64,000 bases of DNA from contig CANKYO010000007.1 of NCBI GenBank assembly GCA_947488175.1, forward strand, positions 248,001 to 312,000, read 5' to 3'. The translations under genes were made by a program, and so were the position numbers. Origin of the DNA: an uncultured Paracoccaceae bacterium. GTDB taxonomy: Bacteria; Pseudomonadota; Alphaproteobacteria; Rhodobacterales; Rhodobacteraceae. Positions 1-64,000 of this stretch are shown here, piece after piece. A model generated the notes under the pieces. That model saw only the letters and a program-made list of their open reading frames with translations, did not search any database and had not been told where the DNA came from. The first letter of the stretch is position 1. Every line of letters begins with the position of its first letter.

Positions 1-144
1 TGTTGCCGCAGATGCCATTCTGCAACTGCGACGTTAAATCTATCGACCACTGTCTCCTTCTACGGCCCAGTCTTTCGATCCAAGTTTGACCGAGCCGGTC
101 CGCTGCAGTCCCGCGAGCGGAAACTAAGTAAGGAAGACAAGGAC

Positions 145-354
145 ATGGCTTCAGGCACTGTCAAATGGTTCAACACCACAAAAGGCTACGGCTTTATCGC
201 ACCCGATGGCGGAACGAAGGACGTTTTCGTCCATATTTCTGCTGTGGAGCGGTCGGGTCTCACGGGCCTCAAAGATGATCAGAAGGTCAATTTTGACATC
301 GAAGCAGGTCGCGATGGTCGCGAAAGCGCTGTGAACCTGACGTTGGCCGACTAA
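145..354 (+). CDS. cold-shock domain protein (CspA family)
   Basis: A 69-residue single cold-shock domain, the usual length for the family. RNP1 is seen as KGYGFIAP (about residues 13-20) and RNP2 as DVFVHIS (about 27-33), the aromatic surfaces that bind single-stranded RNA or DNA. The expected role is RNA chaperone or antiterminator in the cytoplasm. The ATG follows an AAGGAAGACAAGG stretch that serves as ribosome binding site. About 140 bases upstream hold no gene and probably carry promoter and 5' UTR. A strong bidirectional terminator separates it from the convergent dodecin gene. Rhodobacterales usually carry several such paralogues, so no specific symbol is assigned. Confidence 0.95.
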
Positions 355-375
355 ATTCGGCGATCATATGCTGCG

Positions 376-403
376 AAAAGGGCGCCTCGCAGGGCGCCCT
401 TTT
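376..403. terminator. bidirectional intrinsic terminator
   Basis: An 11-bp perfect stem (AAAAGGGCGCC / GGCGCCCTTTT) closes a 6-base loop. The A-run on one side and the T-run on the other make it work in both directions. It lies between the converging cold-shock and dodecin genes. Confidence 0.9.
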
Positions 404-407
404 GCGT

Positions 408-611
408 TCAATCCTGCAGGACGAAGGTCACTTTCATCACGACCCGATATTCGTCCACCTCACCATCCTTGACCGTCACCTTTTGATCGGCAACCCAGGC
501 CCCGGTGATCCCCTTGAGCGTTTTGGATGCCTTCTTGATCCCGTTTTCGACCGCGTCATCAAAGGATTTCGACGAAGATGCGATGATTTCGGTGACTTTT
601 GCGACTGACAT
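408..611 (-). CDS. dodecin (flavin-storage protein)
   Basis: A 67-residue protein matching the dodecin family in length and pattern: starts MSVAKVTEIIASS, then the helix FDDAVENGIKKASKTL, then strands with GAWVADQKV and YRVVMKVTFVLQD. Dodecins form hollow dodecamers that bind riboflavin, FAD or CoA in the cytoplasm. The Trp in GAWVADQ corresponds to the aromatic residue that stacks on the flavin in the family. A GAGGGAGC ribosome binding site precedes the ATG. It is convergent with the cold-shock gene and probably transcribed alone. Confidence 0.93.
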   Translation of the reverse strand: MSVAKVTEIIASSSKSFDDAVENGIKKASKTLKGITGAWVADQKVTVKDGEVDEYRVVMKVTFVLQD

Positions 612-650
612 AGTAGCTCCCTCCAGTTTGTTGAGAGTTGCAGCCTACGC

Positions 651-1232
651 TCAAGGCGCCGTCCAGTCCACGTCATCCGCTGTTTCAACCTGCAAAGTGC
701 CGTCAGGATAGGGTTTCATCATTTCTTTGGCAGTCACCTCGTCGCAGCCAAACCACTGATCCAACTGGCTTTCCTCAAAGATCACACCCATTCTGTGATG
801 GATATCGCGCACATCTGCTGAGGGTTCGCAGGTGATGGTCGCAACCTGATACACCTGCACCCCGCCCGGTCCGTTCCAGATGTCATAGATCGCGGCAAAC
901 CACAGCAGCGCGCCATCCTTGCGGCTGATCCGCCAGGGCTGCTTGCGCCGCTTCTCTCCGGTCCATTCGTACCAGCCTTCCACCGGGACCGCGGCCCGTT
1001 TCACATCGGCAAAGGCGGATTTGTCAAAGACCGTTTCGGACCGCGCATTCACAATCGTTTCCATCACCGGGCGACCCCTCGCGTTGACCCGGCCAACGGG
1101 GATCAGCCCCCAGCGCATGTGCTGCGCGCCGTTCTTGGTCAGGGTGATCACCTCTTGGCCCGGCGCGATGTTCATCCTTGGTGGGTCGGTGATTCCGGCG
1201 GCGGGGCGCGTCAGGAAAAACCGGCCCGGCAT
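651..1232 (-). CDS. SRAP/HMCES-family protein lacking catalytic Cys2
   Basis: A 193-residue SOS-response-associated peptidase (YedK/HMCES) family protein. Family members crosslink to abasic sites in single-stranded DNA through Cys2, exposed after Met1 removal. Here the N-terminus reads MPGRFF, so position 2 is Pro (codon CCG). The other active-site elements remain: N62 in NARSE, E85 in VEGWYEW and H145 in HHRM. The ATG overlaps the stop of the upstream esterase gene by one base (TAATG), so the start is well fixed and translation is probably coupled. It is either a paralogue with a non-crosslinking role, such as DNA binding only, or it uses other chemistry. Confidence 0.88.
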   Translation of the reverse strand: MPGRFFLTRPAAGITDPPRMNIAPGQEVITLTKNGAQHMRWGLIPVGRVNARGRPVMETIVNARSETVFDKSAFADVKRAAVPVEGWYEWTGEKRRKQPWRISRKDGALLWFAAIYDIWNGPGGVQVYQVATITCEPSADVRDIHHRMGVIFEESQLDQWFGCDEVTAKEMMKPYPDGTLQVETADDVDWTAP

Positions 1233-1915
1233 TAGTCCGCCGCCTCGACCAGTTCCAGCACGGTAGGCCCGATCGCGGCCACGATCACCGCCACCCCATC
1301 CTTGTTGGGATGGATACCATCGGCTTGCATGAACTCTGCCATGCCTTCCTGCATTCCTGCGACCGCCCGCAGCCCGTCAAAGAAACCGGCATAAAGTGGC
1401 ACATCGTATTTGGCCGCCAGATCGGTATAGATCGCGTCAAATTCTGTTTTGTAATCAAGCCCGTAATTGGTGCCCGCCTTCAGGCCGACCAGCAGCATCT
1501 CGACCCCGGCCTCTTGCCCTGCAGCCAGAATGCCATCCAGATTGGCCCGGCTGACGGCAGGATCAATCCCGCGCAGGTAATCATTGCCGCCCAGCGTGAC
1601 GATCATGGCATCCACATCCGGCGTCAGGGTCCAGTCCACGCGCGACAATCCCCCAGCCGTCGTATCGCCGGAGACACCGGCGTTCATCACCGTCACATCG
1701 GCCCCCTGCCCCAGCAGCCATACCTGCAATTGCGGCACGAAGCCGTCACCCTGGGCCAGCCCGTACCCTGCCGTCAGACTGTCGCCCAAGGCCGCAACCG
1801 TGACGGTTTCTGCCCGGGCGATACCGGCTGTTATCAAAACCGCGATAAGCAGCTTGCTGATATGACAAAGCGCCCCATATGCAAATGAAACAAACCGACC
1901 TGAGGCAGCCTGCAT
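1232..1915 (-). CDS. TesA-like GDSL/SGNH arylesterase, secreted
   Basis: A 227-residue SGNH hydrolase: block I GDSLTAGYG, block III GGND, and the C-terminal DGIHPN with the catalytic Asp-His pair. It resembles TesA (multifunctional periplasmic thioesterase/arylesterase/lysophospholipase). Residues 1-35 form a signal peptide with a hydrophobic core KLLIAVLITAGIARA. The longer open frame to 2176 runs antisense through the ABC gene and is rejected. The chosen ATG (1915) overlaps the ATG of the divergent ABC ATPase within the bases GCATGA. The neighbourhood tesA / ybbA / ybbP is the same as in enterobacteria. The promoter must lie inside the ABC gene. Confidence 0.9.
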   Translation of the reverse strand: MQAASGRFVSFAYGALCHISKLLIAVLITAGIARAETVTVAALGDSLTAGYGLAQGDGFVPQLQVWLLGQGADVTVMNAGVSGDTTAGGLSRVDWTLTPDVDAMIVTLGGNDYLRGIDPAVSRANLDGILAAGQEAGVEMLLVGLKAGTNYGLDYKTEFDAIYTDLAAKYDVPLYAGFFDGLRAVAGMQEGMAEFMQADGIHPNKDGVAVIVAAIGPTVLELVEAAD

Positions 1916-2606
1916 GACCGACCCCGTTCTTTCGATCTCTGACGCCAACCTGTCACTCGACGGCAATGCAGGTCGCGTGGACATCCTGCACGATATCTCA
2001 CTGGATGTGGCGGGGGGCGAGACATTGGGCCTTGTCGGGCCAAGCGGGTCGGGCAAATCGTCACTCCTTATGTTGATGGGCGGGCTGGAACAGGCCACGT
2101 CCGGCAGGATCACGGCACTTGGCCAGGATCTGACGGATATGAACGAGGACCAGCTGGCCCGCTTTCGCAGGGACAATATGGGGGTGGTGTTTCAATCTTT
2201 CCACCTGATCCCGACAATGACCGCTTTGGAAAACGTGGCAACCCCGCTGGAACTGGCGGGGGCGAAGGATGCGTTTGACCGGGCCGAGGCCGAATTGCGC
2301 GCTGTCGGGCTGGCCGACCGGATTGATCATTACCCCAGCCAGATGTCAGGCGGCGAACAGCAACGTGTGGCATTGGCGCGCGCCTCAGCCCCGCGGCCCC
2401 GCCTGCTGCTGGCGGATGAACCCACCGGCAATCTGGACGAAGCCAACGGGCAGGCGATCATCGAACTTCTGTTCGATCTGCGTGACCGCCATGGGGCGAC
2501 CCTGATCATGGTGACCCATTCAGGTGAGCTGGCTGCGCGCTGCGACCGGGTGATCCGCCTGCGCGACGGGCGCATTGATACGCCACTGGCAAAGGCTGCC
2601 GAATGA
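1914..2606 (+). CDS. YbbA/LolD-type ABC transporter ATP-binding protein
   Basis: A 230-residue ABC ATPase of the MacB/LolD class. Walker A GPSGSGKSS (residues 42-50), Q-loop in VVFQSFHLIP, signature MSGGEQQ (144-150), Walker B LLLADE (164-169) followed by PTGNLD, and H-loop VTHS. It overlaps the downstream permease gene by four bases (ATGA) and lies next to the TesA-like esterase. By homology to ybbA-ybbP it would power an inner-membrane FtsX-type permease; its substrate is unknown. Confidence 0.94.
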   Translation: MTDPVLSISDANLSLDGNAGRVDILHDISLDVAGGETLGLVGPSGSGKSSLLMLMGGLEQATSGRITALGQDLTDMNEDQLARFRRDNMGVVFQSFHLIPTMTALENVATPLELAGAKDAFDRAEAELRAVGLADRIDHYPSQMSGGEQQRVALARASAPRPRLLLADEPTGNLDEANGQAIIELLFDLRDRHGATLIMVTHSGELAARCDRVIRLRDGRIDTPLAKAAE

Positions 2607-5101
2607 ACGTCGCGTTCCGGTTTGCCATGCGCGAATTGCGCGGGGGATTGCGCGGGTTTCGTGTGTTCCTGGCCTGTCTGGCACTGGGTGTCGCCGCGAT
2701 TGCCGCTGTGGGCACCGTGCGCGCCGGGATCGAGGCAGGGCTGCAGCGCGACGGTGCCACCTTGCTGGGCGGCGATGCCGAGGTGGAATTCACCTATCGC
2801 TTTGCCCGCGATGACGAGCTGGCCTGGCTGCAATCCATCGCTGAGGATATCTCTGAAACGGTTGATTTCCGGTCCATGGCCGTTGTGGGTGATGAACGCG
2901 GCCTGACCCAGATCCGGGCCGTCGATGATGCCTATCCGCTGATTGGTGCGGTGCAGCTGGACCCGGACATGCCGCTTGATGAGGCACTGGCTGATTATGG
3001 CGGGGTGATGGAGCGGGTGTTGGTGGACCGGTTGGGTCTGACCCCCGGCGATACATTCCGGCTGGGCGAGCAGGCGTTTACCCTGCGTGCGATCCTCGAC
3101 CGCTACCCCGACAATGCCGCCGGTGGTTTCGGGCTGGGCCCGCGCACCATTGTGCTGACCGACGATCTGGCCCAATCAGGTCTGCTCGCCGAAGGCACGC
3201 TGTTTTCCACGCAATACCGGCTTGATCTACCGCCCGGCGCCGATCTGCAGGCGCTTGAAGATCAGGCCGAAGCAGAGTTTCGCGATAGCGGTTTACGTTG
3301 GCGCGATAGCAGGCGTGGTGCTGGTGGTGTTGCGCAATTCGTGGACCGGATCGGGGCGTTTCTGATTCTTGTGGGGCTGTCTGGGCTTGCCGTCGGCGGC
3401 GTGGGCGTATCTGCCGCAGTACGAGCGTATCTGGCGGGTAAGACCGGTGTCATTGCAACGCTGAAGACGCTTGGAGCGACGCGGCAGATCATCTTTCTGA
3501 CCTATTTCATACAGGTGGGTGTGCTGACATTGGCGGGGGTCGCGCTGGGGCTGCTGCTTGGGGCCGGTCTGCCGGTTCTTTTCGCCCCCCTGATCGAGAC
3601 GCGCCTGCCCATTCCGGCAGAATTCGCGATCTATCCGCGACCGCTGGTCGAGGCCGCGATATATGGCCTGCTGGCGGCCCTCATCTTTACCCTCTGGCCT
3701 TTGGCCAAGACCGAAGATATCCGCGCCGCCACCCTGTTCCGTGATGCCTTTGCCGGGTCGCGGACACTGCCCGGTCTGCGCTATTTGATTGCTATCGTCG
3801 CACTGATTGCGTTGCTGATCGGCGCTGCAATCTGGTTTTCCGGCACCGCGTTCCTGACCCTCTGGACCGCCGGCGGTATCGCGGGATCACTGCTGCTTCT
3901 GGTCCTTGCCGCGCTCTTCATACGTTGGACGGCCCGCCGGTTCCGGCGCCCGGCCCGCGGCCGCCCTGCATTGCGGCTTGCCTTTGGTGCCATCGGCGCA
4001 CGTGGGGGCGAAACGACATCGGTCGTCCTGTCACTCGGCCTTGGCCTGACCGTGCTGGCCGCTGTGGGCCAGATCGACGGCAACCTGCGCAGTTCATTCT
4101 CTGACGATCTGCCAGCCGTCGCCCCCAGCTATTTCTTTGTTGATATCCAGCCTGACCAGATCGACGGGTTCCGCGCGCGGCTCGACAGCGACCCGGCGGT
4201 CAGCCGCGTGGATACCGCGCCGATGCTGCGCGGCATCATCACCCGGATCAACGGACGCCCGGCGGAAGAGGTCGCGGGCGGTCATTGGGTCGTACAGGGC
4301 GACAGAGGCATCACCTATGCCGATGCGCAGCCCAAGGGGACCGACATCACCCAAGGCACTTGGTGGCCCGAGGGCTATACCGGCCTGCCCCAGATCAGCT
4401 TTGCCGAGGAAGAGGCGCTGGAGATGGGGCTGGAACTGGGCGACACGCTGACCATCAACGTGCTGGGCCGCGACATCACCGGTGAGGTGACAAGTTTCCG
4501 CAATGTCAGTTGGGAAGACGCCGGGATCGGCTTTGTGCTGGCGATGAACGAAAGCGCGCTGGCGGGCGCGCCGCATAGCTGGATTTCGACCGTTTACGCC
4601 GAGGAAGAGGCCGAGGCGCAAATCCTGCGCGATCTGGCGAGCGCCTATCCCAACATCACCGCGATCCGCATCCGTGACGCGATTGATCAGGTGATCGAGC
4701 TGGTCGGCGGGATTTCGGCGGCGACACGCTATGGCGCGCTGATCACATTGATCACCGGCTTTCTGGTGCTGATCGGGGCTGCGGCGGCGGGGGAACGGGC
4801 GCGCACATTTGAATCGGCAGTGCTGAAGACGCTGGGGGCCTCGCGCCGCCGGATCATGATCAGCTTTGCGTTGCGGGCCGCATTGGTGGGGCTGGCTGCC
4901 GGAACGGTGGCGTTGGGGGCTGGAATCCTTGGTGGCTGGGCCGTGGCAACTTACATCATGGAAACCGGCTATACCGTGATCTGGTCCAATGCGCTGGCCA
5001 TCATCGGGGGCGGTGTCATGGCGTCGCTGCTGGCAGGGCTTGCCTTTGCCTGGCGTCCCCTTGCCGCAAAGCCGGCCCAAGTGCTAAGAGCACGGGAATG
5101 A
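2603..5101 (+). CDS. YbbP-type FtsX-like ABC permease
   Basis: An 832-residue permease with an N-terminal transmembrane helix, a long periplasmic domain (about 45-250), a first FtsX-type group of membrane helices (about 250-450), a second periplasmic domain (about 480-700), and a second FtsX group at the C-terminus. This doubled FtsX layout is that of YbbP. The motif KTLGATRRQI-like occurs in both halves (KTLGATRQI near 290 and KTLGASRRRI near 745), marking the coupling helices that contact the ATPase. It is translationally coupled to both neighbours (ATGA overlaps). Cargo is not evident from sequence. Confidence 0.93.
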   Translation: MNVAFRFAMRELRGGLRGFRVFLACLALGVAAIAAVGTVRAGIEAGLQRDGATLLGGDAEVEFTYRFARDDELAWLQSIAEDISETVDFRSMAVVGDERGLTQIRAVDDAYPLIGAVQLDPDMPLDEALADYGGVMERVLVDRLGLTPGDTFRLGEQAFTLRAILDRYPDNAAGGFGLGPRTIVLTDDLAQSGLLAEGTLFSTQYRLDLPPGADLQALEDQAEAEFRDSGLRWRDSRRGAGGVAQFVDRIGAFLILVGLSGLAVGGVGVSAAVRAYLAGKTGVIATLKTLGATRQIIFLTYFIQVGVLTLAGVALGLLLGAGLPVLFAPLIETRLPIPAEFAIYPRPLVEAAIYGLLAALIFTLWPLAKTEDIRAATLFRDAFAGSRTLPGLRYLIAIVALIALLIGAAIWFSGTAFLTLWTAGGIAGSLLLLVLAALFIRWTARRFRRPARGRPALRLAFGAIGARGGETTSVVLSLGLGLTVLAAVGQIDGNLRSSFSDDLPAVAPSYFFVDIQPDQIDGFRARLDSDPAVSRVDTAPMLRGIITRINGRPAEEVAGGHWVVQGDRGITYADAQPKGTDITQGTWWPEGYTGLPQISFAEEEALEMGLELGDTLTINVLGRDITGEVTSFRNVSWEDAGIGFVLAMNESALAGAPHSWISTVYAEEEAEAQILRDLASAYPNITAIRIRDAIDQVIELVGGISAATRYGALITLITGFLVLIGAAAAGERARTFESAVLKTLGASRRRIMISFALRAALVGLAAGTVALGAGILGGWAVATYIMETGYTVIWSNALAIIGGGVMASLLAGLAFAWRPLAAKPAQVLRARE

Positions 5102-5652
5102 GCGACCCCGCATTCTTTGGCTATGGCAGTCTGGTCAATGTGGCGACCCATGACTATGCCGATCCGCGGCCCGCAATGCTGCATGGCTGGCGGCGTGTCT
5201 GGCGCAAGACCAACCTGCGCGAGGCGGCGTATCTGTCGGTAGAGCCTGCCAATGACACGAGCCTGTGCGGGCTGATCGCCTGGGTGCCCGGTGCTGACTG
5301 GGCGCTGTTGGACGCCCGCGAGGCGGCTTACCACCGCCACGATGTCACGCCGGTCGTGCATCACAAAGGGCCCAAAGCGCCTACCGCCGTCTATCAGGTC
5401 AAGCAGGAACATGCTGCGGACGATGGCGATCACCCGATCCTGTTGAGTTACCTTGATGTGGTCGTGCAGGGCTATCTGCGCGTTTACGGGCACAAGGGCG
5501 TGGCCGATTTTTTCCAAACCACCGTTGGGTGGAACACGCCCGTGCTGAATGACCGGGCCGACCCGGTCTATCCGCGTCACCAGCCGCTGTCAGACGATGA
5601 GCGGGCGCTGGTGGACAGGCACCTAGCGGCGGTGATGGAAGAGGCTGAATAG
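5098..5652 (+). CDS. gamma-glutamylcyclotransferase-like protein
   Basis: A 184-residue protein of the GGCT/AIG2-like fold. The family motif YGSLV lies at residues 9-13, and E75 in DAREAAYHR occupies the position of the catalytic acid. GGCT enzymes cleave gamma-glutamyl compounds to 5-oxoproline, but this subfamily is not functionally defined. The start overlaps the permease stop (ATGA). The last 30 bases overlap the end of the convergent MATE gene. Confidence 0.82.
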   Translation: MSDPAFFGYGSLVNVATHDYADPRPAMLHGWRRVWRKTNLREAAYLSVEPANDTSLCGLIAWVPGADWALLDAREAAYHRHDVTPVVHHKGPKAPTAVYQVKQEHAADDGDHPILLSYLDVVVQGYLRVYGHKGVADFFQTTVGWNTPVLNDRADPVYPRHQPLSDDERALVDRHLAAVMEEAE

Positions 5653-7014
5653 ACGGGCCTGTCGGGCAAAGGGTTCGCTGTCAGGTGCTTGACCCTGCAT
5701 GGCGATCACCCGGCGCGCCAGAATGAGCGCGACACCGGCAAAGACCGCACCGCCCACATATTGCCCGATCAGCACTCCGGGCGCGCCATACCACGCCGCC
5801 CCCAGCATCACGAACGGGATCGTGCCTGCCGTGTGCCGCCCCCAGTTGACAATTGTCGAATAGAACGGGTGGCCCAGATTGTTGAAGGCCGCGTTGGTCA
5901 CAAAGATGACTCCGTTGAAAAAGAACATCAGCGACAGCGGTCCGGCGAACAGGAACACCAGTGTCAGCGCCATGCCGTCAAGCTGGAACAGCATCACAAG
6001 CAGCGGGCGGGACAGGAAAAACAGGGTTGAGACGACGATGACGACGAGGGCCGTAAAGATCAGCCCATCGCGGAACGCGCCGCGCACCCGGTCAGGCAGG
6101 TTGGCCCCGGCATTCTGCCCGATGATCGGCCCGATGGCGCCGGAAAGCGCAAAGATGATACCAAAGCCGACAGGCGTCATCCGGGCAACGATGGCCATGC
6201 CTGCAACGGCATCTTCGCCAAATTCCGCCATGGCGCGGGTGACATAAGCCTGCCCCACCGGGGTGGCCAGCTGGGTCAGGATGGCAGGCACGGCGATGGC
6301 CAAAATGGGCCGCAGATCAACCGTCAGGCTTTGCGGTGTCGGTCTGTCGAACCCATCGTAATGGCGGATCAGCGGGATCAGGGCGACCACGGCAATGACC
6401 AGCCGCGCGGCCACACTGGCGAGTGCCGCCCCGGTCAATTCCAGATCCAGCCCGAAGATCAGGATCGGGTCGAGTACCGCGTTGACCAGCCCACCCCAGA
6501 TCGTGGCCATCATCGCCCTGCGGGCATCACCATGGGCGCGCAGGATCGCCCCGCCGATCATGCCGACCATCAGGAAAGGCAAGGACGGGACGATGATTTG
6601 TAGGTAGTGAACGGCGAGCGCCTTTGTTTCGCCCTCCGCCCCAAGCAGGGTCACAAAGAACCCCAGATTCCACCAGACGACGGCAGCAAAAAGCGCCCCG
6701 AAAACAACGCCGTAGATCAGCGAGTTGGTCGCACGCCGACGCGCCTCTTCCGCCTCGCCCGCGCCCAGCGCACGGGCCACCAGCGCACCTGCGGCGATCG
6801 CCATGCCGATGCCAAAAGAGGTGGTAAAAAACAGGATCGCCCCGGCATAGCCCACTGCCGCCGCCAGTTCTGCCTTGCCCAGCATCGAGATGAAAATCAT
6901 GTCGACGAAATCGACCAGAAACACGGCCATCAGCCCGATAGAGGCTGTGAATGACATGACCGAGATATGGCGAAACAGGTTGCCCCTGGTAAATATGGCT
7001 TGATTATCAGCCAT
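5623..7014 (-). CDS. MATE-family multidrug/sodium antiporter
   Basis: A 463-residue integral membrane protein with about 12 hydrophobic segments in two related halves, as in MATE (NorM/DinF) exporters. It begins MADNQAIFTRGNLFRHISVM, a typical cytoplasmic N-terminus before TM1. The family exchanges Na+ or H+ for cationic drugs or metabolites. The ATG directly abuts the stop of the upstream 102-residue gene, so it is the third gene of a gltX-hypothetical-MATE transcript. Confidence 0.92.
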   Translation of the reverse strand: MADNQAIFTRGNLFRHISVMSFTASIGLMAVFLVDFVDMIFISMLGKAELAAAVGYAGAILFFTTSFGIGMAIAAGALVARALGAGEAEEARRRATNSLIYGVVFGALFAAVVWWNLGFFVTLLGAEGETKALAVHYLQIIVPSLPFLMVGMIGGAILRAHGDARRAMMATIWGGLVNAVLDPILIFGLDLELTGAALASVAARLVIAVVALIPLIRHYDGFDRPTPQSLTVDLRPILAIAVPAILTQLATPVGQAYVTRAMAEFGEDAVAGMAIVARMTPVGFGIIFALSGAIGPIIGQNAGANLPDRVRGAFRDGLIFTALVVIVVSTLFFLSRPLLVMLFQLDGMALTLVFLFAGPLSLMFFFNGVIFVTNAAFNNLGHPFYSTIVNWGRHTAGTIPFVMLGAAWYGAPGVLIGQYVGGAVFAGVALILARRVIAMQGQAPDSEPFARQARLFSLFHHRR

Positions 7015-7323
7015 TTACGGGCGGTCGATCCGGATACCGAATGGAATTTCCTTGAGGCTCGACATCTGGTGAAAGCTCCGGCGTTGGACGTAGATGACCA
7101 GCGTATCGCCCGTCCGGACATCTGCCAAGTCAAAGGGCGGCGCGGTGATCCAGTCCAACCGCATATCCAGATGGCGCGCGCCTGCAGGCAGCTTGGCCTC
7201 CAACGCCTCGCCTGCTTTGATCCGCAGCAGTTCCGCACCGTCGATCTGAACGACCAGCCGCCGGAATATCCCATAGAAGCCGCGTTCGCGGCGGATGGTG
7301 ACGGATTTGGTACCGTCAGACAC
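7015..7323 (-). CDS. conserved hypothetical, small beta-rich protein
   Basis: 102 residues, no signal peptide or membrane segment. It reads as alternating beta strands: TIRRERGFYGIFRRLVVQIDG, then LRIKAGEALEAKLPAGARHLDMRLDW and a C-terminal DTLVIYV strand. The pattern of an IDG turn followed by an aliphatic strand and a PxGxH turn resembles small beta-sandwich proteins that occur widely as unknowns. The start overlaps the gltX stop by eight bases and the stop abuts the MATE start, which argues that it is translated. No function can be assigned. Confidence 0.75.
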   Translation of the reverse strand: MSDGTKSVTIRRERGFYGIFRRLVVQIDGAELLRIKAGEALEAKLPAGARHLDMRLDWITAPPFDLADVRTGDTLVIYVQRRSFHQMSSLKEIPFGIRIDRP

Positions 7324-8635
7324 CGGGCTTTGTTTGCAAAAGCGGCATCACATCGGCCATTTCTGGCCCCCGTTCGCGCCCGGTGACAGCCTTGCGCAAG
7401 GGCATGAATAATTGCTTACCTTTTCGGCCCGTCGCCTCTTTCACCGCAGCGGTCCAGCTGCCCCATGTGTCCGCAGTGTAGGGCGGGCTGTCGAGCAGGA
7501 AGAAGGCTTGTGCCACGAAATCCTTGTCTTCATCCGCCACCAGCGGGGTCGCCCCGTCGCGGAACATCTTCCACCACCCGGCCACGTCATCAAGCGTGGT
7601 GATGTTGTCACGCACCACGTTCCAGAAAGGTTCTGCCAATTCATCCGGCACGCCAGCCGATGTTAAAACATCGGCCACGTCGCTGCTGCTGAGCGTGCCA
7701 AGATAGCGCGCGGTGAGCGGTTTGAGATCTTCGGCATCGAATTTGGTGGGGGCAGAGCCAAATTTCGACAGATCGAACCCATCCACGACCTTTTGCACAT
7801 TGGCCCGCAATTCCACGGGGTCCGATGACCCCAGCCGCGCCATCAGCGACAGGATCGCCTGCGGCGCGATGCCTTGTTTGCGTAGGTCACGCAGGGCCAG
7901 CGTGCCAAGGCGTTTCGACAGCGCCTCGCCCTGTGGACCGGTCAGCAGGGAATGGTGGGCAAAGCGTGGCACAGCGCCGCCAAGTGCCTGAATAATCTGG
8001 ATTTGTGTCGCGGTATTTGTCACGTGATCGGATCCGCGCACGATATCCGTGATCCCCATTTCGGTATCATCCACGACCGATGCCAGCGTATACAAAATCT
8101 GTCCGTCATTCTTGAACAGAACCGGGTCGCTGACGGATGCAGCGTCAATGGAAATGTCCCCGATGATCCCGTCGGTCCATTCGATCCGTTCGTGATCGAG
8201 CTTGAACCGCCAATGCGATCCACGTTCAGCCCGGAGCGTGTTTTTTTCGTCCTCGGTCAAGGCCAGCGCCGCCCGGTCATAGACCGGCGGTTTGCCCATA
8301 TTGAGCTGTTTCTTGCGCTTCAGGTCCAGTTCTGTCGGCGTCTCGAAACATTCATAAAGACGGCCCATGTCGATCAGCTTTTGCTTGGCCGCCTCGTAGC
8401 GGTCCATGCGTTTGGACTGGTATTCCATCCGGTCCCAGGTGAGGTCCAGCCAGGTCAGATCCTCCTCGATCCCGGCGATATATTCGTCTTTGGATCTCTC
8501 CTGATCGGTGTCGTCGATCCGCAGGATAAAGGTGCCGCCGTTTTGCCGGGCGATGGCATAGTTGAACAGGGCGGCACGCAGGTTGCCGATATGCAGATAG
8601 CCGGTGGGGGATGGGGCGAATCTTGTGGTGGTCAT
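7316..8635 (-). CDS. gltX: glutamate--tRNA ligase
   Basis: A 439-residue class I aminoacyl-tRNA synthetase. It starts MTTTRFAPSPTGYLHIGN, containing the HIGH-type motif (HIGN), and later has ALSKRLG as the KMSKS-type loop. It charges tRNA-Glu, and in alphaproteobacteria often also tRNA-Gln. The open frame extends 46 codons further upstream, but the ATG at 8635 sits after a CAAAGGAATG ribosome binding site and matches the conserved N-terminus. It leads an operon with a small unknown and a MATE exporter. Many alphaproteobacteria carry two gltX copies; the paralogue number cannot be set here. Confidence 0.94.
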   Translation of the reverse strand: MTTTRFAPSPTGYLHIGNLRAALFNYAIARQNGGTFILRIDDTDQERSKDEYIAGIEEDLTWLDLTWDRMEYQSKRMDRYEAAKQKLIDMGRLYECFETPTELDLKRKKQLNMGKPPVYDRAALALTEDEKNTLRAERGSHWRFKLDHERIEWTDGIIGDISIDAASVSDPVLFKNDGQILYTLASVVDDTEMGITDIVRGSDHVTNTATQIQIIQALGGAVPRFAHHSLLTGPQGEALSKRLGTLALRDLRKQGIAPQAILSLMARLGSSDPVELRANVQKVVDGFDLSKFGSAPTKFDAEDLKPLTARYLGTLSSSDVADVLTSAGVPDELAEPFWNVVRDNITTLDDVAGWWKMFRDGATPLVADEDKDFVAQAFFLLDSPPYTADTWGSWTAAVKEATGRKGKQLFMPLRKAVTGRERGPEMADVMPLLQTKPGV

Positions 8636-8954
8636 GCGGACATTCCTTTGTTGCAGGGCTTTGAGCATGGCAACGTTCGGATGTCCAGTTTGGGCTGCGC
8701 AACACCCCGGTTTGGGCGAATCGCGTGATCGCCAGTTAACACAGGGCTTTTGGCCAAAATGACCAGTCGGCATCGCGTCGGCAAAACGTCGGACTTGCGT
8801 CGGACCCCTTGCGCCGATTTTGCCACATTAACGCAACGCGCGGTGCAAAGGTTAAGACCACGTTCATCTTTGTGAACGTTCACGCAACCGTTCCTTGCCG
8901 CAGGTCTTGCAGGCGCTACCCTTACGTCACCTCAATACATGAAAGGTTGATCCG
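8636..8954. other. 319-base intergenic region with perfect 12-bp palindrome
   Basis: Lies between divergent gltX and the metallo-beta-lactamase-fold gene. It contains no gene I can support. A perfect palindrome GTGAACGTTCAC lies at 8872-8883, with a further CGTTCA half-site just upstream (about 8861). A central CG palindrome of this length fits a LacI- or GntR-type operator, but no such regulator is in the window. Confidence 0.5.
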
Positions 8955-9866
8955 ATGAAGCTGACCCGTCGCCAAACCCTGCTATCCGGTGCGGCATTGC
9001 CGCTTGCCGCTGCCCCTTCCCTTGCGATCGCAGACGGTCATACTGCCCCAGCCATGCCGACCCACCGCAACTTTACCCTGGGCGACTTTCGCGTCACGAC
9101 GCTGCTGGCGGGCAGCCGCAGCGTGGAAAACCCGCAGCAGATTTTCGGGATGAACGTGGATGCCGACACATTTGCCGAGGTCAGCGCCGCCAATTTCATC
9201 CCCATCGATGCCGCCCAATTCTTTTTCACGCCCACGGTGGTCAATACCGGGTCAGAGGTGATCCTGTTTGATACCGGGCTGAGCCCCGCAGGCACCCTGA
9301 GCGCGATGGAGGCTGCCGGTTACACCGCCGATCAGGTGACCCATGTGGTGATCACCCATATGCATGGCGACCATATCGGCGGGCTGGCCGATGATGCGGG
9401 GGCCGAGACATTCGCCAACGCCGCCTATGTCACCGGGCAAGCCGAGTTCGATCACTGGGCCGGGGCCGAAAACGAAGGTTTCGAGGCCAAGGTGCGCCCG
9501 CTGGCCGAGAAGTTTTCATTCATCCAACCGGGCGATGATGTGCGCGGTGGGATCACCGCCGTCGATGCCTTTGGTCATACGCCGGGCCACATGGGCTATA
9601 TGCTGGAAAGCGGAGGCAAACAGTTGTTCCTGATGGCGGACCTTGCCAATCACTATGTCTGGTCGGTGGCCTATCCGGATTGGGAAGTCCGCTTTGACAT
9701 GGACAAGGCCGCTGCCGCGGCGAGCCGCAAGCGCGTTCTGGGAATGGCGGCGGCGGATCGTGTTCCGCTGATCGGTTATCACATGCCCTTCCCCGGCATG
9801 GGCTATATCGACACACGTGGCGAAGGCGGGTTTCACTACGTGCCGCATAGCTATCAGCTGCTTTAA
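8955..9866 (+). CDS. Tat-exported metallo-beta-lactamase-fold hydrolase
   Basis: 303 residues. The N-terminus MKLTRRQTLLSGAALPLAAA is a twin-arginine signal, with cleavage likely near ADG (about residue 27). The zinc motif THMHGDHIGG (134-143) supplies the HxHxDH ligands, and later GHTPGHMGY and a C-terminal GYHMPFPG supply further ligands. The layout is that of AHL-lactonase-like or quinoprotein-associated MBL proteins; the substrate is not evident. A GAAAGG ribosome binding site precedes the ATG. The upstream region carries a perfect palindrome that may control it. Confidence 0.9.
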   Translation: MKLTRRQTLLSGAALPLAAAPSLAIADGHTAPAMPTHRNFTLGDFRVTTLLAGSRSVENPQQIFGMNVDADTFAEVSAANFIPIDAAQFFFTPTVVNTGSEVILFDTGLSPAGTLSAMEAAGYTADQVTHVVITHMHGDHIGGLADDAGAETFANAAYVTGQAEFDHWAGAENEGFEAKVRPLAEKFSFIQPGDDVRGGITAVDAFGHTPGHMGYMLESGGKQLFLMADLANHYVWSVAYPDWEVRFDMDKAAAAASRKRVLGMAAADRVPLIGYHMPFPGMGYIDTRGEGGFHYVPHSYQLL

Positions 9867-9890
9867 GAGCAGTGCGCCATCTGGGTTCGC

Positions 9891-10319
9891 TCAGGTGGCG
9901 CTGACCGGCCAGCGGCTGCCCAGATCATCCAGCCCGGCCTGCACGAGTTCCTCGACCACGCCCATGTCCACATCGGCCAGCTTGTTGATGTAAAGGCAGG
10001 ATTTGCCAAGCTTGTGTTTGCCGAGCCGGTCCATGATGTGTCCGAAATCCGTATAGCCGGGCATAATGTAGAGGACGAGGTTAGCCTTGCGCGGGCTAAA
10101 CCCCGTGGCCAGAAAATCACCCGTTCGCCCGCTGTCGTAAGTGTAGTGATACTGCCCGTAGCCGATAATCGTTGGCCCCCACATGCGTGGCTGCCAGCCG
10201 GTGACCCGCCGGAACATGGCATCCAGCGTTTCGGCATCAGTACGGCGCGTCGGATGTTCGACAGCTGCGATAAAGTCGCTGACACTGACGGTGGTGGGTT
10301 GGGTCTTGTTTTCTGTCAT
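9891..10319 (-). CDS. DUF1801 domain protein
   Basis: 142 residues matching the DUF1801/YdhG-like fold seen in small cytoplasmic proteins. Recognisable patterns are DAMFRRVTGWQPRMWG, IIGYGQYHYTYDSG, and FSPRKANLVLYIMPG. Function is unknown; the fold is related to frataxin-like or iron-handling proteins in some annotations, which I do not claim here. It starts after a TAAGGAGCC ribosome binding site, and is transcribed alone, convergent with the MBL-fold gene. Confidence 0.85.
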   Translation of the reverse strand: MTENKTQPTTVSVSDFIAAVEHPTRRTDAETLDAMFRRVTGWQPRMWGPTIIGYGQYHYTYDSGRTGDFLATGFSPRKANLVLYIMPGYTDFGHIMDRLGKHKLGKSCLYINKLADVDMGVVEELVQAGLDDLGSRWPVSAT

Positions 10320-10387
10320 TGACGGCTCCTTACCTCGGGTCAGAATATCATGGGCGGATGAATTAACCAGTTTTCAACCTCGCCCGC

Positions 10388-10927
10388 CTATTCAGTTTGA
10401 AACGGAATGCCTGCGCGCACTTCCCAGATGCCAGTGTCGGCACCCAGAACCGGGCTTTTGGTCTGGGCCAGATGTTTTCCCTTGTTTTCAAGTTGTATCG
10501 TGATCAGCCGCAGAATGTCGCCTGGTGTCCGATCAAGGAATGGCGTGTGGACCACATGGTCGCCCGTGGTGGCCGCGAAGCGCAGGCGGGTGTCCCGATG
10601 GGACGAACCCGTCTGCGTGACGCTGGTCAGATCATCCCATGGGATTGTGACCGGCGACTGCCCCCGCCCGTCAAGTCGGACGGTGATCGCATCCGCGGTG
10701 ATCGCGATCCGCAATTGCGGTGCAGGTCGATACAGAAGCGACCAGATGCCGAGCCCCAGTTGTCCCGGCCCCGCGATCAGGAACAGAAGGTCACCAAAGT
10801 TGAACCGGGGCGGCCAAACAAGCGTGTAGAGCACGCAGAAAAACACACCCGATACGATCAGAATCAAGCTGGCCAGAAACGGGACCTTGCGGTGCATGTA
10901 AATCCTGATGCTGTCGTCGCCGGCCAT
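10388..10927 (-). CDS. hypothetical membrane protein, paralogue A
   Basis: 179 residues with two N-terminal membrane helices (about 15-35 and 45-65), followed by a soluble beta-rich domain. The C-terminal domain has IPWDDLTSV, LRFAATTGD, TPFLDRTPGDILRLI and WEVRAGIPF, and the protein at 11829-12422 repeats the same pattern (VSWDQLKSI, LHFKTTDGN, THFLDQSADEIIRRI, WEVHKGLPY). The two are therefore paralogues flanking one esterase gene. The domain resembles the bacterial-PH-like region of other two-helix membrane proteins, but this is only an impression. The start at 10927 is chosen because it lies just after the stop of the upstream gene; 10897 is an alternative. Confidence 0.72.
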   Translation of the reverse strand: MAGDDSIRIYMHRKVPFLASLILIVSGVFFCVLYTLVWPPRFNFGDLLFLIAGPGQLGLGIWSLLYRPAPQLRIAITADAITVRLDGRGQSPVTIPWDDLTSVTQTGSSHRDTRLRFAATTGDHVVHTPFLDRTPGDILRLITIQLENKGKHLAQTKSPVLGADTGIWEVRAGIPFQTE

Positions 10928-10958
10928 CGCCGCAGGATAGGTCGCGTCGCGCCTGCGA

Positions 10959-11765
10959 TCAATCACCCGCAATCTGCCCCAGCGCCACGAACCGATCCCA
11001 AGCATCGGCCACATAGGCGCGGCTGAAGGAATGCCCACCTTCGAACATGCAGAATTCAAGCACGTCGCCGGAGGCGTTCCTGTCACCCTTGCAGTCCAGA
11101 CCCGGCCCTTGGCGGCTGTAGCTTTCGCCGAACCCACCCAGATCGCGATAGAATGCGAGCACCTCGGCCACGTCGCCTTGTTTGGTGTTGCCGATGGGTC
11201 GCCCGGTGAGCGGAACTGTTCGGTCAGCATCCCCATGCATATGGATGATGCTGGCCGCCGGGGCGGTACAGGTTTCGGGCGGTTCCAGCCAGAAGGTGCC
11301 CGCCACGGGCGCAAAGCCACCCGCCAGATCGGGCCGCGCGCAGGCGAGGTTCCAGACCAGCATGCCCCCCGCCGAAAACCCGGTGATCATCACCCGGTCA
11401 TTGTCGAACCCGTATTTTGTTTTCAGATCGTCGATGACGGCGGCCACGTAGTTGAGGTTTGCGGTGCCGTCAGCGGCGTTCTGCCCCGGCGCATTAGGCA
11501 ATCGCCAGTCATCGCCCGGCCCCGCATCAAGCGCGACAAAGGCCAGCCCCATATCAGTCGCCATCTGTCGAAAGCGTGCATTGCGCATGGTGCCATTGGC
11601 CGTGCCGCGATAGCCATGAGCGAAAAGGATGGCGCCGGTGGGGCCATCCTCAGGCATATCGATCCGGTAGGTGCCGCCGGGTACATTGCAATCGGTTTGA
11701 ACGCTACAGGCGACGGCACTGCCGGCTGACATCAGGACTGCAGCACCATATGCGAAAACTCTCAT
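10959..11765 (-). CDS. secreted PHB-depolymerase/feruloyl-esterase-like hydrolase
   Basis: A 268-residue alpha/beta hydrolase of the LpqC/poly(3-hydroxybutyrate) depolymerase group. The nucleophile elbow is GFSAG (129-133, S131), the likely acid lies in HGDADRTVP (about 178-186), and the histidine is H245 in EGGHSFSR. A signal peptide covers residues 1-19 (MRVFAYGAAVLMSAGSAVA), followed by Cys, though the lipobox is imperfect. The open frame reaches 11816, but the ATG at 11765 after GGGGG and at the signal peptide is preferred. It sits between two paralogous membrane proteins. Confidence 0.85.
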   Translation of the reverse strand: MRVFAYGAAVLMSAGSAVACSVQTDCNVPGGTYRIDMPEDGPTGAILFAHGYRGTANGTMRNARFRQMATDMGLAFVALDAGPGDDWRLPNAPGQNAADGTANLNYVAAVIDDLKTKYGFDNDRVMITGFSAGGMLVWNLACARPDLAGGFAPVAGTFWLEPPETCTAPAASIIHMHGDADRTVPLTGRPIGNTKQGDVAEVLAFYRDLGGFGESYSRQGPGLDCKGDRNASGDVLEFCMFEGGHSFSRAYVADAWDRFVALGQIAGD

Positions 11766-11828
11766 CGGACCCCCATGCATTTTTGCAAGTATTTCCGTCA
11801 GGCACCCGAGGCGCAAATCACGTCCCCG

Positions 11829-12422
11829 TCACCGTACCGGGTTAATCGGGCCGAAAGCCGGTCGTGTCGCCCGATCATAGGGCAGACCCTTGTGGACCTC
11901 CCATGTCGGGGCGTCGGCCCCATCTACAGCCAGCAGATGCCTGCGGGATTGTTCCAACTGCAATTCGATGCGGCGTATGATTTCATCGGCACTCTGGTCG
12001 AGGAAATGGGTTCTGAGGTCATAGTTCCCATCAGTGGTTTTGAAATGCAGACGACGGCGTTTTGTCTTGTCTGTGAATAGTGCGATTGATTTCAATTGGT
12101 CCCAGGACACGTTGATCCGCGCCTTGCCCCAATCGTCAGGGACGATGGTGAAGCCGCCGGAAAAGATCGTCAGCCGGACAGGACGGTCAAATCCAAAATC
12201 ACCCTTTTGGATGGCTGTGATCGCCCAAAGGATCGTAGCGAAGACGACCCCTGTCGCGATCACACTGAAAACAGTGGCGAATTCGTCGCCAAGGCCATCC
12301 GGCGCAATCAAGATGAAAACAAAGGGGAATGCGAAGATGGCCAGCAAACCCGCCGCGCCCTTGGTATAGCTTCCGATCCGTCCAAAGCTCCAAACCTGGC
12401 GGACTTCGAAAGGGTCAGCCAT
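11829..12422 (-). CDS. hypothetical membrane protein, paralogue B
   Basis: 197 residues: a soluble N-terminus MADPFEVRQVWSFG, two membrane helices (about 20-42 and 50-70), then a beta-rich domain with VSWDQLKSI, LHFKTTDGN, THFLDQSADEIIRRI and WEVHKGLPY. The same series appears in the shorter protein at 10388-10927. The start overlaps the end of nadE by eight bases, so it is probably co-transcribed downstream of nadE. No function is known to me. Confidence 0.75.
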   Translation of the reverse strand: MADPFEVRQVWSFGRIGSYTKGAAGLLAIFAFPFVFILIAPDGLGDEFATVFSVIATGVVFATILWAITAIQKGDFGFDRPVRLTIFSGGFTIVPDDWGKARINVSWDQLKSIALFTDKTKRRRLHFKTTDGNYDLRTHFLDQSADEIIRRIELQLEQSRRHLLAVDGADAPTWEVHKGLPYDRATRPAFGPINPVR

Positions 12423-14079
12423 TGTCCCGCCAGCGGTTTACAATCGGATAACGCCGGTCGAGCCAGAAGGCCCGGTTGGACAGGCGCGGACCCGGCGCGG
12501 ATTGGAACCGTTTGTATTCGCTGATGTAGATCAGGTGTTCGACCTTTTTGACCACGTCACGGTCGTAGCCTGCAGCGACGCATTCGGCGACCGATGCCTC
12601 ATCATCGACCAGCATTTTCAGGATACCGTCGAGGATGTTATAGGGCGGCAGGCTGTCTTCGTCCTTCTGATCGGGGCGCAGTTCGGCTGACGGGGGTTTG
12701 TCGATGATTGCGGTGGGGATCACCTCTCCGCTCGGTCCTTGCATCCAGGGCCGATGATTGGCGTTGCGCCAGCGGCAGGTTTCGAAGACGCGGGTTTTGT
12801 ACATGTCCTTGATCGGGTTATAGCCGCCCGCCATGTCGCCATAGATCGTGGCGTAGCCGACCGCGACCTCTGACTTGTTGCCGGTGGTCAGCAGCATTTC
12901 CCCGAACTTGTTGGACTGCGCCATCAGCAACAGACCACGGATGCGGGACTGGATATTTTCCTCGGTCAGGTCCGCTGGCATATCGCCAAAGAGCGGCGCG
13001 AGTGCTTCGGTGACGGCGGCGCGGGGGCCCGCGATGCTGACCGTGTCGTATTTGACGCCAAGCGCATTGGCCGCCGCCGCCGCATCATTAAGCGAGCCTT
13101 GGGAGGTGTATTCGGATGGCAGCATCACACAGCGTACGTTGTCGGGGCCCAGCGCATCTGTTGCGATTGTGGCAACAATGGCGCTGTCGATTCCCCCTGA
13201 CAGGCCCAAGAGCACCTTTTTGAAGCCCGTTTTGCGCATGTAGTCGCGCAAACCCTCAACCATGACACGATAGTCTTGTTCGATACTGTCTGGCAGCGTT
13301 GCCTTATTTCCAGCAATCGCCTCCCATCCCTGATCGGTTTTCTGGAAATCGACATGGGCGATATCGCTGTCAAAAACAGGCATTTGCACGGCCAGCTGAC
13401 CGCCCGGGTTCAGCACGAAAGACCCGCCGTCAAACACCTGATCATCCTGCCCGCCAACCAGATTGAGATAGACCAGCGGCACGTTGTTTTCGACAACGCG
13501 CGCGACCATCTTGTTCATGCGGATCGAGAATTTGTCGCGGAAATAGGGGGAGCCGTTGGGCACCAGTAATATCTCGGCCCCGCTCTCTGCCATCGCTTCG
13601 CAGACGTCCGGGTACCAGGCGTCTTCGCAGATCGGGCTGCCGATGCGCGGGCCATCCGTGCCAATTGTATAGGGGCCCGAGATGCCGTCGCTTTTGAACA
13701 ACCGGACCTCATCGAAGACGTTGAAATTGGGGAGGAAATGCTTGCGCATGGTGGCGTTGATCTTGCCGCCGCTGAGGATGAAGTAGCAGTTATACAGACG
13801 GTCATCTTCGAACATTGGGCCGCCAATGGCCAGCGCGGGCCCATCGGCACAGTCAAGCGCAAGGGTGCGGATATGCAGCATGGCATCGGCGACAAAAGCG
13901 GGCCGGGCGACCAGATCCTGTGTCTGGTAGCCGGTGATGAACATCTCTGGCAGCGCGACCAGATCGGCCTTTGCCGCGCGCCCGGCCTCCCACGCGTCAC
14001 GGGCCAAAACAGCATTCCCGGCGATGTCCCCCACCGTAGGATTTTGCTGTGCCATGGTTAATCGAAATATTTTTGTCAT
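12415..14079 (-). CDS. nadE: glutamine-dependent NAD+ synthetase
   Basis: 554 residues with two domains. The N-terminal nitrilase-type glutaminase has the triad E45 (LPEMF), K113 (MRKHFLPN) and C151 (SPICEDAW). The C-terminal synthetase has the P-loop LSGGIDSA (293-300). The enzyme makes NAD+ from deamido-NAD+, ATP and glutamine, the last step of NAD biosynthesis. The length and the N-terminus MTKIFRLTMAQQNPTVGD agree with the family, so 14079 is preferred over the internal Met9. It heads a minus-strand run of four genes. Confidence 0.95.
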   Translation of the reverse strand: MTKIFRLTMAQQNPTVGDIAGNAVLARDAWEAGRAAKADLVALPEMFITGYQTQDLVARPAFVADAMLHIRTLALDCADGPALAIGGPMFEDDRLYNCYFILSGGKINATMRKHFLPNFNVFDEVRLFKSDGISGPYTIGTDGPRIGSPICEDAWYPDVCEAMAESGAEILLVPNGSPYFRDKFSIRMNKMVARVVENNVPLVYLNLVGGQDDQVFDGGSFVLNPGGQLAVQMPVFDSDIAHVDFQKTDQGWEAIAGNKATLPDSIEQDYRVMVEGLRDYMRKTGFKKVLLGLSGGIDSAIVATIATDALGPDNVRCVMLPSEYTSQGSLNDAAAAANALGVKYDTVSIAGPRAAVTEALAPLFGDMPADLTEENIQSRIRGLLLMAQSNKFGEMLLTTGNKSEVAVGYATIYGDMAGGYNPIKDMYKTRVFETCRWRNANHRPWMQGPSGEVIPTAIIDKPPSAELRPDQKDEDSLPPYNILDGILKMLVDDEASVAECVAAGYDRDVVKKVEHLIYISEYKRFQSAPGPRLSNRAFWLDRRYPIVNRWRDNG

Positions 14080-14233
14080 AGTTTTGTCCCAATGCGCTGC
14101 AATGGATGTAGCAGAAAGAAACGCGGTGGAAAGTCGATTGGCAGATGATGCGGCAATCGCAGACCTTAGGCGTTGTCAGGCTGTAACCCCTGAATTAGGC
14201 TGCGCGCCATTGGGGAGTGGATCGGAGAAACGA

Positions 14234-15646
14234 ATGAATATGTTTGGATTACCAAAGACAGTGGCAGTGGCGATCATTGCGTCCAGTGTGGCCGTCGGTG
14301 CCCATGCGCAAACAGTCCAAACAAAACAATATGATGACGGGGGTATCTACGAAGGTACTTTTGTCGATGGCAAGCAGGATGGCACTGGCACATACCGCCT
14401 GCCGAACGGGTTTGAATATACCGGCGAATGGGTCGAAGGCGAGATTCGCGGTCAAGGCACCGCCCGCTTCCCCAACGGATCGGTCTATGAAGGCCAATTC
14501 GCCGCAGGAAAGCCCGAAGGTCAGGGTCGAATCACATTCACCGATGGCAGCACCTATGAAGGTGACTGGGTCGACGGAAACATGACCGGCAGTGGTGTGA
14601 TGACCTATGCCAATGGTGTTGTTTATCAAGGCTCATTCCGCAACGCGATGCATAATGGCGTCGGTATCATGAGCAGCCCCGACGGCTATATCTACGAAGG
14701 CAACTGGATCAACGGCATCAAGGAAGGTGAAGGCAAGGTCACCTATGCCGACGGCTCTGTCTACGAGGGCACACTGGTTGCCGGTGAACGCCACGGTGTG
14801 GGTACCATGACCATGGCCGACGGCATCATCTATTCCGGTGAATGGGTGGACGGCAAAATCCAGGGTGTCGGCACCCTGACCCATTCCAATGGCGATGTGT
14901 ATGAAGGCAACCTGATCGACAGCCGCCGCGAGGGCCAGGGCAAGGTCACCTATGCCAATGGCGATGTCTATGAAGGCGAATTCCTGAATGATCGCCGCCA
15001 CGGCACTGGTACATTCCGCGGCACTGACGGCTATGTCTATGCAGGCGAATGGGTTGAAGGCAAGATCGAAGGCACCGGCGAAGTGACTTATCCTGACGGG
15101 TCAGTTTATGCAGGCAGCTTTGCCGATGACGTGGCCAACGGGCCGGGCAAGATCACCTATCCTGACGGGTCGATCTATGAAGGCAACTGGGAAAACGGTG
15201 TCATCAATGGCGAAGGCCGGGCGACATATGTCAACGGTCTGGTCTATGAGGGCGAGTTCCTGAACGGCAAGACCCATGGTCAGGGCAAGATGACCTATGA
15301 CAATGGTTACGTCTATGAAGGCGAATGGGCCGATGGCCAGCGCAACGGCACGGGCCGGGCGACTTATGCCGATGGCACCATCTATGTCGGCGAATTCACC
15401 AACGGTCAGCGCGACGGCACAGGCGAGATCACGATGCCGGACGGCTTTAGCTATGTGGGTGACTGGGTTGCCGGTGAAATCAGCGGCGAAGGTACCGCCA
15501 CCTATTCGAATGGTGACGTTTATGAAGGATCATTCGTGCGCAGCCGCCGCGAAGGCGAAGGCACGATGACATTCGCCAATGGCCAGGAAAGCACCGGCAT
15601 CTGGTCTGACGGCGCGCTGGTATCCGAGACAAACGGCGGGAACTAA
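14234..15646 (+). CDS. secreted MORN-repeat protein, 18 repeats
   Basis: 470 residues. A signal peptide MNMFGLPKTVAVAIIASSVA...HAQ (about 1-26) precedes 18 consecutive 23-residue MORN repeats (residues 39-452) of the form YEGxWxxGxxxGxGxxTYxxGxx, with a partial nineteenth at the end. There is no other domain. MORN arrays form long curved beta hairpin sheets that bind proteins or lipids; a periplasmic or surface scaffold role is inferred. The frame is open 100 codons further upstream, but the ATG at 14234 follows CGGAGAAACG and begins the signal peptide. A strong terminator follows. Confidence 0.92.
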   Translation: MNMFGLPKTVAVAIIASSVAVGAHAQTVQTKQYDDGGIYEGTFVDGKQDGTGTYRLPNGFEYTGEWVEGEIRGQGTARFPNGSVYEGQFAAGKPEGQGRITFTDGSTYEGDWVDGNMTGSGVMTYANGVVYQGSFRNAMHNGVGIMSSPDGYIYEGNWINGIKEGEGKVTYADGSVYEGTLVAGERHGVGTMTMADGIIYSGEWVDGKIQGVGTLTHSNGDVYEGNLIDSRREGQGKVTYANGDVYEGEFLNDRRHGTGTFRGTDGYVYAGEWVEGKIEGTGEVTYPDGSVYAGSFADDVANGPGKITYPDGSIYEGNWENGVINGEGRATYVNGLVYEGEFLNGKTHGQGKMTYDNGYVYEGEWADGQRNGTGRATYADGTIYVGEFTNGQRDGTGEITMPDGFSYVGDWVAGEISGEGTATYSNGDVYEGSFVRSRREGEGTMTFANGQESTGIWSDGALVSETNGGN

Positions 15647-15676
15647 GCTCCGTCAAAAGCACAACAGATTTATCAA

Positions 15677-15707
15677 GGCCCGGGCGACGCATGTCCGGGC
15701 CTTTTTT
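15677..15707 (+). terminator. intrinsic terminator after the MORN gene
   Basis: A 7-bp GC stem GGCCCGG/CCGGGCC is followed by six T on the plus strand. It ends transcription of the MORN gene; the T-run is absent in the opposite direction. Confidence 0.88.
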
Positions 15708-15710
15708 GGT

Positions 15711-16007
15711 TCAGGCCTGCGCGACGCGCCGATAGTGTCGCATCTCGTCAATTGATGAGACATATTTGCGAATATGCCCGAAAAACTCACGAAATTCCGA
15801 GCTGTTTCGAAAGCCCTGCAAATGATCCTCTGCCGATGTCCATTCGATACGCAGAATGAACTGGGTCTCATCCTCAACACATTGGCAGATCTCGATATTT
15901 TCCGCGAAGGGTGATCGCATCAGCGGGGCAATGGCCGCAGTATAATCCCCGATGAAATCAGCCTGCTGGCCGTCGGGGATGGTGTAGCGCAGATATTCGA
16001 CAATCAT
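15711..16007 (-). CDS. ABM-superfamily monooxygenase-like protein
   Basis: 98 residues of the antibiotic-biosynthesis-monooxygenase (dimeric alpha-beta barrel) type: starts MIVEYLRYTIPDGQQADF, then a strand FILRIEWTSAEDH and helix LQGFRNSSEFREFF. Small ABM proteins act on quinols, haem or other aromatics, usually without cofactor. The start overlaps the truncated-globin stop (ATGA), and the two are divergent from an HxlR regulator, a pairing that suggests response to electrophiles or reactive nitrogen species. Confidence 0.85.
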   Translation of the reverse strand: MIVEYLRYTIPDGQQADFIGDYTAAIAPLMRSPFAENIEICQCVEDETQFILRIEWTSAEDHLQGFRNSSEFREFFGHIRKYVSSIDEMRHYRRVAQA

Positions 16008-16480
16008 TGCGACGATCCTTTCGGCTGATAGGGCCCGCCCACTTCACCCCAGCCCCATTTCGGCATCGGTACATCCTCGATCACTTGTGCCTCTAGCTGC
16101 GAATTCATCACTGCCAAGCGCGACCCCCATTCCAGATAGCTAACCAGCGCCGACGAAAACTCAGGATCGTGCGGCGCGTCCATCTCTTCATAAGTGTCCA
16201 GCAACAGGGCGATCCACCGACGGCGCTGTGGCTCTGACAGGTGTCGGTTCAGGTGATGCCGGATCATGGCGGGATGGCCGCCGTAGCGGTCGGAATAGAG
16301 TGTGGGGCCGCCCATGACCTCGGCCAGAAAGGCCGCAACATGGGCGGGGTGATCGGATTTCATATTGGCAAAGATTGGGCCGATCAGCGCGTCGTCACGG
16401 ACGCGGTCATAGAAACTGGCGGTCAGTGCCTCCAACGTTTCAATCCCACCGATCCAGTCATAAAGTGACGGTACGGACAT
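16004..16480 (-). CDS. group II truncated haemoglobin
   Basis: 158 residues. The globin fold begins SLYDWIGGIETLEALTASFYDRV, with FANMKSDHP near the CD region, followed by GGPTLYSDRYGGHPAM and the proximal haem histidine at H75 or H76 (IRHHLNRHL). The C-terminal WGWGEVGGPY tail is characteristic of the group II (oxygenase-like) globins. Expected function is binding of O2 or NO in the cytoplasm. It is coupled to the ABM gene and divergent from HxlR, with 64 bases between. Confidence 0.9.
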   Translation of the reverse strand: MSVPSLYDWIGGIETLEALTASFYDRVRDDALIGPIFANMKSDHPAHVAAFLAEVMGGPTLYSDRYGGHPAMIRHHLNRHLSEPQRRRWIALLLDTYEEMDAPHDPEFSSALVSYLEWGSRLAVMNSQLEAQVIEDVPMPKWGWGEVGGPYQPKGSSQ

Positions 16481-16544
16481 TCGGATCTCCTTTCCCGGGA
16501 TGGGTACGATCCGATGACCGCCGCTGACAAGGAGTTACAAAAAG

Positions 16545-16868
16545 GTGACTGCCGACCCAAAGATGTATGACTGTCCAGCGCTGATCGCCATCAAGGCTAT
16601 TTCCGGAAAATGGAAAACCCGTGTCCTGTGGTTGTTGCGCGACGGCCCGCACCATTTTGGTGAACTGCGTGCGGCCCTGCCGGGTGTGTCCGCGAAAGTC
16701 CTGTCAGAACAGTTGGGCCAGTTGAAAGACGACGCGATCATTTCGTCACGGGAAGAGATGCGCGATGGGGTGCTGTATGTGCTTTATGCTTATTCAGACT
16801 ACGGCCGCGGTTTGATACCGGTACTGGATCAGCTGGGCGCATGGGGCCAAGCACATCAAAACCGGTAG
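16545..16868 (+). CDS. HxlR-family winged-helix regulator
   Basis: 107 residues, with the HxlR pattern CPALIAIKAISGKWKTRVLWLL, HFGELRAALPGVSAKVLSEQL and the wing region DGVLYVLYAYSDYGRGLIPVL. Cys9 in the YDCP motif is the conserved N-terminal cysteine used by members that sense electrophiles such as aldehydes or quinones. It starts with GTG after an AAGGAG ribosome binding site. It is divergent from the globin/ABM pair, which it probably regulates, and ends two bases from the convergent photolyase gene. Confidence 0.9.
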   Translation: MTADPKMYDCPALIAIKAISGKWKTRVLWLLRDGPHHFGELRAALPGVSAKVLSEQLGQLKDDAIISSREEMRDGVLYVLYAYSDYGRGLIPVLDQLGAWGQAHQNR

Positions 16869-16870
16869 GG

Positions 16871-18397
16871 TCAGACCGGCTCCCCTGCGTCCAGCCGATC
16901 CAGCCAATCCTCGGCCCCTTGCAGCACGGTTTTCTGCCGGCCCTCATCCATCCGATCCCAGACCCGGTACATGTTGCCCATCCGCGGATTGCCTTCGAAG
17001 CGGTCGCGGTGCCGGTCGAGGAAGTGCCAGTAGAGCAGGTTGAACGGGCAAGCGCTTTCGCCGGTTTTGTCTTTGACGTTATAGGTACAGGACCCGCAAT
17101 AGTCGGACATCTTGTGGATGTAGTTGCCGGACGAGATATAGGGCTTTGATGCGATGATCCCGTCATCGGCGAATTGCGACATGCCGATCACATTGGGCGC
17201 CTCGACCCATTCGTAGGCATCGGCATAAACGGCCAGATACCATTCGTGCACCTCACCCGGATCGACCCCGGCCAACAGGGCGAAATTGCCTGTCACCATC
17301 AGGCGCTGGATATGGTGGGCATAGGCTTCGTCCCGCGTCTGCACCACGGATTTGGCCATGCAATTCATCTTGGTTTCACCGCCCCAATACATCGCGGGCA
17401 GCTTGCGATCATGGCCCAGCGCGTTGCGGGTCACGTAATCCGGCCCTTCGCGGAAATAGATGCCGCGCACATATTCGCGCCAGCCGATAATCTGGCGGAT
17501 GAAGCCTTCGACCGCGTTCAGCGGCGCATCGCCGTCGCGATAAGCCTGTTCGGCCTTCTGACAAACCTCCAGCGGGTCCAGCAACCCGGCGTTGATATAA
17601 AGCCCGATGATTGCGTGATAGAGGAAGCGATTGTCATTCAGCATCGCATCCTGAAAATCGCCGAATTTGGGCAGGCCGCCCTTGATCCAATGCGCCAGAT
17701 GCCGCCGCGCCTGCCCGGTGTCGGTGGCGAACCAGAACGGGCGCAGGGTGCCGAAGTTGTCTGCAAAGCGGTCTTCCACCAAATCAAGCACGTCCTCCAC
17801 CACATCATCCGGCGTGAACTGCATCGGCCCGCCATAATCCACCTGATCCGGGGCCGGCTTCCGGTTGTCGTGGTCATAGTTCCACTTGCCCCCTTCCGGA
17901 TCATCGCCATCCATCAATAGACCCGTCTTGCGGCGCATGTCGCGATAGAAATACTCCATCCGCAGCGCCTTGCGCCCATCCGCCCAGTCATCGAATTCCT
18001 GATGCGACGCGATGAACCGGTCATCGGGCAATTGATGCGTCTTCAGCGGCAGGTCACCCAGCGCCTCGATCAGCCGCCATTCGCCCGGTTCGGTATAGAC
18101 GACACCGGCGACATCGAATTCTGACGCGCGGCGGATCAACTCGCCGGTGATCGACCCGCAATTGTCGGGATCATCCAGCTTGGTATAAGCGACCTGCCAG
18201 CCATCATCGCGCAGCTTGGCGGCAAACTTCCGCATGGCTGCGAACAGAAACGCGATCTTCTTGGGGTGGTGCGGCACATAGTCCGCCTCATCGGCGACCT
18301 CGGCCATGACGACCACATCACTGTCTTTGTCGCATTTGCGCAAGGCGCTCAGCGACGGCGACAACTGATCGCCAAGAACCAGTACCAGCCTCACCAT
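16871..18397 (-). CDS. iron-sulfur bacterial cryptochrome/(6-4) photolyase
   Basis: 508 residues of the FeS-BCP (CryB/PhrB) class. The N-terminus LVLVLGDQLSPSLSAL is the antenna-binding Rossmann domain. The C-terminal FAD domain has HHIQRLMVTGNFALLAGVDP. Four cysteines fit a [4Fe-4S] site: one in TKMNCMAK, two in YCGSC and one in SACPFN. The family repairs (6-4) photoproducts or signals blue light. The start overlaps the SDR stop by seven bases, so the two are an operon. The first characterised members come from Rhodobacter and Agrobacterium. Confidence 0.94.
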   Translation of the reverse strand: MVRLVLVLGDQLSPSLSALRKCDKDSDVVVMAEVADEADYVPHHPKKIAFLFAAMRKFAAKLRDDGWQVAYTKLDDPDNCGSITGELIRRASEFDVAGVVYTEPGEWRLIEALGDLPLKTHQLPDDRFIASHQEFDDWADGRKALRMEYFYRDMRRKTGLLMDGDDPEGGKWNYDHDNRKPAPDQVDYGGPMQFTPDDVVEDVLDLVEDRFADNFGTLRPFWFATDTGQARRHLAHWIKGGLPKFGDFQDAMLNDNRFLYHAIIGLYINAGLLDPLEVCQKAEQAYRDGDAPLNAVEGFIRQIIGWREYVRGIYFREGPDYVTRNALGHDRKLPAMYWGGETKMNCMAKSVVQTRDEAYAHHIQRLMVTGNFALLAGVDPGEVHEWYLAVYADAYEWVEAPNVIGMSQFADDGIIASKPYISSGNYIHKMSDYCGSCTYNVKDKTGESACPFNLLYWHFLDRHRDRFEGNPRMGNMYRVWDRMDEGRQKTVLQGAEDWLDRLDAGEPV

Positions 18398-19053
18398 GGG
18401 ATCTCCTTGCCGGCATAGTCAAAGAACCCACCCGATTGCTCTGGCGTCAGCCGCTTGATCACCCGCAAGAGGTTCGCGGCGGCATCCTCTGCCGGGACGG
18501 TCTTGTGCTTGGCTGCGTATTTCGCGGTAAAGGGCGTTTCGACCGTGCCGGGGTGCAGGGCCACGCAGATCGATTGCTTGTGTGACCGGCCCAGCTCAAT
18601 CGCCGCGCCATGGATGATCTGGTTCAATGCGGCCTTGGACGCGCGATAGGAATACCAGCCGCCGATCTGGTTGTCCCCGATGGATCCCACCCGCGCCGAC
18701 AGTGTCGCCACCACACCGCGCCCGTCCTTGGGCAACAGCCGGGCCGCATGGCGCAGGATCAACGCAGGGCCAATGGTGTTGACGGCAAAAACCCGCGCCA
18801 TGTCTTCAGCCTTCACCGCTGTCAGCGCCTTTTCCGGGGCACCCCAAAGCGGGGCCAGAATACCCACCGCGATAAAGATCAGGTCAAACGGGCCCTCCAT
18901 CTGGGTCATGCACCGCTCCACCGTGTCGGCGCGGCCCACATCGAACCCGTCCTCGGACCGGGACAGCGTGGCAACCTCCCATTTCTGCCCTTCCAGATGC
19001 CGGGTAATCGCTCCGCCGATGCCCCCGCTTGCCCCGATAATTAATGCGCGCAT
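18391..19053 (-). CDS. short-chain dehydrogenase (CsgA-like SDR)
   Basis: 220 residues. The NAD(P) motif GASGGIGG (residues 7-14) is followed by NTIGPALIL, a catalytic Ser region LSARVGSIGDN and YSYRASKAAL with the YxxxK pair. The open frame extends to 19626, antisense to the next gene; the ATG at 19053 follows AAAGGAGAAGG and matches the family N-terminus. It is coupled to the photolyase gene, a frequent pairing in proteobacteria. Its substrate is unknown. Confidence 0.92.
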   Translation of the reverse strand: MRALIIGASGGIGGAITRHLEGQKWEVATLSRSEDGFDVGRADTVERCMTQMEGPFDLIFIAVGILAPLWGAPEKALTAVKAEDMARVFAVNTIGPALILRHAARLLPKDGRGVVATLSARVGSIGDNQIGGWYSYRASKAALNQIIHGAAIELGRSHKQSICVALHPGTVETPFTAKYAAKHKTVPAEDAAANLLRVIKRLTPEQSGGFFDYAGKEIPW

Positions 19054-19113
19054 GCCTTCTCCTTTGACTTGGCGTGACCTAGCGCCACCTCTAAAGGTGA
19101 CAAGGAGGTTTCC

Positions 19114-19875
19114 ATGCGCGCATTGCTCACCTGCCTGCCCCTGCTGGCCAGCCCGGTGCTGGCGCTGGAACTGACCTATATCGACAGTTATGACCTGAAC
19201 CGGCCCGCCAGTCTGGACTATGACCCAACATTCTGCGGGCTGTGGATCGCCAATGAAGGGCCAGAGGTGACGCTGGTCACCCTGCAAGGCGACGAATTGC
19301 GCCGGTTCGGCAGCGACCTGTCCCGGATCAAGGCGATCACGGTGGAAGGTGACGCGCTCTTGGTGGCGGACGGGTTCGGCGGGTTTCAACGGCTGACCAA
19401 GGATGGGGTCGCCTTGGCCGCCCCGTTCCAGATCGGCCTCGCTTGGGCCGATACCGAAGGGCTGACGATTGACGCTGATGGCAGCATCATCATGGTCGAA
19501 GATGACCCCGAACGGATGACGTGGCTGTCGCCCGATGGCACGATCATCCGCCAGATCAACACCATGGATCTGAACCCGCCCCTGACCGAAGCCCAGGGGA
19601 TCGCCCGCGACCCGCGCACCGGCCATCTGTTGATCGTGGATGACTGGGAAGGGACGAACAGCCTCTACGAGTTCGACGGCGACGGTGCGCTGCTGGGCAC
19701 CACATCACTGCTGCCCTACGGAAACGACCCCGAAGGGATCGCGATCCGCCCCGGATCAAACCAGATCTTCATCGCGTTTGACAGCGGGGCCAGCATCGCG
19801 TCATTCGACTACCAGCCGACATTGCCAGCCGGATCAGACCCGCTGCCACCCGGCCCTGACTGCCTGATGTTTTAG
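19114..19875 (+). CDS. secreted beta-propeller (SdiA-regulated/phytase-like) protein
   Basis: 253 residues with a signal peptide MRALLTCLPLLASPVLA (1-17). The rest is a run of propeller-like strands with motifs DYDPTFCGLWIANEGPEV, AWADTEGLTIDADGSIIMV, EAQGIARDPRTGHLLIVDD and DPEGIAIRPGSNQIFI. The recurring EG(L/I)(T/A)xD pattern is typical of SdiA-regulated and esterase-like phytase propellers. Function is not assignable; it is likely periplasmic. An ACAAGGAGG ribosome binding site precedes the ATG. A structured intergenic segment follows. Confidence 0.8.
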   Translation: MRALLTCLPLLASPVLALELTYIDSYDLNRPASLDYDPTFCGLWIANEGPEVTLVTLQGDELRRFGSDLSRIKAITVEGDALLVADGFGGFQRLTKDGVALAAPFQIGLAWADTEGLTIDADGSIIMVEDDPERMTWLSPDGTIIRQINTMDLNPPLTEAQGIARDPRTGHLLIVDDWEGTNSLYEFDGDGALLGTTSLLPYGNDPEGIAIRPGSNQIFIAFDSGASIASFDYQPTLPAGSDPLPPGPDCLMF

Positions 19876-19914
19876 CACGACGGTGGGGTGCGCCCGACAC
19901 TGGGCCGCAGGCCG

Positions 19915-20020
19915 TCTTGCAAAAGGTCCGGTGGACCTTTTGAGGCCGGAGGGTGCGCGAGCACAGCGGGCATCGCAGGTGCGCCCTCCCGGTGGGAGGG
20001 TCGGGCGTGGCCCGAGCCGG
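19915..20020. repeat. hairpin-rich intergenic element
   Basis: Three consecutive perfect hairpins: 19920-19942 (stem CAAAAGGTCC/GGACCTTTTG, loop GGT), 19984-20000 (CCCTCCC/GGGAGGG, loop GGT), and 20001-20015 (TCGGGC/GCCCGA, loop GTG). The very GC-rich surroundings also encode a Cys/Arg-rich reading frame on the minus strand of a kind I associate with dispersed Rhodobacterales intergenic repeats. The first hairpin may also terminate the upstream gene. Repeat status needs a genome search. Confidence 0.5.
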
Positions 20021-20082
20021 GGCCCGGTCTTGGAAACGGCGCACCACTCGCAATTCATCCTTCCCCTCTCCCAAAACATTAG

Positions 20083-20088
20083 TATAGT
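20083..20088 (+). promoter_or_regulatory. possible -10 box for the leu leader
   Basis: TATAGT eight bases before the tandem ATG of the leader peptide. If used, the transcript would start within a base or two of the ATG, giving a leaderless message as in rhizobial trp leaders. The -35 region (TTCCCC near 20061) is poor. An 11-bp inverted repeat (20049-20059 and 20098-20108) brackets it. Confidence 0.4.
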
Positions 20089-20095
20089 GCGCCCC

Positions 20096-20176
20096 ATGAT
20101 GAATTGCGCACATATCCCTGGGACAGGCTCCAGCAGCCTGCTTCTGCGCGACATCCTACTTCTTAGCAGCCTCTGA
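20096..20176 (+). CDS. leuL: leucine-rich leader peptide of leuA
   Basis: A 26-codon frame whose last 12 codons include seven Leu codons (residues 15-17, 21-23 and 26), ending SSSLLLRDILLLSSL. It lies 72 bases before leuA and its stop codon falls inside a hairpin that competes with a terminator. This is the classical arrangement of an amino-acid attenuator: with scarce Leu-tRNA the ribosome stalls on the Leu codons. Start is at the tandem ATGATG (20096 or 20099); no clear ribosome binding site, so leaderless translation is possible. It is too short for usual gene callers. Confidence 0.82.
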   Translation: MMNCAHIPGTGSSSLLLRDILLLSSL

Positions 20177-20205
20177 GCGTGCCTTTCGGCGCGACCGCTC
20201 AGAGG
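20170..20205 (+). promoter_or_regulatory. leuA antiterminator/pause hairpin
   Basis: A perfect 10-bp stem CCTCTGAGCG (20170-20179) / CGCTCAGAGG (20196-20205). Its 5' arm overlaps the leader stop codon (20174-20176), so a ribosome that completes the leader would block it, while one stalled on the Leu codons would leave it free. Its loop holds the 5' arm of the terminator. Confidence 0.75.
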
Positions 20206-20224
20206 GGATCAGCGCCGGATTTTT
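20187..20224 (+). terminator. leuA attenuator terminator
   Basis: A 6-bp stem CGGCGC (20187-20192) / GCGCCG (20212-20217) is followed by GATTTTT. It cannot easily form together with the 20170-20205 hairpin. This gives transcription termination before leuA when leucine is plentiful. Confidence 0.7.
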
Positions 20225-20248
20225 GCTAAGAAACCAAGGAATAATCCA

Positions 20249-21808
20249 ATGACCAAAGACAAAGTGTTGATCTTCGACACCACCCTGCGCGACGGCGAAC
20301 AATCCCCCGGCGCCACCATGACCCATGACGAAAAGCTGGAGATCGCCGAACTGCTGGACGAGATGGGCGTCGATATCATCGAGGCCGGGTTTCCCATCGC
20401 CTCCGAAGGCGACTTCAGGGCCGTCAGCGAAATCGCGGAACGGGCGAAAAACGCCGTCATCTGCGGGTTGGCCCGCGCCAATTACAAGGATATCGACCGC
20501 TGTTGGGAGGCTGTGAAGCACGCCAAGGCGCCCCGCATCCATACCTTCATCGGCACCTCACCCTTGCACCGGGCCATCCCGAACCTCAATCAGGATGAAA
20601 TGGCCGAACGGATCCACGACACCGTCACCCATGCCCGCAACCTGTGTGACAACGTGCAGTGGTCACCGATGGACGCGACGCGGACGGAAGAGGATTACCT
20701 GTGCCGGACCGTCGAAATCGCGATCAAGGCGGGGGCGACGACCATAAACATCCCCGACACCGTCGGCTACACTGCCCCGATCGAATCTGCCGACCTGATC
20801 CGCATGCTGATCAACAAGGTGCCCGGCGCGGACGAGGTGATATTCGCAACCCATTGCCACAACGACCTGGGCATGGCGACGGCCAATTCCCTGGCTGCCG
20901 TCGAAGGCGGCGCGCGCCAGATCGAATGCACGATCAACGGGCTGGGCGAACGGGCCGGCAACACCGCATTGGAAGAGGTCGTGATGGCCCTGAAAGTGCG
21001 CGGCGACATCATGCCCTACACAACCGGCATCGACACCCGCAAGATCATGAACATCTCGCGCCGGGTCGCCACCGTGTCAGGTTTCCACGTGCAGTTCAAC
21101 AAGGCCATCGTGGGCAAGAACGCCTTTGCCCATGAAAGCGGCATCCATCAGGACGGCATGCTGAAAAACAGCGAGACGTTCGAGATTATGCGGCCAGAGG
21201 ATGTGGGGCTGGCTGGTACCTCCCTGCCGTTGGGCAAACACTCGGGCCGCGCCGCGCTGCGCGCGAAGCTGTCTGAGCTGGGATTCGATCTGGCGGATAA
21301 TCAGCTGAACGATGTGTTCGTCCGGTTCAAGGATCTGGCCGACCGCAAAAAGGAAGTCTATGACGACGACCTGATGGCGCTGGTCTATCAGAACGACAGC
21401 GGCGATGACCGGCTGAAACTGAAATGGCTGCGCGTGGTCTGCGGCACCGAAGGGCCCCAGACCGCCGAAATGGTGATGACCATTGACGGCAAGGATGTGA
21501 ACACGTCCGCCACCGGCGATGGCCCGGTCGATGCGACGTTCAACGCGGTCAAGGCGCTGTTCCCCCATGGCGCGCGTCTGCAGCTTTATCAGGTGAGTGC
21601 GGTGACCGAGGGCACCGATGCGCAGGCCACCGTCAGCGTCCGAATGGAGGAAGAGGGCCGCATCGCCACGGGTCAGTCTGCCGACACCGATACCGTGGTG
21701 GCGAGTGCCAAGGCCTATATCAACGCGCTCAACCGTCTGCTGGTGCGGCGTGAACAATCCGAGCCGGGCTATGATGTGAAGGGTGTGAGCTACAAGGATT
21801 CTGCGTGA
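20249..21808 (+). CDS. leuA: 2-isopropylmalate synthase
   Basis: 519 residues. The N-terminal DRE-TIM barrel has FDTTLRDGEQSPG (9-21) and the metal motif THCHNDLG. A C-terminal LeuA regulatory domain (about 390-510) carries leucine feedback. It condenses acetyl-CoA with 2-oxoisovalerate, the first committed step to leucine. An AAGGA ribosome binding site precedes the ATG. Upstream lie a leader peptide and attenuator, so expression is likely leucine-controlled. Its TGA overlaps the ATG of the next gene. Confidence 0.96.
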   Translation: MTKDKVLIFDTTLRDGEQSPGATMTHDEKLEIAELLDEMGVDIIEAGFPIASEGDFRAVSEIAERAKNAVICGLARANYKDIDRCWEAVKHAKAPRIHTFIGTSPLHRAIPNLNQDEMAERIHDTVTHARNLCDNVQWSPMDATRTEEDYLCRTVEIAIKAGATTINIPDTVGYTAPIESADLIRMLINKVPGADEVIFATHCHNDLGMATANSLAAVEGGARQIECTINGLGERAGNTALEEVVMALKVRGDIMPYTTGIDTRKIMNISRRVATVSGFHVQFNKAIVGKNAFAHESGIHQDGMLKNSETFEIMRPEDVGLAGTSLPLGKHSGRAALRAKLSELGFDLADNQLNDVFVRFKDLADRKKEVYDDDLMALVYQNDSGDDRLKLKWLRVVCGTEGPQTAEMVMTIDGKDVNTSATGDGPVDATFNAVKALFPHGARLQLYQVSAVTEGTDAQATVSVRMEEEGRIATGQSADTDTVVASAKAYINALNRLLVRREQSEPGYDVKGVSYKDSA

Positions 21809-22530
21809 TGAAAGTGTTTTGCGCGGCGGTGGCAGTGGTGCTCATTTCTATGGGCCATCCCGTCGCTGCGCAGAACAGTTGTCCGACGCGTGCAGATCTA
21901 AGGCAGGGTATGACCCTTATCGCGCATAATTATCTGGCGAACAGGGTTGTGGCTGAAACTGACTTTGGAATTGTAGAGCGCCGGGTCGACGCAAACGGGC
22001 AGTATCGCAATGTCGAAGGCATCCCTGATTTCTTGATGGTCGGCAGCCCACATGATGTCATGCCAGGGCTATTCCGCATTGGCAAAGACTACCGAACGAT
22101 CACGTACGACCTTGATGGTCTTGGTCGCGATATTGGTTTTGCATCACCCGGTGCCCACCCGATCGACATGATGGATGTCGGCGAAAAGATGACGTTCAGC
22201 GTTTCCATTGATGCTGGCAGTTGGCAGATGTTGGGCCTCGTTATTTGGAAGGCCTTCGAGGGAACGGTCGAAGTAGAGTATACTGGAACACCCATTGAGT
22301 CCTCACATATGCTTGGGCCGTGCGAATACGATTTTGTGACTTACCACGTCACCACCAAGATGGAAGATCAGTATCCGTCCCATAAAGCGGTTTATTTCGC
22401 ACCGGCTCTGGGACTGGTGATTGGCTATACAACGTTAAGCGAAGAAGGTCACCCGCTTCATACATTCTGGTTTCAGAACATCAGGCGCAGTCCGTTCTGG
22501 TCGAGCCCAGTTGACCGATCAGGTCAATAA
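21808..22530 (+). CDS. hypothetical secreted protein
   Basis: 240 residues. A signal peptide MKVFCAAVAVVLISMGHPVAA (1-21) is followed by a mature domain starting QNSCPTRADLRQGMTLI. Two cysteines (C26 region and the CEYDF motif near 171) could form a disulfide. Mainly beta: VEVEYTGTP, YDFVTYHVTTK, KAVYFAPALGLVIGYTTL. The last motif suggests a lipoprotein-carrier-like beta sheet, but I do not recognise the family. The ATG shares a base with the leuA stop (TGATG), so translation is coupled. Its lower GC than leuA suggests later acquisition. Confidence 0.75.
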   Translation: MKVFCAAVAVVLISMGHPVAAQNSCPTRADLRQGMTLIAHNYLANRVVAETDFGIVERRVDANGQYRNVEGIPDFLMVGSPHDVMPGLFRIGKDYRTITYDLDGLGRDIGFASPGAHPIDMMDVGEKMTFSVSIDAGSWQMLGLVIWKAFEGTVEVEYTGTPIESSHMLGPCEYDFVTYHVTTKMEDQYPSHKAVYFAPALGLVIGYTTLSEEGHPLHTFWFQNIRRSPFWSSPVDRSGQ

Positions 22531-22683
22531 ACATTGATATTATGCTATCTTTTGTCTAAAAAATCATGATTTCAGAATTATTCTGTTGAAAAAGTACAAG
22601 TGGCAACATGCCGCCGCGTTCTGGAAAACTAGGGGTTCTATCCGTTCCCTGCCTTCTTTATAAGCATCGTGAACCAGTGCTGA

Positions 22684-23766
<1,083 letters not shown>

Positions 23767-23783
23767 ACGACCCGAGGAGCGCC

Positions 23784-24692
23784 TTGGCAAAGGACCGCAA
23801 CAGCGAAGACTATTTTGGCCCGATCCGCCGTCTGCTGGTCGGGGTTCTGATTCTTGCGCTGATGGGGCTGTTCCTGATCTGGCGGATTGACAGCCCGCGG
23901 GTCGAACGGTTCCGTGCCGCTGCCATCGACAAGATCGTTCCGTCGTTCGACTGGGCCATGGCGCCGATCACCGGCATTGCCAACCTGATCAGCGACTTTC
24001 AGAGCTATCAGCAATTGTCGGAACAGAACCAGGATCTGCGCCGGGAATTGCAGCAGATGAAAGCCTGGAAAGAAGCCGCACTGCAGCTGGAGCAGGAAAA
24101 CGCCAAGCTGCTGGGCCTGAACAATGTCAGCCTTGATCCGCAACTGACCTATGTGACCGGCGTGGTGATCACCGATAGCGGATCACCTTTTCGCCAGTCG
24201 GTGCTGATCAATGTGGGCTCGCGCGATGGGATCATCGATGGCTGGCCGACGATGGACGGGATCGGTCTGGTCGGCCGTATCGCCGGTGTCGGGCAGGAAA
24301 CCAGCCGGGTGATGCTGCTGACAGATACATCGAGCCGCATCCCGGTGACTATCCAACCATCGGGCCAAAAGGCGATCCTGGCGGGCGACAACACGCTGAC
24401 CCCGCCGCTTGAGTTTCTGGAAGACACCTCGCTGATCCGTCCGGGCGACAGGGTTGTATCCTCCGGCGATGGCGGCGTGTTCCCGGCCGATCTGTTGGTC
24501 GGTCAGGTGGCACTGGATAACAATCGGCGCCTGCGGGTCCGGCTGGCGGCTGATTATCAGCGGCTGGAATTCCTGCGCGTCCTGCGCGCCCAGCCGCATG
24601 AAGAAATCAACGATCCCGGCAGCTTGCTGACGCCCGAGACAGAGTTTTTCGGCCCTGCCGCCCTGACCAGTCTGGGGGGCACCGATGGCTGA
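23784..24692 (+). CDS. mreC: rod-shape-determining protein MreC
   Basis: 302 residues. One membrane helix (about 16-36, LLVGVLILALMGLFLIWRI), a coiled coil (about 70-110), then the periplasmic beta domain with DGWPTMDGIGLVGRIAGVGQETSRVMLLTD, typical of MreC. No ATG fits; TTG at 23784 follows GAGGAG and lies 18 bases after mreB, and the reading AKDRNSEDYFGPIRR agrees with alphaproteobacterial MreC. It links MreB to the cell-wall synthases. Confidence 0.93.
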   Translation: MAKDRNSEDYFGPIRRLLVGVLILALMGLFLIWRIDSPRVERFRAAAIDKIVPSFDWAMAPITGIANLISDFQSYQQLSEQNQDLRRELQQMKAWKEAALQLEQENAKLLGLNNVSLDPQLTYVTGVVITDSGSPFRQSVLINVGSRDGIIDGWPTMDGIGLVGRIAGVGQETSRVMLLTDTSSRIPVTIQPSGQKAILAGDNTLTPPLEFLEDTSLIRPGDRVVSSGDGGVFPADLLVGQVALDNNRRLRVRLAADYQRLEFLRVLRAQPHEEINDPGSLLTPETEFFGPAALTSLGGTDG

Positions 24693-25224
24693 GATCGCCA
24701 GCACCAAAGTCTGGATGAACCGTATCGTGTTTGTCGCCCTCGCCTTCGTGATCATCGTCATTCAACTGGTGCCGCTGGATATGCGCCCCGCCATCTGGGC
24801 CGCACCTGATGTGTTGTTGGTGGCGACATTGGTCTGGGTTGCCCGCAGGCCGGCCTATCTGCCGGTACTGGTTGTGGCGGCGTTGTTCCTGATGACCGAT
24901 CTTCTGTTTCAGCGTCCGCCGGGTCTTTGGGCTGCACTGGTGGTTATGCTGACCGAATGGGTGCGCAAACGCTCCAACGGAATTCGCAACATGCCCCTGC
25001 TTCTGGAATGGGGCACGATTGCCGTCGGCATCGTGGCGATCACCCTTACCAACCGGCTGGTGCTCGCCATTGTTGTGACACCGCAACCGGCCCTGGGGCT
25101 GACTCTGATCCAGATGATTTCGACTATTTCGGTCTATCCGCTCGTCGTGCTGGTCGCACATTTTGTTTTCGGCATCAGCCGCCCTGCCCCCGGTCAATTA
25201 GATAGCAGAGGGCAGCGCCTATGA
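24685..25224 (+). CDS. mreD: rod-shape-determining protein MreD
   Basis: 179 residues, with about five to six membrane segments (KVWMNRIVFVALAFVIIVIQLVPL first). It overlaps mreC by eight bases and mrdA by four. MreD is an integral elongasome component, and the position is diagnostic since the sequence itself is poorly conserved. Confidence 0.93.
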   Translation: MAEIASTKVWMNRIVFVALAFVIIVIQLVPLDMRPAIWAAPDVLLVATLVWVARRPAYLPVLVVAALFLMTDLLFQRPPGLWAALVVMLTEWVRKRSNGIRNMPLLLEWGTIAVGIVAITLTNRLVLAIVVTPQPALGLTLIQMISTISVYPLVVLVAHFVFGISRPAPGQLDSRGQRL

Positions 25225-27173
25225 AACGCAGCCCCAAAGATGTTGCCGAAAGCGCCCGCACTATCAGCCGCCGTGCTTTGGTCATGGGCGGCGTGCAACT
25301 GGGTGTGATCGGCGCGCTGGGGCTTCGCCTGCAAGCGATGCAGGTCGAACAGGCCGACCAGTTCCGTCTGCTGGCCGAGGAAAACCGGATCAATATCCGC
25401 CTGCTGCCCCCAGCCCGTGGTCTTATTTTTGATCGCAACGGTATTCCGATTGCGGCCAATGAGCAGAACTACCGGGTCGTCATGGTCAGCGAGGATGCTG
25501 GCGACATTGGCGAGGTGCTGGCCAAGTTGACCCAACTGGTGGAGATCGACCCTGCCGATCTGACCCGCGCGATGGATGAAATGCAAACCCAAATGCAACG
25601 CGGCTCGCCCTTCGTTCCTGTTACCATTGCGGACCGGCTGTCCTGGGAAGATGTGGCGCGGATCAACCTGAATACCCCGACCCTGCCCGGCGTCTCGGCC
25701 GAGGTGGGGCTGAGCCGGGTTTACCCGTGGGGTGCGGACCTTGCCCATGTGGTGGGATATGTTGGCCCGGTCAGCAGCTATGATCTCAGCCGGATTGATG
25801 ACGCCGATCCGCTGCTGCAAATCCCGAGATTTCAGATTGGCAAGACCGGGGCCGAAAACAAGCTGGAGCACACATTGCGCGGCAGCGCTGGTGACCGCCG
25901 GATCGAGGTGAACGCGGCAGGCCGGATCATGCGCGAGCTTGACCGCCGCGAAGGCACGCCCGGCGAGGATGTGCAATTGACCATCGACAGCCGGTTGCAA
26001 TCCTATGTGCAGGCGCGGCTGGATGGCGAAAGCGCGGGCGCGGTTGTGATTGATCTTGAAAACGGGGATCTGCGGGCTGTCGCCTCTGCCCCCGCGTTTG
26101 ATCCAAATCTGTTTGTACGCGGCATTTCGACCAAGGACTGGACCGCCCTGAACGAAGACAAATACCGCCCGCTGGCCGCAAAGGCCGTGCAAGGCACCTA
26201 TCCGCCTGGATCGACCTTCAAGATGGTCGCCGCGCTGGCAGCGATGGAAGACGGCGTCGTGGCCCCAGACGAAACGGTCTATTGCCCCGGCTTCACGGAT
26301 GTTTTCAACATCCGATTCCATTGCTGGAAGGGCGGCGGGCATGGCAATATCAACCTGCATGAAAGCCTGAAACAGTCCTGCGATTGCTATTATTACGAAA
26401 TCGCCCAGCGCGTGGGCATCGACAAGATGGCCGTCATGGCGCGCAAGCTGGGGCTGGGCATCAAGCATGATCTGCCCCTATCCGCGGTTGCAGCGGGTCT
26501 GGCCCCTGACAAAGAATGGAAATCCAGCGTCCGGGGTGAGGATTGGCGGATCGGCGATACGGTCAATGCCTCCATTGGGCAGGGTTACGTGCTGGCCTCG
26601 CCCTTGCAACTGGCTGTGATGACCGCGCGTATCGCCACCGGGCACGAGATCAAGCCGCGACTGGTCCGCCTGATCGACGGGGTGGAACAACCCAGCGGGC
26701 GTGGCGAGAGCCTTGGGCTGAACGAAAACACCCTACGCCGTATTCGCGCCTCCATGACTGATGTGTGCAACCACCGGCGCGGCACCGCTTACGGATCACG
26801 TATCACGGCGGATGAATACAAGATGGCGGGCAAGACCGGGACAAGCCAGGTGCGCCGGATCACGCCAGAGGAACGGGCGGCCGGGGTCACCAAGAACGAA
26901 GACCTGCCATGGGAACGCCGGGACCACGCGCTATTTGTCGGCTACGCGCCGTCCGACAACCCACGCTATGCCGTGTCGGTTGTGGTCGAACATGGCGGTG
27001 GAGGATCGCGTGCCGCAGCCCCTATCGCCCGCGATATCATCTTGCAGGCGCAATATGGCGGCCCGCCCCCGCTGGAAGCCTATCCGTCTTCAGTGCGTGA
27101 TCGGATCGCGGCCCAGCAGGAACGCATCAATGCGCGTATCCCGCCGGGGTCAAAGGGTCTTGGCCGCGCATGA
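25221..27173 (+). CDS. mrdA: penicillin-binding protein 2 (transpeptidase)
   Basis: 650 residues. An N-terminal membrane anchor (about 20-40), a dimerisation/pedestal region with LLPPARGLIFDRNGIPIA, and the transpeptidase domain: SxxK at S331-K334 (GSTFKM), a second motif at SCD (QSCDCYYYE) and KTG at 538-540 (AGKTGTSQ). It crosslinks peptidoglycan during elongation with RodA as the glycosyltransferase. ATGA overlaps on both sides indicate coupling. Confidence 0.97.
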   Translation: MKRSPKDVAESARTISRRALVMGGVQLGVIGALGLRLQAMQVEQADQFRLLAEENRINIRLLPPARGLIFDRNGIPIAANEQNYRVVMVSEDAGDIGEVLAKLTQLVEIDPADLTRAMDEMQTQMQRGSPFVPVTIADRLSWEDVARINLNTPTLPGVSAEVGLSRVYPWGADLAHVVGYVGPVSSYDLSRIDDADPLLQIPRFQIGKTGAENKLEHTLRGSAGDRRIEVNAAGRIMRELDRREGTPGEDVQLTIDSRLQSYVQARLDGESAGAVVIDLENGDLRAVASAPAFDPNLFVRGISTKDWTALNEDKYRPLAAKAVQGTYPPGSTFKMVAALAAMEDGVVAPDETVYCPGFTDVFNIRFHCWKGGGHGNINLHESLKQSCDCYYYEIAQRVGIDKMAVMARKLGLGIKHDLPLSAVAAGLAPDKEWKSSVRGEDWRIGDTVNASIGQGYVLASPLQLAVMTARIATGHEIKPRLVRLIDGVEQPSGRGESLGLNENTLRRIRASMTDVCNHRRGTAYGSRITADEYKMAGKTGTSQVRRITPEERAAGVTKNEDLPWERRDHALFVGYAPSDNPRYAVSVVVEHGGGGSRAAAPIARDIILQAQYGGPPPLEAYPSSVRDRIAAQQERINARIPPGSKGLGRA

Positions 27174-28309
27174 GTTATCTTGAGTATAATACCAAGTTCG
27201 TGCCCACAGGGCTGCGCAAGCTGTGGTATCTTAACTGGCCGGTGATCATGCTGCTGACAGCGGTGGCCTGTGCCGGTTTCCTGATGCTTTATTCCGTCGC
27301 TGGCGGGTCCACCAACCCGTGGATGGAACCGCAGATGAAGCGATTTGCGGCGGGCATGGTGCTAATGATCGTGGTGGCCATGGTACCGATCTGGTTCTGG
27401 CGCAACATGGCCTTTGTCGCCTTTGGCGGCTCGCTTCTGCTGCTTCTGGCGGTGGAGTTTTTCGGCGAGGTCAATATGGGCGCCCAGCGCTGGATCAACC
27501 TTGGCTTCATGCGCTTGCAACCGTCAGAGTTGACCAAGATCACCATGGTAATGTTTCTGGCGGCCTATTACGACTGGCTCCCAAATAACAAAACCTCGCA
27601 CCCCTTCTGGGTGGCCCTGCCCGTCTTGTTCATTCTGGCGCCCACGGTTCTGGTGCTGAACCAGCCCGATCTTGGGACTGCCCTGCTTTTGTTGATGGGC
27701 GGGGCGACTGTGATGTTTCTGGCGGGTGTTCACTGGGCCTATTTCGCGACAGTGATCGGGGCTGGCGTGGGCGGCATTGTTGCTGTGTTCCAAAGCCGGG
27801 GCACGCCGTGGCAATTGCTCAAGGACTATCAATACCGCCGCATCGACACATTTCTGGACCCCGCCAATGACCCGCTGGGTGCGGGCTATCACATTACCCA
27901 GGCCAAGATCGCGCTGGGGTCCGGCGGCTGGACCGGTCGCGGGTTCATGCAAGGGACCCAAAGCCGCCTGAACTTTCTGCCTGAAAAGCACACGGATTTC
28001 ATCTTCACCACATTGGCGGAGGAGTTCGGCTTTGTCGGGGCCTTTGGTCTTCTGGTGCTTTACCTGCTTATTGTTGGATTCTGTGTTATCTCTGCTCTCA
28101 GCAACCGGGACAGGTTTGCATCTCTCCTCACGCTCGGCATTGCGATGACGTTTTTCCTGTTCTTCGCGGTCAACATGGCCATGGTGACTGGCCTTGCCCC
28201 GGTTGTGGGCGTGCCACTGCCGCTGGTCAGCTATGGCGGATCGGCCATGCTGGTATTGCTGGTCGCCTTCGGGCTGGTGCAAAGCGCCCATGTGCATAAA
28301 CCACGCTGA
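27170..28309 (+). CDS. rodA: SEDS peptidoglycan glycosyltransferase RodA
   Basis: 379 residues, about ten membrane helices. Family signatures include MRLQPSELTK, NQPDLGTALLL, PEKHTDFIFTTLAEEFGFVG, and the C-terminal VGVPLPLVSYGGSAMLVLL. It polymerises glycan strands for elongation. It overlaps mrdA (ATGA) and the following ghrA-like gene (TGATG). Confidence 0.97.
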   Translation: MSYLEYNTKFVPTGLRKLWYLNWPVIMLLTAVACAGFLMLYSVAGGSTNPWMEPQMKRFAAGMVLMIVVAMVPIWFWRNMAFVAFGGSLLLLLAVEFFGEVNMGAQRWINLGFMRLQPSELTKITMVMFLAAYYDWLPNNKTSHPFWVALPVLFILAPTVLVLNQPDLGTALLLLMGGATVMFLAGVHWAYFATVIGAGVGGIVAVFQSRGTPWQLLKDYQYRRIDTFLDPANDPLGAGYHITQAKIALGSGGWTGRGFMQGTQSRLNFLPEKHTDFIFTTLAEEFGFVGAFGLLVLYLLIVGFCVISALSNRDRFASLLTLGIAMTFFLFFAVNMAMVTGLAPVVGVPLPLVSYGGSAMLVLLVAFGLVQSAHVHKPR

Positions 28310-29241
28310 TGCTGAACGTCCTCTTCTCTGCCCAGCCTGACCGCTGGGATGAATACCGCGCCCCGCTGCAGGATGCATTTTCCACGCGCGGGCTGGATGT
28401 GGATCTGCGCCGGGATCATACGCCGGACAGCGTCGATTACATCGTCTTTGCCCCCAATGGTCCGGTCACCGATTTCCGGCCCTATACGCGCACAAAGGCA
28501 ATCATGAGCCTTTGGGCCGGGGTCGAAACGGTTGTGGATAACGAAACGCTGACACAACCCCTGTGCCGGATGGTCGATCACAGCCTGACCGATGGCATGG
28601 TCGAATGGGTCACGGGCCATGCCCTGCGTCATCATCTGGGAATGGATACCCATATTCTCCAGCAGGACGGTGTGTGGCGCAACACGATCTATCCGCCCGT
28701 CGCCGCCCAGCGCCCGGTGACGATCCTTGGCATCGGGGCGCTCGGGGCGGCCTGCGGTCAGGCGCTGCACAGCCTTGGCTTTCCCGTCACGGGGTGGAGC
28801 CGGTCACCGAAATCCGTACCCAATATCCGCTGCCTGCACGGGGCCGAAGGGCTGAAACAAGCACTGACCGATGCGCAAATCGTCATCCTGCTGCTGCCAC
28901 AGACGCCACAGACCGAAAACATACTGAACGCTGAAACGCTAGCGCTCATGGCCAAGGGGGCCTTTGTCATCAACCCCGGGCGCGGCCCGCTGATCGACGA
29001 CGATGCGTTGCTGGCCGCCCTCGATAGCGGACAGGTGGAACATGCCACACTGGATGTGTTCCGGGTCGAACCCCTGCCCCCCGACCACCCGTTCTGGGCG
29101 CATCCGCAAGTTACAGTGACACCGCATATTGCATCCAGTACGCGACCGGAAACCGCATCACAGGTCATCGCCGATAACATCCTGCGGGGTGAGACCGGTC
29201 AACCGTTTCTTTATGTCGTGGATCGGCATCTGGGATATTGA
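28309..29241 (+). CDS. glyoxylate/hydroxypyruvate reductase A-like
   Basis: 310 residues of the D-2-hydroxyacid dehydrogenase family, GhrA type. The Rossmann motif GIGALGAACG (about 143-152) is followed by GWSRSPK; the catalytic Arg lies in INPGRGPLI, Glu in FRVEPLPPDHPFW, and His in VTPHIASSTRP. It reduces glyoxylate or hydroxypyruvate with NAD(P)H. The ATG overlaps the rodA stop, an unusual but tight placement at the end of the mre operon. Specific substrate is inferred from the FRVEPLPPDHPFW tail typical of GhrA. Confidence 0.9.
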   Translation: MLNVLFSAQPDRWDEYRAPLQDAFSTRGLDVDLRRDHTPDSVDYIVFAPNGPVTDFRPYTRTKAIMSLWAGVETVVDNETLTQPLCRMVDHSLTDGMVEWVTGHALRHHLGMDTHILQQDGVWRNTIYPPVAAQRPVTILGIGALGAACGQALHSLGFPVTGWSRSPKSVPNIRCLHGAEGLKQALTDAQIVILLLPQTPQTENILNAETLALMAKGAFVINPGRGPLIDDDALLAALDSGQVEHATLDVFRVEPLPPDHPFWAHPQVTVTPHIASSTRPETASQVIADNILRGETGQPFLYVVDRHLGY

Positions 29242-29519
29242 GCGCCAATATCTCAGTCGCAGGTCTCCTGATCTGGGCCAGCTGTGCGACCCGATGCCGT
29301 GACCACGCCGCACCACCATCGCTGGGGTGTCCCAGACCCAGGCGCCACGATTGACCCCTATAGCTGGTCTAGACAGCGGACAGGTTCACATACCACGCAA
29401 GGTGTGTTCCGAGTCGAACTGCATCGTGCGGGGTTCGTCGTTTTGGTCGAAAGACCAGCGCTTTCTTTCTGCGACGATCCCAAGTCAACAAAAAAAACGA
29501 AGCGCTTTTTCCCGCAGGA

Positions 29520-30917
29520 TCAGTCCTGAACAGCGAGGATGCGCGCGTGTTTTTGCATCTCGGCCTTGATTTCACCGAAGCTGCGCAAGCCCCGCCCTTC
29601 GAGTATGGGCAGCATGGCCACAAAGGCCTCGGCCGTGGCCATTGCATCGCCAAGCGCCGTATGGCGCAATGCGACAGGGACATCGACCTCCAGCCGGTCG
29701 CAAAGCGCGTCCAGCGTATGCTCGGCAGACCCGCCGAAAACGATGGCCGACAGATGCACGGTGTCGAGGATCGGGTTTTCGAAATGCAAGCCTGTTTGCT
29801 TGGCATAACGATGCAGAAACGCCATGTCGAAAGGAGCGTTATGCGCCACGATCACCGCATCTTTGGCGAACGCATGAAAATCGGCCCGCACAGGTGGAAA
29901 CCGGGGCGCATCCGCCACCATCTTGTCGGTGATCCTGTGAACCTTGGTTGACCCTGGCGGGATCGGCATGCCGGGATTGACCAATGCGTTGAAAATCTCT
30001 GAATGGATGATCTTGCCGTTTACGATCCGGACTGCGCCCAGTTGTACAACCTCGTCCTTTGCCGGGTTTAGCCCGGTAGTTTCGCTGTCGAACACAACAA
30101 AAGTCAGGTCACGCAACGCGGCATCATTTGGGTCGCCCGGGCGTTCTTTGTCTAGGAGGTCGAAATCATAGACCAGCGGACGTGAAGCATCAGGGGCGAG
30201 TGGTTCAAGCATCAAGGTGTAACCGCCGTCTTTGTCAAACAGGCGAATGTGACCTGTATAGACCGCCCCGGATTTGCCCTTGATCGTGGCCTCGCGCCGC
30301 ACCTGTTTCTTTTCGCTCATCTTTGACAGCAGTTCGCGCACGGTCGCTTCATCAAGATAATCAAAGACCGAACAGTTGAGCCGGGCGGGTGCCTCGCGCT
30401 CCATCAGATCGGCGGCTTGCCCATCATAAAGCACGATCTGATGGTCATGCGACGCCACGATTACCGCGATGGGCACGTCGGACAGTATCCGTAAAAGTTG
30501 CTGGCGCTGCCGTTCCAGCCGGGCCGTTTTTTGCGCGACAGTTTCTGTGATGGTCTGGGACATCTTGCCCAGCTTGCGATTGATCGCTGTTGCCGCCGGG
30601 GCCAGATCGCCAAGATATTTTGCCGTTTGCGCGTCAATGGCAGTGTCGATATCGGCATCGGCGCGGACACGGAACTGCGCCGCCAACGCCTCGATCGGTT
30701 TGCTGACGTTTTCATCGAAGAGCAGCCAGACAAAGGCCGCAAGCGCGATCAAACCAAAGGCTGAGACGATACCAATAGTCACGAATGCCGACATAGCGTC
30801 AGGATCATCCAGTTGTCGAAATCCCAGCCATAACGCCAGGACAACGACCAGCAGCCCGCCAAAGCCGATCAGACAGAAAAACAGGAATACCCTGAGTCTG
30901 AGGCTGAGGTCTTTCAT
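29520..30917 (-). CDS. membrane-anchored PAS/exonuclease (PolC-epsilon type)
   Basis: 465 residues. Two N-terminal membrane helices (about 10-30 and 42-65), a HAMP-like linker and coiled coil (to about 150), a PAS-like domain (about 150-245), then a DEDDh 3'-5' exonuclease domain (about 270-460): FDSETTG (D, E), HNAPFDMAFL (D), and HTALGDAMA (H, D). This is a sensor-kinase-like front joined to a nuclease. It is next to the DUF294 protein, as in other proteobacteria where the pair borders the acetate symporter. The role is not established. The 278 bases before 29520 contain no gene I can support. Confidence 0.88.
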   Translation of the reverse strand: MKDLSLRLRVFLFFCLIGFGGLLVVVLALWLGFRQLDDPDAMSAFVTIGIVSAFGLIALAAFVWLLFDENVSKPIEALAAQFRVRADADIDTAIDAQTAKYLGDLAPAATAINRKLGKMSQTITETVAQKTARLERQRQQLLRILSDVPIAVIVASHDHQIVLYDGQAADLMEREAPARLNCSVFDYLDEATVRELLSKMSEKKQVRREATIKGKSGAVYTGHIRLFDKDGGYTLMLEPLAPDASRPLVYDFDLLDKERPGDPNDAALRDLTFVVFDSETTGLNPAKDEVVQLGAVRIVNGKIIHSEIFNALVNPGMPIPPGSTKVHRITDKMVADAPRFPPVRADFHAFAKDAVIVAHNAPFDMAFLHRYAKQTGLHFENPILDTVHLSAIVFGGSAEHTLDALCDRLEVDVPVALRHTALGDAMATAEAFVAMLPILEGRGLRSFGEIKAEMQKHARILAVQD

Positions 30918-30918
30918 G

Positions 30919-31440
30919 TTACAAATCCTCGCACGCCTTGATCAGGATCGGATCGGTCGCGTCCACATTCCGCCAATCCGCATTCAAGACGGTGCCATCC
31001 GCGCCAAAGTCTATCCCGTCAAGTACATCCGCGCGTCTGGCATTCGCGCAATCAAAGAGCATCGGTACCTTGGCTGTCCGCGCCCAGCGGCCGTAAAAAA
31101 CCAGGTCGACGAGCCGCTGGTCAGGCTGGTTAGGGTGCGTGCGTGTTGTGGCCTGATCGACGGCGACAAAGCGCGATACAAACGGTGCGGCATAGGTCCA
31201 GGGGCGATAGAACGCCTGTTCCTCGATTGCCTGTGCAACAACCATCCCCTCGGGCATCGTCGCTGCGGTGCGATCAAACCAGCTATATTCGCTGGAGATC
31301 GTGGCAAGCAGCATCGCGGCCCCTGCTGAGGCGGGTATCAGCCATTTGGGCAAACGGCCCTTCAACGTCCGGTTCAGCGCCCAGACAAGTAGCGCCACAG
31401 CCGCGCCGGCAACGATTGTGCCGATCAGTTCAAATATCAT
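30919..31440 (-). CDS. hypothetical membrane protein
   Basis: 173 residues with two N-terminal membrane helices (about 4-24 and 34-50), then a periplasmic domain with MVVAQAIEEQAFYRPWTYAAP and LVDLVFYGRWARTAKVP, and a Cys pair (FDCANAR and IKACEDL) that may form a disulfide. It abuts the exonuclease gene by one base and follows the DUF294 gene, so it belongs to the same transcript. I do not recognise the family. Confidence 0.78.
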   Translation of the reverse strand: MIFELIGTIVAGAAVALLVWALNRTLKGRLPKWLIPASAGAAMLLATISSEYSWFDRTAATMPEGMVVAQAIEEQAFYRPWTYAAPFVSRFVAVDQATTRTHPNQPDQRLVDLVFYGRWARTAKVPMLFDCANARRADVLDGIDFGADGTVLNADWRNVDATDPILIKACEDL

Positions 31441-31466
31441 CAGGCTTCCTTCTTCTTTCGTTCAGT

Positions 31467-33293
31467 CTAGCCCAAAACACCCCGTCCTTGCATCAAGGCA
31501 GATTGCATTGTCTTGATGACCACAAAGGCGTCGCGCAGATGGCTGCGTTCAAAGGCAGACAGTTTGGCAGGGGGCAAAAAGTTATCCGGTGATTTGCCAT
31601 CCTTGATCAGTCCGGCCTGATGTTCCAACCGGGTCTGGGCCACCAGATCATAAGCGTCGAGCAGATCGCGCCCGCCGCTTTGGCTGATAACTTTGGTATC
31701 AATCGCGGCCCGCAGCCGCGCCCGTGTATTCACCGCATCAAGATTGCCCATAAGCGCGTACATCCGGCCCAGATCAACGACCGGCACCACCCCGTTAAGT
31801 TTCATGTCAATGGTATTGCGATTTTCACCGGATCGGATGGTCGCCAATCCCTTCAGCAACCCCAGCGGTGTCGCGTGGGTCAACGCGTTTGTGGCCATAT
31901 GCGCGGTAAAGATCGAATTGGCCGATGCCGCAGCCAACGTTTCAGACTGTAATCCATCGAACAGCGAGAAATCCCCACCGATTGGCCGCAGGTCAAACAT
32001 GACAGAGGCCAGCATCTGCGCCTCTTTGCTTGGGTTTTTGATCCACCAGTCGAAATATTCCCGCCACACGGATAGGGGCTGCCGCCAGCGGGGGTTGGTG
32101 GCCATCATGTCCCCGGGGCAATAGACATAGCCGCAGGCATTCAGCCCATCACTGACGAACTGGGCGAAGGGTTCGAAATAGGCGAGTGCCGCCTCGCTCA
32201 GGTCGTCTTCGAGGATCAGGCAATTGTCCTGATCCGATACGCCGGTTTGTTCCTGTCGCCCCTGAGAGCCGCAGGCCAGCCAGACATAGCGCGCCGGTGG
32301 CGGGCCAAATTTCTCTTCAGCCAGACGTAACAGGCGACGTGTCACCACATCGGCAATGTCCGTGATCATCCGGGTCACGACATCATGGCGATTGCCCGCT
32401 GCGACCAGCTGGACCAGCAGGTTCGGGATACGCTGTGTCACCGCCGCCAGCCCGGCCACGGTATCAGCCTTGGCCGCGTCGCCCACAAACACTGCCGTAT
32501 TTGACGCCTGAAACCGGGTCAAATCGGTTTGCGTGACGATGCCAACCAGCTTTCCCGCCAAGACAATCGGCAGATGGCCCAGCTTATGTTCCATCATCAG
32601 ATGCAGCACATCTGACCCGATGGCCGATGGCGGCAACACACGGGGATCGGGTGTCATGACCGCGCTGACGGCGGTGTCGTGGGCCAGCCCTTGGGCCAGC
32701 GCCTTTCCCGACAGGTCGCGCAGGGTGACGATGCCGACCAGTTTATCTTGTTCCACCACACATAGGCACGAGATACGATGCGCCTGCATTTGTTGGGCGG
32801 CCTTCTGAATGGTCTCAGACGGGCTGCATGTCAGCGGGTCGCGTACCATCAGCGTTTCGACTTGCACGCTGGCCAGATCAAAACGGTTGAGTGACTGTTT
32901 CACCGCATCAGATGGATGGCGGTCAAAAAACTGACGCACCGGTTCATGATCCGCGCGCAGTTTATGGAACATATCAGGTGGAATGCAGATCAGGCGGCTG
33001 TCTTCTTCGGCTGACGCAGACGTCGCTGCCAGCCCCTGTTTCAGAAGACCACGCTCACCAAAGGAATTTTCACGTTGCAGGACAGAGATTTGCGTGCCGC
33101 CTTCATCGCGCACAGACACACGCCCGCTTTCAATGATGTAAAGCCCCTCAAGAGGCTCGCCAAAGCGATAGACTTCTTCACCCTTGTGCAGCTTGACCAG
33201 CTTGGCGGCGTCAATCAGCGCAAGAAGCGCCGCTTCGGGCAGCGCGTCATAAGGATGCAGGTTTTTCAGTAAAGAAAGGGCGTCGTCGGTCAT
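31467..33293 (-). CDS. cNMP-binding/CBS/DUF294 nucleotidyltransferase-like protein
   Basis: 608 residues: cyclic-nucleotide-binding fold (about 10-130, with SFGERGLLKQG), two CBS motifs (about 145-270), a DUF294 nucleotidyltransferase (about 295-430) with GSQGRQEQTGVSDQDNC providing the GS and DxD elements, and a DUF294 C-terminal helical domain. The set resembles GlnD-like signal proteins. It lies between the membrane exonuclease and the acetate-type symporter, an arrangement seen in other proteobacteria, so a control role in uptake is inferred. Substrate of the transferase is not known. Confidence 0.92.
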   Translation of the reverse strand: MTDDALSLLKNLHPYDALPEAALLALIDAAKLVKLHKGEEVYRFGEPLEGLYIIESGRVSVRDEGGTQISVLQRENSFGERGLLKQGLAATSASAEEDSRLICIPPDMFHKLRADHEPVRQFFDRHPSDAVKQSLNRFDLASVQVETLMVRDPLTCSPSETIQKAAQQMQAHRISCLCVVEQDKLVGIVTLRDLSGKALAQGLAHDTAVSAVMTPDPRVLPPSAIGSDVLHLMMEHKLGHLPIVLAGKLVGIVTQTDLTRFQASNTAVFVGDAAKADTVAGLAAVTQRIPNLLVQLVAAGNRHDVVTRMITDIADVVTRRLLRLAEEKFGPPPARYVWLACGSQGRQEQTGVSDQDNCLILEDDLSEAALAYFEPFAQFVSDGLNACGYVYCPGDMMATNPRWRQPLSVWREYFDWWIKNPSKEAQMLASVMFDLRPIGGDFSLFDGLQSETLAAASANSIFTAHMATNALTHATPLGLLKGLATIRSGENRNTIDMKLNGVVPVVDLGRMYALMGNLDAVNTRARLRAAIDTKVISQSGGRDLLDAYDLVAQTRLEHQAGLIKDGKSPDNFLPPAKLSAFERSHLRDAFVVIKTMQSALMQGRGVLG

Positions 33294-33351
33294 TCAGATG
33301 TCCCGCGGTCAGAAGGTTCGCAAGGCCCCAGCTTGCATCAACCCAAAGGGC

Positions 33352-33381
33352 GGGGCCAGCGACATATATGCCGCTGGCCCC
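33352..33381 (-). terminator. hairpin after the symporter gene
   Basis: A perfect 10-bp stem GGGGCCAGCG/CGCTGGCCCC with a 10-base loop, just after the symporter stop. On the minus strand it is not followed by a real T-run, so it may be a weak terminator or mRNA-stabilising element. Confidence 0.6.
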
Positions 33382-33389
33382 GATTTTGT

Positions 33390-35189
33390 TTAGTGATCGA
33401 CTGCTGCACCTGCGCCGGATGGCACACGTACGCTTTCGACCAGGTCCTTGATCTCTTGCGGTGTGTCTTTGGTCGACATCGACACAGCATAGGCCACACC
33501 GAAGTTGATCAGCGCACCCACCGCCCCGATTGCAGTGGACTGGATACCGAAGAGGGATCCGTCAACCGTATCCGGGAAGGAATTGGTGCCGGCAACAAAG
33601 AACCAACCCTTGTGCAGGAAGATGTAAAGCAGGGTGAAGATCAGACCTGCCAGCATCCCACACACAGCGCCGACGTTATTCACGCGCGTGGAGAAGATGC
33701 CCATCATCAAAGCCGGGAAGATTGACGCCGCAGCCAGACCAAAGGCCAGAGCCACTGTTTGCGCCGCAAATCCAGGCGGGTTGAGACCCAGCCACGTCGC
33801 CACGACAATCGCCACCGCCATCGCAATCCGGGCTGACAAAAGCTCGCCCTTTTCGGAGATGTTGGGATTGATCGCCCCTTTGACGAGGTCATGCGACACT
33901 GCTGAAGAGATGGCCAGAAGCAGACCCGCCGCAGTGGACAGGGCAGCGGCCAGACCACCGGCAGCAACCAGACCGATTACCCAACCTGGCAGGTTGGCAA
34001 TCTCCGGGTTCGCCAGCACCAGGATATCACGGTTGAAGTTCGTCAACTCGTTACCTTCCCAGCCGTTTGCCGCAGCCTTTTCAGCCATCGCTTCTGAACC
34101 GTCATTATAGTACTGGATCAGGCCGTCACCGTTCTTGTCTTCCCAATCAAGAAGACCGGTTTTCTGCCAAGTCAGCATCCAGTCATAGGTCGGATCAGTT
34201 TCGATAGTCTCAACGGACACAGCATCGCCGTTCGTCCCATTCGGCCACATCAGTTCGGTGATGTTCAGGCGAGCCATTGCACCAACAGCCGGGGCTGTGA
34301 GGTACAAAAGCGCGATGAAAATCAACGTCCAGCCTGCAGACCAGCGCGCGTCAGACACCTTTGGCACGGTGAAGAAGCGCATGATCACGTGAGGCAAACC
34401 AGCCGTACCGATCATCAGCGACAAGGTAAACAACACCATGTTCAGGTTGTCTTTATGCGCCTCGGTGTAGCTGGCAAAGCCAAGATCGGTCACGATCTGG
34501 TCGAGCTTGGTCAGCAAATACACGCTGCCCTCACCACCTGTCGCGGCCGTTTCGCTGAACAGACCCAGCGCCGGGATGGGCGTACCAGTCAGCTGCAGCG
34601 AGATGAACACAGCCGGGATCGTATAGGCCGTGATCAACACGCAGTATTGTGCCACCTGAGTATAGGTCACGCCCTTCATCCCGCCAAACACGGCATAGGC
34701 AAAGACCACGCAAGCACCGATCAGCAGACCTGTGGTGTTCGACACCTCAAGGAACCGCCCAAAGGCCACGCCCACGCCAGTCATCTGCCCGATCACATAT
34801 GTGACCGAGGCCACGATCAGACAGATCACCGCCACAAGCCGCGCGGTTTGGGAATAGAACCGGTCACCGATGAATTCAGACACGGTGAATTTGCCGAACT
34901 TGCGCAGGTAAGGCGCAAGAAGCAGCGCCAGCAGCACATAGCCGCCAGTCCAGCCCATCAGGAAGGTCGAGTTGTCATATCCCGTAAAGGCAATCAGACC
35001 CGCCATCGAGATGAACGAGGCCGCCGACATCCAGTCAGCCGCCGTTGCCATCCCGTTGGTGACGGGATGCACGCCGCGACCGGCTGCATAAAACTCTGAC
35101 GTGGACCCAGCACGGGCCCAGATCGCAATGCCGATGTAGAGCGCGAATGAACCGCCTACAAACAACAGGTTTATTGTAAACTGGTCCAT
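33390..35189 (-). CDS. sodium:solute symporter, VC_2705/ActP-like
   Basis: 599 residues with about 13 membrane helices. The SSS-family core shows NGMATAADWMSAASFISMAGL and GGMKGVTYTQVAQY. A long extracytoplasmic insertion (about 310-400) contains DKNGDGLIQYYN (351-362), an EF-hand-like loop. Together with the downstream DUF4212 small subunit, adk and acs it forms an acetate or short-chain-acid uptake block. The 92-residue DUF4212 gene ends three bases upstream, so the two are co-translated subunits. Confidence 0.93.
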   Translation of the reverse strand: MDQFTINLLFVGGSFALYIGIAIWARAGSTSEFYAAGRGVHPVTNGMATAADWMSAASFISMAGLIAFTGYDNSTFLMGWTGGYVLLALLLAPYLRKFGKFTVSEFIGDRFYSQTARLVAVICLIVASVTYVIGQMTGVGVAFGRFLEVSNTTGLLIGACVVFAYAVFGGMKGVTYTQVAQYCVLITAYTIPAVFISLQLTGTPIPALGLFSETAATGGEGSVYLLTKLDQIVTDLGFASYTEAHKDNLNMVLFTLSLMIGTAGLPHVIMRFFTVPKVSDARWSAGWTLIFIALLYLTAPAVGAMARLNITELMWPNGTNGDAVSVETIETDPTYDWMLTWQKTGLLDWEDKNGDGLIQYYNDGSEAMAEKAAANGWEGNELTNFNRDILVLANPEIANLPGWVIGLVAAGGLAAALSTAAGLLLAISSAVSHDLVKGAINPNISEKGELLSARIAMAVAIVVATWLGLNPPGFAAQTVALAFGLAAASIFPALMMGIFSTRVNNVGAVCGMLAGLIFTLLYIFLHKGWFFVAGTNSFPDTVDGSLFGIQSTAIGAVGALINFGVAYAVSMSTKDTPQEIKDLVESVRVPSGAGAAVDH

Positions 35190-35192
35190 TGG

Positions 35193-35471
35193 TTACTCCT
35201 CTACACCGTATTCACGGTCGAGCTTGTTCATCCGCCAGGCGTAGAAAAAGATCAGAGCCAGAAAGACGAGGATTGACCCCTGCTGGGCAAACCAGAAACC
35301 AAGATCGGTGCCGCCGACCTCAATCCCCGCCAGCATCGGACGCAGCAGAATGCCGAACCCAAAGGACACCAGCGCCCATATGACAAGACTGATGATGATA
35401 AGCCTGAGATTGGCCTTCCAATAGCCTACCCCGTCCCGGGCCGCTCGTGTTTGTGATGTTTGATCCGCCAT
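35193..35471 (-). CDS. DUF4212 symporter small subunit
   Basis: 92 residues with two membrane helices (about 22-48 and 56-82) and a C-terminal MNKLDREYGVEE tail. DUF4212 proteins accompany VC_2705-type sodium:solute symporters and are thought to be a small subunit. Ends three bases before the symporter ATG. A GGAGGAGCG ribosome binding site lies before its start. Confidence 0.93.
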   Translation of the reverse strand: MADQTSQTRAARDGVGYWKANLRLIIISLVIWALVSFGFGILLRPMLAGIEVGGTDLGFWFAQQGSILVFLALIFFYAWRMNKLDREYGVEE

Positions 35472-35534
35472 ATGGCGCTCCTCCTTGTTTATTGGCTAAT
35501 TTGGGAACGGACGGTGACCGTCCGGCCCGTCTCC

Positions 35535-36221
35535 TTAGGCCACGACACTCTTGGTGAGTGCGCCAATGGCATCCTTTATCGCGGCAATCTCCCCCATTGC
35601 ATCCACGCGACGCAGCACGCCTTTCTCCTTATAGTATGCGATCAGCGGGGCTGTCTGCTCATGATATGCATCAAGGCGTGACATCACCGTTTTTGCATTG
35701 TCATCCGCCCGACGTGTCATCTGCTGTGCACCACAGCTGTCGCAGGTGTCTGCAACTTTGGGCGTCTTGAAGGTGTCGTGATACCCCTCACCGCAGGCCC
35801 CACAGGTGAACCGCCCGGCGATGCGGACAACCATTTTCACGTCGTCCACTTCCAGCAGGATCGCCGCGTCGATCTGTTGATCAGTCTCAGACAGCATCTC
35901 ATCCAGGGCTTCTGCTTGTGCGGTGGTGCGCGGGAACCCGTCCAGGATCACACCCTTGGCGCAGTCGGGCGCCGACAGTCTGTCACGCAAGATGGATATG
36001 ACAATGTCATCGCTGACAAGATCACCGGCTTCCATGACGGCCTTGGCGGCCTTGCCCGCATCGGAGCCTGAAGCGACTGCGGCGCGCAGCAAGTCACCGG
36101 TGGACAATTGCACGAGCCCGAACTGTTCTTCCAGCATCCGCGCCTGGGTGCCTTTGCCAGCACCCGGAGGCCCCAACAGGATAAGAACAGGCGGCGTTTG
36201 TGGTTGCCGGGAGCCGTCCAT
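35535..36221 (-). CDS. adk: adenylate kinase with zinc lid
   Basis: 228 residues. P-loop GPPGAGKGTQ (about 17-26), the AMP-binding STGDLLR and the DGFPRT motif, then a LID with four cysteines (CGAC and CDSC, about 140-160) that bind zinc. It converts ATP + AMP into two ADP. Its place between the symporter and acs is functional: acs releases AMP, which adenylate kinase recycles. The start overlaps the acs stop by one base. The N-terminal extension [11 protein letters not shown] is unusual, and a later start is not available. Confidence 0.95.
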   Translation of the reverse strand: MDGSRQPQTPPVLILLGPPGAGKGTQARMLEEQFGLVQLSTGDLLRAAVASGSDAGKAAKAVMEAGDLVSDDIVISILRDRLSAPDCAKGVILDGFPRTTAQAEALDEMLSETDQQIDAAILLEVDDVKMVVRIAGRFTCGACGEGYHDTFKTPKVADTCDSCGAQQMTRRADDNAKTVMSRLDAYHEQTAPLIAYYKEKGVLRRVDAMGEIAAIKDAIGALTKSVVA

Positions 36222-38200
36222 TACGCGTCCTCCCGGTTCATGCGATTTTCGATCAGGTCATCGACGACGGCGGGTTCAGCAAGCGTGGAGGTGTCACCAA
36301 GCGATCCAAAATCATCTTCGGCAATCTTGCGTAGGATGCGGCGCATGATCTTGCCCGAACGGGTCTTTGGCAGACCGGGTGCCCACTGGATCAGGTCAGG
36401 CTTGGCAATCGGCCCGATTTCCGACCGCACCCAAGTTTCAAGTTCCTTGCGCAGTTCCTCAGACGGTTCCTGCCCGTTCATCAGGGTGACATAGGCATAG
36501 ATGCCCTGCCCCTTGACGGGATGGGGGTAACCGACGACTGCAGCCTCGGCCACCTTGGCATGGGCGACCAGCGCGCTTTCGACCTCTGCCGTGCCCATCC
36601 GGTGACCAGAGACGTTGATAACATCGTCGACGCGGCCTGTGATCCAGTAATCGCCATCCGCATCGCGGCGGCAGCCGTCACCGGTGAAGTAGTAGCCCTT
36701 GTAGTCGCTGAAATAGGTCTTTTCGAACCGCTCGTGATCACCCCAGACGGTGCGCATCTGACCCGGCCAGCTATCGGCCAACACCAGCACGCCCTCTGCC
36801 TCTGTCGTGGTAATCTCTTCGCCTGATTGCGGATCCAGCACCTTGGGCACAATGCCAAAGAAAGGTTGCTGCGCAGAACCGGGTTTCAACTCTGTCGCGC
36901 CAGGCAGTGGTGTCAGCAGATGCCCACCTGTCTCAGTCTGCCACCAGGTATCGACGATGGGGCAGTTCCCTTTGCCCACGACATCGTTGTACCAGTTCCA
37001 CGCTTCAGGGTTGATCGGCTCGCCGACGGTACCGAGCACACGAAGGTCAGACAGATCGTAAGCTTCCACGGGATCATTACCGGCCGCCATCAAGGCGCGG
37101 ATCGCAGTCGGGGCTGTATAGAACTGGTTCACCTTGTACTTTTCGCATACAGCCCAGAACCGACCTGCGTCTGGATAGGTCGGAACACCTTCGAACATGA
37201 TTGTGGTCGCGCCATTGGCCAGCGGACCATAGACAATATAACTGTGGCCCGTGACCCAACCCACATCCGCGGTGCACCAAAAGACATCGCCCTCGTGATA
37301 GTCGAAGACCAGTTCATGGGTCATCGCCGCGTAGGTCAGGTATCCGCCCGATGTATGGACGACGCCTTTCGGCTGCCCAGTCGAACCCGAAGTGTACAGA
37401 ATAAATAGCGGATCCTCGGCATTCATTTCGGCGGGGGCTGCGTGATCATCCGCCTCAAGCGCCATTTCGTTGTAGTCATAGTCGCGGTCGGTCCATGTGG
37501 TCTGACCACCGGTGCGCTTGACGACAAGACATTTGACCTTGTCGCTACAATGCAAAAGGGCCGCATCGGTGTTCGACTTCAGCGCTGTTTTGCGCCCGCC
37601 GCGCGGCGCCTCATCTGCCGTGATCACGACCTTCGCATCGCAGCCATTAATCCGCGCACCCAGCGCATCAGGCGAGAAGCCGGCGAAGACAATGGAGTGG
37701 ATCGCGCCAATCCGGGCGCAGGCCAGCATGGCATAGGCGGCTTCGGGGATCATCGGCAGATAGATCACGACCCGGTCGCTTTTCTTGACGCCCAGCGTTT
37801 CAAGGATATTGGCCATCTTGCACACGCTGCGGTGCAAATCCTTGTAGGTGATGTGCAGGGCCTTGTCGTTTGGATCGTCAGGTTCCCAGATAATCGCTGT
37901 CTGATCGCCCCGCGTTTCAAGGTGGCGATCAATGCAGTTGGCGGACACGTTCAACACACCATCTTCGAACCATTTGATCGAAACATTACCGAGATCGAAA
38001 TTGACATTCCTGACCTTCGTGAACGGCTTGATCCAATCCAGACGCTTGCCCTGCTCTGCCCAAAAGGCATCAGGATCGGCAATCGAAGCCTGATACATGG
38101 ATTGATACTGTGCTGCATTCACGTGCGGTGTCCGCGCCGCACCCTTTGCGTCACCGGAGCTCTGGGCCATTCCGTTATCGGGTTGTTCGATGGTGTCCAT
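36221..38200 (-). CDS. acs: acetate--CoA ligase
   Basis: 659 residues. Adenylate-forming core motifs [33 protein letters not shown] and the C-terminal [10 protein letters not shown] whose Lys is the acetylation-controlled catalytic lysine. It activates acetate to acetyl-CoA. The frame opens 11 codons upstream, but the ATG at 38200 has a near-perfect GAGGAGG ribosome binding site six bases away. First gene of the acs-adk-DUF4212-symporter-DUF294 run. Confidence 0.96.
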
Positions 38201-38714
38201 GTCAGCCTCCTCAAACTGATGGCGAAGGGACACCCTTTCCTAAAGATAGCCGTTCGTCCCCACGCCCTGTAAAGGAGTAATAGAGACTTGTGAGCCTCAC
38301 ATAAACTAAACCATTGGCTTAAATCATTTTTTTTGCAAATTTTTTTTCATGTCTGTGAAAGGTTTGTAAAATTCTACCGCTTGGCGACCTCAACTACAGG
38401 CAATACCAGCATTTTTGTCTGTTAACCTTGGGGAAAGGATTTCGCTGTTAGCGCCCAAAGAGCATCCCGGCTTTTATGTCACCAACTTGGCAGGTGATGC
38501 TTTGTCCCGCGCGACTGAATTGCGGGCGAGAGCGGATTACCGGCGCGGGCATGACATCTTCGCCATCTCGAATCGAGCGTGTCACAACCCAAGTATTATG
38601 AGCATCAGTCAGCTTTGGGCAGTTACTCGCACGTCATGGCGCCGCTTAGGCGATACCTTCCACGATTACTCTCTTTTATGATGTAAGTACTATATGCGGC
38701 CGATCAGCACGGCG
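38201..38714. other. gene-free region upstream of acs
   Basis: 513 bases. The acs-proximal half is AT-rich with T runs (about 38325-38375) and probably holds the acs promoter. A TTG-initiated frame (38415-38681, 88 codons) is open but has no ribosome binding site or recognisable motif, so it is not called. Confidence 0.5.
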
Positions 38715-38894
38715 TCAGTTGCCCGACACAGCCGAAGCGCCGCCATCCTGTACCGTGGTGTCAACATCATCAGCGGTCCATGCAAGAAAGGCGACAAAAA
38801 CGGCCGCAACCAACAAGGCCGCAGCGAGAATGCCAATCAACGGCCCCCGGTGACGTTTCTTTTGCGTTTCGACGTTTGTTTCAGGTGCTGACAT
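38715..38894 (-). CDS. small single-pass membrane protein
   Basis: 59 residues: a charged N-terminus ending KKRHRG, one helix (about 19-42, IGILAAALLVAAVFVAFLAWTA) and a short acidic tail. The frame is open to 38966, but the ATG at 38894 follows AAAGCAGAGGTTTTTTT. A GGAAC-N16-AGTT box lies upstream, so it is probably under the stress sigma factor. Function unknown. Confidence 0.68.
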   Translation of the reverse strand: MSAPETNVETQKKRHRGPLIGILAAALLVAAVFVAFLAWTADDVDTTVQDGGASAVSGN

Positions 38895-38924
38895 AAAAAA
38901 ACCTCTGCTTTGCTTCAAAGCGAT

Positions 38925-38949
38925 AACTGGCAAATCGCCTTTTCGTTCC
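38925..38949 (-). promoter_or_regulatory. EcfG-type promoter for the small membrane protein
   Basis: On the minus strand GGAAC, 16 bases, then AGTT, close to the GGAAC-N16/17-CGTT EcfG consensus. It lies about 30 bases before the ATG at 38894 and faces the next promoter. Confidence 0.6.
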
Positions 38950-38958
38950 ATCTTCGGG

Positions 38959-38984
38959 GGAACCAATCAAGCAAATACCGTGTT
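38959..38984 (+). promoter_or_regulatory. EcfG-type promoter for the AI-2E-like permease
   Basis: GGAAC, 17 bases, then TGTT, 21 bases before the ATG at 39006. Same box as that before phyR and elaB apart from one base of spacing. Confidence 0.62.
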
Positions 38985-39005
38985 AGGCGTCGAAGGAGCC
39001 CAATT

Positions 39006-40061
39006 ATGGCCAATCAATCCGCTTTGCGTATTTGCATCACATTGCTGACTGCTATCGCTGTTTTTACCGTCCTGCGGTACGCTAAGGATCTGTTTGCGCC
39101 GGTGATCACTGCGCTCCTTCTTGGCATTGTCATGACGCCGCTGTCCGACCTGATGGATCGGATGCGCATTCCTTCGGCGCTGGCGGCATTTGTTTCGGTG
39201 ACCCTTGCGCTGCTCTCAATTCTTTTACTGATCCTGCTGATTGAGCCTTATGTCACCCAGGTGATTGATCGCGCGCCCGTCATATGGAACGAACTTCGCA
39301 CAACCGTTGATGAGTTGAAGCGCATCATGCGGGGCATCGAAGAAATGACCGAGGACGTCGCGGCTGCAATCGAGGCGAGCCCCAACACAGAGGAGGGTGG
39401 GCCCGTCGCCTTGCCGTCCCTGACCGATGCCCTGTTTCTGGCGCCGCAATTCGCAGCACAGATCATGATTTTTACAGGTACACTCTATTTCTTTCTGATG
39501 GCACGCAACGGTATCTATGACTGGGTCAGCGCGTCCTTCGCTTCATTTGGCGAAAGCGATCTGCGATATGCCGCCAAGCAGGTTTCGCGCTATGTGCTGA
39601 CCATAAGCATGATCAATCTGGGCTTCGGCGTTTTGGTCACAATCATCATGCAGTTGATCGGGATGCCCTCGCCGATTGTATGGGGGGTTTTGGCCTTTGC
39701 GCTCAACTTTGTGCTTTATCTGGGTCCAGCGGTGCTGATCGCAACCTTGCTGGTCGCGGGGATCGTTGTTTTTGACGGGGCGGCCAGTTTTCTGCCTGCG
39801 GCGATCTATCTGACCCTGAATGCGACCGAGGCGCAGTTCGTCACACCGACGCTTGTGGGCAAAAGCCTAGCGGTCAATCCGCTGCTGGTCTTTCTGTCGC
39901 TTGTCTTCTGGCTGTGGTTATGGGGCCCCATCGGTGGCATCATCGCCATCCCGCTGTTGGTTTGGAGCCTGTCGGTTCTCAAGGGCCTTTCTGGTCAGAC
40001 CATCTCTTCCGGGACGCCCGGCAAATTGCGCGCGAGTTCAGAGGAAGAACCGATTGCGTAA
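39006..40061 (+). CDS. AI-2E-family (PF01594) membrane transporter
   Basis: 351 residues with about eight membrane helices: paired helices at the N-terminus, a coiled central segment (about 85-145) and a C-terminal set with FALNFVLYLGP and LWLWGPIGGIIAIP, the family hallmark. Members transport unknown compounds; the AI-2 name is historical. The ATG follows GAAGGAG. It is preceded by an EcfG-type box. Its last 67 bases overlap the end of the convergent phospholipase D gene, an unusually long overlap. Confidence 0.88.
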   Translation: MANQSALRICITLLTAIAVFTVLRYAKDLFAPVITALLLGIVMTPLSDLMDRMRIPSALAAFVSVTLALLSILLLILLIEPYVTQVIDRAPVIWNELRTTVDELKRIMRGIEEMTEDVAAAIEASPNTEEGGPVALPSLTDALFLAPQFAAQIMIFTGTLYFFLMARNGIYDWVSASFASFGESDLRYAAKQVSRYVLTISMINLGFGVLVTIIMQLIGMPSPIVWGVLAFALNFVLYLGPAVLIATLLVAGIVVFDGAASFLPAAIYLTLNATEAQFVTPTLVGKSLAVNPLLVFLSLVFWLWLWGPIGGIIAIPLLVWSLSVLKGLSGQTISSGTPGKLRASSEEEPIA

Positions 40062-41533
40062 GGCAACAGAAAGCCCTTCCTTTCTGTTGGTTCAAGCTGG
40101 GCATTTCTTGCGGCATGGGCCGACCACGCCTCGCAAGCGGTCAGATCGGAAAAACAGGCAGGGTCTGCGTCCGGCCCCAGCCAATGCGAAAAGCATCGCG
40201 ATTTCAGTTGCGCCACTTCGGCGGTTGACTGTGTTCCAACCCCGGCTTCGGTATCCCACGCAAAGCTGCGTCCATTGAGGTTGGCGGACGCGACCATCGC
40301 ATACTGATCATCGAATATCGACACTTTGGCATGCAGATAGACGAGCGGCGCATCAAACAGGGCCGCCCTGCCCTTCTCATTGGTTGGTCTGGGTTGGGCT
40401 GGCGAACCGATAAAGGCGCGTGGCCCGAACGCCCCTTGGACGATCTTGATGCATTCCCGCTGCAGATGCTCGCCATATGCTGCATCGCTGCCGGGTTCAT
40501 CCTTAAACGCGACATCCTCTGGTGCTGCAGGCAGGATCAGGATCATGGTCAGCCCCGGCTTTTCCTGCGCACGTCTGGCGAGTTCGTTTGCCAGGTCGCG
40601 ATCGCGAAAGAACTGTGTTTCCAGATAGACCAGATTTTCTGTCTCGGCGATCTGAAGCTTGTGCCTTTCCGCAAGCTCACCGACAACTGGCTTGGGCGAC
40701 ATAAACGGCAGCGACAGTTTGCGCCGCGCCGACAGCGTACGCAGCAACAGCTTTGTGGTGTTTGGTTTCCGGCCGTTGGTAACCGCCTGAAAGCTGGCCA
40801 GATGTGATGCTGCCTCTTCAGCCACCGGTCCATCTACGATCACCTGCACATCATGCCATGTCTGATCGGCTGACTGCTGATGCGCTGGCGTGTCGTATCG
40901 ACGGTCGTTCAAATCAAGCCCACCGATGTAAAGGCGCTGTTTGTCGAACACCGCGAGCTTCTGGTGGTGGGTCGCAGGAACCAGCGCGGGCGGTGGAAAG
41001 CGGCGTGCCCGCAAACCATCGCTGGTCTTGCGCAACATGGGGCGCAATCGTGGTGCCGTCTTCAGAAAATCGTCGCGGGCTGCATCATTCTCTAATGCCG
41101 CATCGGCAAGCTCGTCATTGATTTCCTTGATCAATCTTGGCCATAGCAGCAATCGGGGCAGTAGCCCCACCCGCGCCGGATGCATGGACGCGCTGACGCT
41201 GAGCAAGTCGGGGTGACGTGACGCTTCGGCTGCGGCATGGAGTTGTCTGACGCATCGCCATGTGTATTGGTGGTTTTCGAGGCGGACCACAGGATCAAAA
41301 TCGGTGATGGCAATCGAAATTCGCACACCCCGATTGAGGGTTGCAACGATCAGGTCGAACCATGTTTCTCCCAGTTCACACGCCTCGGGGGAGCGCAGTT
41401 TGGTCGTCACATCGAAGATCCGGAAACCTGCCGCGATTTCCGTGTTTGCTGCCAGAAACTGGCGCTCCAAGGCGGGATAGGCTTCCTGCGCCGTCAGCAA
41501 CACCTCAAAGTGTCGATCCAGCGTGTCCTCCAT
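39995..41533 (-). CDS. phospholipase D-family protein
   Basis: 512 residues with two HKD motifs: HHQKLAVFDKQRLYIGGLD and LHAKVSIFDDQYAMVASANL. The family hydrolyses or transfers phosphatidyl groups, or acts as a nuclease; this two-domain form without signal peptide may be cytoplasmic. The start overlaps the end of the sensor kinase gene, so it is downstream of nepR-ecfG-phyK. The C-terminus overlaps the AI-2E-like gene on the other strand. Confidence 0.88.
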   Translation of the reverse strand: MEDTLDRHFEVLLTAQEAYPALERQFLAANTEIAAGFRIFDVTTKLRSPEACELGETWFDLIVATLNRGVRISIAITDFDPVVRLENHQYTWRCVRQLHAAAEASRHPDLLSVSASMHPARVGLLPRLLLWPRLIKEINDELADAALENDAARDDFLKTAPRLRPMLRKTSDGLRARRFPPPALVPATHHQKLAVFDKQRLYIGGLDLNDRRYDTPAHQQSADQTWHDVQVIVDGPVAEEAASHLASFQAVTNGRKPNTTKLLLRTLSARRKLSLPFMSPKPVVGELAERHKLQIAETENLVYLETQFFRDRDLANELARRAQEKPGLTMILILPAAPEDVAFKDEPGSDAAYGEHLQRECIKIVQGAFGPRAFIGSPAQPRPTNEKGRAALFDAPLVYLHAKVSIFDDQYAMVASANLNGRSFAWDTEAGVGTQSTAEVAQLKSRCFSHWLGPDADPACFSDLTACEAWSAHAARNAQLEPTERKGFLLPYAIGSSSELARNLPGVPEEMV

Positions 41534-43236
41534 CAGAAGTCTCGCGCTTCTGGCACGAACTCTTCGACTTTGAACGGTATTGTCATTGTGTAGCTTTCCG
41601 GTGCTTCATTTACTTCGATTTTGCCCCCTAGCTGGATCGCAAATGCATTGATTAACTGCGCGCCAAGACCAGTACTTTCAGCATCCGACATTCGCCCGAC
41701 GGAGTTGGCAATGGACAGCGTGCACATTCCGTCAGCCTGTGTCAGGGACACGGCCAACCACGGTTTTTCACCCCCCGCGCTGCCCAGATACTTCATTGCA
41801 TTTGTTGCCGCTTCCGACAGCAACAGGGACAGAGGAACCGCCTGATCGGGATAGAGCATGACTGCTTCAATGTCTTTTTTCACCGCAATTGAATTGCTGT
41901 CTTCCATTGCCACTTCGACGACTTTTTCGATGATCTCATTTGCCAGATTGCCGGCATTCACCAGGCCGCCGTACTGTGATTGATAAAGATCACGGTGGAT
42001 CGTGGCGAGGCTGAGGACACGATCCTGCAGCCGTAGCAGCACGGATCGGGTCTCGTCCTCTTCGGCGGTGCGAATATGCATGTTCATGATGGACGATATC
42101 AGTTGCAAGTTGTTCTTGACCCGGTGATGCACTTCTTTGATCAGCACGTTCTTCTCGCGCAACGCATTCTCCATGCCTGCTTCTTCGCGCAGGATATCAT
42201 CTGTCATTTGTGCAAAGTTGTCATAGAGGGCCTGCATTTCATTGGGCATCGACAACCGACGCCCAAATGAATCCGTCGAGCGCTTTTTGGCGAAAACATC
42301 CATGTCGGCGCGCAATCGGGTAATATGGCGCAAAACCAGCGTGTAGATCGACAGCATCGCAACCGCCATACTTGCAAACCACATCAGCGCCGGAAACAAG
42401 GCGGGCTTTAACAGCAGTGAAATTGGGCCGCCAAACCCATCATCACGCCGCCAGATGCCCAGAACGCTCGCCGGGCTGCCTTCTACAGGGACGATTGTAT
42501 AGGTGTGTAAGTCGCCACGTGAGTCTTCCGCCTGAAACACGGTGCTTACCGCCGATTTCATCTCGGCCAGTGTCCGGTCTGAAGGCAGCTGTGCCGCTGC
42601 GCCCGCAATCGTAGAGCGTGCCATGAGAATTTCGCCGTTCTGATTGAACGTGATCAGCTCCTCTAGGCCAAGCGCGGCCAAGTCTTCTGTCGTCTCCTGC
42701 AGGCCTGTATTCGGGATGGAAATCGAGATGAAGCCGGCAAAGACATCATCAATCAGATACGGCTCTGAGATCACAAACACAGATTGACCGCTCAGCGGGG
42801 CCGCCGGATTTGCTACAATCGTCGGTGCGCGGGCCGCCATAGCATCCGCAAAGAACGGATCGCCGGAAAAATCATAGCTGCGGTCAGCGGAAGAGCATGT
42901 GACGATCCCGGAAAGTGGCAGGATCCCGATGAAGCTGAAAGTCTCATCGTTTTCGACAAATTCAGACAGAACACGCTTACATCTGTCGGGGTTTCCGACG
43001 AAGTCATCGGCCACCATCGCAAAGAAGCCGGCCGCCCCGAGGGCGCGTTGGATAATCAGTTCTTCTGATTTCGCGGCCTTTTCCGTCAGGGCCAGCAGCG
43101 CCAGATCCGCATTGCGTTCAGCCTCTGCCGCGACCCTGCTGGTTTGAAAAATTGCGACCGATCCAAGCGGAAACAGGGCAAGTGTCATGAGCAGAACAAT
43201 CTGCACACGCAGGCTGTTGAGCCAGCCGGTTTTCAT
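41533..43236 (-). CDS. PhyK-like HWE/HisKA_2 sensor histidine kinase
   Basis: 567 residues. TM1 (about 12-30), a periplasmic Cache-like sensor (about 35-270), TM2 (about 275-297), a HAMP-like linker, and a HisKA_2 dimerisation domain with phospho-acceptor HHRVKNNLQLISSI (about 365-378), followed by an ATPase domain with LLLSEAATNAMKY and TGLGAQLI. It is coupled to ecfG by an ATGA overlap. In other alphaproteobacteria such kinases phosphorylate PhyR to start the general stress response. Confidence 0.92.
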   Translation of the reverse strand: MKTGWLNSLRVQIVLLMTLALFPLGSVAIFQTSRVAAEAERNADLALLALTEKAAKSEELIIQRALGAAGFFAMVADDFVGNPDRCKRVLSEFVENDETFSFIGILPLSGIVTCSSADRSYDFSGDPFFADAMAARAPTIVANPAAPLSGQSVFVISEPYLIDDVFAGFISISIPNTGLQETTEDLAALGLEELITFNQNGEILMARSTIAGAAAQLPSDRTLAEMKSAVSTVFQAEDSRGDLHTYTIVPVEGSPASVLGIWRRDDGFGGPISLLLKPALFPALMWFASMAVAMLSIYTLVLRHITRLRADMDVFAKKRSTDSFGRRLSMPNEMQALYDNFAQMTDDILREEAGMENALREKNVLIKEVHHRVKNNLQLISSIMNMHIRTAEEDETRSVLLRLQDRVLSLATIHRDLYQSQYGGLVNAGNLANEIIEKVVEVAMEDSNSIAVKKDIEAVMLYPDQAVPLSLLLSEAATNAMKYLGSAGGEKPWLAVSLTQADGMCTLSIANSVGRMSDAESTGLGAQLINAFAIQLGGKIEVNEAPESYTMTIPFKVEEFVPEARDF

Positions 43237-43790
43237 TTCGTGGCAAAACCCGAACCGCTGACAACCGCCATCGTGGCCTGATCGGTCAACTCAAGAGTGT
43301 CGTCATCCTCGAGCTTGAGAAGTTGGGTCAGTTTTGCACGCCCGCGATTAACCCTGCTTTTCATCGTTCCTGTCGCCACCCCGCACATTTCCCCTGCATC
43401 TTCGTAGGAAAATCCGGAGGCGCCGACAAGGATCAATGCTTCGCGCTGCTCGTCGGGCAATTGATTGAAGGCGACTTTGAAATCCATCATCTGCAACCGC
43501 CCGTCATGTTCGGGCTTCACTGACAATTGGCCGGACATCACGTCGTCGACATCCGCCACTTCACGGTTCAACTTGCGGCGAGAAGTGTAAAAATTGTTGC
43601 GCAAAATTGTAAAAAGCCAGGCCCGCATATTCGTCCCTGGCGTAAATTTATCGATATTTGACCATGCCTTCAGCACCGTGTCCTGCATCATATCATCTGC
43701 TGTTGCACGGTTGCGTGTGAGGCTCATCGCAAATGCACGCAGTGCTGGTAAGTGATCGACCAGCTCGTCTCTTGGATCTGGTGCAGTCAT
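43233..43790 (-). CDS. ecfG: general stress sigma factor EcfG
   Basis: 185 residues. Region 2 shows LTRNRATADDMMQDTVLKAW and region 4 LPDEQREALILVGASGFSYEDAGEMCGVATGTMKSRVNRGRA. ECF15 members pair with NepR. The start overlaps the nepR stop (ATGA), and the kinase follows by another ATGA. Boxes GGAAC-N16/17-NGTT upstream of several neighbouring genes fit its known consensus. Confidence 0.95.
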   Translation of the reverse strand: MTAPDPRDELVDHLPALRAFAMSLTRNRATADDMMQDTVLKAWSNIDKFTPGTNMRAWLFTILRNNFYTSRRKLNREVADVDDVMSGQLSVKPEHDGRLQMMDFKVAFNQLPDEQREALILVGASGFSYEDAGEMCGVATGTMKSRVNRGRAKLTQLLKLEDDDTLELTDQATMAVVSGSGFATK

Positions 43791-43951
43791 TTTTTTGTCT
43801 TGCGCTCGTCGTCCTGCGCACGCAAAACGGCAAGAAGATCGGTGATTTGGGTGGGCATTTCGTCGCCTTCCAAGTCAGAGAAGACCTGCTTGAGGTTTTC
43901 GTCTATGTACTTGGCAATCTTTGCCTTTTTGGGATCGTCTTGACCTGCCAT
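43787..43951 (-). CDS. nepR: anti-sigma factor NepR
   Basis: 54 residues. The helical core YIDENLKQVFSDL and MPTQITDLLAVLRAQ matches NepR, which holds EcfG until phosphorylated PhyR removes it. The frame opens to 43984, but the ATG at 43951 starts with the usual MAGQDDPKKAKIAKY. Short enough to be missed by gene callers. Divergent from phyR with 101 bases between. Confidence 0.92.
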   Translation of the reverse strand: MAGQDDPKKAKIAKYIDENLKQVFSDLEGDEMPTQITDLLAVLRAQDDERKTKK

Positions 43952-43994
43952 GCTCTTACCTTGCCTCGTGAACGAAAAAACCACTGCCTGATAC

Positions 43995-44019
43995 GGAACG
44001 AACCAGACGTGTCAGTGTT
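43995..44019 (+). promoter_or_regulatory. EcfG-type promoter for phyR
   Basis: GGAAC, 16 bases, then TGTT, 33 bases before the phyR ATG. Autoregulation of phyR by EcfG is known in the group. Confidence 0.72.
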
Positions 44020-44026
44020 TGGTTCC
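44001..44026 (-). promoter_or_regulatory. EcfG-type promoter for nepR-ecfG
   Basis: On the minus strand GGAAC (44022-44026), 17 bases, then GGTT (44001-44004). It overlaps the phyR promoter base for base, so the two could not be occupied together. Confidence 0.68.
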
Positions 44027-44052
44027 AAGTAAAATGAAAAAAGGTCAAAAAA

Positions 44053-44862
44053 ATGAATAACACGACTGCGGATGCAAATTTCTCGGATCTCATCGCTGAA
44101 CAATTGCCGTATCTGCGCCGCTATACAAGGGCTCTGACCGGGTCACAATCGCGTGGTGACAAATATACAGTCGCAACGCTGGAATTGATCCTCAAAGACC
44201 GGTCGCCCTTCGAAAACGATGACCCGATCAAGGTCAATCTATTCAAGTGTTTTCATGCGATCTGGACCTCTTCGGGTCAGGCGCTATCCGAACCGGAAGA
44301 TGGGCTGCGCGGTCGGGCGCAGGGCCTTCTTGCCAAGCTGACGGCAAACTCACGCGAGGCATTGCTTTTGCGGACTATCGAAGAATTCAGCCTGAACCAC
44401 ATCGCCACCATCATGCAGACCGATGTCGACGAAGTGCGACGTTTGATTTCCGCGGCCAACGAAGAACTGGCAGGCAGTATCAAGGGCAACGTCATGATTA
44501 TCGAAGACGAGCCCATTATCGCCGCCGATCTTACGGCCATTGTCGAAGGGTTGGGCCATCGGGTCACCGGCGTGGCCCGCACCCACAAAGAAGCGATCAG
44601 TTTGGGTAACGATGAGAGCGCCGATTTGATCCTCGCCGATATCCAGCTTGCCGATAACTCCTCAGGTATTGATGCGGTCAACGACTTGCTTCAAACGATG
44701 GACGTTCCGGTGATTTTCATCACCGCTTTCCCGGAACGCCTACTGACTGGTGACAGACCAGAGCCTGCATTTCTGATCTCCAAGCCATTTCAAGAGGCGC
44801 AGGTGCAGTCGGCCGTCAGCCAGGCTATGTTTTTTGCGTCAACCGCTACATTAAAAGCTTAA
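44053..44862 (+). CDS. phyR: PhyR response regulator (anti-anti-sigma)
   Basis: 269 residues. The N-terminal sigma-like domain (about 8-140, LIAEQLPYLRRYTRALTGS) mimics EcfG to bind NepR. The C-terminal receiver has VMIIEDEPII, the phospho-acceptor in LILADIQL, IFITAFPERLL (the FATGUY-type motif) and SKPFQ. Activation by the adjacent kinase releases EcfG. Divergent from nepR. Confidence 0.96.
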   Translation: MNNTTADANFSDLIAEQLPYLRRYTRALTGSQSRGDKYTVATLELILKDRSPFENDDPIKVNLFKCFHAIWTSSGQALSEPEDGLRGRAQGLLAKLTANSREALLLRTIEEFSLNHIATIMQTDVDEVRRLISAANEELAGSIKGNVMIIEDEPIIAADLTAIVEGLGHRVTGVARTHKEAISLGNDESADLILADIQLADNSSGIDAVNDLLQTMDVPVIFITAFPERLLTGDRPEPAFLISKPFQEAQVQSAVSQAMFFASTATLKA

Positions 44863-44870
44863 CTGCTCAC

Positions 44871-44901
44871 AAAAGGGCCCGCAGCCAGATCGCTGCGGGC
44901 C
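44871..44901. terminator. terminator between phyR and dps
   Basis: A 9-bp stem GGCCCGCAG/CTGCGGGCC. The T-run is good on the minus strand (CTTTTG) and weak on the plus strand, so it mainly serves the dps gene. Confidence 0.75.
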
Positions 44902-44909
44902 TTAGTTGT

Positions 44910-45407
44910 TCATTGTGCGGTGATGGCTTTCAGCATCCAGGCGGCCTGTTCGTGAAATGCCGACCGGGCCGTCGCCATATCCTCGGTCACAGGATCGTTA
45001 TGCTCTTCTGCAATCTCGATCAACGCATGTAGCCGGTGCGCCACACGTTCGTGATCCTGCGCCAGCTGTTCACACATTTCGCCCGCCGACATCGTGGTTG
45101 TCGCGTCTTCGATGACGGACTTAGCGATGATATCTTTCATGGACATCGGCGCCATCTGCCCAATAGCACGGATCCGTTCCGCGATCGTATCCGCGGCGGC
45201 GAACATGTCTTCATATTGCGTTTCGGTCAGCTGGTGGATCGAAAAGAATAATGGTCCTTCGACATTCCAGTGAATGGCATGGGTCTTGAACGTCAACTGG
45301 TAAGTGTCGGCCAGCACATCCGCCAACGCCTCTGCCACCGTCTCCGGTGCGCGCACGCCAGAGGAAATTTCCTGCTCATTCGGCACAACATTAAGTGCAT
45401 TTGTCAT
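44910..45407 (-). CDS. dps: Dps-family DNA-protection ferritin
   Basis: 165 residues. The ferroxidase signature HAIHWNVEGPLFFSIHQLTE and YEDMFAAADTIAERIRAIG is complete. Dps dodecamers oxidise and store iron and protect DNA in starvation. The ATG follows AAGAAGGAGA. It lies downstream of the DUF1328 gene, whose EcfG-type promoter probably drives both. Confidence 0.94.
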   Translation of the reverse strand: MTNALNVVPNEQEISSGVRAPETVAEALADVLADTYQLTFKTHAIHWNVEGPLFFSIHQLTETQYEDMFAAADTIAERIRAIGQMAPMSMKDIIAKSVIEDATTTMSAGEMCEQLAQDHERVAHRLHALIEIAEEHNDPVTEDMATARSAFHEQAAWMLKAITAQ

Positions 45408-45445
45408 CGTATTCTCCTTCTTGGTGAGTGGTGATCTTCTGTTCT

Positions 45446-45607
45446 TCATCCGCGCACGGCTCGCACGATCAGCGTCAGGACAAACAATACGATGAAGACG
45501 AAAAACAGGATCTGGGCGATGCCGACCGAGGCCGATGCCACCCCACCGAAACCAAAGACTGCGGCGACCAGCGCCACGATAAAAAATAAGGCTGCATAGT
45601 ACAGCAT
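45446..45607 (-). CDS. DUF1328 small membrane protein
   Basis: 53 residues: [22 protein letters not shown], then [21 protein letters not shown]. This two-helix pattern is DUF1328 (YtjA-like), common among stress-induced genes. The frame is longer, but the ATG at 45607 follows AAAAGGAGC. Preceded by an EcfG-type box. Confidence 0.92.
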
Positions 45608-45664
45608 TGGACTGCTCCTTTTCAGTTTGTTTGACGAGGCATCAGCCACGCTATCTGGCATTTC

Positions 45665-45690
45665 AACCGCTGGTAGCAGCAATCCGTTCC
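45665..45690 (-). promoter_or_regulatory. EcfG-type promoter for DUF1328-dps
   Basis: On the minus strand GGAAC, 17 bases, then GGTT, the same box and spacing as upstream of nepR. Confidence 0.68.
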
Positions 45691-45709
45691 ATTTTTTTCC
45701 AGCACGGTT

Positions 45710-45734
45710 GGAACGGATTTTACGGATCGGTGTT
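45710..45734 (+). promoter_or_regulatory. EcfG-type promoter for elaB-like gene
   Basis: GGAAC, 16 bases, then TGTT, identical in box and spacing to the phyR promoter; 34 bases before the ATG at 45769. Confidence 0.7.
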
Positions 45735-45768
45735 GGGTATGCAGACACGATTTGAAAAGGAGACCAAG

Positions 45769-46098
45769 ATGGCCACCAAGGCAGTAAATGGACGTTCAAA
45801 AGATGTAACAACAGCCGATCTGACAGATCAGATTGAAGTTCTGCGCGACGACATCAGTTCGCTGACCCAAACGATCGCAGATATCGGCAAGGCCAAGGGT
45901 GCCGAAGCAACCGACGCTGCAAAGGCCAAAGCAGCGGAGTTGCGCGATCGCGCATCCGCAACGGCAGAGGCTGCACGCGGTCAGGCGGCACAACTGCAAG
46001 GTCAGGCGAACGACTTTATTCGCGATCAGCCGGCCACGGCATTGGGCATTGCAGCCGGTATCGGCTTTCTTGTCGGCTATATGGGCCGCCGGAACTAA
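45769..46098 (+). CDS. ElaB/YqjD-like (DUF883) membrane-tail protein
   Basis: 109 residues: a long alanine-rich helix (about 20-85, [16 protein letters not shown] and [23 protein letters not shown]), then a C-terminal membrane helix ending [11 protein letters not shown], the family hallmark. E. coli homologues are stationary-phase proteins that bind ribosomes at the inner membrane. The ATG follows AAAAGGAGA. Next to a holin-like gene, the same pairing as yqjD-yqjE. Confidence 0.9.
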
Positions 46099-46101
46099 TC
46101 C

Positions 46102-46443
46102 ATGTTTGGGATTGAAAAGAAAGTGACACGCACCGCTAAGCGGGCAGGCCTCTATACCGGAGGCCTGCTACTGTGCAGTGTTGGTGTTGCTTTCATGACG
46201 GCAGCAGCATGGATCGCACTGGCTACAGCTTTGGACGCGCAGATTGCAGCCATTGTCATCGGCTGCGCGTATTTGGGTGTTGGTCTGGTCATCTTTGGGG
46301 TGGCGGCTTCATCTCCTTCGCAGGAGCAGCCAAAAGCTCCACATGTGGAACAGCCAAAAGCACCAAGTGACGCACCGCCTATTGTGCAAGCTTTCATGTA
46401 CGGCTTACAGGCTGGGGCGGAGGCGAACCAAACGCGTCATTAG
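46102..46443 (+). CDS. holin-like (DUF1469/YqjE-type) membrane protein
   Basis: 113 residues, two membrane helices (about 18-42 and 47-70) with a Pro/Lys-rich tail carrying two copies of EQPKAP. Resembles the phage-holin superfamily III proteins that accompany ElaB/YqjD. It starts three bases after the ElaB-like stop. Its end overlaps the convergent pseudo-receiver gene by 50 bases. Confidence 0.78.
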   Translation: MFGIEKKVTRTAKRAGLYTGGLLLCSVGVAFMTAAAWIALATALDAQIAAIVIGCAYLGVGLVIFGVAASSPSQEQPKAPHVEQPKAPSDAPPIVQAFMYGLQAGAEANQTRH

Positions 46444-46765
46444 ATATCGCATCCAGCACCATATCGCTGGTGAAGGGGTAATCAACAAATCGTGCGGGCG
46501 CTCCTATGTCGTGGGCGCGCCCGATGAAAATGACTTTTCCCCCATTGTTTGCGATTGTCGCTAACGGCACCGCTTGCCGGTTGTTGTAATGCATGCCAGC
46601 GATCAGGATGCAGACTGATCCTCTCACGCTGCCAGCAACCACGACAGCATCGTCGACTGTCGGTAGAACATTTATGCTTGTCCCCGGAAAACTGGTGTCT
46701 AGCAAGCCTACCAGATCCATGCTGATCACGGGGTCGGTCTCGACGACGAAAAACGTCCGGTCCAT
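46394..46765 (-). CDS. degenerate (pseudo-)receiver domain protein
   Basis: 123 residues with receiver-domain layout: acidic start FFVVETDPVISMDL, a central strand VCILIAGMHY where the phospho-acceptor Asp should be, VIFIGRA in place of the Thr/Ser motif, and DYPFTSDMV in place of KPF. The acceptor Asp, Ser/Thr and Lys are all missing, so it is unlikely to be phosphorylated. It belongs to the stress island by position. The frame is open upstream; the ATG at 46765 follows AGCGGGG and starts the fold. Confidence 0.75.
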   Translation of the reverse strand: MDRTFFVVETDPVISMDLVGLLDTSFPGTSINVLPTVDDAVVVAGSVRGSVCILIAGMHYNNRQAVPLATIANNGGKVIFIGRAHDIGAPARFVDYPFTSDMVLDAISNDAFGSPPPQPVSRT

Positions 46766-46850
46766 TGCGATACCCCGCTGACCACCGTGACAATGAATAG
46801 TAGCCAAACGCGGGTGCTGCATTAATCTATGACATAGGAAGGATAAGAAA

Positions 46851-47579
46851 GTGGCTACGAAGTGCATTAATTGCCCCCTGCGCCGTCGGGACATCTTTGA
46901 AAAAATGTCAGCTGACGAAGTGCGGTTCATGGAGCGGTTCAAGGTGGGTGAACTCGTTGTTGACGCTGGCACGCCCATCCTGATGGAGGGGTCCAACAGC
47001 CCCCAGCTTTACACAGCGCTCTATGGTATGGGATTGCGGTACAAGCTGCTGCCCAATGGCAAACGGCAGGTCGTCGGTTTGATATTTCCCGGCGATTTCA
47101 TCGGGCTTCAGGCTAGTGTGATGGGCGAGATGGGGCATTCTGTTGAGGCCACAACACGAATGACGCTCTGCGTTTTTGACCGGTCGGCATTGTGGTCGTT
47201 CTTCAAGGAAAGTCCCACACGCGCCTACTCACTGACATGGCTTGCAGCGGTTGAGGAGCATTTTTTGGGGGATGCGCTCGCTACGCTGGGGCAGCGCAAT
47301 GCGTTGCAATCGGTCGCGTGGGCACTTGCACGTATCATCATCCGCGCTCGGGCGCTCGGGGTGGAACACGAGGGCGAGATGAAGTTTCCTTATAAGCAAC
47401 AGGATCTTGCAGACGCTTTGGGCCTGTCGCTCGTCCATACCAACAAGACTTTGGCGCGTCTGAAGGACAGACAGTTGGCGATTTGGTCTGATGGCATCTT
47501 GCGTGTCAACAACCTCGAGGAATTAGCCGAAGTGGGATTGTTGTCAGACCTTGATGCCGCGACCCGCCCCATTCTTTGA
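46851..47579 (+). CDS. Crp/Fnr-family transcription regulator
   Basis: 242 residues. A cyclic-nucleotide-binding-like domain (about 15-135, with GKRQVVGLIFPGDFIGLQ), a dimer helix, and a winged helix with FPYKQQDLADALGLSLVHTNKTLARLK (about 182-208). An N-terminal CINCPLRR gives two cysteines (C5, C8); a full FNR iron-sulfur set (four Cys) is not present. GTG start after AGGAAGGATA. It lies just upstream of the three-gene operon, which it may control. Confidence 0.9.
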   Translation: MATKCINCPLRRRDIFEKMSADEVRFMERFKVGELVVDAGTPILMEGSNSPQLYTALYGMGLRYKLLPNGKRQVVGLIFPGDFIGLQASVMGEMGHSVEATTRMTLCVFDRSALWSFFKESPTRAYSLTWLAAVEEHFLGDALATLGQRNALQSVAWALARIIIRARALGVEHEGEMKFPYKQQDLADALGLSLVHTNKTLARLKDRQLAIWSDGILRVNNLEELAEVGLLSDLDAATRPIL

Positions 47580-47596
47580 GCCAATACTGGCTTTTT
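47579..47596 (+). terminator. weak terminator after the Crp/Fnr gene
   Basis: A 5-bp stem AGCCA/TGGCT, loop ATAC, then a run of T overlapping the stem end. It begins at the stop codon of the regulator gene. Confidence 0.45.
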
Positions 47597-47614
47597 GCGC
47601 TCGCCCACACAGGA

Positions 47615-47666
47615 TTGACACACGGCTGAAAACCAGCGCCATATTGAAAGTGATTAGAAAAATCAC
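47615..47666 (+). promoter_or_regulatory. possible promoter and operator of the three-gene operon
   Basis: A TTGACA box at 47615-47620, and CATATT at 47640-47645 (19-base spacing, long). A perfect inverted repeat GTGAT-N7-ATCAC lies at 47650-47666, just before the ribosome binding site. It is related to CRP half-sites but with wider spacing, and could be the site of the Crp/Fnr protein encoded upstream. Confidence 0.45.
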
Positions 47667-47681
47667 ATTGGGCGGAGAGTG

Positions 47682-49508
47682 ATGCCAAAAAAAATTCCGA
47701 ATGTCGCGCAGGTTTTAATCGATTATTTGAAGCTGGAAGGTGTCACCCACGTGTTCGGCGTGCCCGGTGGCGGCCTGATCGAAATGCTAGATGAATTCTA
47801 TCACCAGCGCGGCACGATAGACTACGTTGTCTGCCGGCAGGAAACAGGCGCGGCCTATATGGCTGACGGCTATCATCGCGCAACTGGCAAGCTGGGCGTG
47901 GTCATGGTGACCACGGGTCCCGGTGCGACAAACGCGGTCACTGGCGTGATGAATGCCGAGGCTGGTGGGTCCGCCCTACTCGCGCTGACGGGCGAGATCG
48001 CCGAGGCCTATGCTGGCATGGGTTATCTGCAGGAAGGCATCGACGGTAAGCTTGACGTTAACCAGATTTTCAGCGGCGCCTGTGCGTCCTCAACTATTCT
48101 GTCATCCGGCATCAGCGCGCAGCGTCTGATCGAGGCCGGATTGCGCACTGCCATGGATGTACCACGTCATGCGGCACATTTGTCATTGCCCGTCGATGTC
48201 ACCGGGCAACCGGCGACCAAGCTACCCCAGAAAGGCAAAGCCCCGGAACCGGTGACAATGCCGGACAGCCCATCCAGATACCGCAGCGCCCCATCTGAGG
48301 CGCCTTTGCGCAAGGTCGAACGCACGCTGGAAATTCTGGCAGCCGCCAAGCGGCCACTGATCATGCTTGGCAATGGCTGCCGCGAGGCGCTGCGTAACAA
48401 GGCAACGCTGGATGCCTTTACCCGCTTTGTGGAGGCACGGGGCATTCCGGTCATTACAACGGCGGACGGCAAGGGCATCTTTCCCGAAGATCATCCGCTT
48501 TCGCTGCGGATGTTCGGGATCGCGAACTGCATGTGGCCCTATTATTGGATGAACCAGAAAGACCCTGCATATGACGCGCTTGTCGTGATCGGATCGGGCC
48601 TTGGTGAACTGGCAACAAATAAATGGAACCCGATGCTGATACCCAAAGGCCCGCTGGTCCAACTTGACGCCAGCCAGCGTATGATCGCCCGCGATTTCCC
48701 GGTCGATCTTGGGATTGTGGGCGAGGCTGGTGCCTTTATCAACGCGTTGGCGAAGCTATCAGGCGAAGCCCCACCGCCGCCGGATGAGGTGTCCGAGCGC
48801 AAGGCCAAGGTGGCCCAAATCAAGGCGGATCATTCGCCGTTCTTCTCGGACGAGGAATATAATTCGACGGCCGCCCTGGTGCAGCCCGCGGCCCTGTGCC
48901 GTGTCATGCAAGAGGTGCTGCCAGCCGACAACACGATCATGATGCTGGATGCGGGCAACTGCGTAGGTTGGGCCGCCCATTACATGGTGTCCAGGCCGGG
49001 CTTTGAGGTGCATTCGGCCCTGGATATGGGTCCGATGGGTTTTGCATCTGGTGCAGTCATCGGGGCCAAGATCGCCCGACCGGATGCGACCTGCGTGGCG
49101 TTCACAGGCGACGGGGCGTTCATGATGCAAGGCGCCGAGATTTCGACAGCGCAGCGCAATGGTGTCGGGGCGATTTGGGTCGTCCTGCATGATGACGACT
49201 TGTCGATGGTCAGTCAGGGAATGGAGCATTTCAAGGGCGGCGATATTGAAGAATGGAGAGACATGTTCTCGCTCGGCACGCCGGACCTCGCTGGCTATGC
49301 AACCGGGTTGGGTGCCGATGCCTATACCGTCAAAAGCCCGAAAGAATTCAAGGCCGCGCTCAAGAAAGCTGTCAAAAAGGCGGATGCCGACAAGAAGCCG
49401 CAGGTGATCGTCGCCCAGATCAATCGGGATGCAGAGCCACCCTATTACAACCCGCTTTACGTGCCGACCAAAGAAGAAGCGCGCAGAATGACCACAAGAG
49501 GAGCGTGA
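47682..49508 (+). CDS. ThDP-dependent acetolactate-synthase-like enzyme
   Basis: 608 residues with three domains: Pyr (about 5-170, catalytic Glu E54 in CRQETGAAY), central (about 200-340) and PP (about 380-560). The Mg/diphosphate motif begins GDG at 476-478, but the usual NN 26-27 residues later is H503-D504 (LHDDDLS). This does not match acetolactate synthase proper, and the typical regulatory subunit is not nearby. It probably decarboxylates a 2-oxo acid and transfers the acyl unit. An ATG follows GGAGAG; the GTG at 47679 is an alternative. First gene of a tight trio. Confidence 0.85.
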   Translation: MPKKIPNVAQVLIDYLKLEGVTHVFGVPGGGLIEMLDEFYHQRGTIDYVVCRQETGAAYMADGYHRATGKLGVVMVTTGPGATNAVTGVMNAEAGGSALLALTGEIAEAYAGMGYLQEGIDGKLDVNQIFSGACASSTILSSGISAQRLIEAGLRTAMDVPRHAAHLSLPVDVTGQPATKLPQKGKAPEPVTMPDSPSRYRSAPSEAPLRKVERTLEILAAAKRPLIMLGNGCREALRNKATLDAFTRFVEARGIPVITTADGKGIFPEDHPLSLRMFGIANCMWPYYWMNQKDPAYDALVVIGSGLGELATNKWNPMLIPKGPLVQLDASQRMIARDFPVDLGIVGEAGAFINALAKLSGEAPPPPDEVSERKAKVAQIKADHSPFFSDEEYNSTAALVQPAALCRVMQEVLPADNTIMMLDAGNCVGWAAHYMVSRPGFEVHSALDMGPMGFASGAVIGAKIARPDATCVAFTGDGAFMMQGAEISTAQRNGVGAIWVVLHDDDLSMVSQGMEHFKGGDIEEWRDMFSLGTPDLAGYATGLGADAYTVKSPKEFKAALKKAVKKADADKKPQVIVAQINRDAEPPYYNPLYVPTKEEARRMTTRGA

Positions 49509-49509
49509 G

Positions 49510-51159
49510 ATGTCTGATATTCTTGATTTCGCCATTGTCGGCGGCGGCGCATCCGGCGTCTATACCGCGTGGCGACTTGCCCGTGCGACAGAGCGTGAAT
49601 TGAGGAAGATCCGCGCCCAGATTGGTGGTGAGGGCCCGCTGAATATCGCGATTTTCGAAGGGTCTGACCGGATCGGCGGGCGTCTTTTGTCAGCATCCCC
49701 GTCCAGCATGCCAGATACGCCAATGGAAATTGGCGGCATGCGGTTTCTCAACAATCAGCCACTGGTCCGCGATCTGGTGCACAAGCTGGGCATCGCCCAT
49801 CATGAGCAGGTCGTTGATGCGCCGGATAACTATGCCTGGCTGCGGCGCAGACATTTCATTCAGTCCAATCTGAACAAGCCGGAGGCAAAGCTTCCCTATA
49901 ATCTGACCGACGTAGAAAGAGCTGTGGTCAAATCAGCGGCCACGCAATCACCGGCAGAGTTGATTTTTTGGGCTGTTTATCAAGAGTTTCCTGAAATCAA
50001 CGGCATGAAACCGGATGAGTTGGCGGCGTTTCTGCGCAAGGCCAAGGTCGGGGGGCGCGATCTTTATGATATTGGTTTCTGGAACCTGCTGTCGCGCCAT
50101 CTGAGCCATGAAGGCCGCCAATTGGCGATCACCACGATCGGCTATGATGTATTGGGGGCCAATGCCAATGCCGTTGATATCATCGCAGAGAATTTCGACT
50201 TCACACCCGATACAAAATACTACCTGTTCGATGACGGGTTCGAGGCGATGCTGTGGGAATTGGCCGACCAGTTCCAGAAGTCAGGGCACGTCCATATGGA
50301 ACGCGTGCTGGACAGTTTTGACGATTTTGAGATGGACGACGGCAAGACCGCGATGCGTCTGCGATTTGAAGACGGTGAAGATGTAGAGGCCCGCGCCATT
50401 GTGCTGGCGATGCCGCAGGCCGCAATCCAGGGACTGCGCCGGACGGGCCCCGTGCTTGATCCTGAACGGGCACCCGAGGTCCAACAGATGCTCCATGCCG
50501 TCGAAGGCATCCCGCTCTACAAGCTGTTCCTGATTTATGAAACGCCATGGTGGAAAGAACAGTGCGGGCTGACAGAGGGCCGGTCACTGACCGATATTCC
50601 GGTGCGCCAGTGCTATTACTGGTCCACCAATGACGACAGCTATTCCGCAATCATGGCCTATAACGATCAGGCCAGTTCGAGTTTCTGGGGTGGGTATCAG
50701 ATCGGGCCTTTGGGGCCGCGGGATGCCGCACAGAGCGGGTTCGGGGCCAGGCCGTTTGAAAGCCGGCATGATGAATGGATCACGCCCAAGGACCATTTGG
50801 GCGAACGACGGCGCAAAAATTGGGAGGACCACAAGGCGCCACACGAAATGGTGGTCGAAATGCATCGTCAGTTGATGGAGATGCATAGGGTCGCCAGTGC
50901 GCCGTTCCCGATTGATGCGGCCTTCATGGACTGGATGAATGCGCCTTATGGCGGTGCCGTGCATTTCTGGAACCCGGGCTACAAATCCTGGGAGGTGGTC
51001 GAAAAGATGCCACAGCCGGTTGACGGTGTGAATGCATTCATTGTTGGCGAAGCCTATTCGACCGTGCAAACCTGGGTCGAGGGGGCGTTCCAGACCTCCG
51101 AAATCGCGTTGGGTAAGCTTGGTATGGACAGCCCGTGCTGGTTGCAAGAACAGGGATAG
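49510..51159 (+). CDS. flavin-dependent amine oxidase family protein
   Basis: 549 residues. The FAD dinucleotide motif FAIVGGGASGVYTAWRL (8-24), then DRIGGRLLS, MEIGGMRFL, and a C-terminal FAD contact FIVGEAYSTVQTWVEGAFQTSE. This is the monoamine/L-amino-acid oxidase fold; no signal peptide. It would oxidise an amine or amino acid to an imine/oxo acid. One base separates it from the ThDP gene and three from the KAS III-like gene, so the three are certainly co-transcribed. Substrate unknown. Confidence 0.88.
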   Translation: MSDILDFAIVGGGASGVYTAWRLARATERELRKIRAQIGGEGPLNIAIFEGSDRIGGRLLSASPSSMPDTPMEIGGMRFLNNQPLVRDLVHKLGIAHHEQVVDAPDNYAWLRRRHFIQSNLNKPEAKLPYNLTDVERAVVKSAATQSPAELIFWAVYQEFPEINGMKPDELAAFLRKAKVGGRDLYDIGFWNLLSRHLSHEGRQLAITTIGYDVLGANANAVDIIAENFDFTPDTKYYLFDDGFEAMLWELADQFQKSGHVHMERVLDSFDDFEMDDGKTAMRLRFEDGEDVEARAIVLAMPQAAIQGLRRTGPVLDPERAPEVQQMLHAVEGIPLYKLFLIYETPWWKEQCGLTEGRSLTDIPVRQCYYWSTNDDSYSAIMAYNDQASSSFWGGYQIGPLGPRDAAQSGFGARPFESRHDEWITPKDHLGERRRKNWEDHKAPHEMVVEMHRQLMEMHRVASAPFPIDAAFMDWMNAPYGGAVHFWNPGYKSWEVVEKMPQPVDGVNAFIVGEAYSTVQTWVEGAFQTSEIALGKLGMDSPCWLQEQG

Positions 51160-51162
51160 TAA

Positions 51163-52191
51163 ATGAGTAGATTTGTACCGCGTATCCTGGGAACGGGTCA
51201 CACTGTTCCGGGGAAAATCAGGTTGAATGATGATCCGATTTTTGACTGGCTGAAGAAAAATGACCCGGCAGGATCGGAACTGTTTGCCGGCTATGAAAAA
51301 CGGCACGTGCTGTCTGATGGCGAAAAGATGATCGACATCATGCTGCCGGCGGCAAAGCTTGCCCTTGATAATGCAGGGATACGCCCTGATCAGATTGATC
51401 TGTTGCTGGGTGACGGGTCAGTCGGCGACTATCGCACGCCGAATACGATCAGCGATTTGCACAGGCTCCTTGATCTGCCATCCCGGGCCTGGCCCTTGCC
51501 ACTGCAAAACAGTTTTTCACAGTTCAATGCCAGCATGATGATGGCGGATGCGCTGATCCGTGCTGGGCGGGCGACATACATTCTGGTCGCATTGGGTGAC
51601 AACTGGACCCGCTATGTTGACTACAAGACGCCGCAATCCATTTCAGCCGCTGATGGTGCTGCCGCCTGTGTGATCGGGCCATCTGACAATGGATCGAAAT
51701 GGGAGTTCGTCGACCAGATCACCATCACCGATACGTCCTATTATGGCTCCATGTATATGGCGTCGGATGTGATCACCGAAGGTTTTGCAGATGCACGCTC
51801 CCAATTCAGCCGGGCCGAGGCGGCAGAGTATTCACATGCCTATTTTCACATCACGCAAAAAGGGATCGAAGGGTTTACGGAGTTTGGCGTCAACAAATCG
51901 CCCGAGGCCGTGACCGCATTGCTCAAACGCAATCGGCTTGAGGCAAAGGATGTCTGCCTTTTGACCCATCAGGCCAGCACCAAACTGATGGAACACTGGA
52001 CGAGTGTCATCAAACCGGGCTGTTACGTCCAGACGATCAAGCAATATGCCAATATCGTGCAATGCAGTGTCCTGTTCAATTTGTCCTGGGGCATGCAAAA
52101 CGCGCCTGAGTTCACGCAGGATTGGGTCGTTATCCTTTGCCTTGGCCCGGATATGCATGCCAGCGCCATGCTGATGCGGCGCAACGGTTGA
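51163..52191 (+). CDS. KAS III-like protein without the active-site Cys
   Basis: 342 residues of the thiolase fold, ketoacyl-ACP synthase III (FabH) type. The C-terminal His H269 (THQAS) and Asn N297 (YANIVQ) are kept, but the nucleophile loop reads QNSFSQFNAS, so the catalytic Cys is replaced by Phe (F118). It therefore cannot make the usual acyl-thioester and may act as an acyltransferase, hydrolase or binding partner. ATG just after the amine oxidase stop with AGGGATAG as weak ribosome binding site. Convergent with the cyclase-like gene, eight bases away. Confidence 0.85.
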   Translation: MSRFVPRILGTGHTVPGKIRLNDDPIFDWLKKNDPAGSELFAGYEKRHVLSDGEKMIDIMLPAAKLALDNAGIRPDQIDLLLGDGSVGDYRTPNTISDLHRLLDLPSRAWPLPLQNSFSQFNASMMMADALIRAGRATYILVALGDNWTRYVDYKTPQSISAADGAAACVIGPSDNGSKWEFVDQITITDTSYYGSMYMASDVITEGFADARSQFSRAEAAEYSHAYFHITQKGIEGFTEFGVNKSPEAVTALLKRNRLEAKDVCLLTHQASTKLMEHWTSVIKPGCYVQTIKQYANIVQCSVLFNLSWGMQNAPEFTQDWVVILCLGPDMHASAMLMRRNG

Positions 52192-52198
52192 AGGGGGG

Positions 52199-55100
52199 TT
52201 AGTTCAACCCGCGCTCTGCAAACCGTTGGGCCACGGCCAGCGCACCCCAGTTTTTATAGGCCTGAATGGCGTCATTGACCCGACCGGTGTCGGGCTGCAG
52301 TCGCGCCGCGTATTCAAAGGCGAGGGCACGATCCTGCAACCAATGCTGTGTATCGCCGGCCCGGGCAAGTGTGGCGATGCCGTCAGCGGCACTGATATCA
52401 CCCTCAACGCCAGCCCAGACCAGATTGGCCATCTCGGCCTTCGCCCCAAAGTTTTGCGGGTGAATAGCGCTCCAGTCGGTCAGCTGTGATAGCTCAGCTT
52501 CAATTGCGCCGCACTGTGCCTCCAAAACGGCAGGATCGGCCAATACTTGGCCCAAACGCGCCAGCACGGCATGCAGAACAAGGTCAAATTCGATCATCTG
52601 ACCGGCGATCGCTGGGCGGACGGGCAGGACGCGCTCGTACCAGTCCAGCGCACCGATCCAATCGCCAGCATGTCGATGCAAGCGCGCGCGCGTAGCGAGG
52701 TAGAAACCGATCTGATTGGCAAACTCGGTTTCGGTGACCCAGCCGATGTCTTTGTCCTCATTGAGTTTTTCGTCAGACAATGACAGCAAATCATGTGTTT
52801 CGCCGCGCAGCGCGCGTGCAAACTGCATTTCCAGATGGACATGCACCAGCGCGTTTCGATGCAATGGGTGCTGCAAGGCTTGCGCACCCTGCGAGATAAC
52901 ATCAGCCAAAGGATAGCCCAATGCCGCCTTCAGGATGACGCCCCCGGCAATGTTGTAGCTGGCATATTGCAGGTCGTTATCGGCCAACGCGCGTTCGACC
53001 GCGATACGGTTGGTTTCTACGCTTTCCTGCAGCGGATCACGCCAATGACCATGAAACCACATATCAATAAAGGCCGCGGCAGGCAAAGCGTTCCCTTCCG
53101 TTGCCGCATCCAGATCAAGGGCTGCGCGCGACCAGGCCGCACCCGCCGCCCTATCGCCGGTCAACAGAGACTGCACGATGGAATACATCGAAAATGCGTG
53201 CGGCGGGCCTGCGACGTTCTCCATCACAAGGCGCATCGCCGCCGAAGATGCCCATGCAAAAACCGGGAACTGGTTGGATTGAAACGCGAACGGGGCCGTG
53301 GACAATATCGTTTGAAACTTCAGCAACAAGTCAGCTGGCGGTTGCCGCATTCTGGAAAGAAGCTCGGTCGGATGTCTGCCTTCGGTCAGTTCCGCAACGA
53401 CGGCCATGTTGCGCTGCGTCGCCTCGTTCAGGGCTTCTGGACCCTCAGGTACATCCACGCCAGCAACACGCATGGCGCGCAACCCAACCTGCACCGCATC
53501 GACGGCAAAACCCTGGCTGAAAAGGCGCAATGCTTCTTCGACAAGACAAGAAACGGCGCGCGGGCGCAGCCCTGCTTCCATCCAGTGGTGGGCAAGTTCC
53601 AGTAATCGGCTTGCGCGGTCTTCCCCGGAGTGGCGTTCGATCCATTCTGCGGCCTTTGCGTGCAACCGGCGGCTTTGCGCCCGGGGCAGCTGACTATGGG
53701 CCACCTCGCGAACGATGCCGTGAGAGAAGGCAAAGCCGGGACTGTTCAGTGCGTTTTGGACACGCAGGAACCCTTGTGTCACCTGGTGGTCCAATTGCTG
53801 CGACATGTCTTTGGCAGAACGTTCCAACGGATCCAGCGCACACACCAGTTTTGTCGGAAAGCTGAGACCGGCGACGGACGCGACCCTGAGCGACAGTTGA
53901 TCGCTCGGTTCCAACTTGTCGAGCCTTTGCAGGACCATCCCATGAACGGTGTCAGGCAATGCCGCCGTGGCCAACGCATCTGCGCGGGCCAGCGATGCCT
54001 GACCATTGCTGATGACGACAGCATCAGCCGCCATCAGGTTCCGTAATACCTCAGCGGTGTAGAATGGGTGACACTCAGTCTGCACACTGATCTGCTCAAG
54101 AAGGCCTTGATCAACGCTGTCGCATCCAAGGTTCCGAACAATCAATTGCAGCAGACCGTCTTGTGACAGGGGGCCGAGACTCAGATGGGTAAAACCGGCA
54201 TCATCGGCAAACGCGGACCAACTGCCGGTCTGCTTTGGCTGTGCCAGAATGACAATCATCAAATCAGGTGCAGATTTCGCCAACCGCGCGAGCACGTGAT
54301 GCGTCTCTGTATCCAGCCATTGCGCGTCATCAACACACAGGCAGGTCGGTTGTCCTGCAAATGCATCAAACAGCAAATCCACCACGAAGCCCTGAATGTG
54401 TTCGGCGCGCGCCTGACCCGTCAACGTGGCCGTAAATTCTGTTTCCTCAAGCCCGCTGGGGAACACAGCGTTGAGAAACGGTGCGGCCGGGCGCAGCCGT
54501 TCTGGCAGTTTGGCCATAATTGCCTTCTGACGCGCCTCTGCGGACATCAGGGGCAGAACATCCAGGCTTTCCATCACCAAACGCCGCAATGCGCTGAACG
54601 GAGCGTCCTGTTCAATGGCGGAGGCCGCTTCGAACTTGAACTGACCGCCGCTCAGAGTGACGATATCCCTCAGTTGCAGGGCAAGGCTGGTCTTGCCCAA
54701 CCCGGACTCACCTTCAATCACAACATGACGGATGTCGTCTCCGGCGCGTTGGTTCCAGCAATCCAGCAGTTTGGCAATTTCGCGATCTCGTCCTGAAATC
54801 TCCTCTGAGGCTCTTGCATATTGCTGATCAAGTTGCGGTGCCCAGGCGGGCGCTTCTCGCGATGCACCCTTGAACAGCAGCATCAACGGCTCTGCCCCGT
54901 AGGACATCATGTTCCGCGTAGCCTGCATCGTCGTCTCGTCGACAAGCATTCCGCTTTGTGTGGTGGTCGCCAATCGCGTGGACCGGATCAAGGCATCGCC
55001 CAAGACCAGATCACAGCGGCGATCCGCGTTGCCGACGATGCAACAGAGCATTCGCCCCGTTGCAACCCCCACACTGGATCGCAACCCCCGTTGCGACAAC

Positions 55101-56116
55101 GCCTCAAGGATCTCGCGACCCGATAGAACGCTGCGCAGGGGATCGTCGGAATGCGCATCAGGCGGTGTGCCAAACGTGATCAGGACCGACACGCCTTTTT
55201 CATCCACAGTCACCTCTGCCACATACCCGTCGCGGCGATGCACGATGTCCTGAATACTCTGCACGACCTCGTTCAGCCGGTTGGCCCCACCAACCGCACT
55301 TTGATCAAAACCATGCAAGACAACGCTGACCGAGGTCACCGGACGCAGCTCAGCCAGATATTTCAGGCCAACTGTTTCAATCCAACCCGCAGCAAATCGC
55401 GGCATGCGTGCGAGGGCCGCGTTCCACGCGGCGGGCGGCGGGACTGTAAGTGATGTCTTGCCCAGCCGCCTTGAGGCTTGAGGACGCAGGAGCCTTCGGG
55501 CCCCGTAACGGCCCATCGGTGCAGAGACCGCCTCCAGAGCACAAAATGTGGCAGCTTCCGCCGTCAGAACAACCTCGTTGGGTGCCTTGATATCTGCAAT
55601 GCGCTCCAGTTCCTTGAGTGCCGATCCCACTGAGGTCGAGAGCCACCGGCCATGCCGACCGCCAAGCTCCACCGTCTGGAACTCTCCACACGAAACATGG
55701 TGATTGAGATTGAACCGCGCGTCACCATTTGCCCGCGACCGGACAAGCGCGCAGGCCGTCCCGATTGCGCTTTCGACGGCGGCGGCCATCCCGCCGGTTT
55801 CGACCGGCCACACCGAAAGCAGCCCGTCCCCCACAAAAGTAACCGGTTCGCCGCCATGGGACAGGATGGTCTCGATCAGTTTGTCGTAATGCGTATCGAT
55901 TTCACGATGCAGGCGGTCAACGCCTTCGGCGCCAGCTGACAGAAACTCTGCTGTGTGGCGGGAAAAGCCCGAGATATCGCACCATAGCAGCGCGACCTGC
56001 CGACGCGGCAAAGCTCCGCATGTATTGCCATCCGGGGCAGCCGCCAGCGCCCTGCGCAATTCCGGCGAAAGAAAGCTCAGCGCCTGTAGAAAGCTCTGTT
56101 CGCGTGATTCAGGCAT
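52199..56116 (-). CDS. soluble-adenylyl-cyclase-shaped cyclase/NTPase/TPR-like protein
   Basis: About 1,305 residues. Two class III nucleotide-cyclase domains: C1 (about 40-200, VALLWCDISGFSRHT and FVGDGLLSVW) and C2 (about 255-440, RSSVGVATGRMLCCIVG and LVLGDALIRSTRLA). Then a P-loop NTPase with Walker A GESGLGKTS and Walker B LCVDDAQWLD, and a long helical C-terminus. This is the ADCY10 order. Both catalytic Asp of C1 are present, but the Lys is Thr and the C2 transition-state Asn is Ile, so activity is doubtful. The frame opens to 56188; ATG 56116 is chosen because of an upstream GAGAG, and 56161 is the alternative. Confidence 0.85.
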   Translation of the reverse strand: MPESREQSFLQALSFLSPELRRALAAAPDGNTCGALPRRQVALLWCDISGFSRHTAEFLSAGAEGVDRLHREIDTHYDKLIETILSHGGEPVTFVGDGLLSVWPVETGGMAAAVESAIGTACALVRSRANGDARFNLNHHVSCGEFQTVELGGRHGRWLSTSVGSALKELERIADIKAPNEVVLTAEAATFCALEAVSAPMGRYGARRLLRPQASRRLGKTSLTVPPPAAWNAALARMPRFAAGWIETVGLKYLAELRPVTSVSVVLHGFDQSAVGGANRLNEVVQSIQDIVHRRDGYVAEVTVDEKGVSVLITFGTPPDAHSDDPLRSVLSGREILEALSQRGLRSSVGVATGRMLCCIVGNADRRCDLVLGDALIRSTRLATTTQSGMLVDETTMQATRNMMSYGAEPLMLLFKGASREAPAWAPQLDQQYARASEEISGRDREIAKLLDCWNQRAGDDIRHVVIEGESGLGKTSLALQLRDIVTLSGGQFKFEAASAIEQDAPFSALRRLVMESLDVLPLMSAEARQKAIMAKLPERLRPAAPFLNAVFPSGLEETEFTATLTGQARAEHIQGFVVDLLFDAFAGQPTCLCVDDAQWLDTETHHVLARLAKSAPDLMIVILAQPKQTGSWSAFADDAGFTHLSLGPLSQDGLLQLIVRNLGCDSVDQGLLEQISVQTECHPFYTAEVLRNLMAADAVVISNGQASLARADALATAALPDTVHGMVLQRLDKLEPSDQLSLRVASVAGLSFPTKLVCALDPLERSAKDMSQQLDHQVTQGFLRVQNALNSPGFAFSHGIVREVAHSQLPRAQSRRLHAKAAEWIERHSGEDRASRLLELAHHWMEAGLRPRAVSCLVEEALRLFSQGFAVDAVQVGLRAMRVAGVDVPEGPEALNEATQRNMAVVAELTEGRHPTELLSRMRQPPADLLLKFQTILSTAPFAFQSNQFPVFAWASSAAMRLVMENVAGPPHAFSMYSIVQSLLTGDRAAGAAWSRAALDLDAATEGNALPAAAFIDMWFHGHWRDPLQESVETNRIAVERALADNDLQYASYNIAGGVILKAALGYPLADVISQGAQALQHPLHRNALVHVHLEMQFARALRGETHDLLSLSDEKLNEDKDIGWVTETEFANQIGFYLATRARLHRHAGDWIGALDWYERVLPVRPAIAGQMIEFDLVLHAVLARLGQVLADPAVLEAQCGAIEAELSQLTDWSAIHPQNFGAKAEMANLVWAGVEGDISAADGIATLARAGDTQHWLQDRALAFEYAARLQPDTGRVNDAIQAYKNWGALAVAQRFAERGLN

Positions 56117-56935
56117 TTCATGCACTCTCGGCTGGCATTTCGGGAAATTCTCCCACGCCATGGTTTGTGAGGCTTGATTGACAAGCAATCAAGGGCTTGC
56201 TGTTGGTTTTGTAAAGGAGTGCCCACGACCGTTTAGTTTCGCTTGCCAGTATAGACAGCCCTTCTTTGCCAATTGCCTTTTGAAACCAAACTATTAGCGA
56301 CCTGTGAGAATACCTTCCGTTCCACATCAATCTGGCCCGCCACTCTCGACCCGATGAGCGCGGTCTGACATTACCATACGTGTTCAAATCGCACCGGGCC
56401 TTGGAATGTCATCTAGTCAAAGTCTGCCCATTCGTCTTTCCAGCAAGGTCGACGATCTGCGGCGCATCGCGCCTGATCCGACCCAACCGCCACCCAGATC
56501 CTTTGTGTCGGGAGGTACACAGCTTTTGTCGATGCAGGACAGTATGCAGAAGGGGCGCTTTGTACTGGTTCTGCCGATGGCAATTGCGTTTGCCAACAGC
56601 GAACAATCCTGTCTGGGGCTCGGACCATTTTAATCTGTCGTCGCTCGCAATCCTGCAGGCTTTTATGGACCGTGGTTTGGACGCTGTCAGCCCGCGCCCG
56701 TTTGAAAGACCTCCGTCCTGGAGCTGGCGAGAAGACCCGCAGCCCAAAGACTTTGCATCGCGTCGCGACGGCCTGCTGGCAGATCTGCGGCATCGCCCGC
56801 CAGACATCGCACCGCGGTGAGGTGTGAGCTTCTAAGAAGTTTTCGTTCGATCTTTTCGGCGTTGGGTCGACAGCGGCTTGCGTAGATGATTGAGAGCGGC
56901 ATCCTTGCAAAACTGGGACCAAAGCGAACCGCCGC
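56117..56935. other. 819-base region without a convincing gene
   Basis: Several overlapping frames are open on both strands (for example 56380-56820 plus and 56413-57009 minus), but all have odd Cys/Arg/Ser-rich composition, no ribosome binding site and no motif I recognise. It may be a decayed gene or mobile-element remnant. It must also hold the promoter of the cyclase-like gene. Confidence 0.5.
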
Positions 56936-57808
56936 TCAGGTAAATTTCCGGAACAGTTTCGTCTGGTCGAACATGTCCTCCAGTTCCTCCATCCGCGCCT
57001 TGGTTTCATCCCAGTTCAGGTTCTGCACTGTCGAGATCATGGTTTCGATCAGCAAGAGGGTCGTCGCCGCGGAATCCCATGCGGATGGAACGACGATCCG
57101 GCTGCTGAAGCTGATATCAGCCAGCTGGTGGATCGGTGACCGCCATTGATCGGTAAACAGGATCAGCTTCGCGCCCTTGGCATGGGCCATCTCGGCCAGT
57201 TTCAGGGTATTGTTCTCATATCGCCGCACATCGAAAACCACGACCACATCCCCTTCGCTGATATCCAACAGGTGATGCGGCCAGGTATTGGATGTGGATT
57301 GGATATGGGTCAGGTTCGGCCGGATCACCTGCATATGCAAAAACAGGTATTCGGCCAACGTATGCGTGATGCGCCCGCCAACGATGTAAAGATGCCGCGC
57401 CTTGTCTGCCACCAGATCGCATGCCTCATCAAAAGCGGCGGGATTGATCTGGCCCAGCGTGTGCCGGATATTGTCGATCACGGCGTCGGTGAACCGGTTG
57501 AGCATATGACCGGACGGCGCGCCATCAGCCCATGTATCGTGCTTGGCGATCGGGCTTTTGGCCTTGGCGCGCAATTCTTCGCGGAGTTCGGCCTGAAATT
57601 CGGGGTAACCTTTGAAACCCAGCTTTTGAACCATGCGGGCCACAGTCGGGACGGACACCTGCGCGTCACGGGCCAATGCAGCCAATGGGCCAAGGCCAGA
57701 GGCAGGATAGTTTTCGAGGATCGAATGCGCCAACTGCCGCTCTGCCCGTGTCAGATCATCCAGCTTTTGCTGGATACGATCCGAGATTGTCAGCGTTGCG
57801 TCAGGCAT
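56936..57808 (-). CDS. RpiR/MurR-family transcription regulator
   Basis: 290 residues. N-terminal HTH_6 domain (about 5-80, GLGPLAALARDAQVSVPTVARMVQKLGFKGYPEF) and a C-terminal SIS domain (about 130-260, HLYIVGGRITHTLAEYLF). SIS domains bind phosphosugars or related ligands. Divergent from the catabolic operon; an inverted repeat between them is a plausible operator. Confidence 0.93.
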   Translation of the reverse strand: MPDATLTISDRIQQKLDDLTRAERQLAHSILENYPASGLGPLAALARDAQVSVPTVARMVQKLGFKGYPEFQAELREELRAKAKSPIAKHDTWADGAPSGHMLNRFTDAVIDNIRHTLGQINPAAFDEACDLVADKARHLYIVGGRITHTLAEYLFLHMQVIRPNLTHIQSTSNTWPHHLLDISEGDVVVVFDVRRYENNTLKLAEMAHAKGAKLILFTDQWRSPIHQLADISFSSRIVVPSAWDSAATTLLLIETMISTVQNLNWDETKARMEELEDMFDQTKLFRKFT

Positions 57809-57827
57809 GACCGCCTTTCGTTTGATC

Positions 57828-57867
57828 GAAAAATTACCAGACCAGTTCCATCATGATAAATTTTTCA
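57828..57867. promoter_or_regulatory. candidate RpiR operator
   Basis: Inverted repeat GAAAAATT (57828-57835) / AATTTTTC (57860-57867), centres 32 bases apart, between the divergent RpiR gene and the catabolic operon. A TTGACA box follows at 57877-57882. AT-rich GAAA...TTTC arms are typical for RpiR sites. Confidence 0.5.
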
Positions 57868-57921
57868 CAATTCTGTTGACAAAAACCGCCGGGCGCAAGC
57901 AATTTGTGTTTGGGGGTCGCA

Positions 57922-58701
57922 ATGAATCACGATGTCGCAAGTCAGAATGCAAGACCGGTCGCGCCGATCAACCCACAGGGGGCATCCTCGACTATTCTGG
58001 TGTGCGAGCATGCAACCCATTACATACCATCAATATTTTTCGATCTGGGCCTGTCCGGCGATGTCCTGCAAAGTCATGTTGCCTGGGATCCGGGCGCTAT
58101 GGCTGTCGCCGAACACCTGTCGCACAAGCTGGACGCCACATTGATCGCGGGCGTCGTGTCGCGATTGGTTTATGACTGCAACCGACCGCCCGATGCACCC
58201 GATGCGATGCCGGAAAAAAGTGAGGTTCATGTCATTCCGGGCAATCGAAACCTGTCGCCAGAGGACAAGGCGATGCGGGTCGCGACCTATTATGCCCCGT
58301 TTCGGGACTGTCTATCGAAAACCGTCGCACAGACGCCGAACCCGGTGATCGTGACTTTGCACAGCTTCACCCCGACCTATCACGGCAAGGCCCGCAACGT
58401 GGAAATTGGGGTCGTACATGATAGCGATGCAAGGTTGGCCGACGCGATGCTGGCTTGTGCTGCTGACCATACCAGCGCCGATCTGCGCCGCAATGAACCC
58501 TACGGCCCCGCGCATGGGGTGACGCACACGCTCAGGGAACACGCCCTGCCCGGCAACCATCTGAATGTCATGCTGGAAATCCGCAATGATTTGATCCGCA
58601 CCCATACACAACAGGTCGCAATGGCGGACATGCTGGCAGGTTGGATCGCCGATGCCTTTGGCAGAACAAATGCGGCGGGGTCTGTGCAGTGCGTCGCCTG
58701 A
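57922..58701 (+). CDS. N-formylglutamate amidohydrolase-family protein
   Basis: 259 residues of PF05013: starts STILVCEHATHYIP, a zinc-type VYDCNRPPDAPDA-like stretch, VTLHSFTPTYHGKAR, then HNLNVMLEIRNDLIRT at the C-terminus. Family members cut N-formylglutamate to formate and glutamate, but many homologues sit outside histidine pathways. Here no hut genes are present, so a related amide hydrolysis is likely. The ATG follows GGGGGTCGC. Its stop shares a base with dctQ. Confidence 0.85.
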   Translation: MNHDVASQNARPVAPINPQGASSTILVCEHATHYIPSIFFDLGLSGDVLQSHVAWDPGAMAVAEHLSHKLDATLIAGVVSRLVYDCNRPPDAPDAMPEKSEVHVIPGNRNLSPEDKAMRVATYYAPFRDCLSKTVAQTPNPVIVTLHSFTPTYHGKARNVEIGVVHDSDARLADAMLACAADHTSADLRRNEPYGPAHGVTHTLREHALPGNHLNVMLEIRNDLIRTHTQQVAMADMLAGWIADAFGRTNAAGSVQCVA

Positions 58702-59258
58702 TGCATGGCTATATCACGGCGGTTGACGCCGTGAATTATCGCGTCGGGCGGATCATGATGTATGGCGTGTTTGTCCTGATGGGCATCCTGCTGTGGTCAT
58801 CGATCAGCAAGACGTTCTTTTTGCCCTCGCTCTGGACGCTGGAAATGGCCCAATTCGCCATGGTCGCCTATTACATTCTGGGCGGGCCGTATTCGATCCA
58901 ACTGGGATCGAACGTGCGGATGGACCTGCTATATGGCGGCTGGTCGGTGCGGCGCAAGGCCTGGTTCGATATGGTCACCGTCCTGTTTTTGATCTTCTAT
59001 TTATGTGTCCTGCTTTATGGCGCAGTCGGGTCCACCGCCTATTCGCTGGGATACTGGAAAACCGAACCGTTTTCGTTCTTCGCAGGCCTTATCGCCGGGA
59101 GTGAGGAGATCGGGCGCATGGAACGCTCCTCCTCCGCATGGCGGCCTTACATGTGGCCGATCAAGACCGTGATGATCGTGGGCTTTTTCCTGATGATCCT
59201 GCAATGCCTGTCTGAACTGTTCAAAGATGTGCTGCGCCTGAAGGGTGAAACGATCTGA
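58701..59258 (+). CDS. TRAP transporter small permease (DctQ)
   Basis: 185 residues with four membrane helices (first: GVFVLMGILLWSSISKTFFL). DctQ is the small membrane subunit of TRAP transporters. ATG overlaps the previous stop (TGATG), and its stop overlaps dctM likewise. Confidence 0.93.
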   Translation: MHGYITAVDAVNYRVGRIMMYGVFVLMGILLWSSISKTFFLPSLWTLEMAQFAMVAYYILGGPYSIQLGSNVRMDLLYGGWSVRRKAWFDMVTVLFLIFYLCVLLYGAVGSTAYSLGYWKTEPFSFFAGLIAGSEEIGRMERSSSAWRPYMWPIKTVMIVGFFLMILQCLSELFKDVLRLKGETI

Positions 59259-60583
59259 TGTCGTACGAAGTGATCGCGACCCTGATGTTTTCCACCATGA
59301 TGCTGATGCTGCTGACAGGGCAGCGGGTGTTCGGGGCCATCGGTTTTGTGGCGGTCGTCGCTGCATTGCTGTTGTGGGGCGACAATGGCGGCCACGATAT
59401 CGGCTTTTCAGCGGCGATGAAGCTGATGAAATGGTATCCGCTGCTGACGCTGCCGATGTTCATTTTCATGGGCTATGTGCTGTCGGAAAGCAAAATCGCC
59501 GATGATCTTTACCGCATGTTCCATGTCTGGATGGGCGGCCTGCGCGGTGGGCTGGCGATTGGGACTATCGGGTTGATGGTGCTGATTTCGGCCATGAACG
59601 GGCTGAGCGTGGCGGGCATGGCCATCGGGGCGACCATCGCCCTGCCTGAACTGCTCAAACGCGGGTATGACAAACGGATGGTGACCGGGGTCATTCAGGC
59701 CGGGTCAAGCTTGGGTATCCTTGTGCCGCCATCTGTCGTGCTGGTGCTTTACGCGATGATCGCGCGGCAACCCGTTGGCCAGCTTTGGCTGGCGGGGGTC
59801 GTTCCGGGGCTCATGATGGCCGCGCTTTTCATCGCCTACATCGCGATCCGCTGCCGGATCAACCCGGCCCTTGGCCCCGCTCTCAGCGCAGAGGATCGGG
59901 CCATGCCCCGCGCGGAAAAGCTGCGGCTGCTGCGGGCGGGCCTGCTGCCGCTGGTGATCTTTGCGGTGATGATGGTGCCGTTCGTGAATGGCTGGACATC
60001 GCTGGTCGAAAGCTCCGCCATTGGCGCATTGGCGGCATTGGTCGCGGCAATCGTCAAAGGGCGGATGACGCGCGAGGTCTTTGAAAACTCGGTCCGCAAC
60101 ACGCTGGGCATCACCTGCATGTTCATGTGGATCATCCTTGCCGCGCTGGCCTTTGGCGCAGTGTTCGATGGGTTGGGTGCGGTCAAGGCCATCGAAAGCC
60201 TGTTCACCGAACAACTCAACCTCAGCCCTTGGATGATCCTGATCCTGATGCAGCTCAGCTTTATCCTGATGGGTACGTTTCTGGATGACACCGCGATGCT
60301 GGTCATCGTCGCCCCGTTATATGTGCCGCTGGTCGGCGCGCTGGGGTTTGATCTGATCTGGTACGGTATCCTTTACACGATCACGACACAGATCGCCTAT
60401 ATGACACCGCCTTTCGGCTATAACCTGTTCCTGATGCGGGCCATGGCCCCTCCGGAAATTGCGCTGCGCGACATCTACGCCTCCATCACGCCCTTCGTGC
60501 TGGTGATGGTGTTCGCGCTGGCACTGGTGATGATTTTTCCGGGCCTCGCCACATGGCTGCCCGGCTACGTTTACGGAAACTGA
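59258..60583 (+). CDS. TRAP transporter large permease (DctM)
   Basis: 441 residues with about 12 membrane helices. Family motifs VIQAGSSLGILVPPSVVLVLYAMI and FMWIILAALAFGAVF are present. It drives sodium-coupled import of an organic acid or similar anion delivered by DctP. Confidence 0.95.
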   Translation: MSYEVIATLMFSTMMLMLLTGQRVFGAIGFVAVVAALLLWGDNGGHDIGFSAAMKLMKWYPLLTLPMFIFMGYVLSESKIADDLYRMFHVWMGGLRGGLAIGTIGLMVLISAMNGLSVAGMAIGATIALPELLKRGYDKRMVTGVIQAGSSLGILVPPSVVLVLYAMIARQPVGQLWLAGVVPGLMMAALFIAYIAIRCRINPALGPALSAEDRAMPRAEKLRLLRAGLLPLVIFAVMMVPFVNGWTSLVESSAIGALAALVAAIVKGRMTREVFENSVRNTLGITCMFMWIILAALAFGAVFDGLGAVKAIESLFTEQLNLSPWMILILMQLSFILMGTFLDDTAMLVIVAPLYVPLVGALGFDLIWYGILYTITTQIAYMTPPFGYNLFLMRAMAPPEIALRDIYASITPFVLVMVFALALVMIFPGLATWLPGYVYGN

Positions 60584-60629
60584 AAAACAGACCGGGCCAA
60601 CCCGGCATAACCCAACAAGGAGAAAAGTG

Positions 60630-61661
60630 ATGACAACAAGACGCAAGTTTATCAAAGGGGCCGCCATGGCCGCCCCGGCCACGCTGGCCGCCCCGGCGCT
60701 CGCGCAAAGCACAATCACATGGCGGATGCAGACCTATGCCGGTGCCGCCCTCGCAGCCGAGGTGATCGACCCCGCCATCGCCATGTTCAACAAGATCGCA
60801 GGCGACCGAATGCAGATCGAACTGTTCTATGCCGACCAACTGGTCCCCACGGGCGAACTGTTTCAGGCGCTGCAGCGGGGCACCATCGACGCGGTGCAAT
60901 CGGATGATGACAGCATGGCATCCCCTACCGAAGTTACCGTGTTCGGCGGCTATTTCCCCTTCGGCTCGCGCTATTCACTCGACGTACCGGTGCTGTTCAA
61001 CCAGTATGGGCTGAACGAAATCTGGGCCGAAGAATACGCCGCTGTCGGCGTCAAACATATCAGCGCCGGTGCCTGGGACCCTTGCCATTTCGCCACCAAG
61101 GACCCGATCCGGTCGCTCGCCGATCTGGAAGGCAAGCGCATCTTCACCTTCCCCACCGCAGGCCGGTTCCTGGCGCAATTCGGGGTCGTGCCGGTCAACC
61201 TGCCATGGGAGGATATCGAGGTCGCGGTGCAGACCGGCGAACTCGACGGCATCGCATGGTCCGGCATTACCGAGGATTACACCGTGGGCTGGGCGGACGT
61301 GACCAACTACTTCCTGACCAACAATATCTCCGGCGCGTGGATCGGGCATTTCTTTGCCAATATGGACCGCTGGAACGAACTGCCGGAAGATCTGCAAACC
61401 CTGTTCCAGGTCTGCTGTGAACAGTCGCATTACTACCGCCAGCACTGGTACTGGGGGGGTGAGGCCAATCTGCGTGTGAACGGCACCAAGCTGGAACTGA
61501 CCACGATCCCTGACGCGGAATGGGCCACGGTTGAGGCAGCCGCCCGCGAATTCTGGGAAGAAATCGCCGCCGAAAGCGACACCAAGCGCAAGGTCGTCGA
61601 TATCTTCAAGCAGTACAACGCGGATATGGAAAAGGCAGGACGGCCTTACCGCTACACCTGA
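60630..61661 (+). CDS. TRAP transporter substrate-binding protein (DctP)
   Basis: 343 residues. A Tat-like signal MTTRRKFIKGAAMAAPATLAAP precedes the mature domain ITWRMQTYAGAALAAEVID. Binding-protein motifs include ELFYADQLVPTGELFQALQRGTID and AGRFLAQFGVVPVNLPWEDIEVAVQTGELDG, the latter with the region that contacts the ligand carboxylate. The ATG at 60630 follows AAGGAGAAAA; GTG at 60627 is an alternative. Placed after dctM, an order found in Rhodobacterales. Confidence 0.94.
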   Translation: MTTRRKFIKGAAMAAPATLAAPALAQSTITWRMQTYAGAALAAEVIDPAIAMFNKIAGDRMQIELFYADQLVPTGELFQALQRGTIDAVQSDDDSMASPTEVTVFGGYFPFGSRYSLDVPVLFNQYGLNEIWAEEYAAVGVKHISAGAWDPCHFATKDPIRSLADLEGKRIFTFPTAGRFLAQFGVVPVNLPWEDIEVAVQTGELDGIAWSGITEDYTVGWADVTNYFLTNNISGAWIGHFFANMDRWNELPEDLQTLFQVCCEQSHYYRQHWYWGGEANLRVNGTKLELTTIPDAEWATVEAAAREFWEEIAAESDTKRKVVDIFKQYNADMEKAGRPYRYT

Positions 61662-61666
61662 CCGAC

Positions 61667-61730
61667 GTCCCGGGCTTGACCCGGGACCTCAACCAGACCC
61701 AACGTGGAGGCCCCGGGTCACGCCCGGGGC
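61667..61730 (+). promoter_or_regulatory. paired intercistronic hairpins after dctP
   Basis: Two perfect 8-bp hairpins: 61667-61687 (GTCCCGGG/CCCGGGAC, loop CTTGA) and 61710-61730 (GCCCCGGG/CCCGGGGC, loop TCACG). No T-run. Such elements usually stabilise the binding-protein message or lower downstream expression; the CCCGGGCTTGACCCGGG core is also a frequent dispersed repeat in alphaproteobacteria. Confidence 0.7.
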
Positions 61731-61754
61731 GCCATCCCGACAAAGGAAAACCTA

Positions 61755-63119
61755 ATGCCCGGTAACCTGACCTTCGATGATCTCAAAGCCCGTGTCAGCG
61801 ATGGCAGTATCGACACCGTCCTGACCTGCTTTGTGGATATGCAGGGGCGACTGATGGGCAAGCGCTTTCACGCCGTCAACTTTGTCGAAACCTCGTTCAA
61901 GGAAACCCATTGCTGCAACTACCTGCTGGCCACCGATCTGGAGATGGCGACGCCTGACGGCTATGCCGCCACAAGCTGGCAAAAGGGCTATGGCGATTAC
62001 ATCATGGCCCCGGATCTGAGCACCCTGCGGCTCACGCCGTGGCTGGAAGGCACCGCGATGGTGCTCTGCGATATCCTTGATCATCATACCCACACACCCG
62101 TGCCACACGATCCCCGTGCCGTCCTGAAAAAGCAGGTCGCACGGCTCAAGGACATGGGCTTTGACGCCATGATGGCGACCGAACTTGAGTTCTTCCTGTT
62201 CGAAAAATCCTTTGACGAGATCCGCAAGGACGGCTTTCGCGATCTGATGCCGATCAGCGGTTACAACGAAGACTACCACATTCTGCAGACCACGAAGGAA
62301 GAACACGTGATGCGCCCGATCCGCAATCACCTGTTCGCTGCCGGTCTGCCTATTGAAAACACCAAAGGTGAGGCCGAGACGGGGCAGGAGGAGTTGAACA
62401 TCCGCTACGCCCCGGCCCTTGACTGCGCCGACCATCACAGCATCGCCAAGAACGCGATCAAGGAAATCGCCTGGGCCCATGGCCGCGCCGCGACATTCCT
62501 GCCGAAATGGCATCACGACCGGGTCGGCAGTTCATCCCACGTGCATCAGTCGCTATGGAAGGACGGCGAACCTGCGTTTTATGAAGGTGATGCGGACCTC
62601 GGCATGTCCGACCTGATGAAACACTATATGGCCGGGCTGATCGCCTACGCGCCCGATTACACGTTCTTTCTGGCCCCCTACATCAACAGCTACAAACGGT
62701 TCGCCAAGGGCACATTTGCGCCCACCAAAACCGTCTGGTCCGTCGATAACCGCACCGCCGGTTTCCGCCTGTGTGGCGATGGCACCAAAGGCGTGCGTGT
62801 CGAATGCCGCATCGGCGGGTCCGACCTGAACCCCTATCTGGCGCAGGCCGCCATGCTGGCAGCCGGCATCAAGGGGATCGAGGACAAGATGGACCTCGCC
62901 CCACCCACCAAAGGCGACGTTTACGAAGACGCTAAGGCGGCGGATATTCCCCAGACCTTGCGCGCCGCGACCGAGACTTTGCGCAACTCGACATTCCTGC
63001 GCGACGCCATGGGCGACGATGTGATCGACCATTACACCCGCTGCGCCGAATGGGAGCAGGAAGAATTTGACCGCGTCGTCACCGACTGGGAAATTGCGCG
63101 GGGGTTCGAGCGGGCATGA
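61755..63119 (+). CDS. glutamine-synthetase-like gamma-glutamyl ligase
   Basis: 454 residues. N-terminal beta-grasp (CFVDMQGRLMGKRFH) and catalytic domain with ELEFFLF, EAETGQEELNIRY, SSSHVHQSLW, INSYKRF and NRTAGFRL. This is the type of GS homologue (PuuA/IpuC/GlnT-like) that often ligates glutamate to an amine rather than ammonia. Its company (TRAP importer, amidohydrolase, aldehyde dehydrogenase) supports an amine-catabolic role. ATG follows AAAGGAAAA. Confidence 0.88.
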   Translation: MPGNLTFDDLKARVSDGSIDTVLTCFVDMQGRLMGKRFHAVNFVETSFKETHCCNYLLATDLEMATPDGYAATSWQKGYGDYIMAPDLSTLRLTPWLEGTAMVLCDILDHHTHTPVPHDPRAVLKKQVARLKDMGFDAMMATELEFFLFEKSFDEIRKDGFRDLMPISGYNEDYHILQTTKEEHVMRPIRNHLFAAGLPIENTKGEAETGQEELNIRYAPALDCADHHSIAKNAIKEIAWAHGRAATFLPKWHHDRVGSSSHVHQSLWKDGEPAFYEGDADLGMSDLMKHYMAGLIAYAPDYTFFLAPYINSYKRFAKGTFAPTKTVWSVDNRTAGFRLCGDGTKGVRVECRIGGSDLNPYLAQAAMLAAGIKGIEDKMDLAPPTKGDVYEDAKAADIPQTLRAATETLRNSTFLRDAMGDDVIDHYTRCAEWEQEEFDRVVTDWEIARGFERA

Positions 63120-63496
63120 AGGTCCATCGCGCAACACCTTCGCTGCCCGTGGATGATCTCAATGCCGCTCGCGAATTTGCCGAGACGTGTTTGGGGTTCA
63201 GAACCCTGTCTCAAGACGACAGCCACGTGCTGTGCAGTCGGGACGCGGCGTTTATCCGCTTTATCAACGCCGCGCCTGATGCGGATATGGCGGATGAGGC
63301 GCGTCAACTGGTGCTGTATCTTGATGTAGACGACGTCGATGCCTTTTGGGCGGCCAAGCGCGCGGCTCTTAAAGCACTGCCAAAAGGGCGGGTGCGGGAG
63401 CCGTTTGATCAACCGTATGGGCAGCGCGAACTGCATGTGATTCACGGGCCCTTTCTCTTCATTCTGGGTCACCCATTGTCAAAGGAACAAACATGA
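63116..63496 (+). CDS. VOC-family (glyoxalase-like) protein
   Basis: 126 residues, one VOC fold: HRATPSLPVDDLNAAREFAETCLGF at the start, LVLYLDVDDVDAFW, ELHVIHGPFLFILGHP at the end. A His and a Glu in the last strand may hold a metal. Overlaps both neighbours (ATGA). Its reaction is unknown; bleomycin-resistance-like VOC proteins are common here. Confidence 0.85.
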   Translation: MKVHRATPSLPVDDLNAAREFAETCLGFRTLSQDDSHVLCSRDAAFIRFINAAPDADMADEARQLVLYLDVDDVDAFWAAKRAALKALPKGRVREPFDQPYGQRELHVIHGPFLFILGHPLSKEQT

Positions 63497-64000
63497 TCCG
63501 CTGTGTCTCCCCCATTGACGGCTCGGCCTACGCCGAGCGCGAAACGCTTGCACCGGATCAGGGGAAGGCCGCCGTCGTGCGCGCCAAAGTCGCGCAGCCC
63601 GCATGGGCTGCCCGCCCGCTGGCCGAGCGTATTGCACTGGTGCAGGCCGGTGTCGCCCGCGTTGGTGAAATGAACGATGACATCGTGCCTGAACTCGCCC
63701 ACCAGATGGGTCGCCCGATCCGCTACGGCGGTGAATTTGGCGGGTTCAACGAACGCGCCACCTATATGGCGCGGATCGCGGACGACGCGATGGCAGATAT
63801 CACGGTCGAGGATAGCGAGCATTTCAGGCGCGTTATCAAACGGGTGCCGCACGGCGTCGTTCTGGTTGTGGCCCCGTGGAATTACCCTTACATGACCGCG
63901 ATCAACACGGTCGCCCCCGCCCTGATCGCGGGCAATACGGTCATGCTGAAACATGCCTCGCAAACGCCGCTGGTCGGTGAACGGATGGCGCAGGCGTTCC
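63493..64000 (+). CDS. aldehyde dehydrogenase, truncated by window end
   Basis: The first 169 codons of an NAD(P)-dependent aldehyde dehydrogenase, running off the window. Seen: MIRCVSPIDGSAY, RVPHGVVLVVAPWNYPY (the NAD-binding PWNYP motif), NTVAPALIAGNTVMLKHASQTPL. The catalytic Cys and Glu lie beyond the end. It would oxidise the aldehyde produced in this operon. ATG overlaps the VOC stop. Confidence 0.92.
   Translation, partial: MIRCVSPIDGSAYAERETLAPDQGKAAVVRAKVAQPAWAARPLAERIALVQAGVARVGEMNDDIVPELAHQMGRPIRYGGEFGGFNERATYMARIADDAMADITVEDSEHFRRVIKRVPHGVVLVVAPWNYPYMTAINTVAPALIAGNTVMLKHASQTPLVGERMAQAF

Follow-up and report, generated by a model that had tools for sequence, protein, structure and literature searches.

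Why should three putative biosynthetic genes face a large signalling protein, and does the regulator gene that precedes them belong to the same unit? The question is raised by a locus in the window, by which we mean the whole 64,000-nucleotide stretch of DNA analysed here, from an uncultured Paracoccaceae bacterium. The initial annotation read its genes as a five-gene module, and the features of the locus are placed as follows:

46851..47579: Crp-like regulator (Crp/Fnr), outside the interval that the initial annotation had marked out
47615..47620, plus strand: TTGACA, a -35-like element 3' of the Crp/Fnr gene, by consensus match only
47682..49508, plus strand: ThDP enzyme; ATG at 47682 fits the starts of relatives, the ORF list giving GTG at 47679
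49510..51159, plus strand: FAD amine oxidase (Pfam Amino_oxidase; similarity to PDB 8jhe)
51163..52191, plus strand: KAS III-like protein (NCBIfam fabH, AlphaFold and Foldseek, residues across 29 loci)
52199..56116, minus strand: sensor (cyclase/AAA_16/TPR); ATG at 56116, the frame being open up to a TTG at 56188

The ORF coordinates agree with the spacing of 1 and 3 bases described for the trio of ThDP enzyme, oxidase and KAS III-like protein, while the gap between the trio and the sensor is 7 bases, not 8. The sensor is indeed a cyclase/NTPase protein of about 1,300 residues facing the trio, to which AAA_16 and TPR regions can be added, and Pfam backs the ThDP, oxidase, KAS III and AAA_16 identities.

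The first gene product contains all three Pfam TPP_enzyme domains (N, M and C) and is a predicted acetolactate-synthase-like, ThDP-dependent carboligase. ThDP enzymes use a catalytic Glu and a GDG metal/ThDP motif; Glu55 is kept in 28/28 relatives having the gene, as are G477 and D478, and G479, which completes the GDG, is found in 27/28. The top NCBIfam score, 261.3 bits, lies below its cut-off of 538.35, and none of the best 25 of 54 matches reaches a cut-off. In a PDB search the nearest solved structure is BbmA (8x3x, E=1.6e-86), followed, as the next different protein, by an acetolactate synthase (3.9e-48); CsmA (8x3z, 8.7e-48) is no nearer than the acetolactate synthases. A literature search on BbmA and CsmA found no papers, and the name BbmA is therefore used here for no functional inference.

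The oxidase is homologous over its full length to the L-amino acid oxidase HTAncLAAO2 (8jhe, E=3e-81). It has in common with oxidases of this type a carboxylate-binding Arg (R78, equivalent to R67 of HTAncLAAO2) and a Lys that takes part in the reaction with O2 (K338, equivalent to K322), both kept in 29/29 relatives. The FAD motif G11/G13/G16 is present in 28/28 relatives covered and E50 in 29/29. These residues argue strongly for an enzyme predicted to oxidise an L-amino acid with O2. However, Trp220 of the HTAncLAAO2 side-chain pocket is not retained, being Glu in the window by hand count in a phmmer alignment, and the substrate is therefore probably not Phe, Leu, Met or Ile.

The third protein matches NCBIfam fabH with E=1e-22, yet its score of 80.6 bits stays below the model's 292.1, and it falls far under the cut-off of each of the nine NCBIfam models matched. 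Its AlphaFold model (pLDDT 87.4, pTM 0.88) has a predicted thiolase/KAS III fold, with PqsD (7.9e-27, about 20% identity) and FabH (9.7e-27) as Foldseek matches. Like these two enzymes it retains the active-site His (His269, in 27/28 covered relatives); the catalytic Asn column holds Asn in 20/28 covered relatives and Asp in 8/28. FabH and PqsD possess a catalytic Cys, whereas the column of the FabH Cys holds Phe in 14, Tyr in 10 and Glu in 5 of the 29 loci, with F118 of the window in addition to these, and the family has an invariant N-terminal stretch of its own, DPIFD. The protein was rightly called Cys-less, and an acyl-enzyme on Cys is therefore impossible. A literature search on Cys-less KAS III proteins found nothing useful.

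The probable joint outcome of the three enzymes is a small coupled ketone derived from an amino acid. The oxidase would first convert an L-amino acid and O2 to the imino or 2-oxo acid, a step for which the residues above are strong grounds, and the ThDP enzyme would carboligate the 2-oxo acid before the KAS III-like protein finished an acyloin-type molecule. This third step is the weakest. A KAS III-fold protein that keeps His and Asn/Asp might complete the product: the simplest way would be a stereocontrolled decarboxylation that yields an acyloin, and a ring closure is the alternative; an acyloin-like product is what we infer.

A comparable order of reactions is found in carbazole assembly. 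In the Nzs and Cqs pathways, deamination to a 2-oxo acid precedes the ThDP enzyme NzsH/CqsB3, and the KAS III-like NzsJ/CqsB1 works on an alpha-hydroxy-beta-keto acid after the ThDP step (PMC7466098). The succession of amino acid, 2-oxo acid, ThDP enzyme and KAS III-like protein in neocarazostatin and carquinostatin formation is shared with the present locus. There are also differences: the carbazole route is fed by an aminotransferase rather than an oxidase; its KAS III-like step takes an acyl-ACP, whereas the protein studied here is Cys-less; and the cyclase CqsB2 acts next, while our locus has a sensor and, among ORFs of at least 90 residues, no fifth conserved biosynthetic gene nearby. The route previously suggested, from amino acid through oxo acid to an acyloin or acyl product, is compatible with the conserved active-site residues and with this precedent. 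A literature search for the gene set gave no description of it, and two carbazole/acyloin precedents only.

What does the facing protein contribute? In sAC the domain order is cyclase, AAA_16 and TPR, and the sensor, described as sAC-shaped, follows it, with two class III cyclase halves, an AAA_16 NTPase (Pfam 2.2e-15; Walker A GESGLGKT) and a C-terminal TPR superhelix. The likeness holds for the architecture, but cyclase activity is uncertain. In class III cyclases the first half supplies two Asp that bind metal, and the second an Asn and an Arg that act on the transition state. Both Asp are present in the window and in 14/14 relatives covering both sites. In the second half, Ile replaces the Asn in 6/6 Rhodobacteraceae copies (the window and L006-L010), with the Arg kept, and a cyclic-nucleotide output is therefore doubtful in the window's species; the Asn is found in 10/10 other relatives covering the site, one of which, L021, has Lys for Arg.

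The C-terminal end of the sensor (52202-53548) is predicted to be all-helical and TPR-like with a pLDDT of 94.0; a fold search with this model gave nothing significant (best E=9.4e-3). In relatives the output domain is a cyclase or a Pkinase and the TPR end is constant, two loci (L012 and L014) encoding a sensor of the same subfamily with a Ser/Thr protein kinase in place of the cyclase. The TPR end thus tracks the trio while the output domain is swapped. This TPR subfamily is a branch of a wider sensor family that is also found without the trio. Other AAA_16 proteins matched in carrier genomes (1 in one search, 9 in another) align no further than residue 488 of a 900-residue sensor query in which the TPR end begins near 451. 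TOMM kinase/cyclases and sAC-like cyclases show the same succession of cyclase or kinase, AAA_16 and TPR, but unlike them the sensor has a distinct TPR subfamily that accompanies the trio; assignment to the TOMM kinase/cyclase model TIGR03903 was rejected at 137.6 bits, far under the cut-off of 705.75. A literature search on the sensor architecture found nothing useful and, to our knowledge, the ligands of AAA_16/TPR proteins are mostly unknown.

The sensor is best read as a dedicated, STAND-like switch. In a fourth step, the product or an enzyme-bound state would be recognised by the TPR end, and the NTPase would relay this to whichever output is carried, be it a tandem cyclase, a SAM-cyclase or a Ser/Thr kinase. 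The association of sensor and trio is observed; the direction of signalling is one that we infer. An anti-phage defence system was considered and rejected, since PADLOC gave no match to the trio and just a 21.1-bit PycC match to the first cyclase half of the sensor; L012 and L004, relatives of the kinase type, match models that include PD-T4-6 and mad6 via the kinase domain.

How firmly these genes belong together was judged from 29 KAS loci compared across five major groups. Alongside the KAS gene, the oxidase is found at 29/29 loci, the ThDP enzyme at 28/29 and a sensor of the same subfamily at 19/29, placed convergently in 15, downstream and co-directionally in 3 and upstream in 1. Unrelated neighbours of the trio in most genomes had been named as grounds for giving up the module; instead, the trio is linked at 28/29 loci, in Alphaproteobacteria, Betaproteobacteria, Bacteroidota and Acidobacteriota. 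At the remaining locus, L030, an actinobacterial MAG contig shows the oxidase and KAS genes only; the ThDP gene is absent and the KAS match shifts frame. Beyond the four genes, every ORF cluster occurs in at most 4/28 loci and just four small clusters cross lineages. With ORFs of at least 90 residues called, a size above that of an ACP, the trio has no further biosynthetic neighbour conserved from lineage to lineage, nor was an exporter or tailoring gene so conserved at the KAS loci.

In samples of 385 alphaproteobacterial and 395 Bacteroidota genomes, just four have a TPR end above 560 bits; these are also the sole four with the KAS gene, and two of them (the window's own genome and a chosen centre) were certain to be sampled; TPR matches in 22 other sampled genomes reach at most 213.5 bits, all without KAS. 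Protein distances correlate at 0.88-0.92 within the trio and at 0.65-0.70 between the trio and the TPR end, values equalled in 0 of 2000 label permutations each, for 18/19 same-sensor loci plus the window and with the shared descent of close loci left in by the permutation. In places the sensor tree departs from the trio trees: L017 joins L012 and L014 in those of the ThDP enzyme and the oxidase, and L012 in that of KAS, a grouping that the TPR tree does not show. A search of 72,556 plasmid records for the ThDP enzyme gave relatives at E<=1e-80 in just 2; these two also carry a KAS at roughly 41% identity and account for the two best oxidase hits. In viral contigs, 288 pattern matches included no relative.

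The Aquabacterium-type loci (8/29) have a rearranged trio, and no specific TPR end was found there. Two of these loci (L026 and L028) have a generic SAM-cyclase-AAA_16 protein, two (L025 and L029) show a truncated protein end that clusters with it, and three (L022-L024) have no such protein, a PAS histidine kinase adjoining KAS in L022; L027 is cut off. Flammeovirga has a different AAA_16 protein.

The locus resembles a self-contained, so far undescribed system for producing a small molecule and responding to it. We put at roughly 55% the probability that it is a four-gene, horizontally spreading cassette in which an amino acid is made into a small molecule and this synthesis is tied to an intracellular switch of its own. 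More tentatively, it may be a stand-alone signalling module of a new kind, in which an acyloin-like second messenger or pheromone, made from an amino acid by three enzymes, one with a nucleophile-less KAS III fold, meets an NTPase/TPR receptor whose output domain is exchanged when the cassette passes between phyla. If the cassette reading is right, a compact, transferable synthase-plus-receptor system would join bacterial small-molecule biology, one AAA_16/TPR branch would gain a testable job, and a natural, cross-phylum family of nucleophile-less KAS III folds would allow the catalysis of this fold to be probed without an acyl-enzyme.

The linkage data apply identically to regulated specialised metabolism with no part in signalling, producing an antimicrobial, a pigment precursor or another compound, with the AAA_16 sensor inducing the trio on an unrelated cue. 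STAND-type activators often switch genes on upon a cellular cue, and indole acyloins formed by a related enzyme logic are precursors of both carbazoles and the antimicrobial sattazolins. This is possible, though we are doubtful of it: no DNA-binding domain appears among the Pfam families listed (25 of 26) for 18 sensor-type proteins, the lack of conserved exporter and tailoring genes speaks against it, and the exchange of cyclase for kinase makes more sense if the item read by the TPR end is the conserved part.

A role in stress or redox balance, in which the oxidase strips amino acids and yields H2O2, the other enzymes dispose of the oxo acid and the sensor reports on redox state or nutrients, would suit the invariant O2-reactive Lys and the general-stress locus that adjoins the cassette in the window's genome. 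It seems unlikely, as PhyR and Crp/Fnr adjoin the trio at 0/28 other loci and their block lies 310 kb from the trio in G014; moreover, a ThDP and KAS III pair seems superfluous for oxo-acid disposal, and degradation would not account for a KAS III that is Cys-less at every one of the 29 loci.

The five-gene module itself, with cyclase-made cAMP acting on the trio via Crp/Fnr, draws on a Crp/Fnr gene that in the window lies upstream and ends about 100 bases before the trio, and is very improbable. By tblastn the regulator is at none of the 28 other loci; an ortholog occurs in 17/36 genomes of the genus; 14 of these 17 lack the trio, and one genome (G023) has the trio without Crp/Fnr. In trio-less G032, G011 and G002 the ortholog lies a few kb from PhyR/EcfG, and in G017 about 7 kb from PhyR. 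Crp/Fnr is a bystander belonging to the general-stress locus of the genus, with or without the trio, and the module is therefore one of four genes. Co-occurrence thus stands for the trio with the sensor and fails for the regulator; of the nucleotide-linked switch, the Crp/Fnr part was wrong and the cyclase part is uncertain, given the missing Asn and the kinases of L012 and L014. Chance neighbourhood is hardly conceivable: nothing was found in its favour, the genes are linked across phyla in several orders, and their protein distances correlate.

On the right flank, an RpiR-FGase-TRAP block was rejected as part of the module, being present in G017 without the trio; both flanks together occur in none of six genus regions (five Crp-centred, one RpiR-centred). 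The DNA upstream of the trio and the sensor offered nothing beyond the -35-like match. An inverted repeat just 5' of the ThDP start, GTGAT-N7-ATCAC, is not conserved in relatives, and we take its spacing to differ from that of CRP sites. The TTGACA is possibly the -35-like element of a candidate separate trio promoter, and GGATTGACA, missing in L010, is common to 5/6 aligned Rhodobacteraceae upstream regions.

On the + strand of the window the genes for the ThDP enzyme, the FAD amine oxidase and the KAS III-like protein (KAS) follow one another at gaps of 1 and 3 bases, as the initial annotation stated, while the sensor gene on the - strand lies 7 bases past the KAS gene, not the 8 it gave. 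The sensor has 1,305 residues from the ATG at 56116, and its reading frame stays open as far as 56188. The Pfam domains of this cassette of trio and sensor are three TPP domains, Amino_oxidase, ACP_syn_III and AAA_16; no NCBIfam cut-off was reached by the matches listed for the four proteins (25 of 54 for the ThDP enzyme). KAS scores 80.6 bits against the fabH model (cut-off 292.1), which matched all 21 KAS-like proteins scanned, and two further KAS III genes in the same genome are distant (27 and 29% identity).

Gene linkage was followed across 29 KAS loci: 2 plasmid records, 26 genome-contig loci from GTDB and one (L106) from a further genome. The two plasmid records share ~41% identity with KAS, the other 38 of 40 listed rows lying at or below 28%; the single GTDB contig scan works on exact peptide patterns, so that distant KAS relatives are under-sampled. 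The hosts are Rhodobacteraceae, Rhizobium, Bradyrhizobium, Sabulicella, Betaproteobacteria, Bacteroidota, Acidobacteriota and one Solirubrobacterales MAG. An oxidase gene is found within ~6 kb of KAS in 29/29 loci and a ThDP enzyme of at least 42% identity in 28, the sole exception (L030) being a short MAG contig. ThDP enzyme, oxidase and KAS follow in that order on one strand and adjoin a sensor of the same subfamily in 19 of the 29 loci; the sensor is convergent in 15, downstream and co-directional in three (L012, L014, L017) and upstream in one (L021). The earlier grouping of the trio with a cyclase-type sensor is thus upheld; because several loci are close kin (L006–L009; L020 and L031), independent lineages number fewer than 19. 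When ORFs of at least 90 residues were clustered in 28 loci, no cluster besides the four genes occurred in more than four, and only four small ones crossed lineages. One of these (L024/L031) runs antisense to KAS; a second (L022/L031) comprises histidine-kinase-type ORFs.

The latter ORFs directly adjoin KAS in two different lineages (L031 8732–9910; L022 7616–9955), that of L031 sitting between KAS and the cyclase sensor. On the Solirubrobacterales contig (L030 8430–10946), which holds an oxidase and a KAS-like gene and lacks a ThDP gene, the KAS match shifts frame near 10,570–10,600, reflecting decay or assembly error.

A Crp/Fnr regulator had also been proposed as a member of the module, but it is a bystander to the cassette. 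By tblastn, neither Crp/Fnr nor PhyR was found in any of 28 loci. Of the 36 genomes examined from the window's genus, 17 have the Crp/Fnr ortholog, most of them trio-less: only G000, G014 and G026 carry the trio, which lies 310 kb away in G014 and on a separate contig in G026, while G023 has the trio and no Crp/Fnr ortholog. Crp/Fnr stands at the end of a block that includes a histidine-kinase gene, PhyR and EcfG in three trio-less genomes (G032, G011, G002) and in G014; in G017, also trio-less, it lies ~7 kb from PhyR. It holds the same block-end position in the window, where it seems to be a regular member of one locus:

41533–47579, general-stress-response locus: HWE/HisKA_2 histidine kinase, EcfG-like sigma factor, PhyR and the Crp/Fnr gene

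This locus, which further holds a ferritin-like (Dps-type) protein and small genes, is kept in relatives without the trio. The RpiR-FGase-TRAP block to the right of the cassette is present in G017 at 65–99.5% protein identity, again with the trio absent and on a contig other than that of its stress locus. Since both blocks occur without the trio, the cassette sits, in this genome, between two unrelated resident blocks; no intact empty site was found among the genus regions compared.

The KAS gene is present in 4/36 genomes of the genus and 0/24 other genomes of the class. Two of the 385 alphaproteobacterial genomes sampled have it (both from this genus, one being the window's own), as do 2 of 395 Bacteroidota, one of them the chosen centre. 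Tree distances were compared over the window and 18 of the 19 loci with the same sensor, L008 being omitted as close kin of L007. Between the three enzymes the correlations are 0.92, 0.92 and 0.88, and between the enzymes and the sensor TPR end 0.65–0.70; none of these values was attained in 2,000 label permutations. The ThDP and oxidase trees place L017 with L012 and L014, the KAS tree places it with L012, and the TPR tree with neither. These results show joint inheritance plus some exchange; on their own they do not show function. The four genes form a cassette of correlated history that has stayed together through rearrangement; its sensor end is specific and its output exchangeable.

Among 18 sensor homologues or sensor-like neighbours scanned, AAA_16 was found in all 18, a recognisable cyclase domain in 11, a protein kinase in three and GAF plus SpoIIE in one. 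The sensors of Granulicella (L012) and a Terriglobia member (L014) are kinase-AAA_16 proteins and that of a betaproteobacterium (L017) is SAM-cyclase-AAA_16; all three have the C-terminal TPR end found in the tandem-cyclase copies. For the kinase-AAA_16-GAF-SpoIIE protein of Flammeovirga (L004) no TPR-end match was found. Judged by profile searches, the TPR end is specific to the cassette sensor. It matched 6 of 385 alphaproteobacterial genomes: two score more than 560 bits and have KAS, and the other four reach at most 180.5 bits and lack it. Of 395 Bacteroidota it matched 20, of which two score more than 570 bits, these being the two with KAS, and 18 reach at most 213.5. In a sample searched for TPR-end matches only, 13 of 247 Acidobacteriota matched, the centre, which carries the trio, at 591 bits and 12 others at no more than 196.7. 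Two of the high scorers, G014 and G549, were not certain to be sampled, and neither contributed a row to the profile. No oxidase or KAS lay near the weak matches in five neighbourhoods examined; one (L107) has a distant ThDP enzyme (27–28%) nearby. Other sensor matches within carriers' own genomes (one scan plus a second of 11 genomes or records, one without a match) cover the NTPase half. The TPR end is predicted with confidence (pLDDT 94.0), but none of its fold matches reaches significance; Rap pheromone receptors appear among the insignificant ones (E 0.015–0.034) and were given no evidential weight. The catalytic Asn of the second cyclase half is Ile in 6/6 Rhodobacteraceae copies, whereas the metal Asp residues of the first half are kept, so the window sensor may be an inactive or altered cyclase, though one that has been retained.

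Eight Aquabacterium-type loci (L022–L029), in which the oxidase is divergent from the ThDP gene, gave no match to the specific TPR end. A generic SAM-cyclase-AAA_16 gene is found in L026 and L028, and L025 and L029 show the truncated end of a protein from the same cluster; L022–L024 have no sensor-type AAA_16 gene, and L027 is cut off. A PAS histidine kinase precedes KAS in L022, and a second, distant ThDP enzyme lies upstream of KAS in L022–L024. In L023, the most fully scanned of these loci (8 ORFs), it is preceded by an FAD_binding_2 flavoprotein, with GGDEF genes and type VI secretion parts (TssG, ClpV-like AAA protein) nearby. Either these loci use a different sensor or the sensor tie is looser there than in the 19 others.

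The closest solved relative of the oxidase is the L-amino acid oxidase HTAncLAAO2 (8jhe; E=3e-81), which prefers Phe, Leu, Met and Ile (PMC10517122). The counterparts of its R67 and K322 in the window oxidase are R78 and K338 (by a two-residue numbering offset derived by hand from the alignment), kept in 29/29 loci, whereas its W220 falls on a Glu (a hand count on the same alignment), so side-chain specificity is probably unlike that of HTAncLAAO2. The ThDP enzyme is far nearer BbmA (E=1.6e-86) than acetolactate synthases (3.9e-48), and its catalytic residues are kept in relatives. KAS has a predicted KAS III fold, with F, Y or E at the FabH nucleophile column (C112) in 29/29; 27 of the 28 loci covering the site retain the catalytic His, the Asn column (28 covered) reads N in 20 and D in 8, and N-terminal D24, P25, F27 and D28 are invariant in 29. 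Ketosynthases without this Cys can still decarboxylate beta-keto acids.

The cassette very probably performs L-amino acid oxidation and ThDP carboligation, to judge from its residues and relatives. From two 2-oxo acids a ThDP carboligase would be expected to yield a beta-keto acid, so that its decarboxylation to an acyloin by the KAS III-like protein would be the simplest proposal, with ring closure by that protein as the alternative; this proposed finishing step would proceed without an acyl-enzyme. In carbazole biosynthesis such a beta-keto acid intermediate is handled successively by a ThDP enzyme and a KAS III-like enzyme (PMC7466098), and indole acyloins have been produced in vitro with an oxidase plus a ThDP enzyme (PMC9822442). 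The sensor may sense the trio product. Biosynthesis plus a dedicated switch, as set out here for the four genes, is given a probability of about 0.55; a true synthase/receptor signalling system is possible but less likely. Open-access literature yielded no description of the gene set or of the sensor architecture in this gene context, subscription papers falling mostly outside coverage.

In Flammeovirga (L004 16225–17790) a second amine oxidase adjoins the ThDP gene, in addition to the one beside KAS. A Nostoc conjugative plasmid (L112 7992–17367) carries a related oxidase (33%), then a transposase, then a 5,982-base AAA ATPase gene weakly similar to the sensor NTPase and TPR parts; ThDP and KAS matches are absent from this region. 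On a Photobacterium plasmid (L114 8047–11605), an oxidase relative (34%) is separated by ~1.3 kb from a partial match to the ThDP enzyme, itself distant (22–31%).
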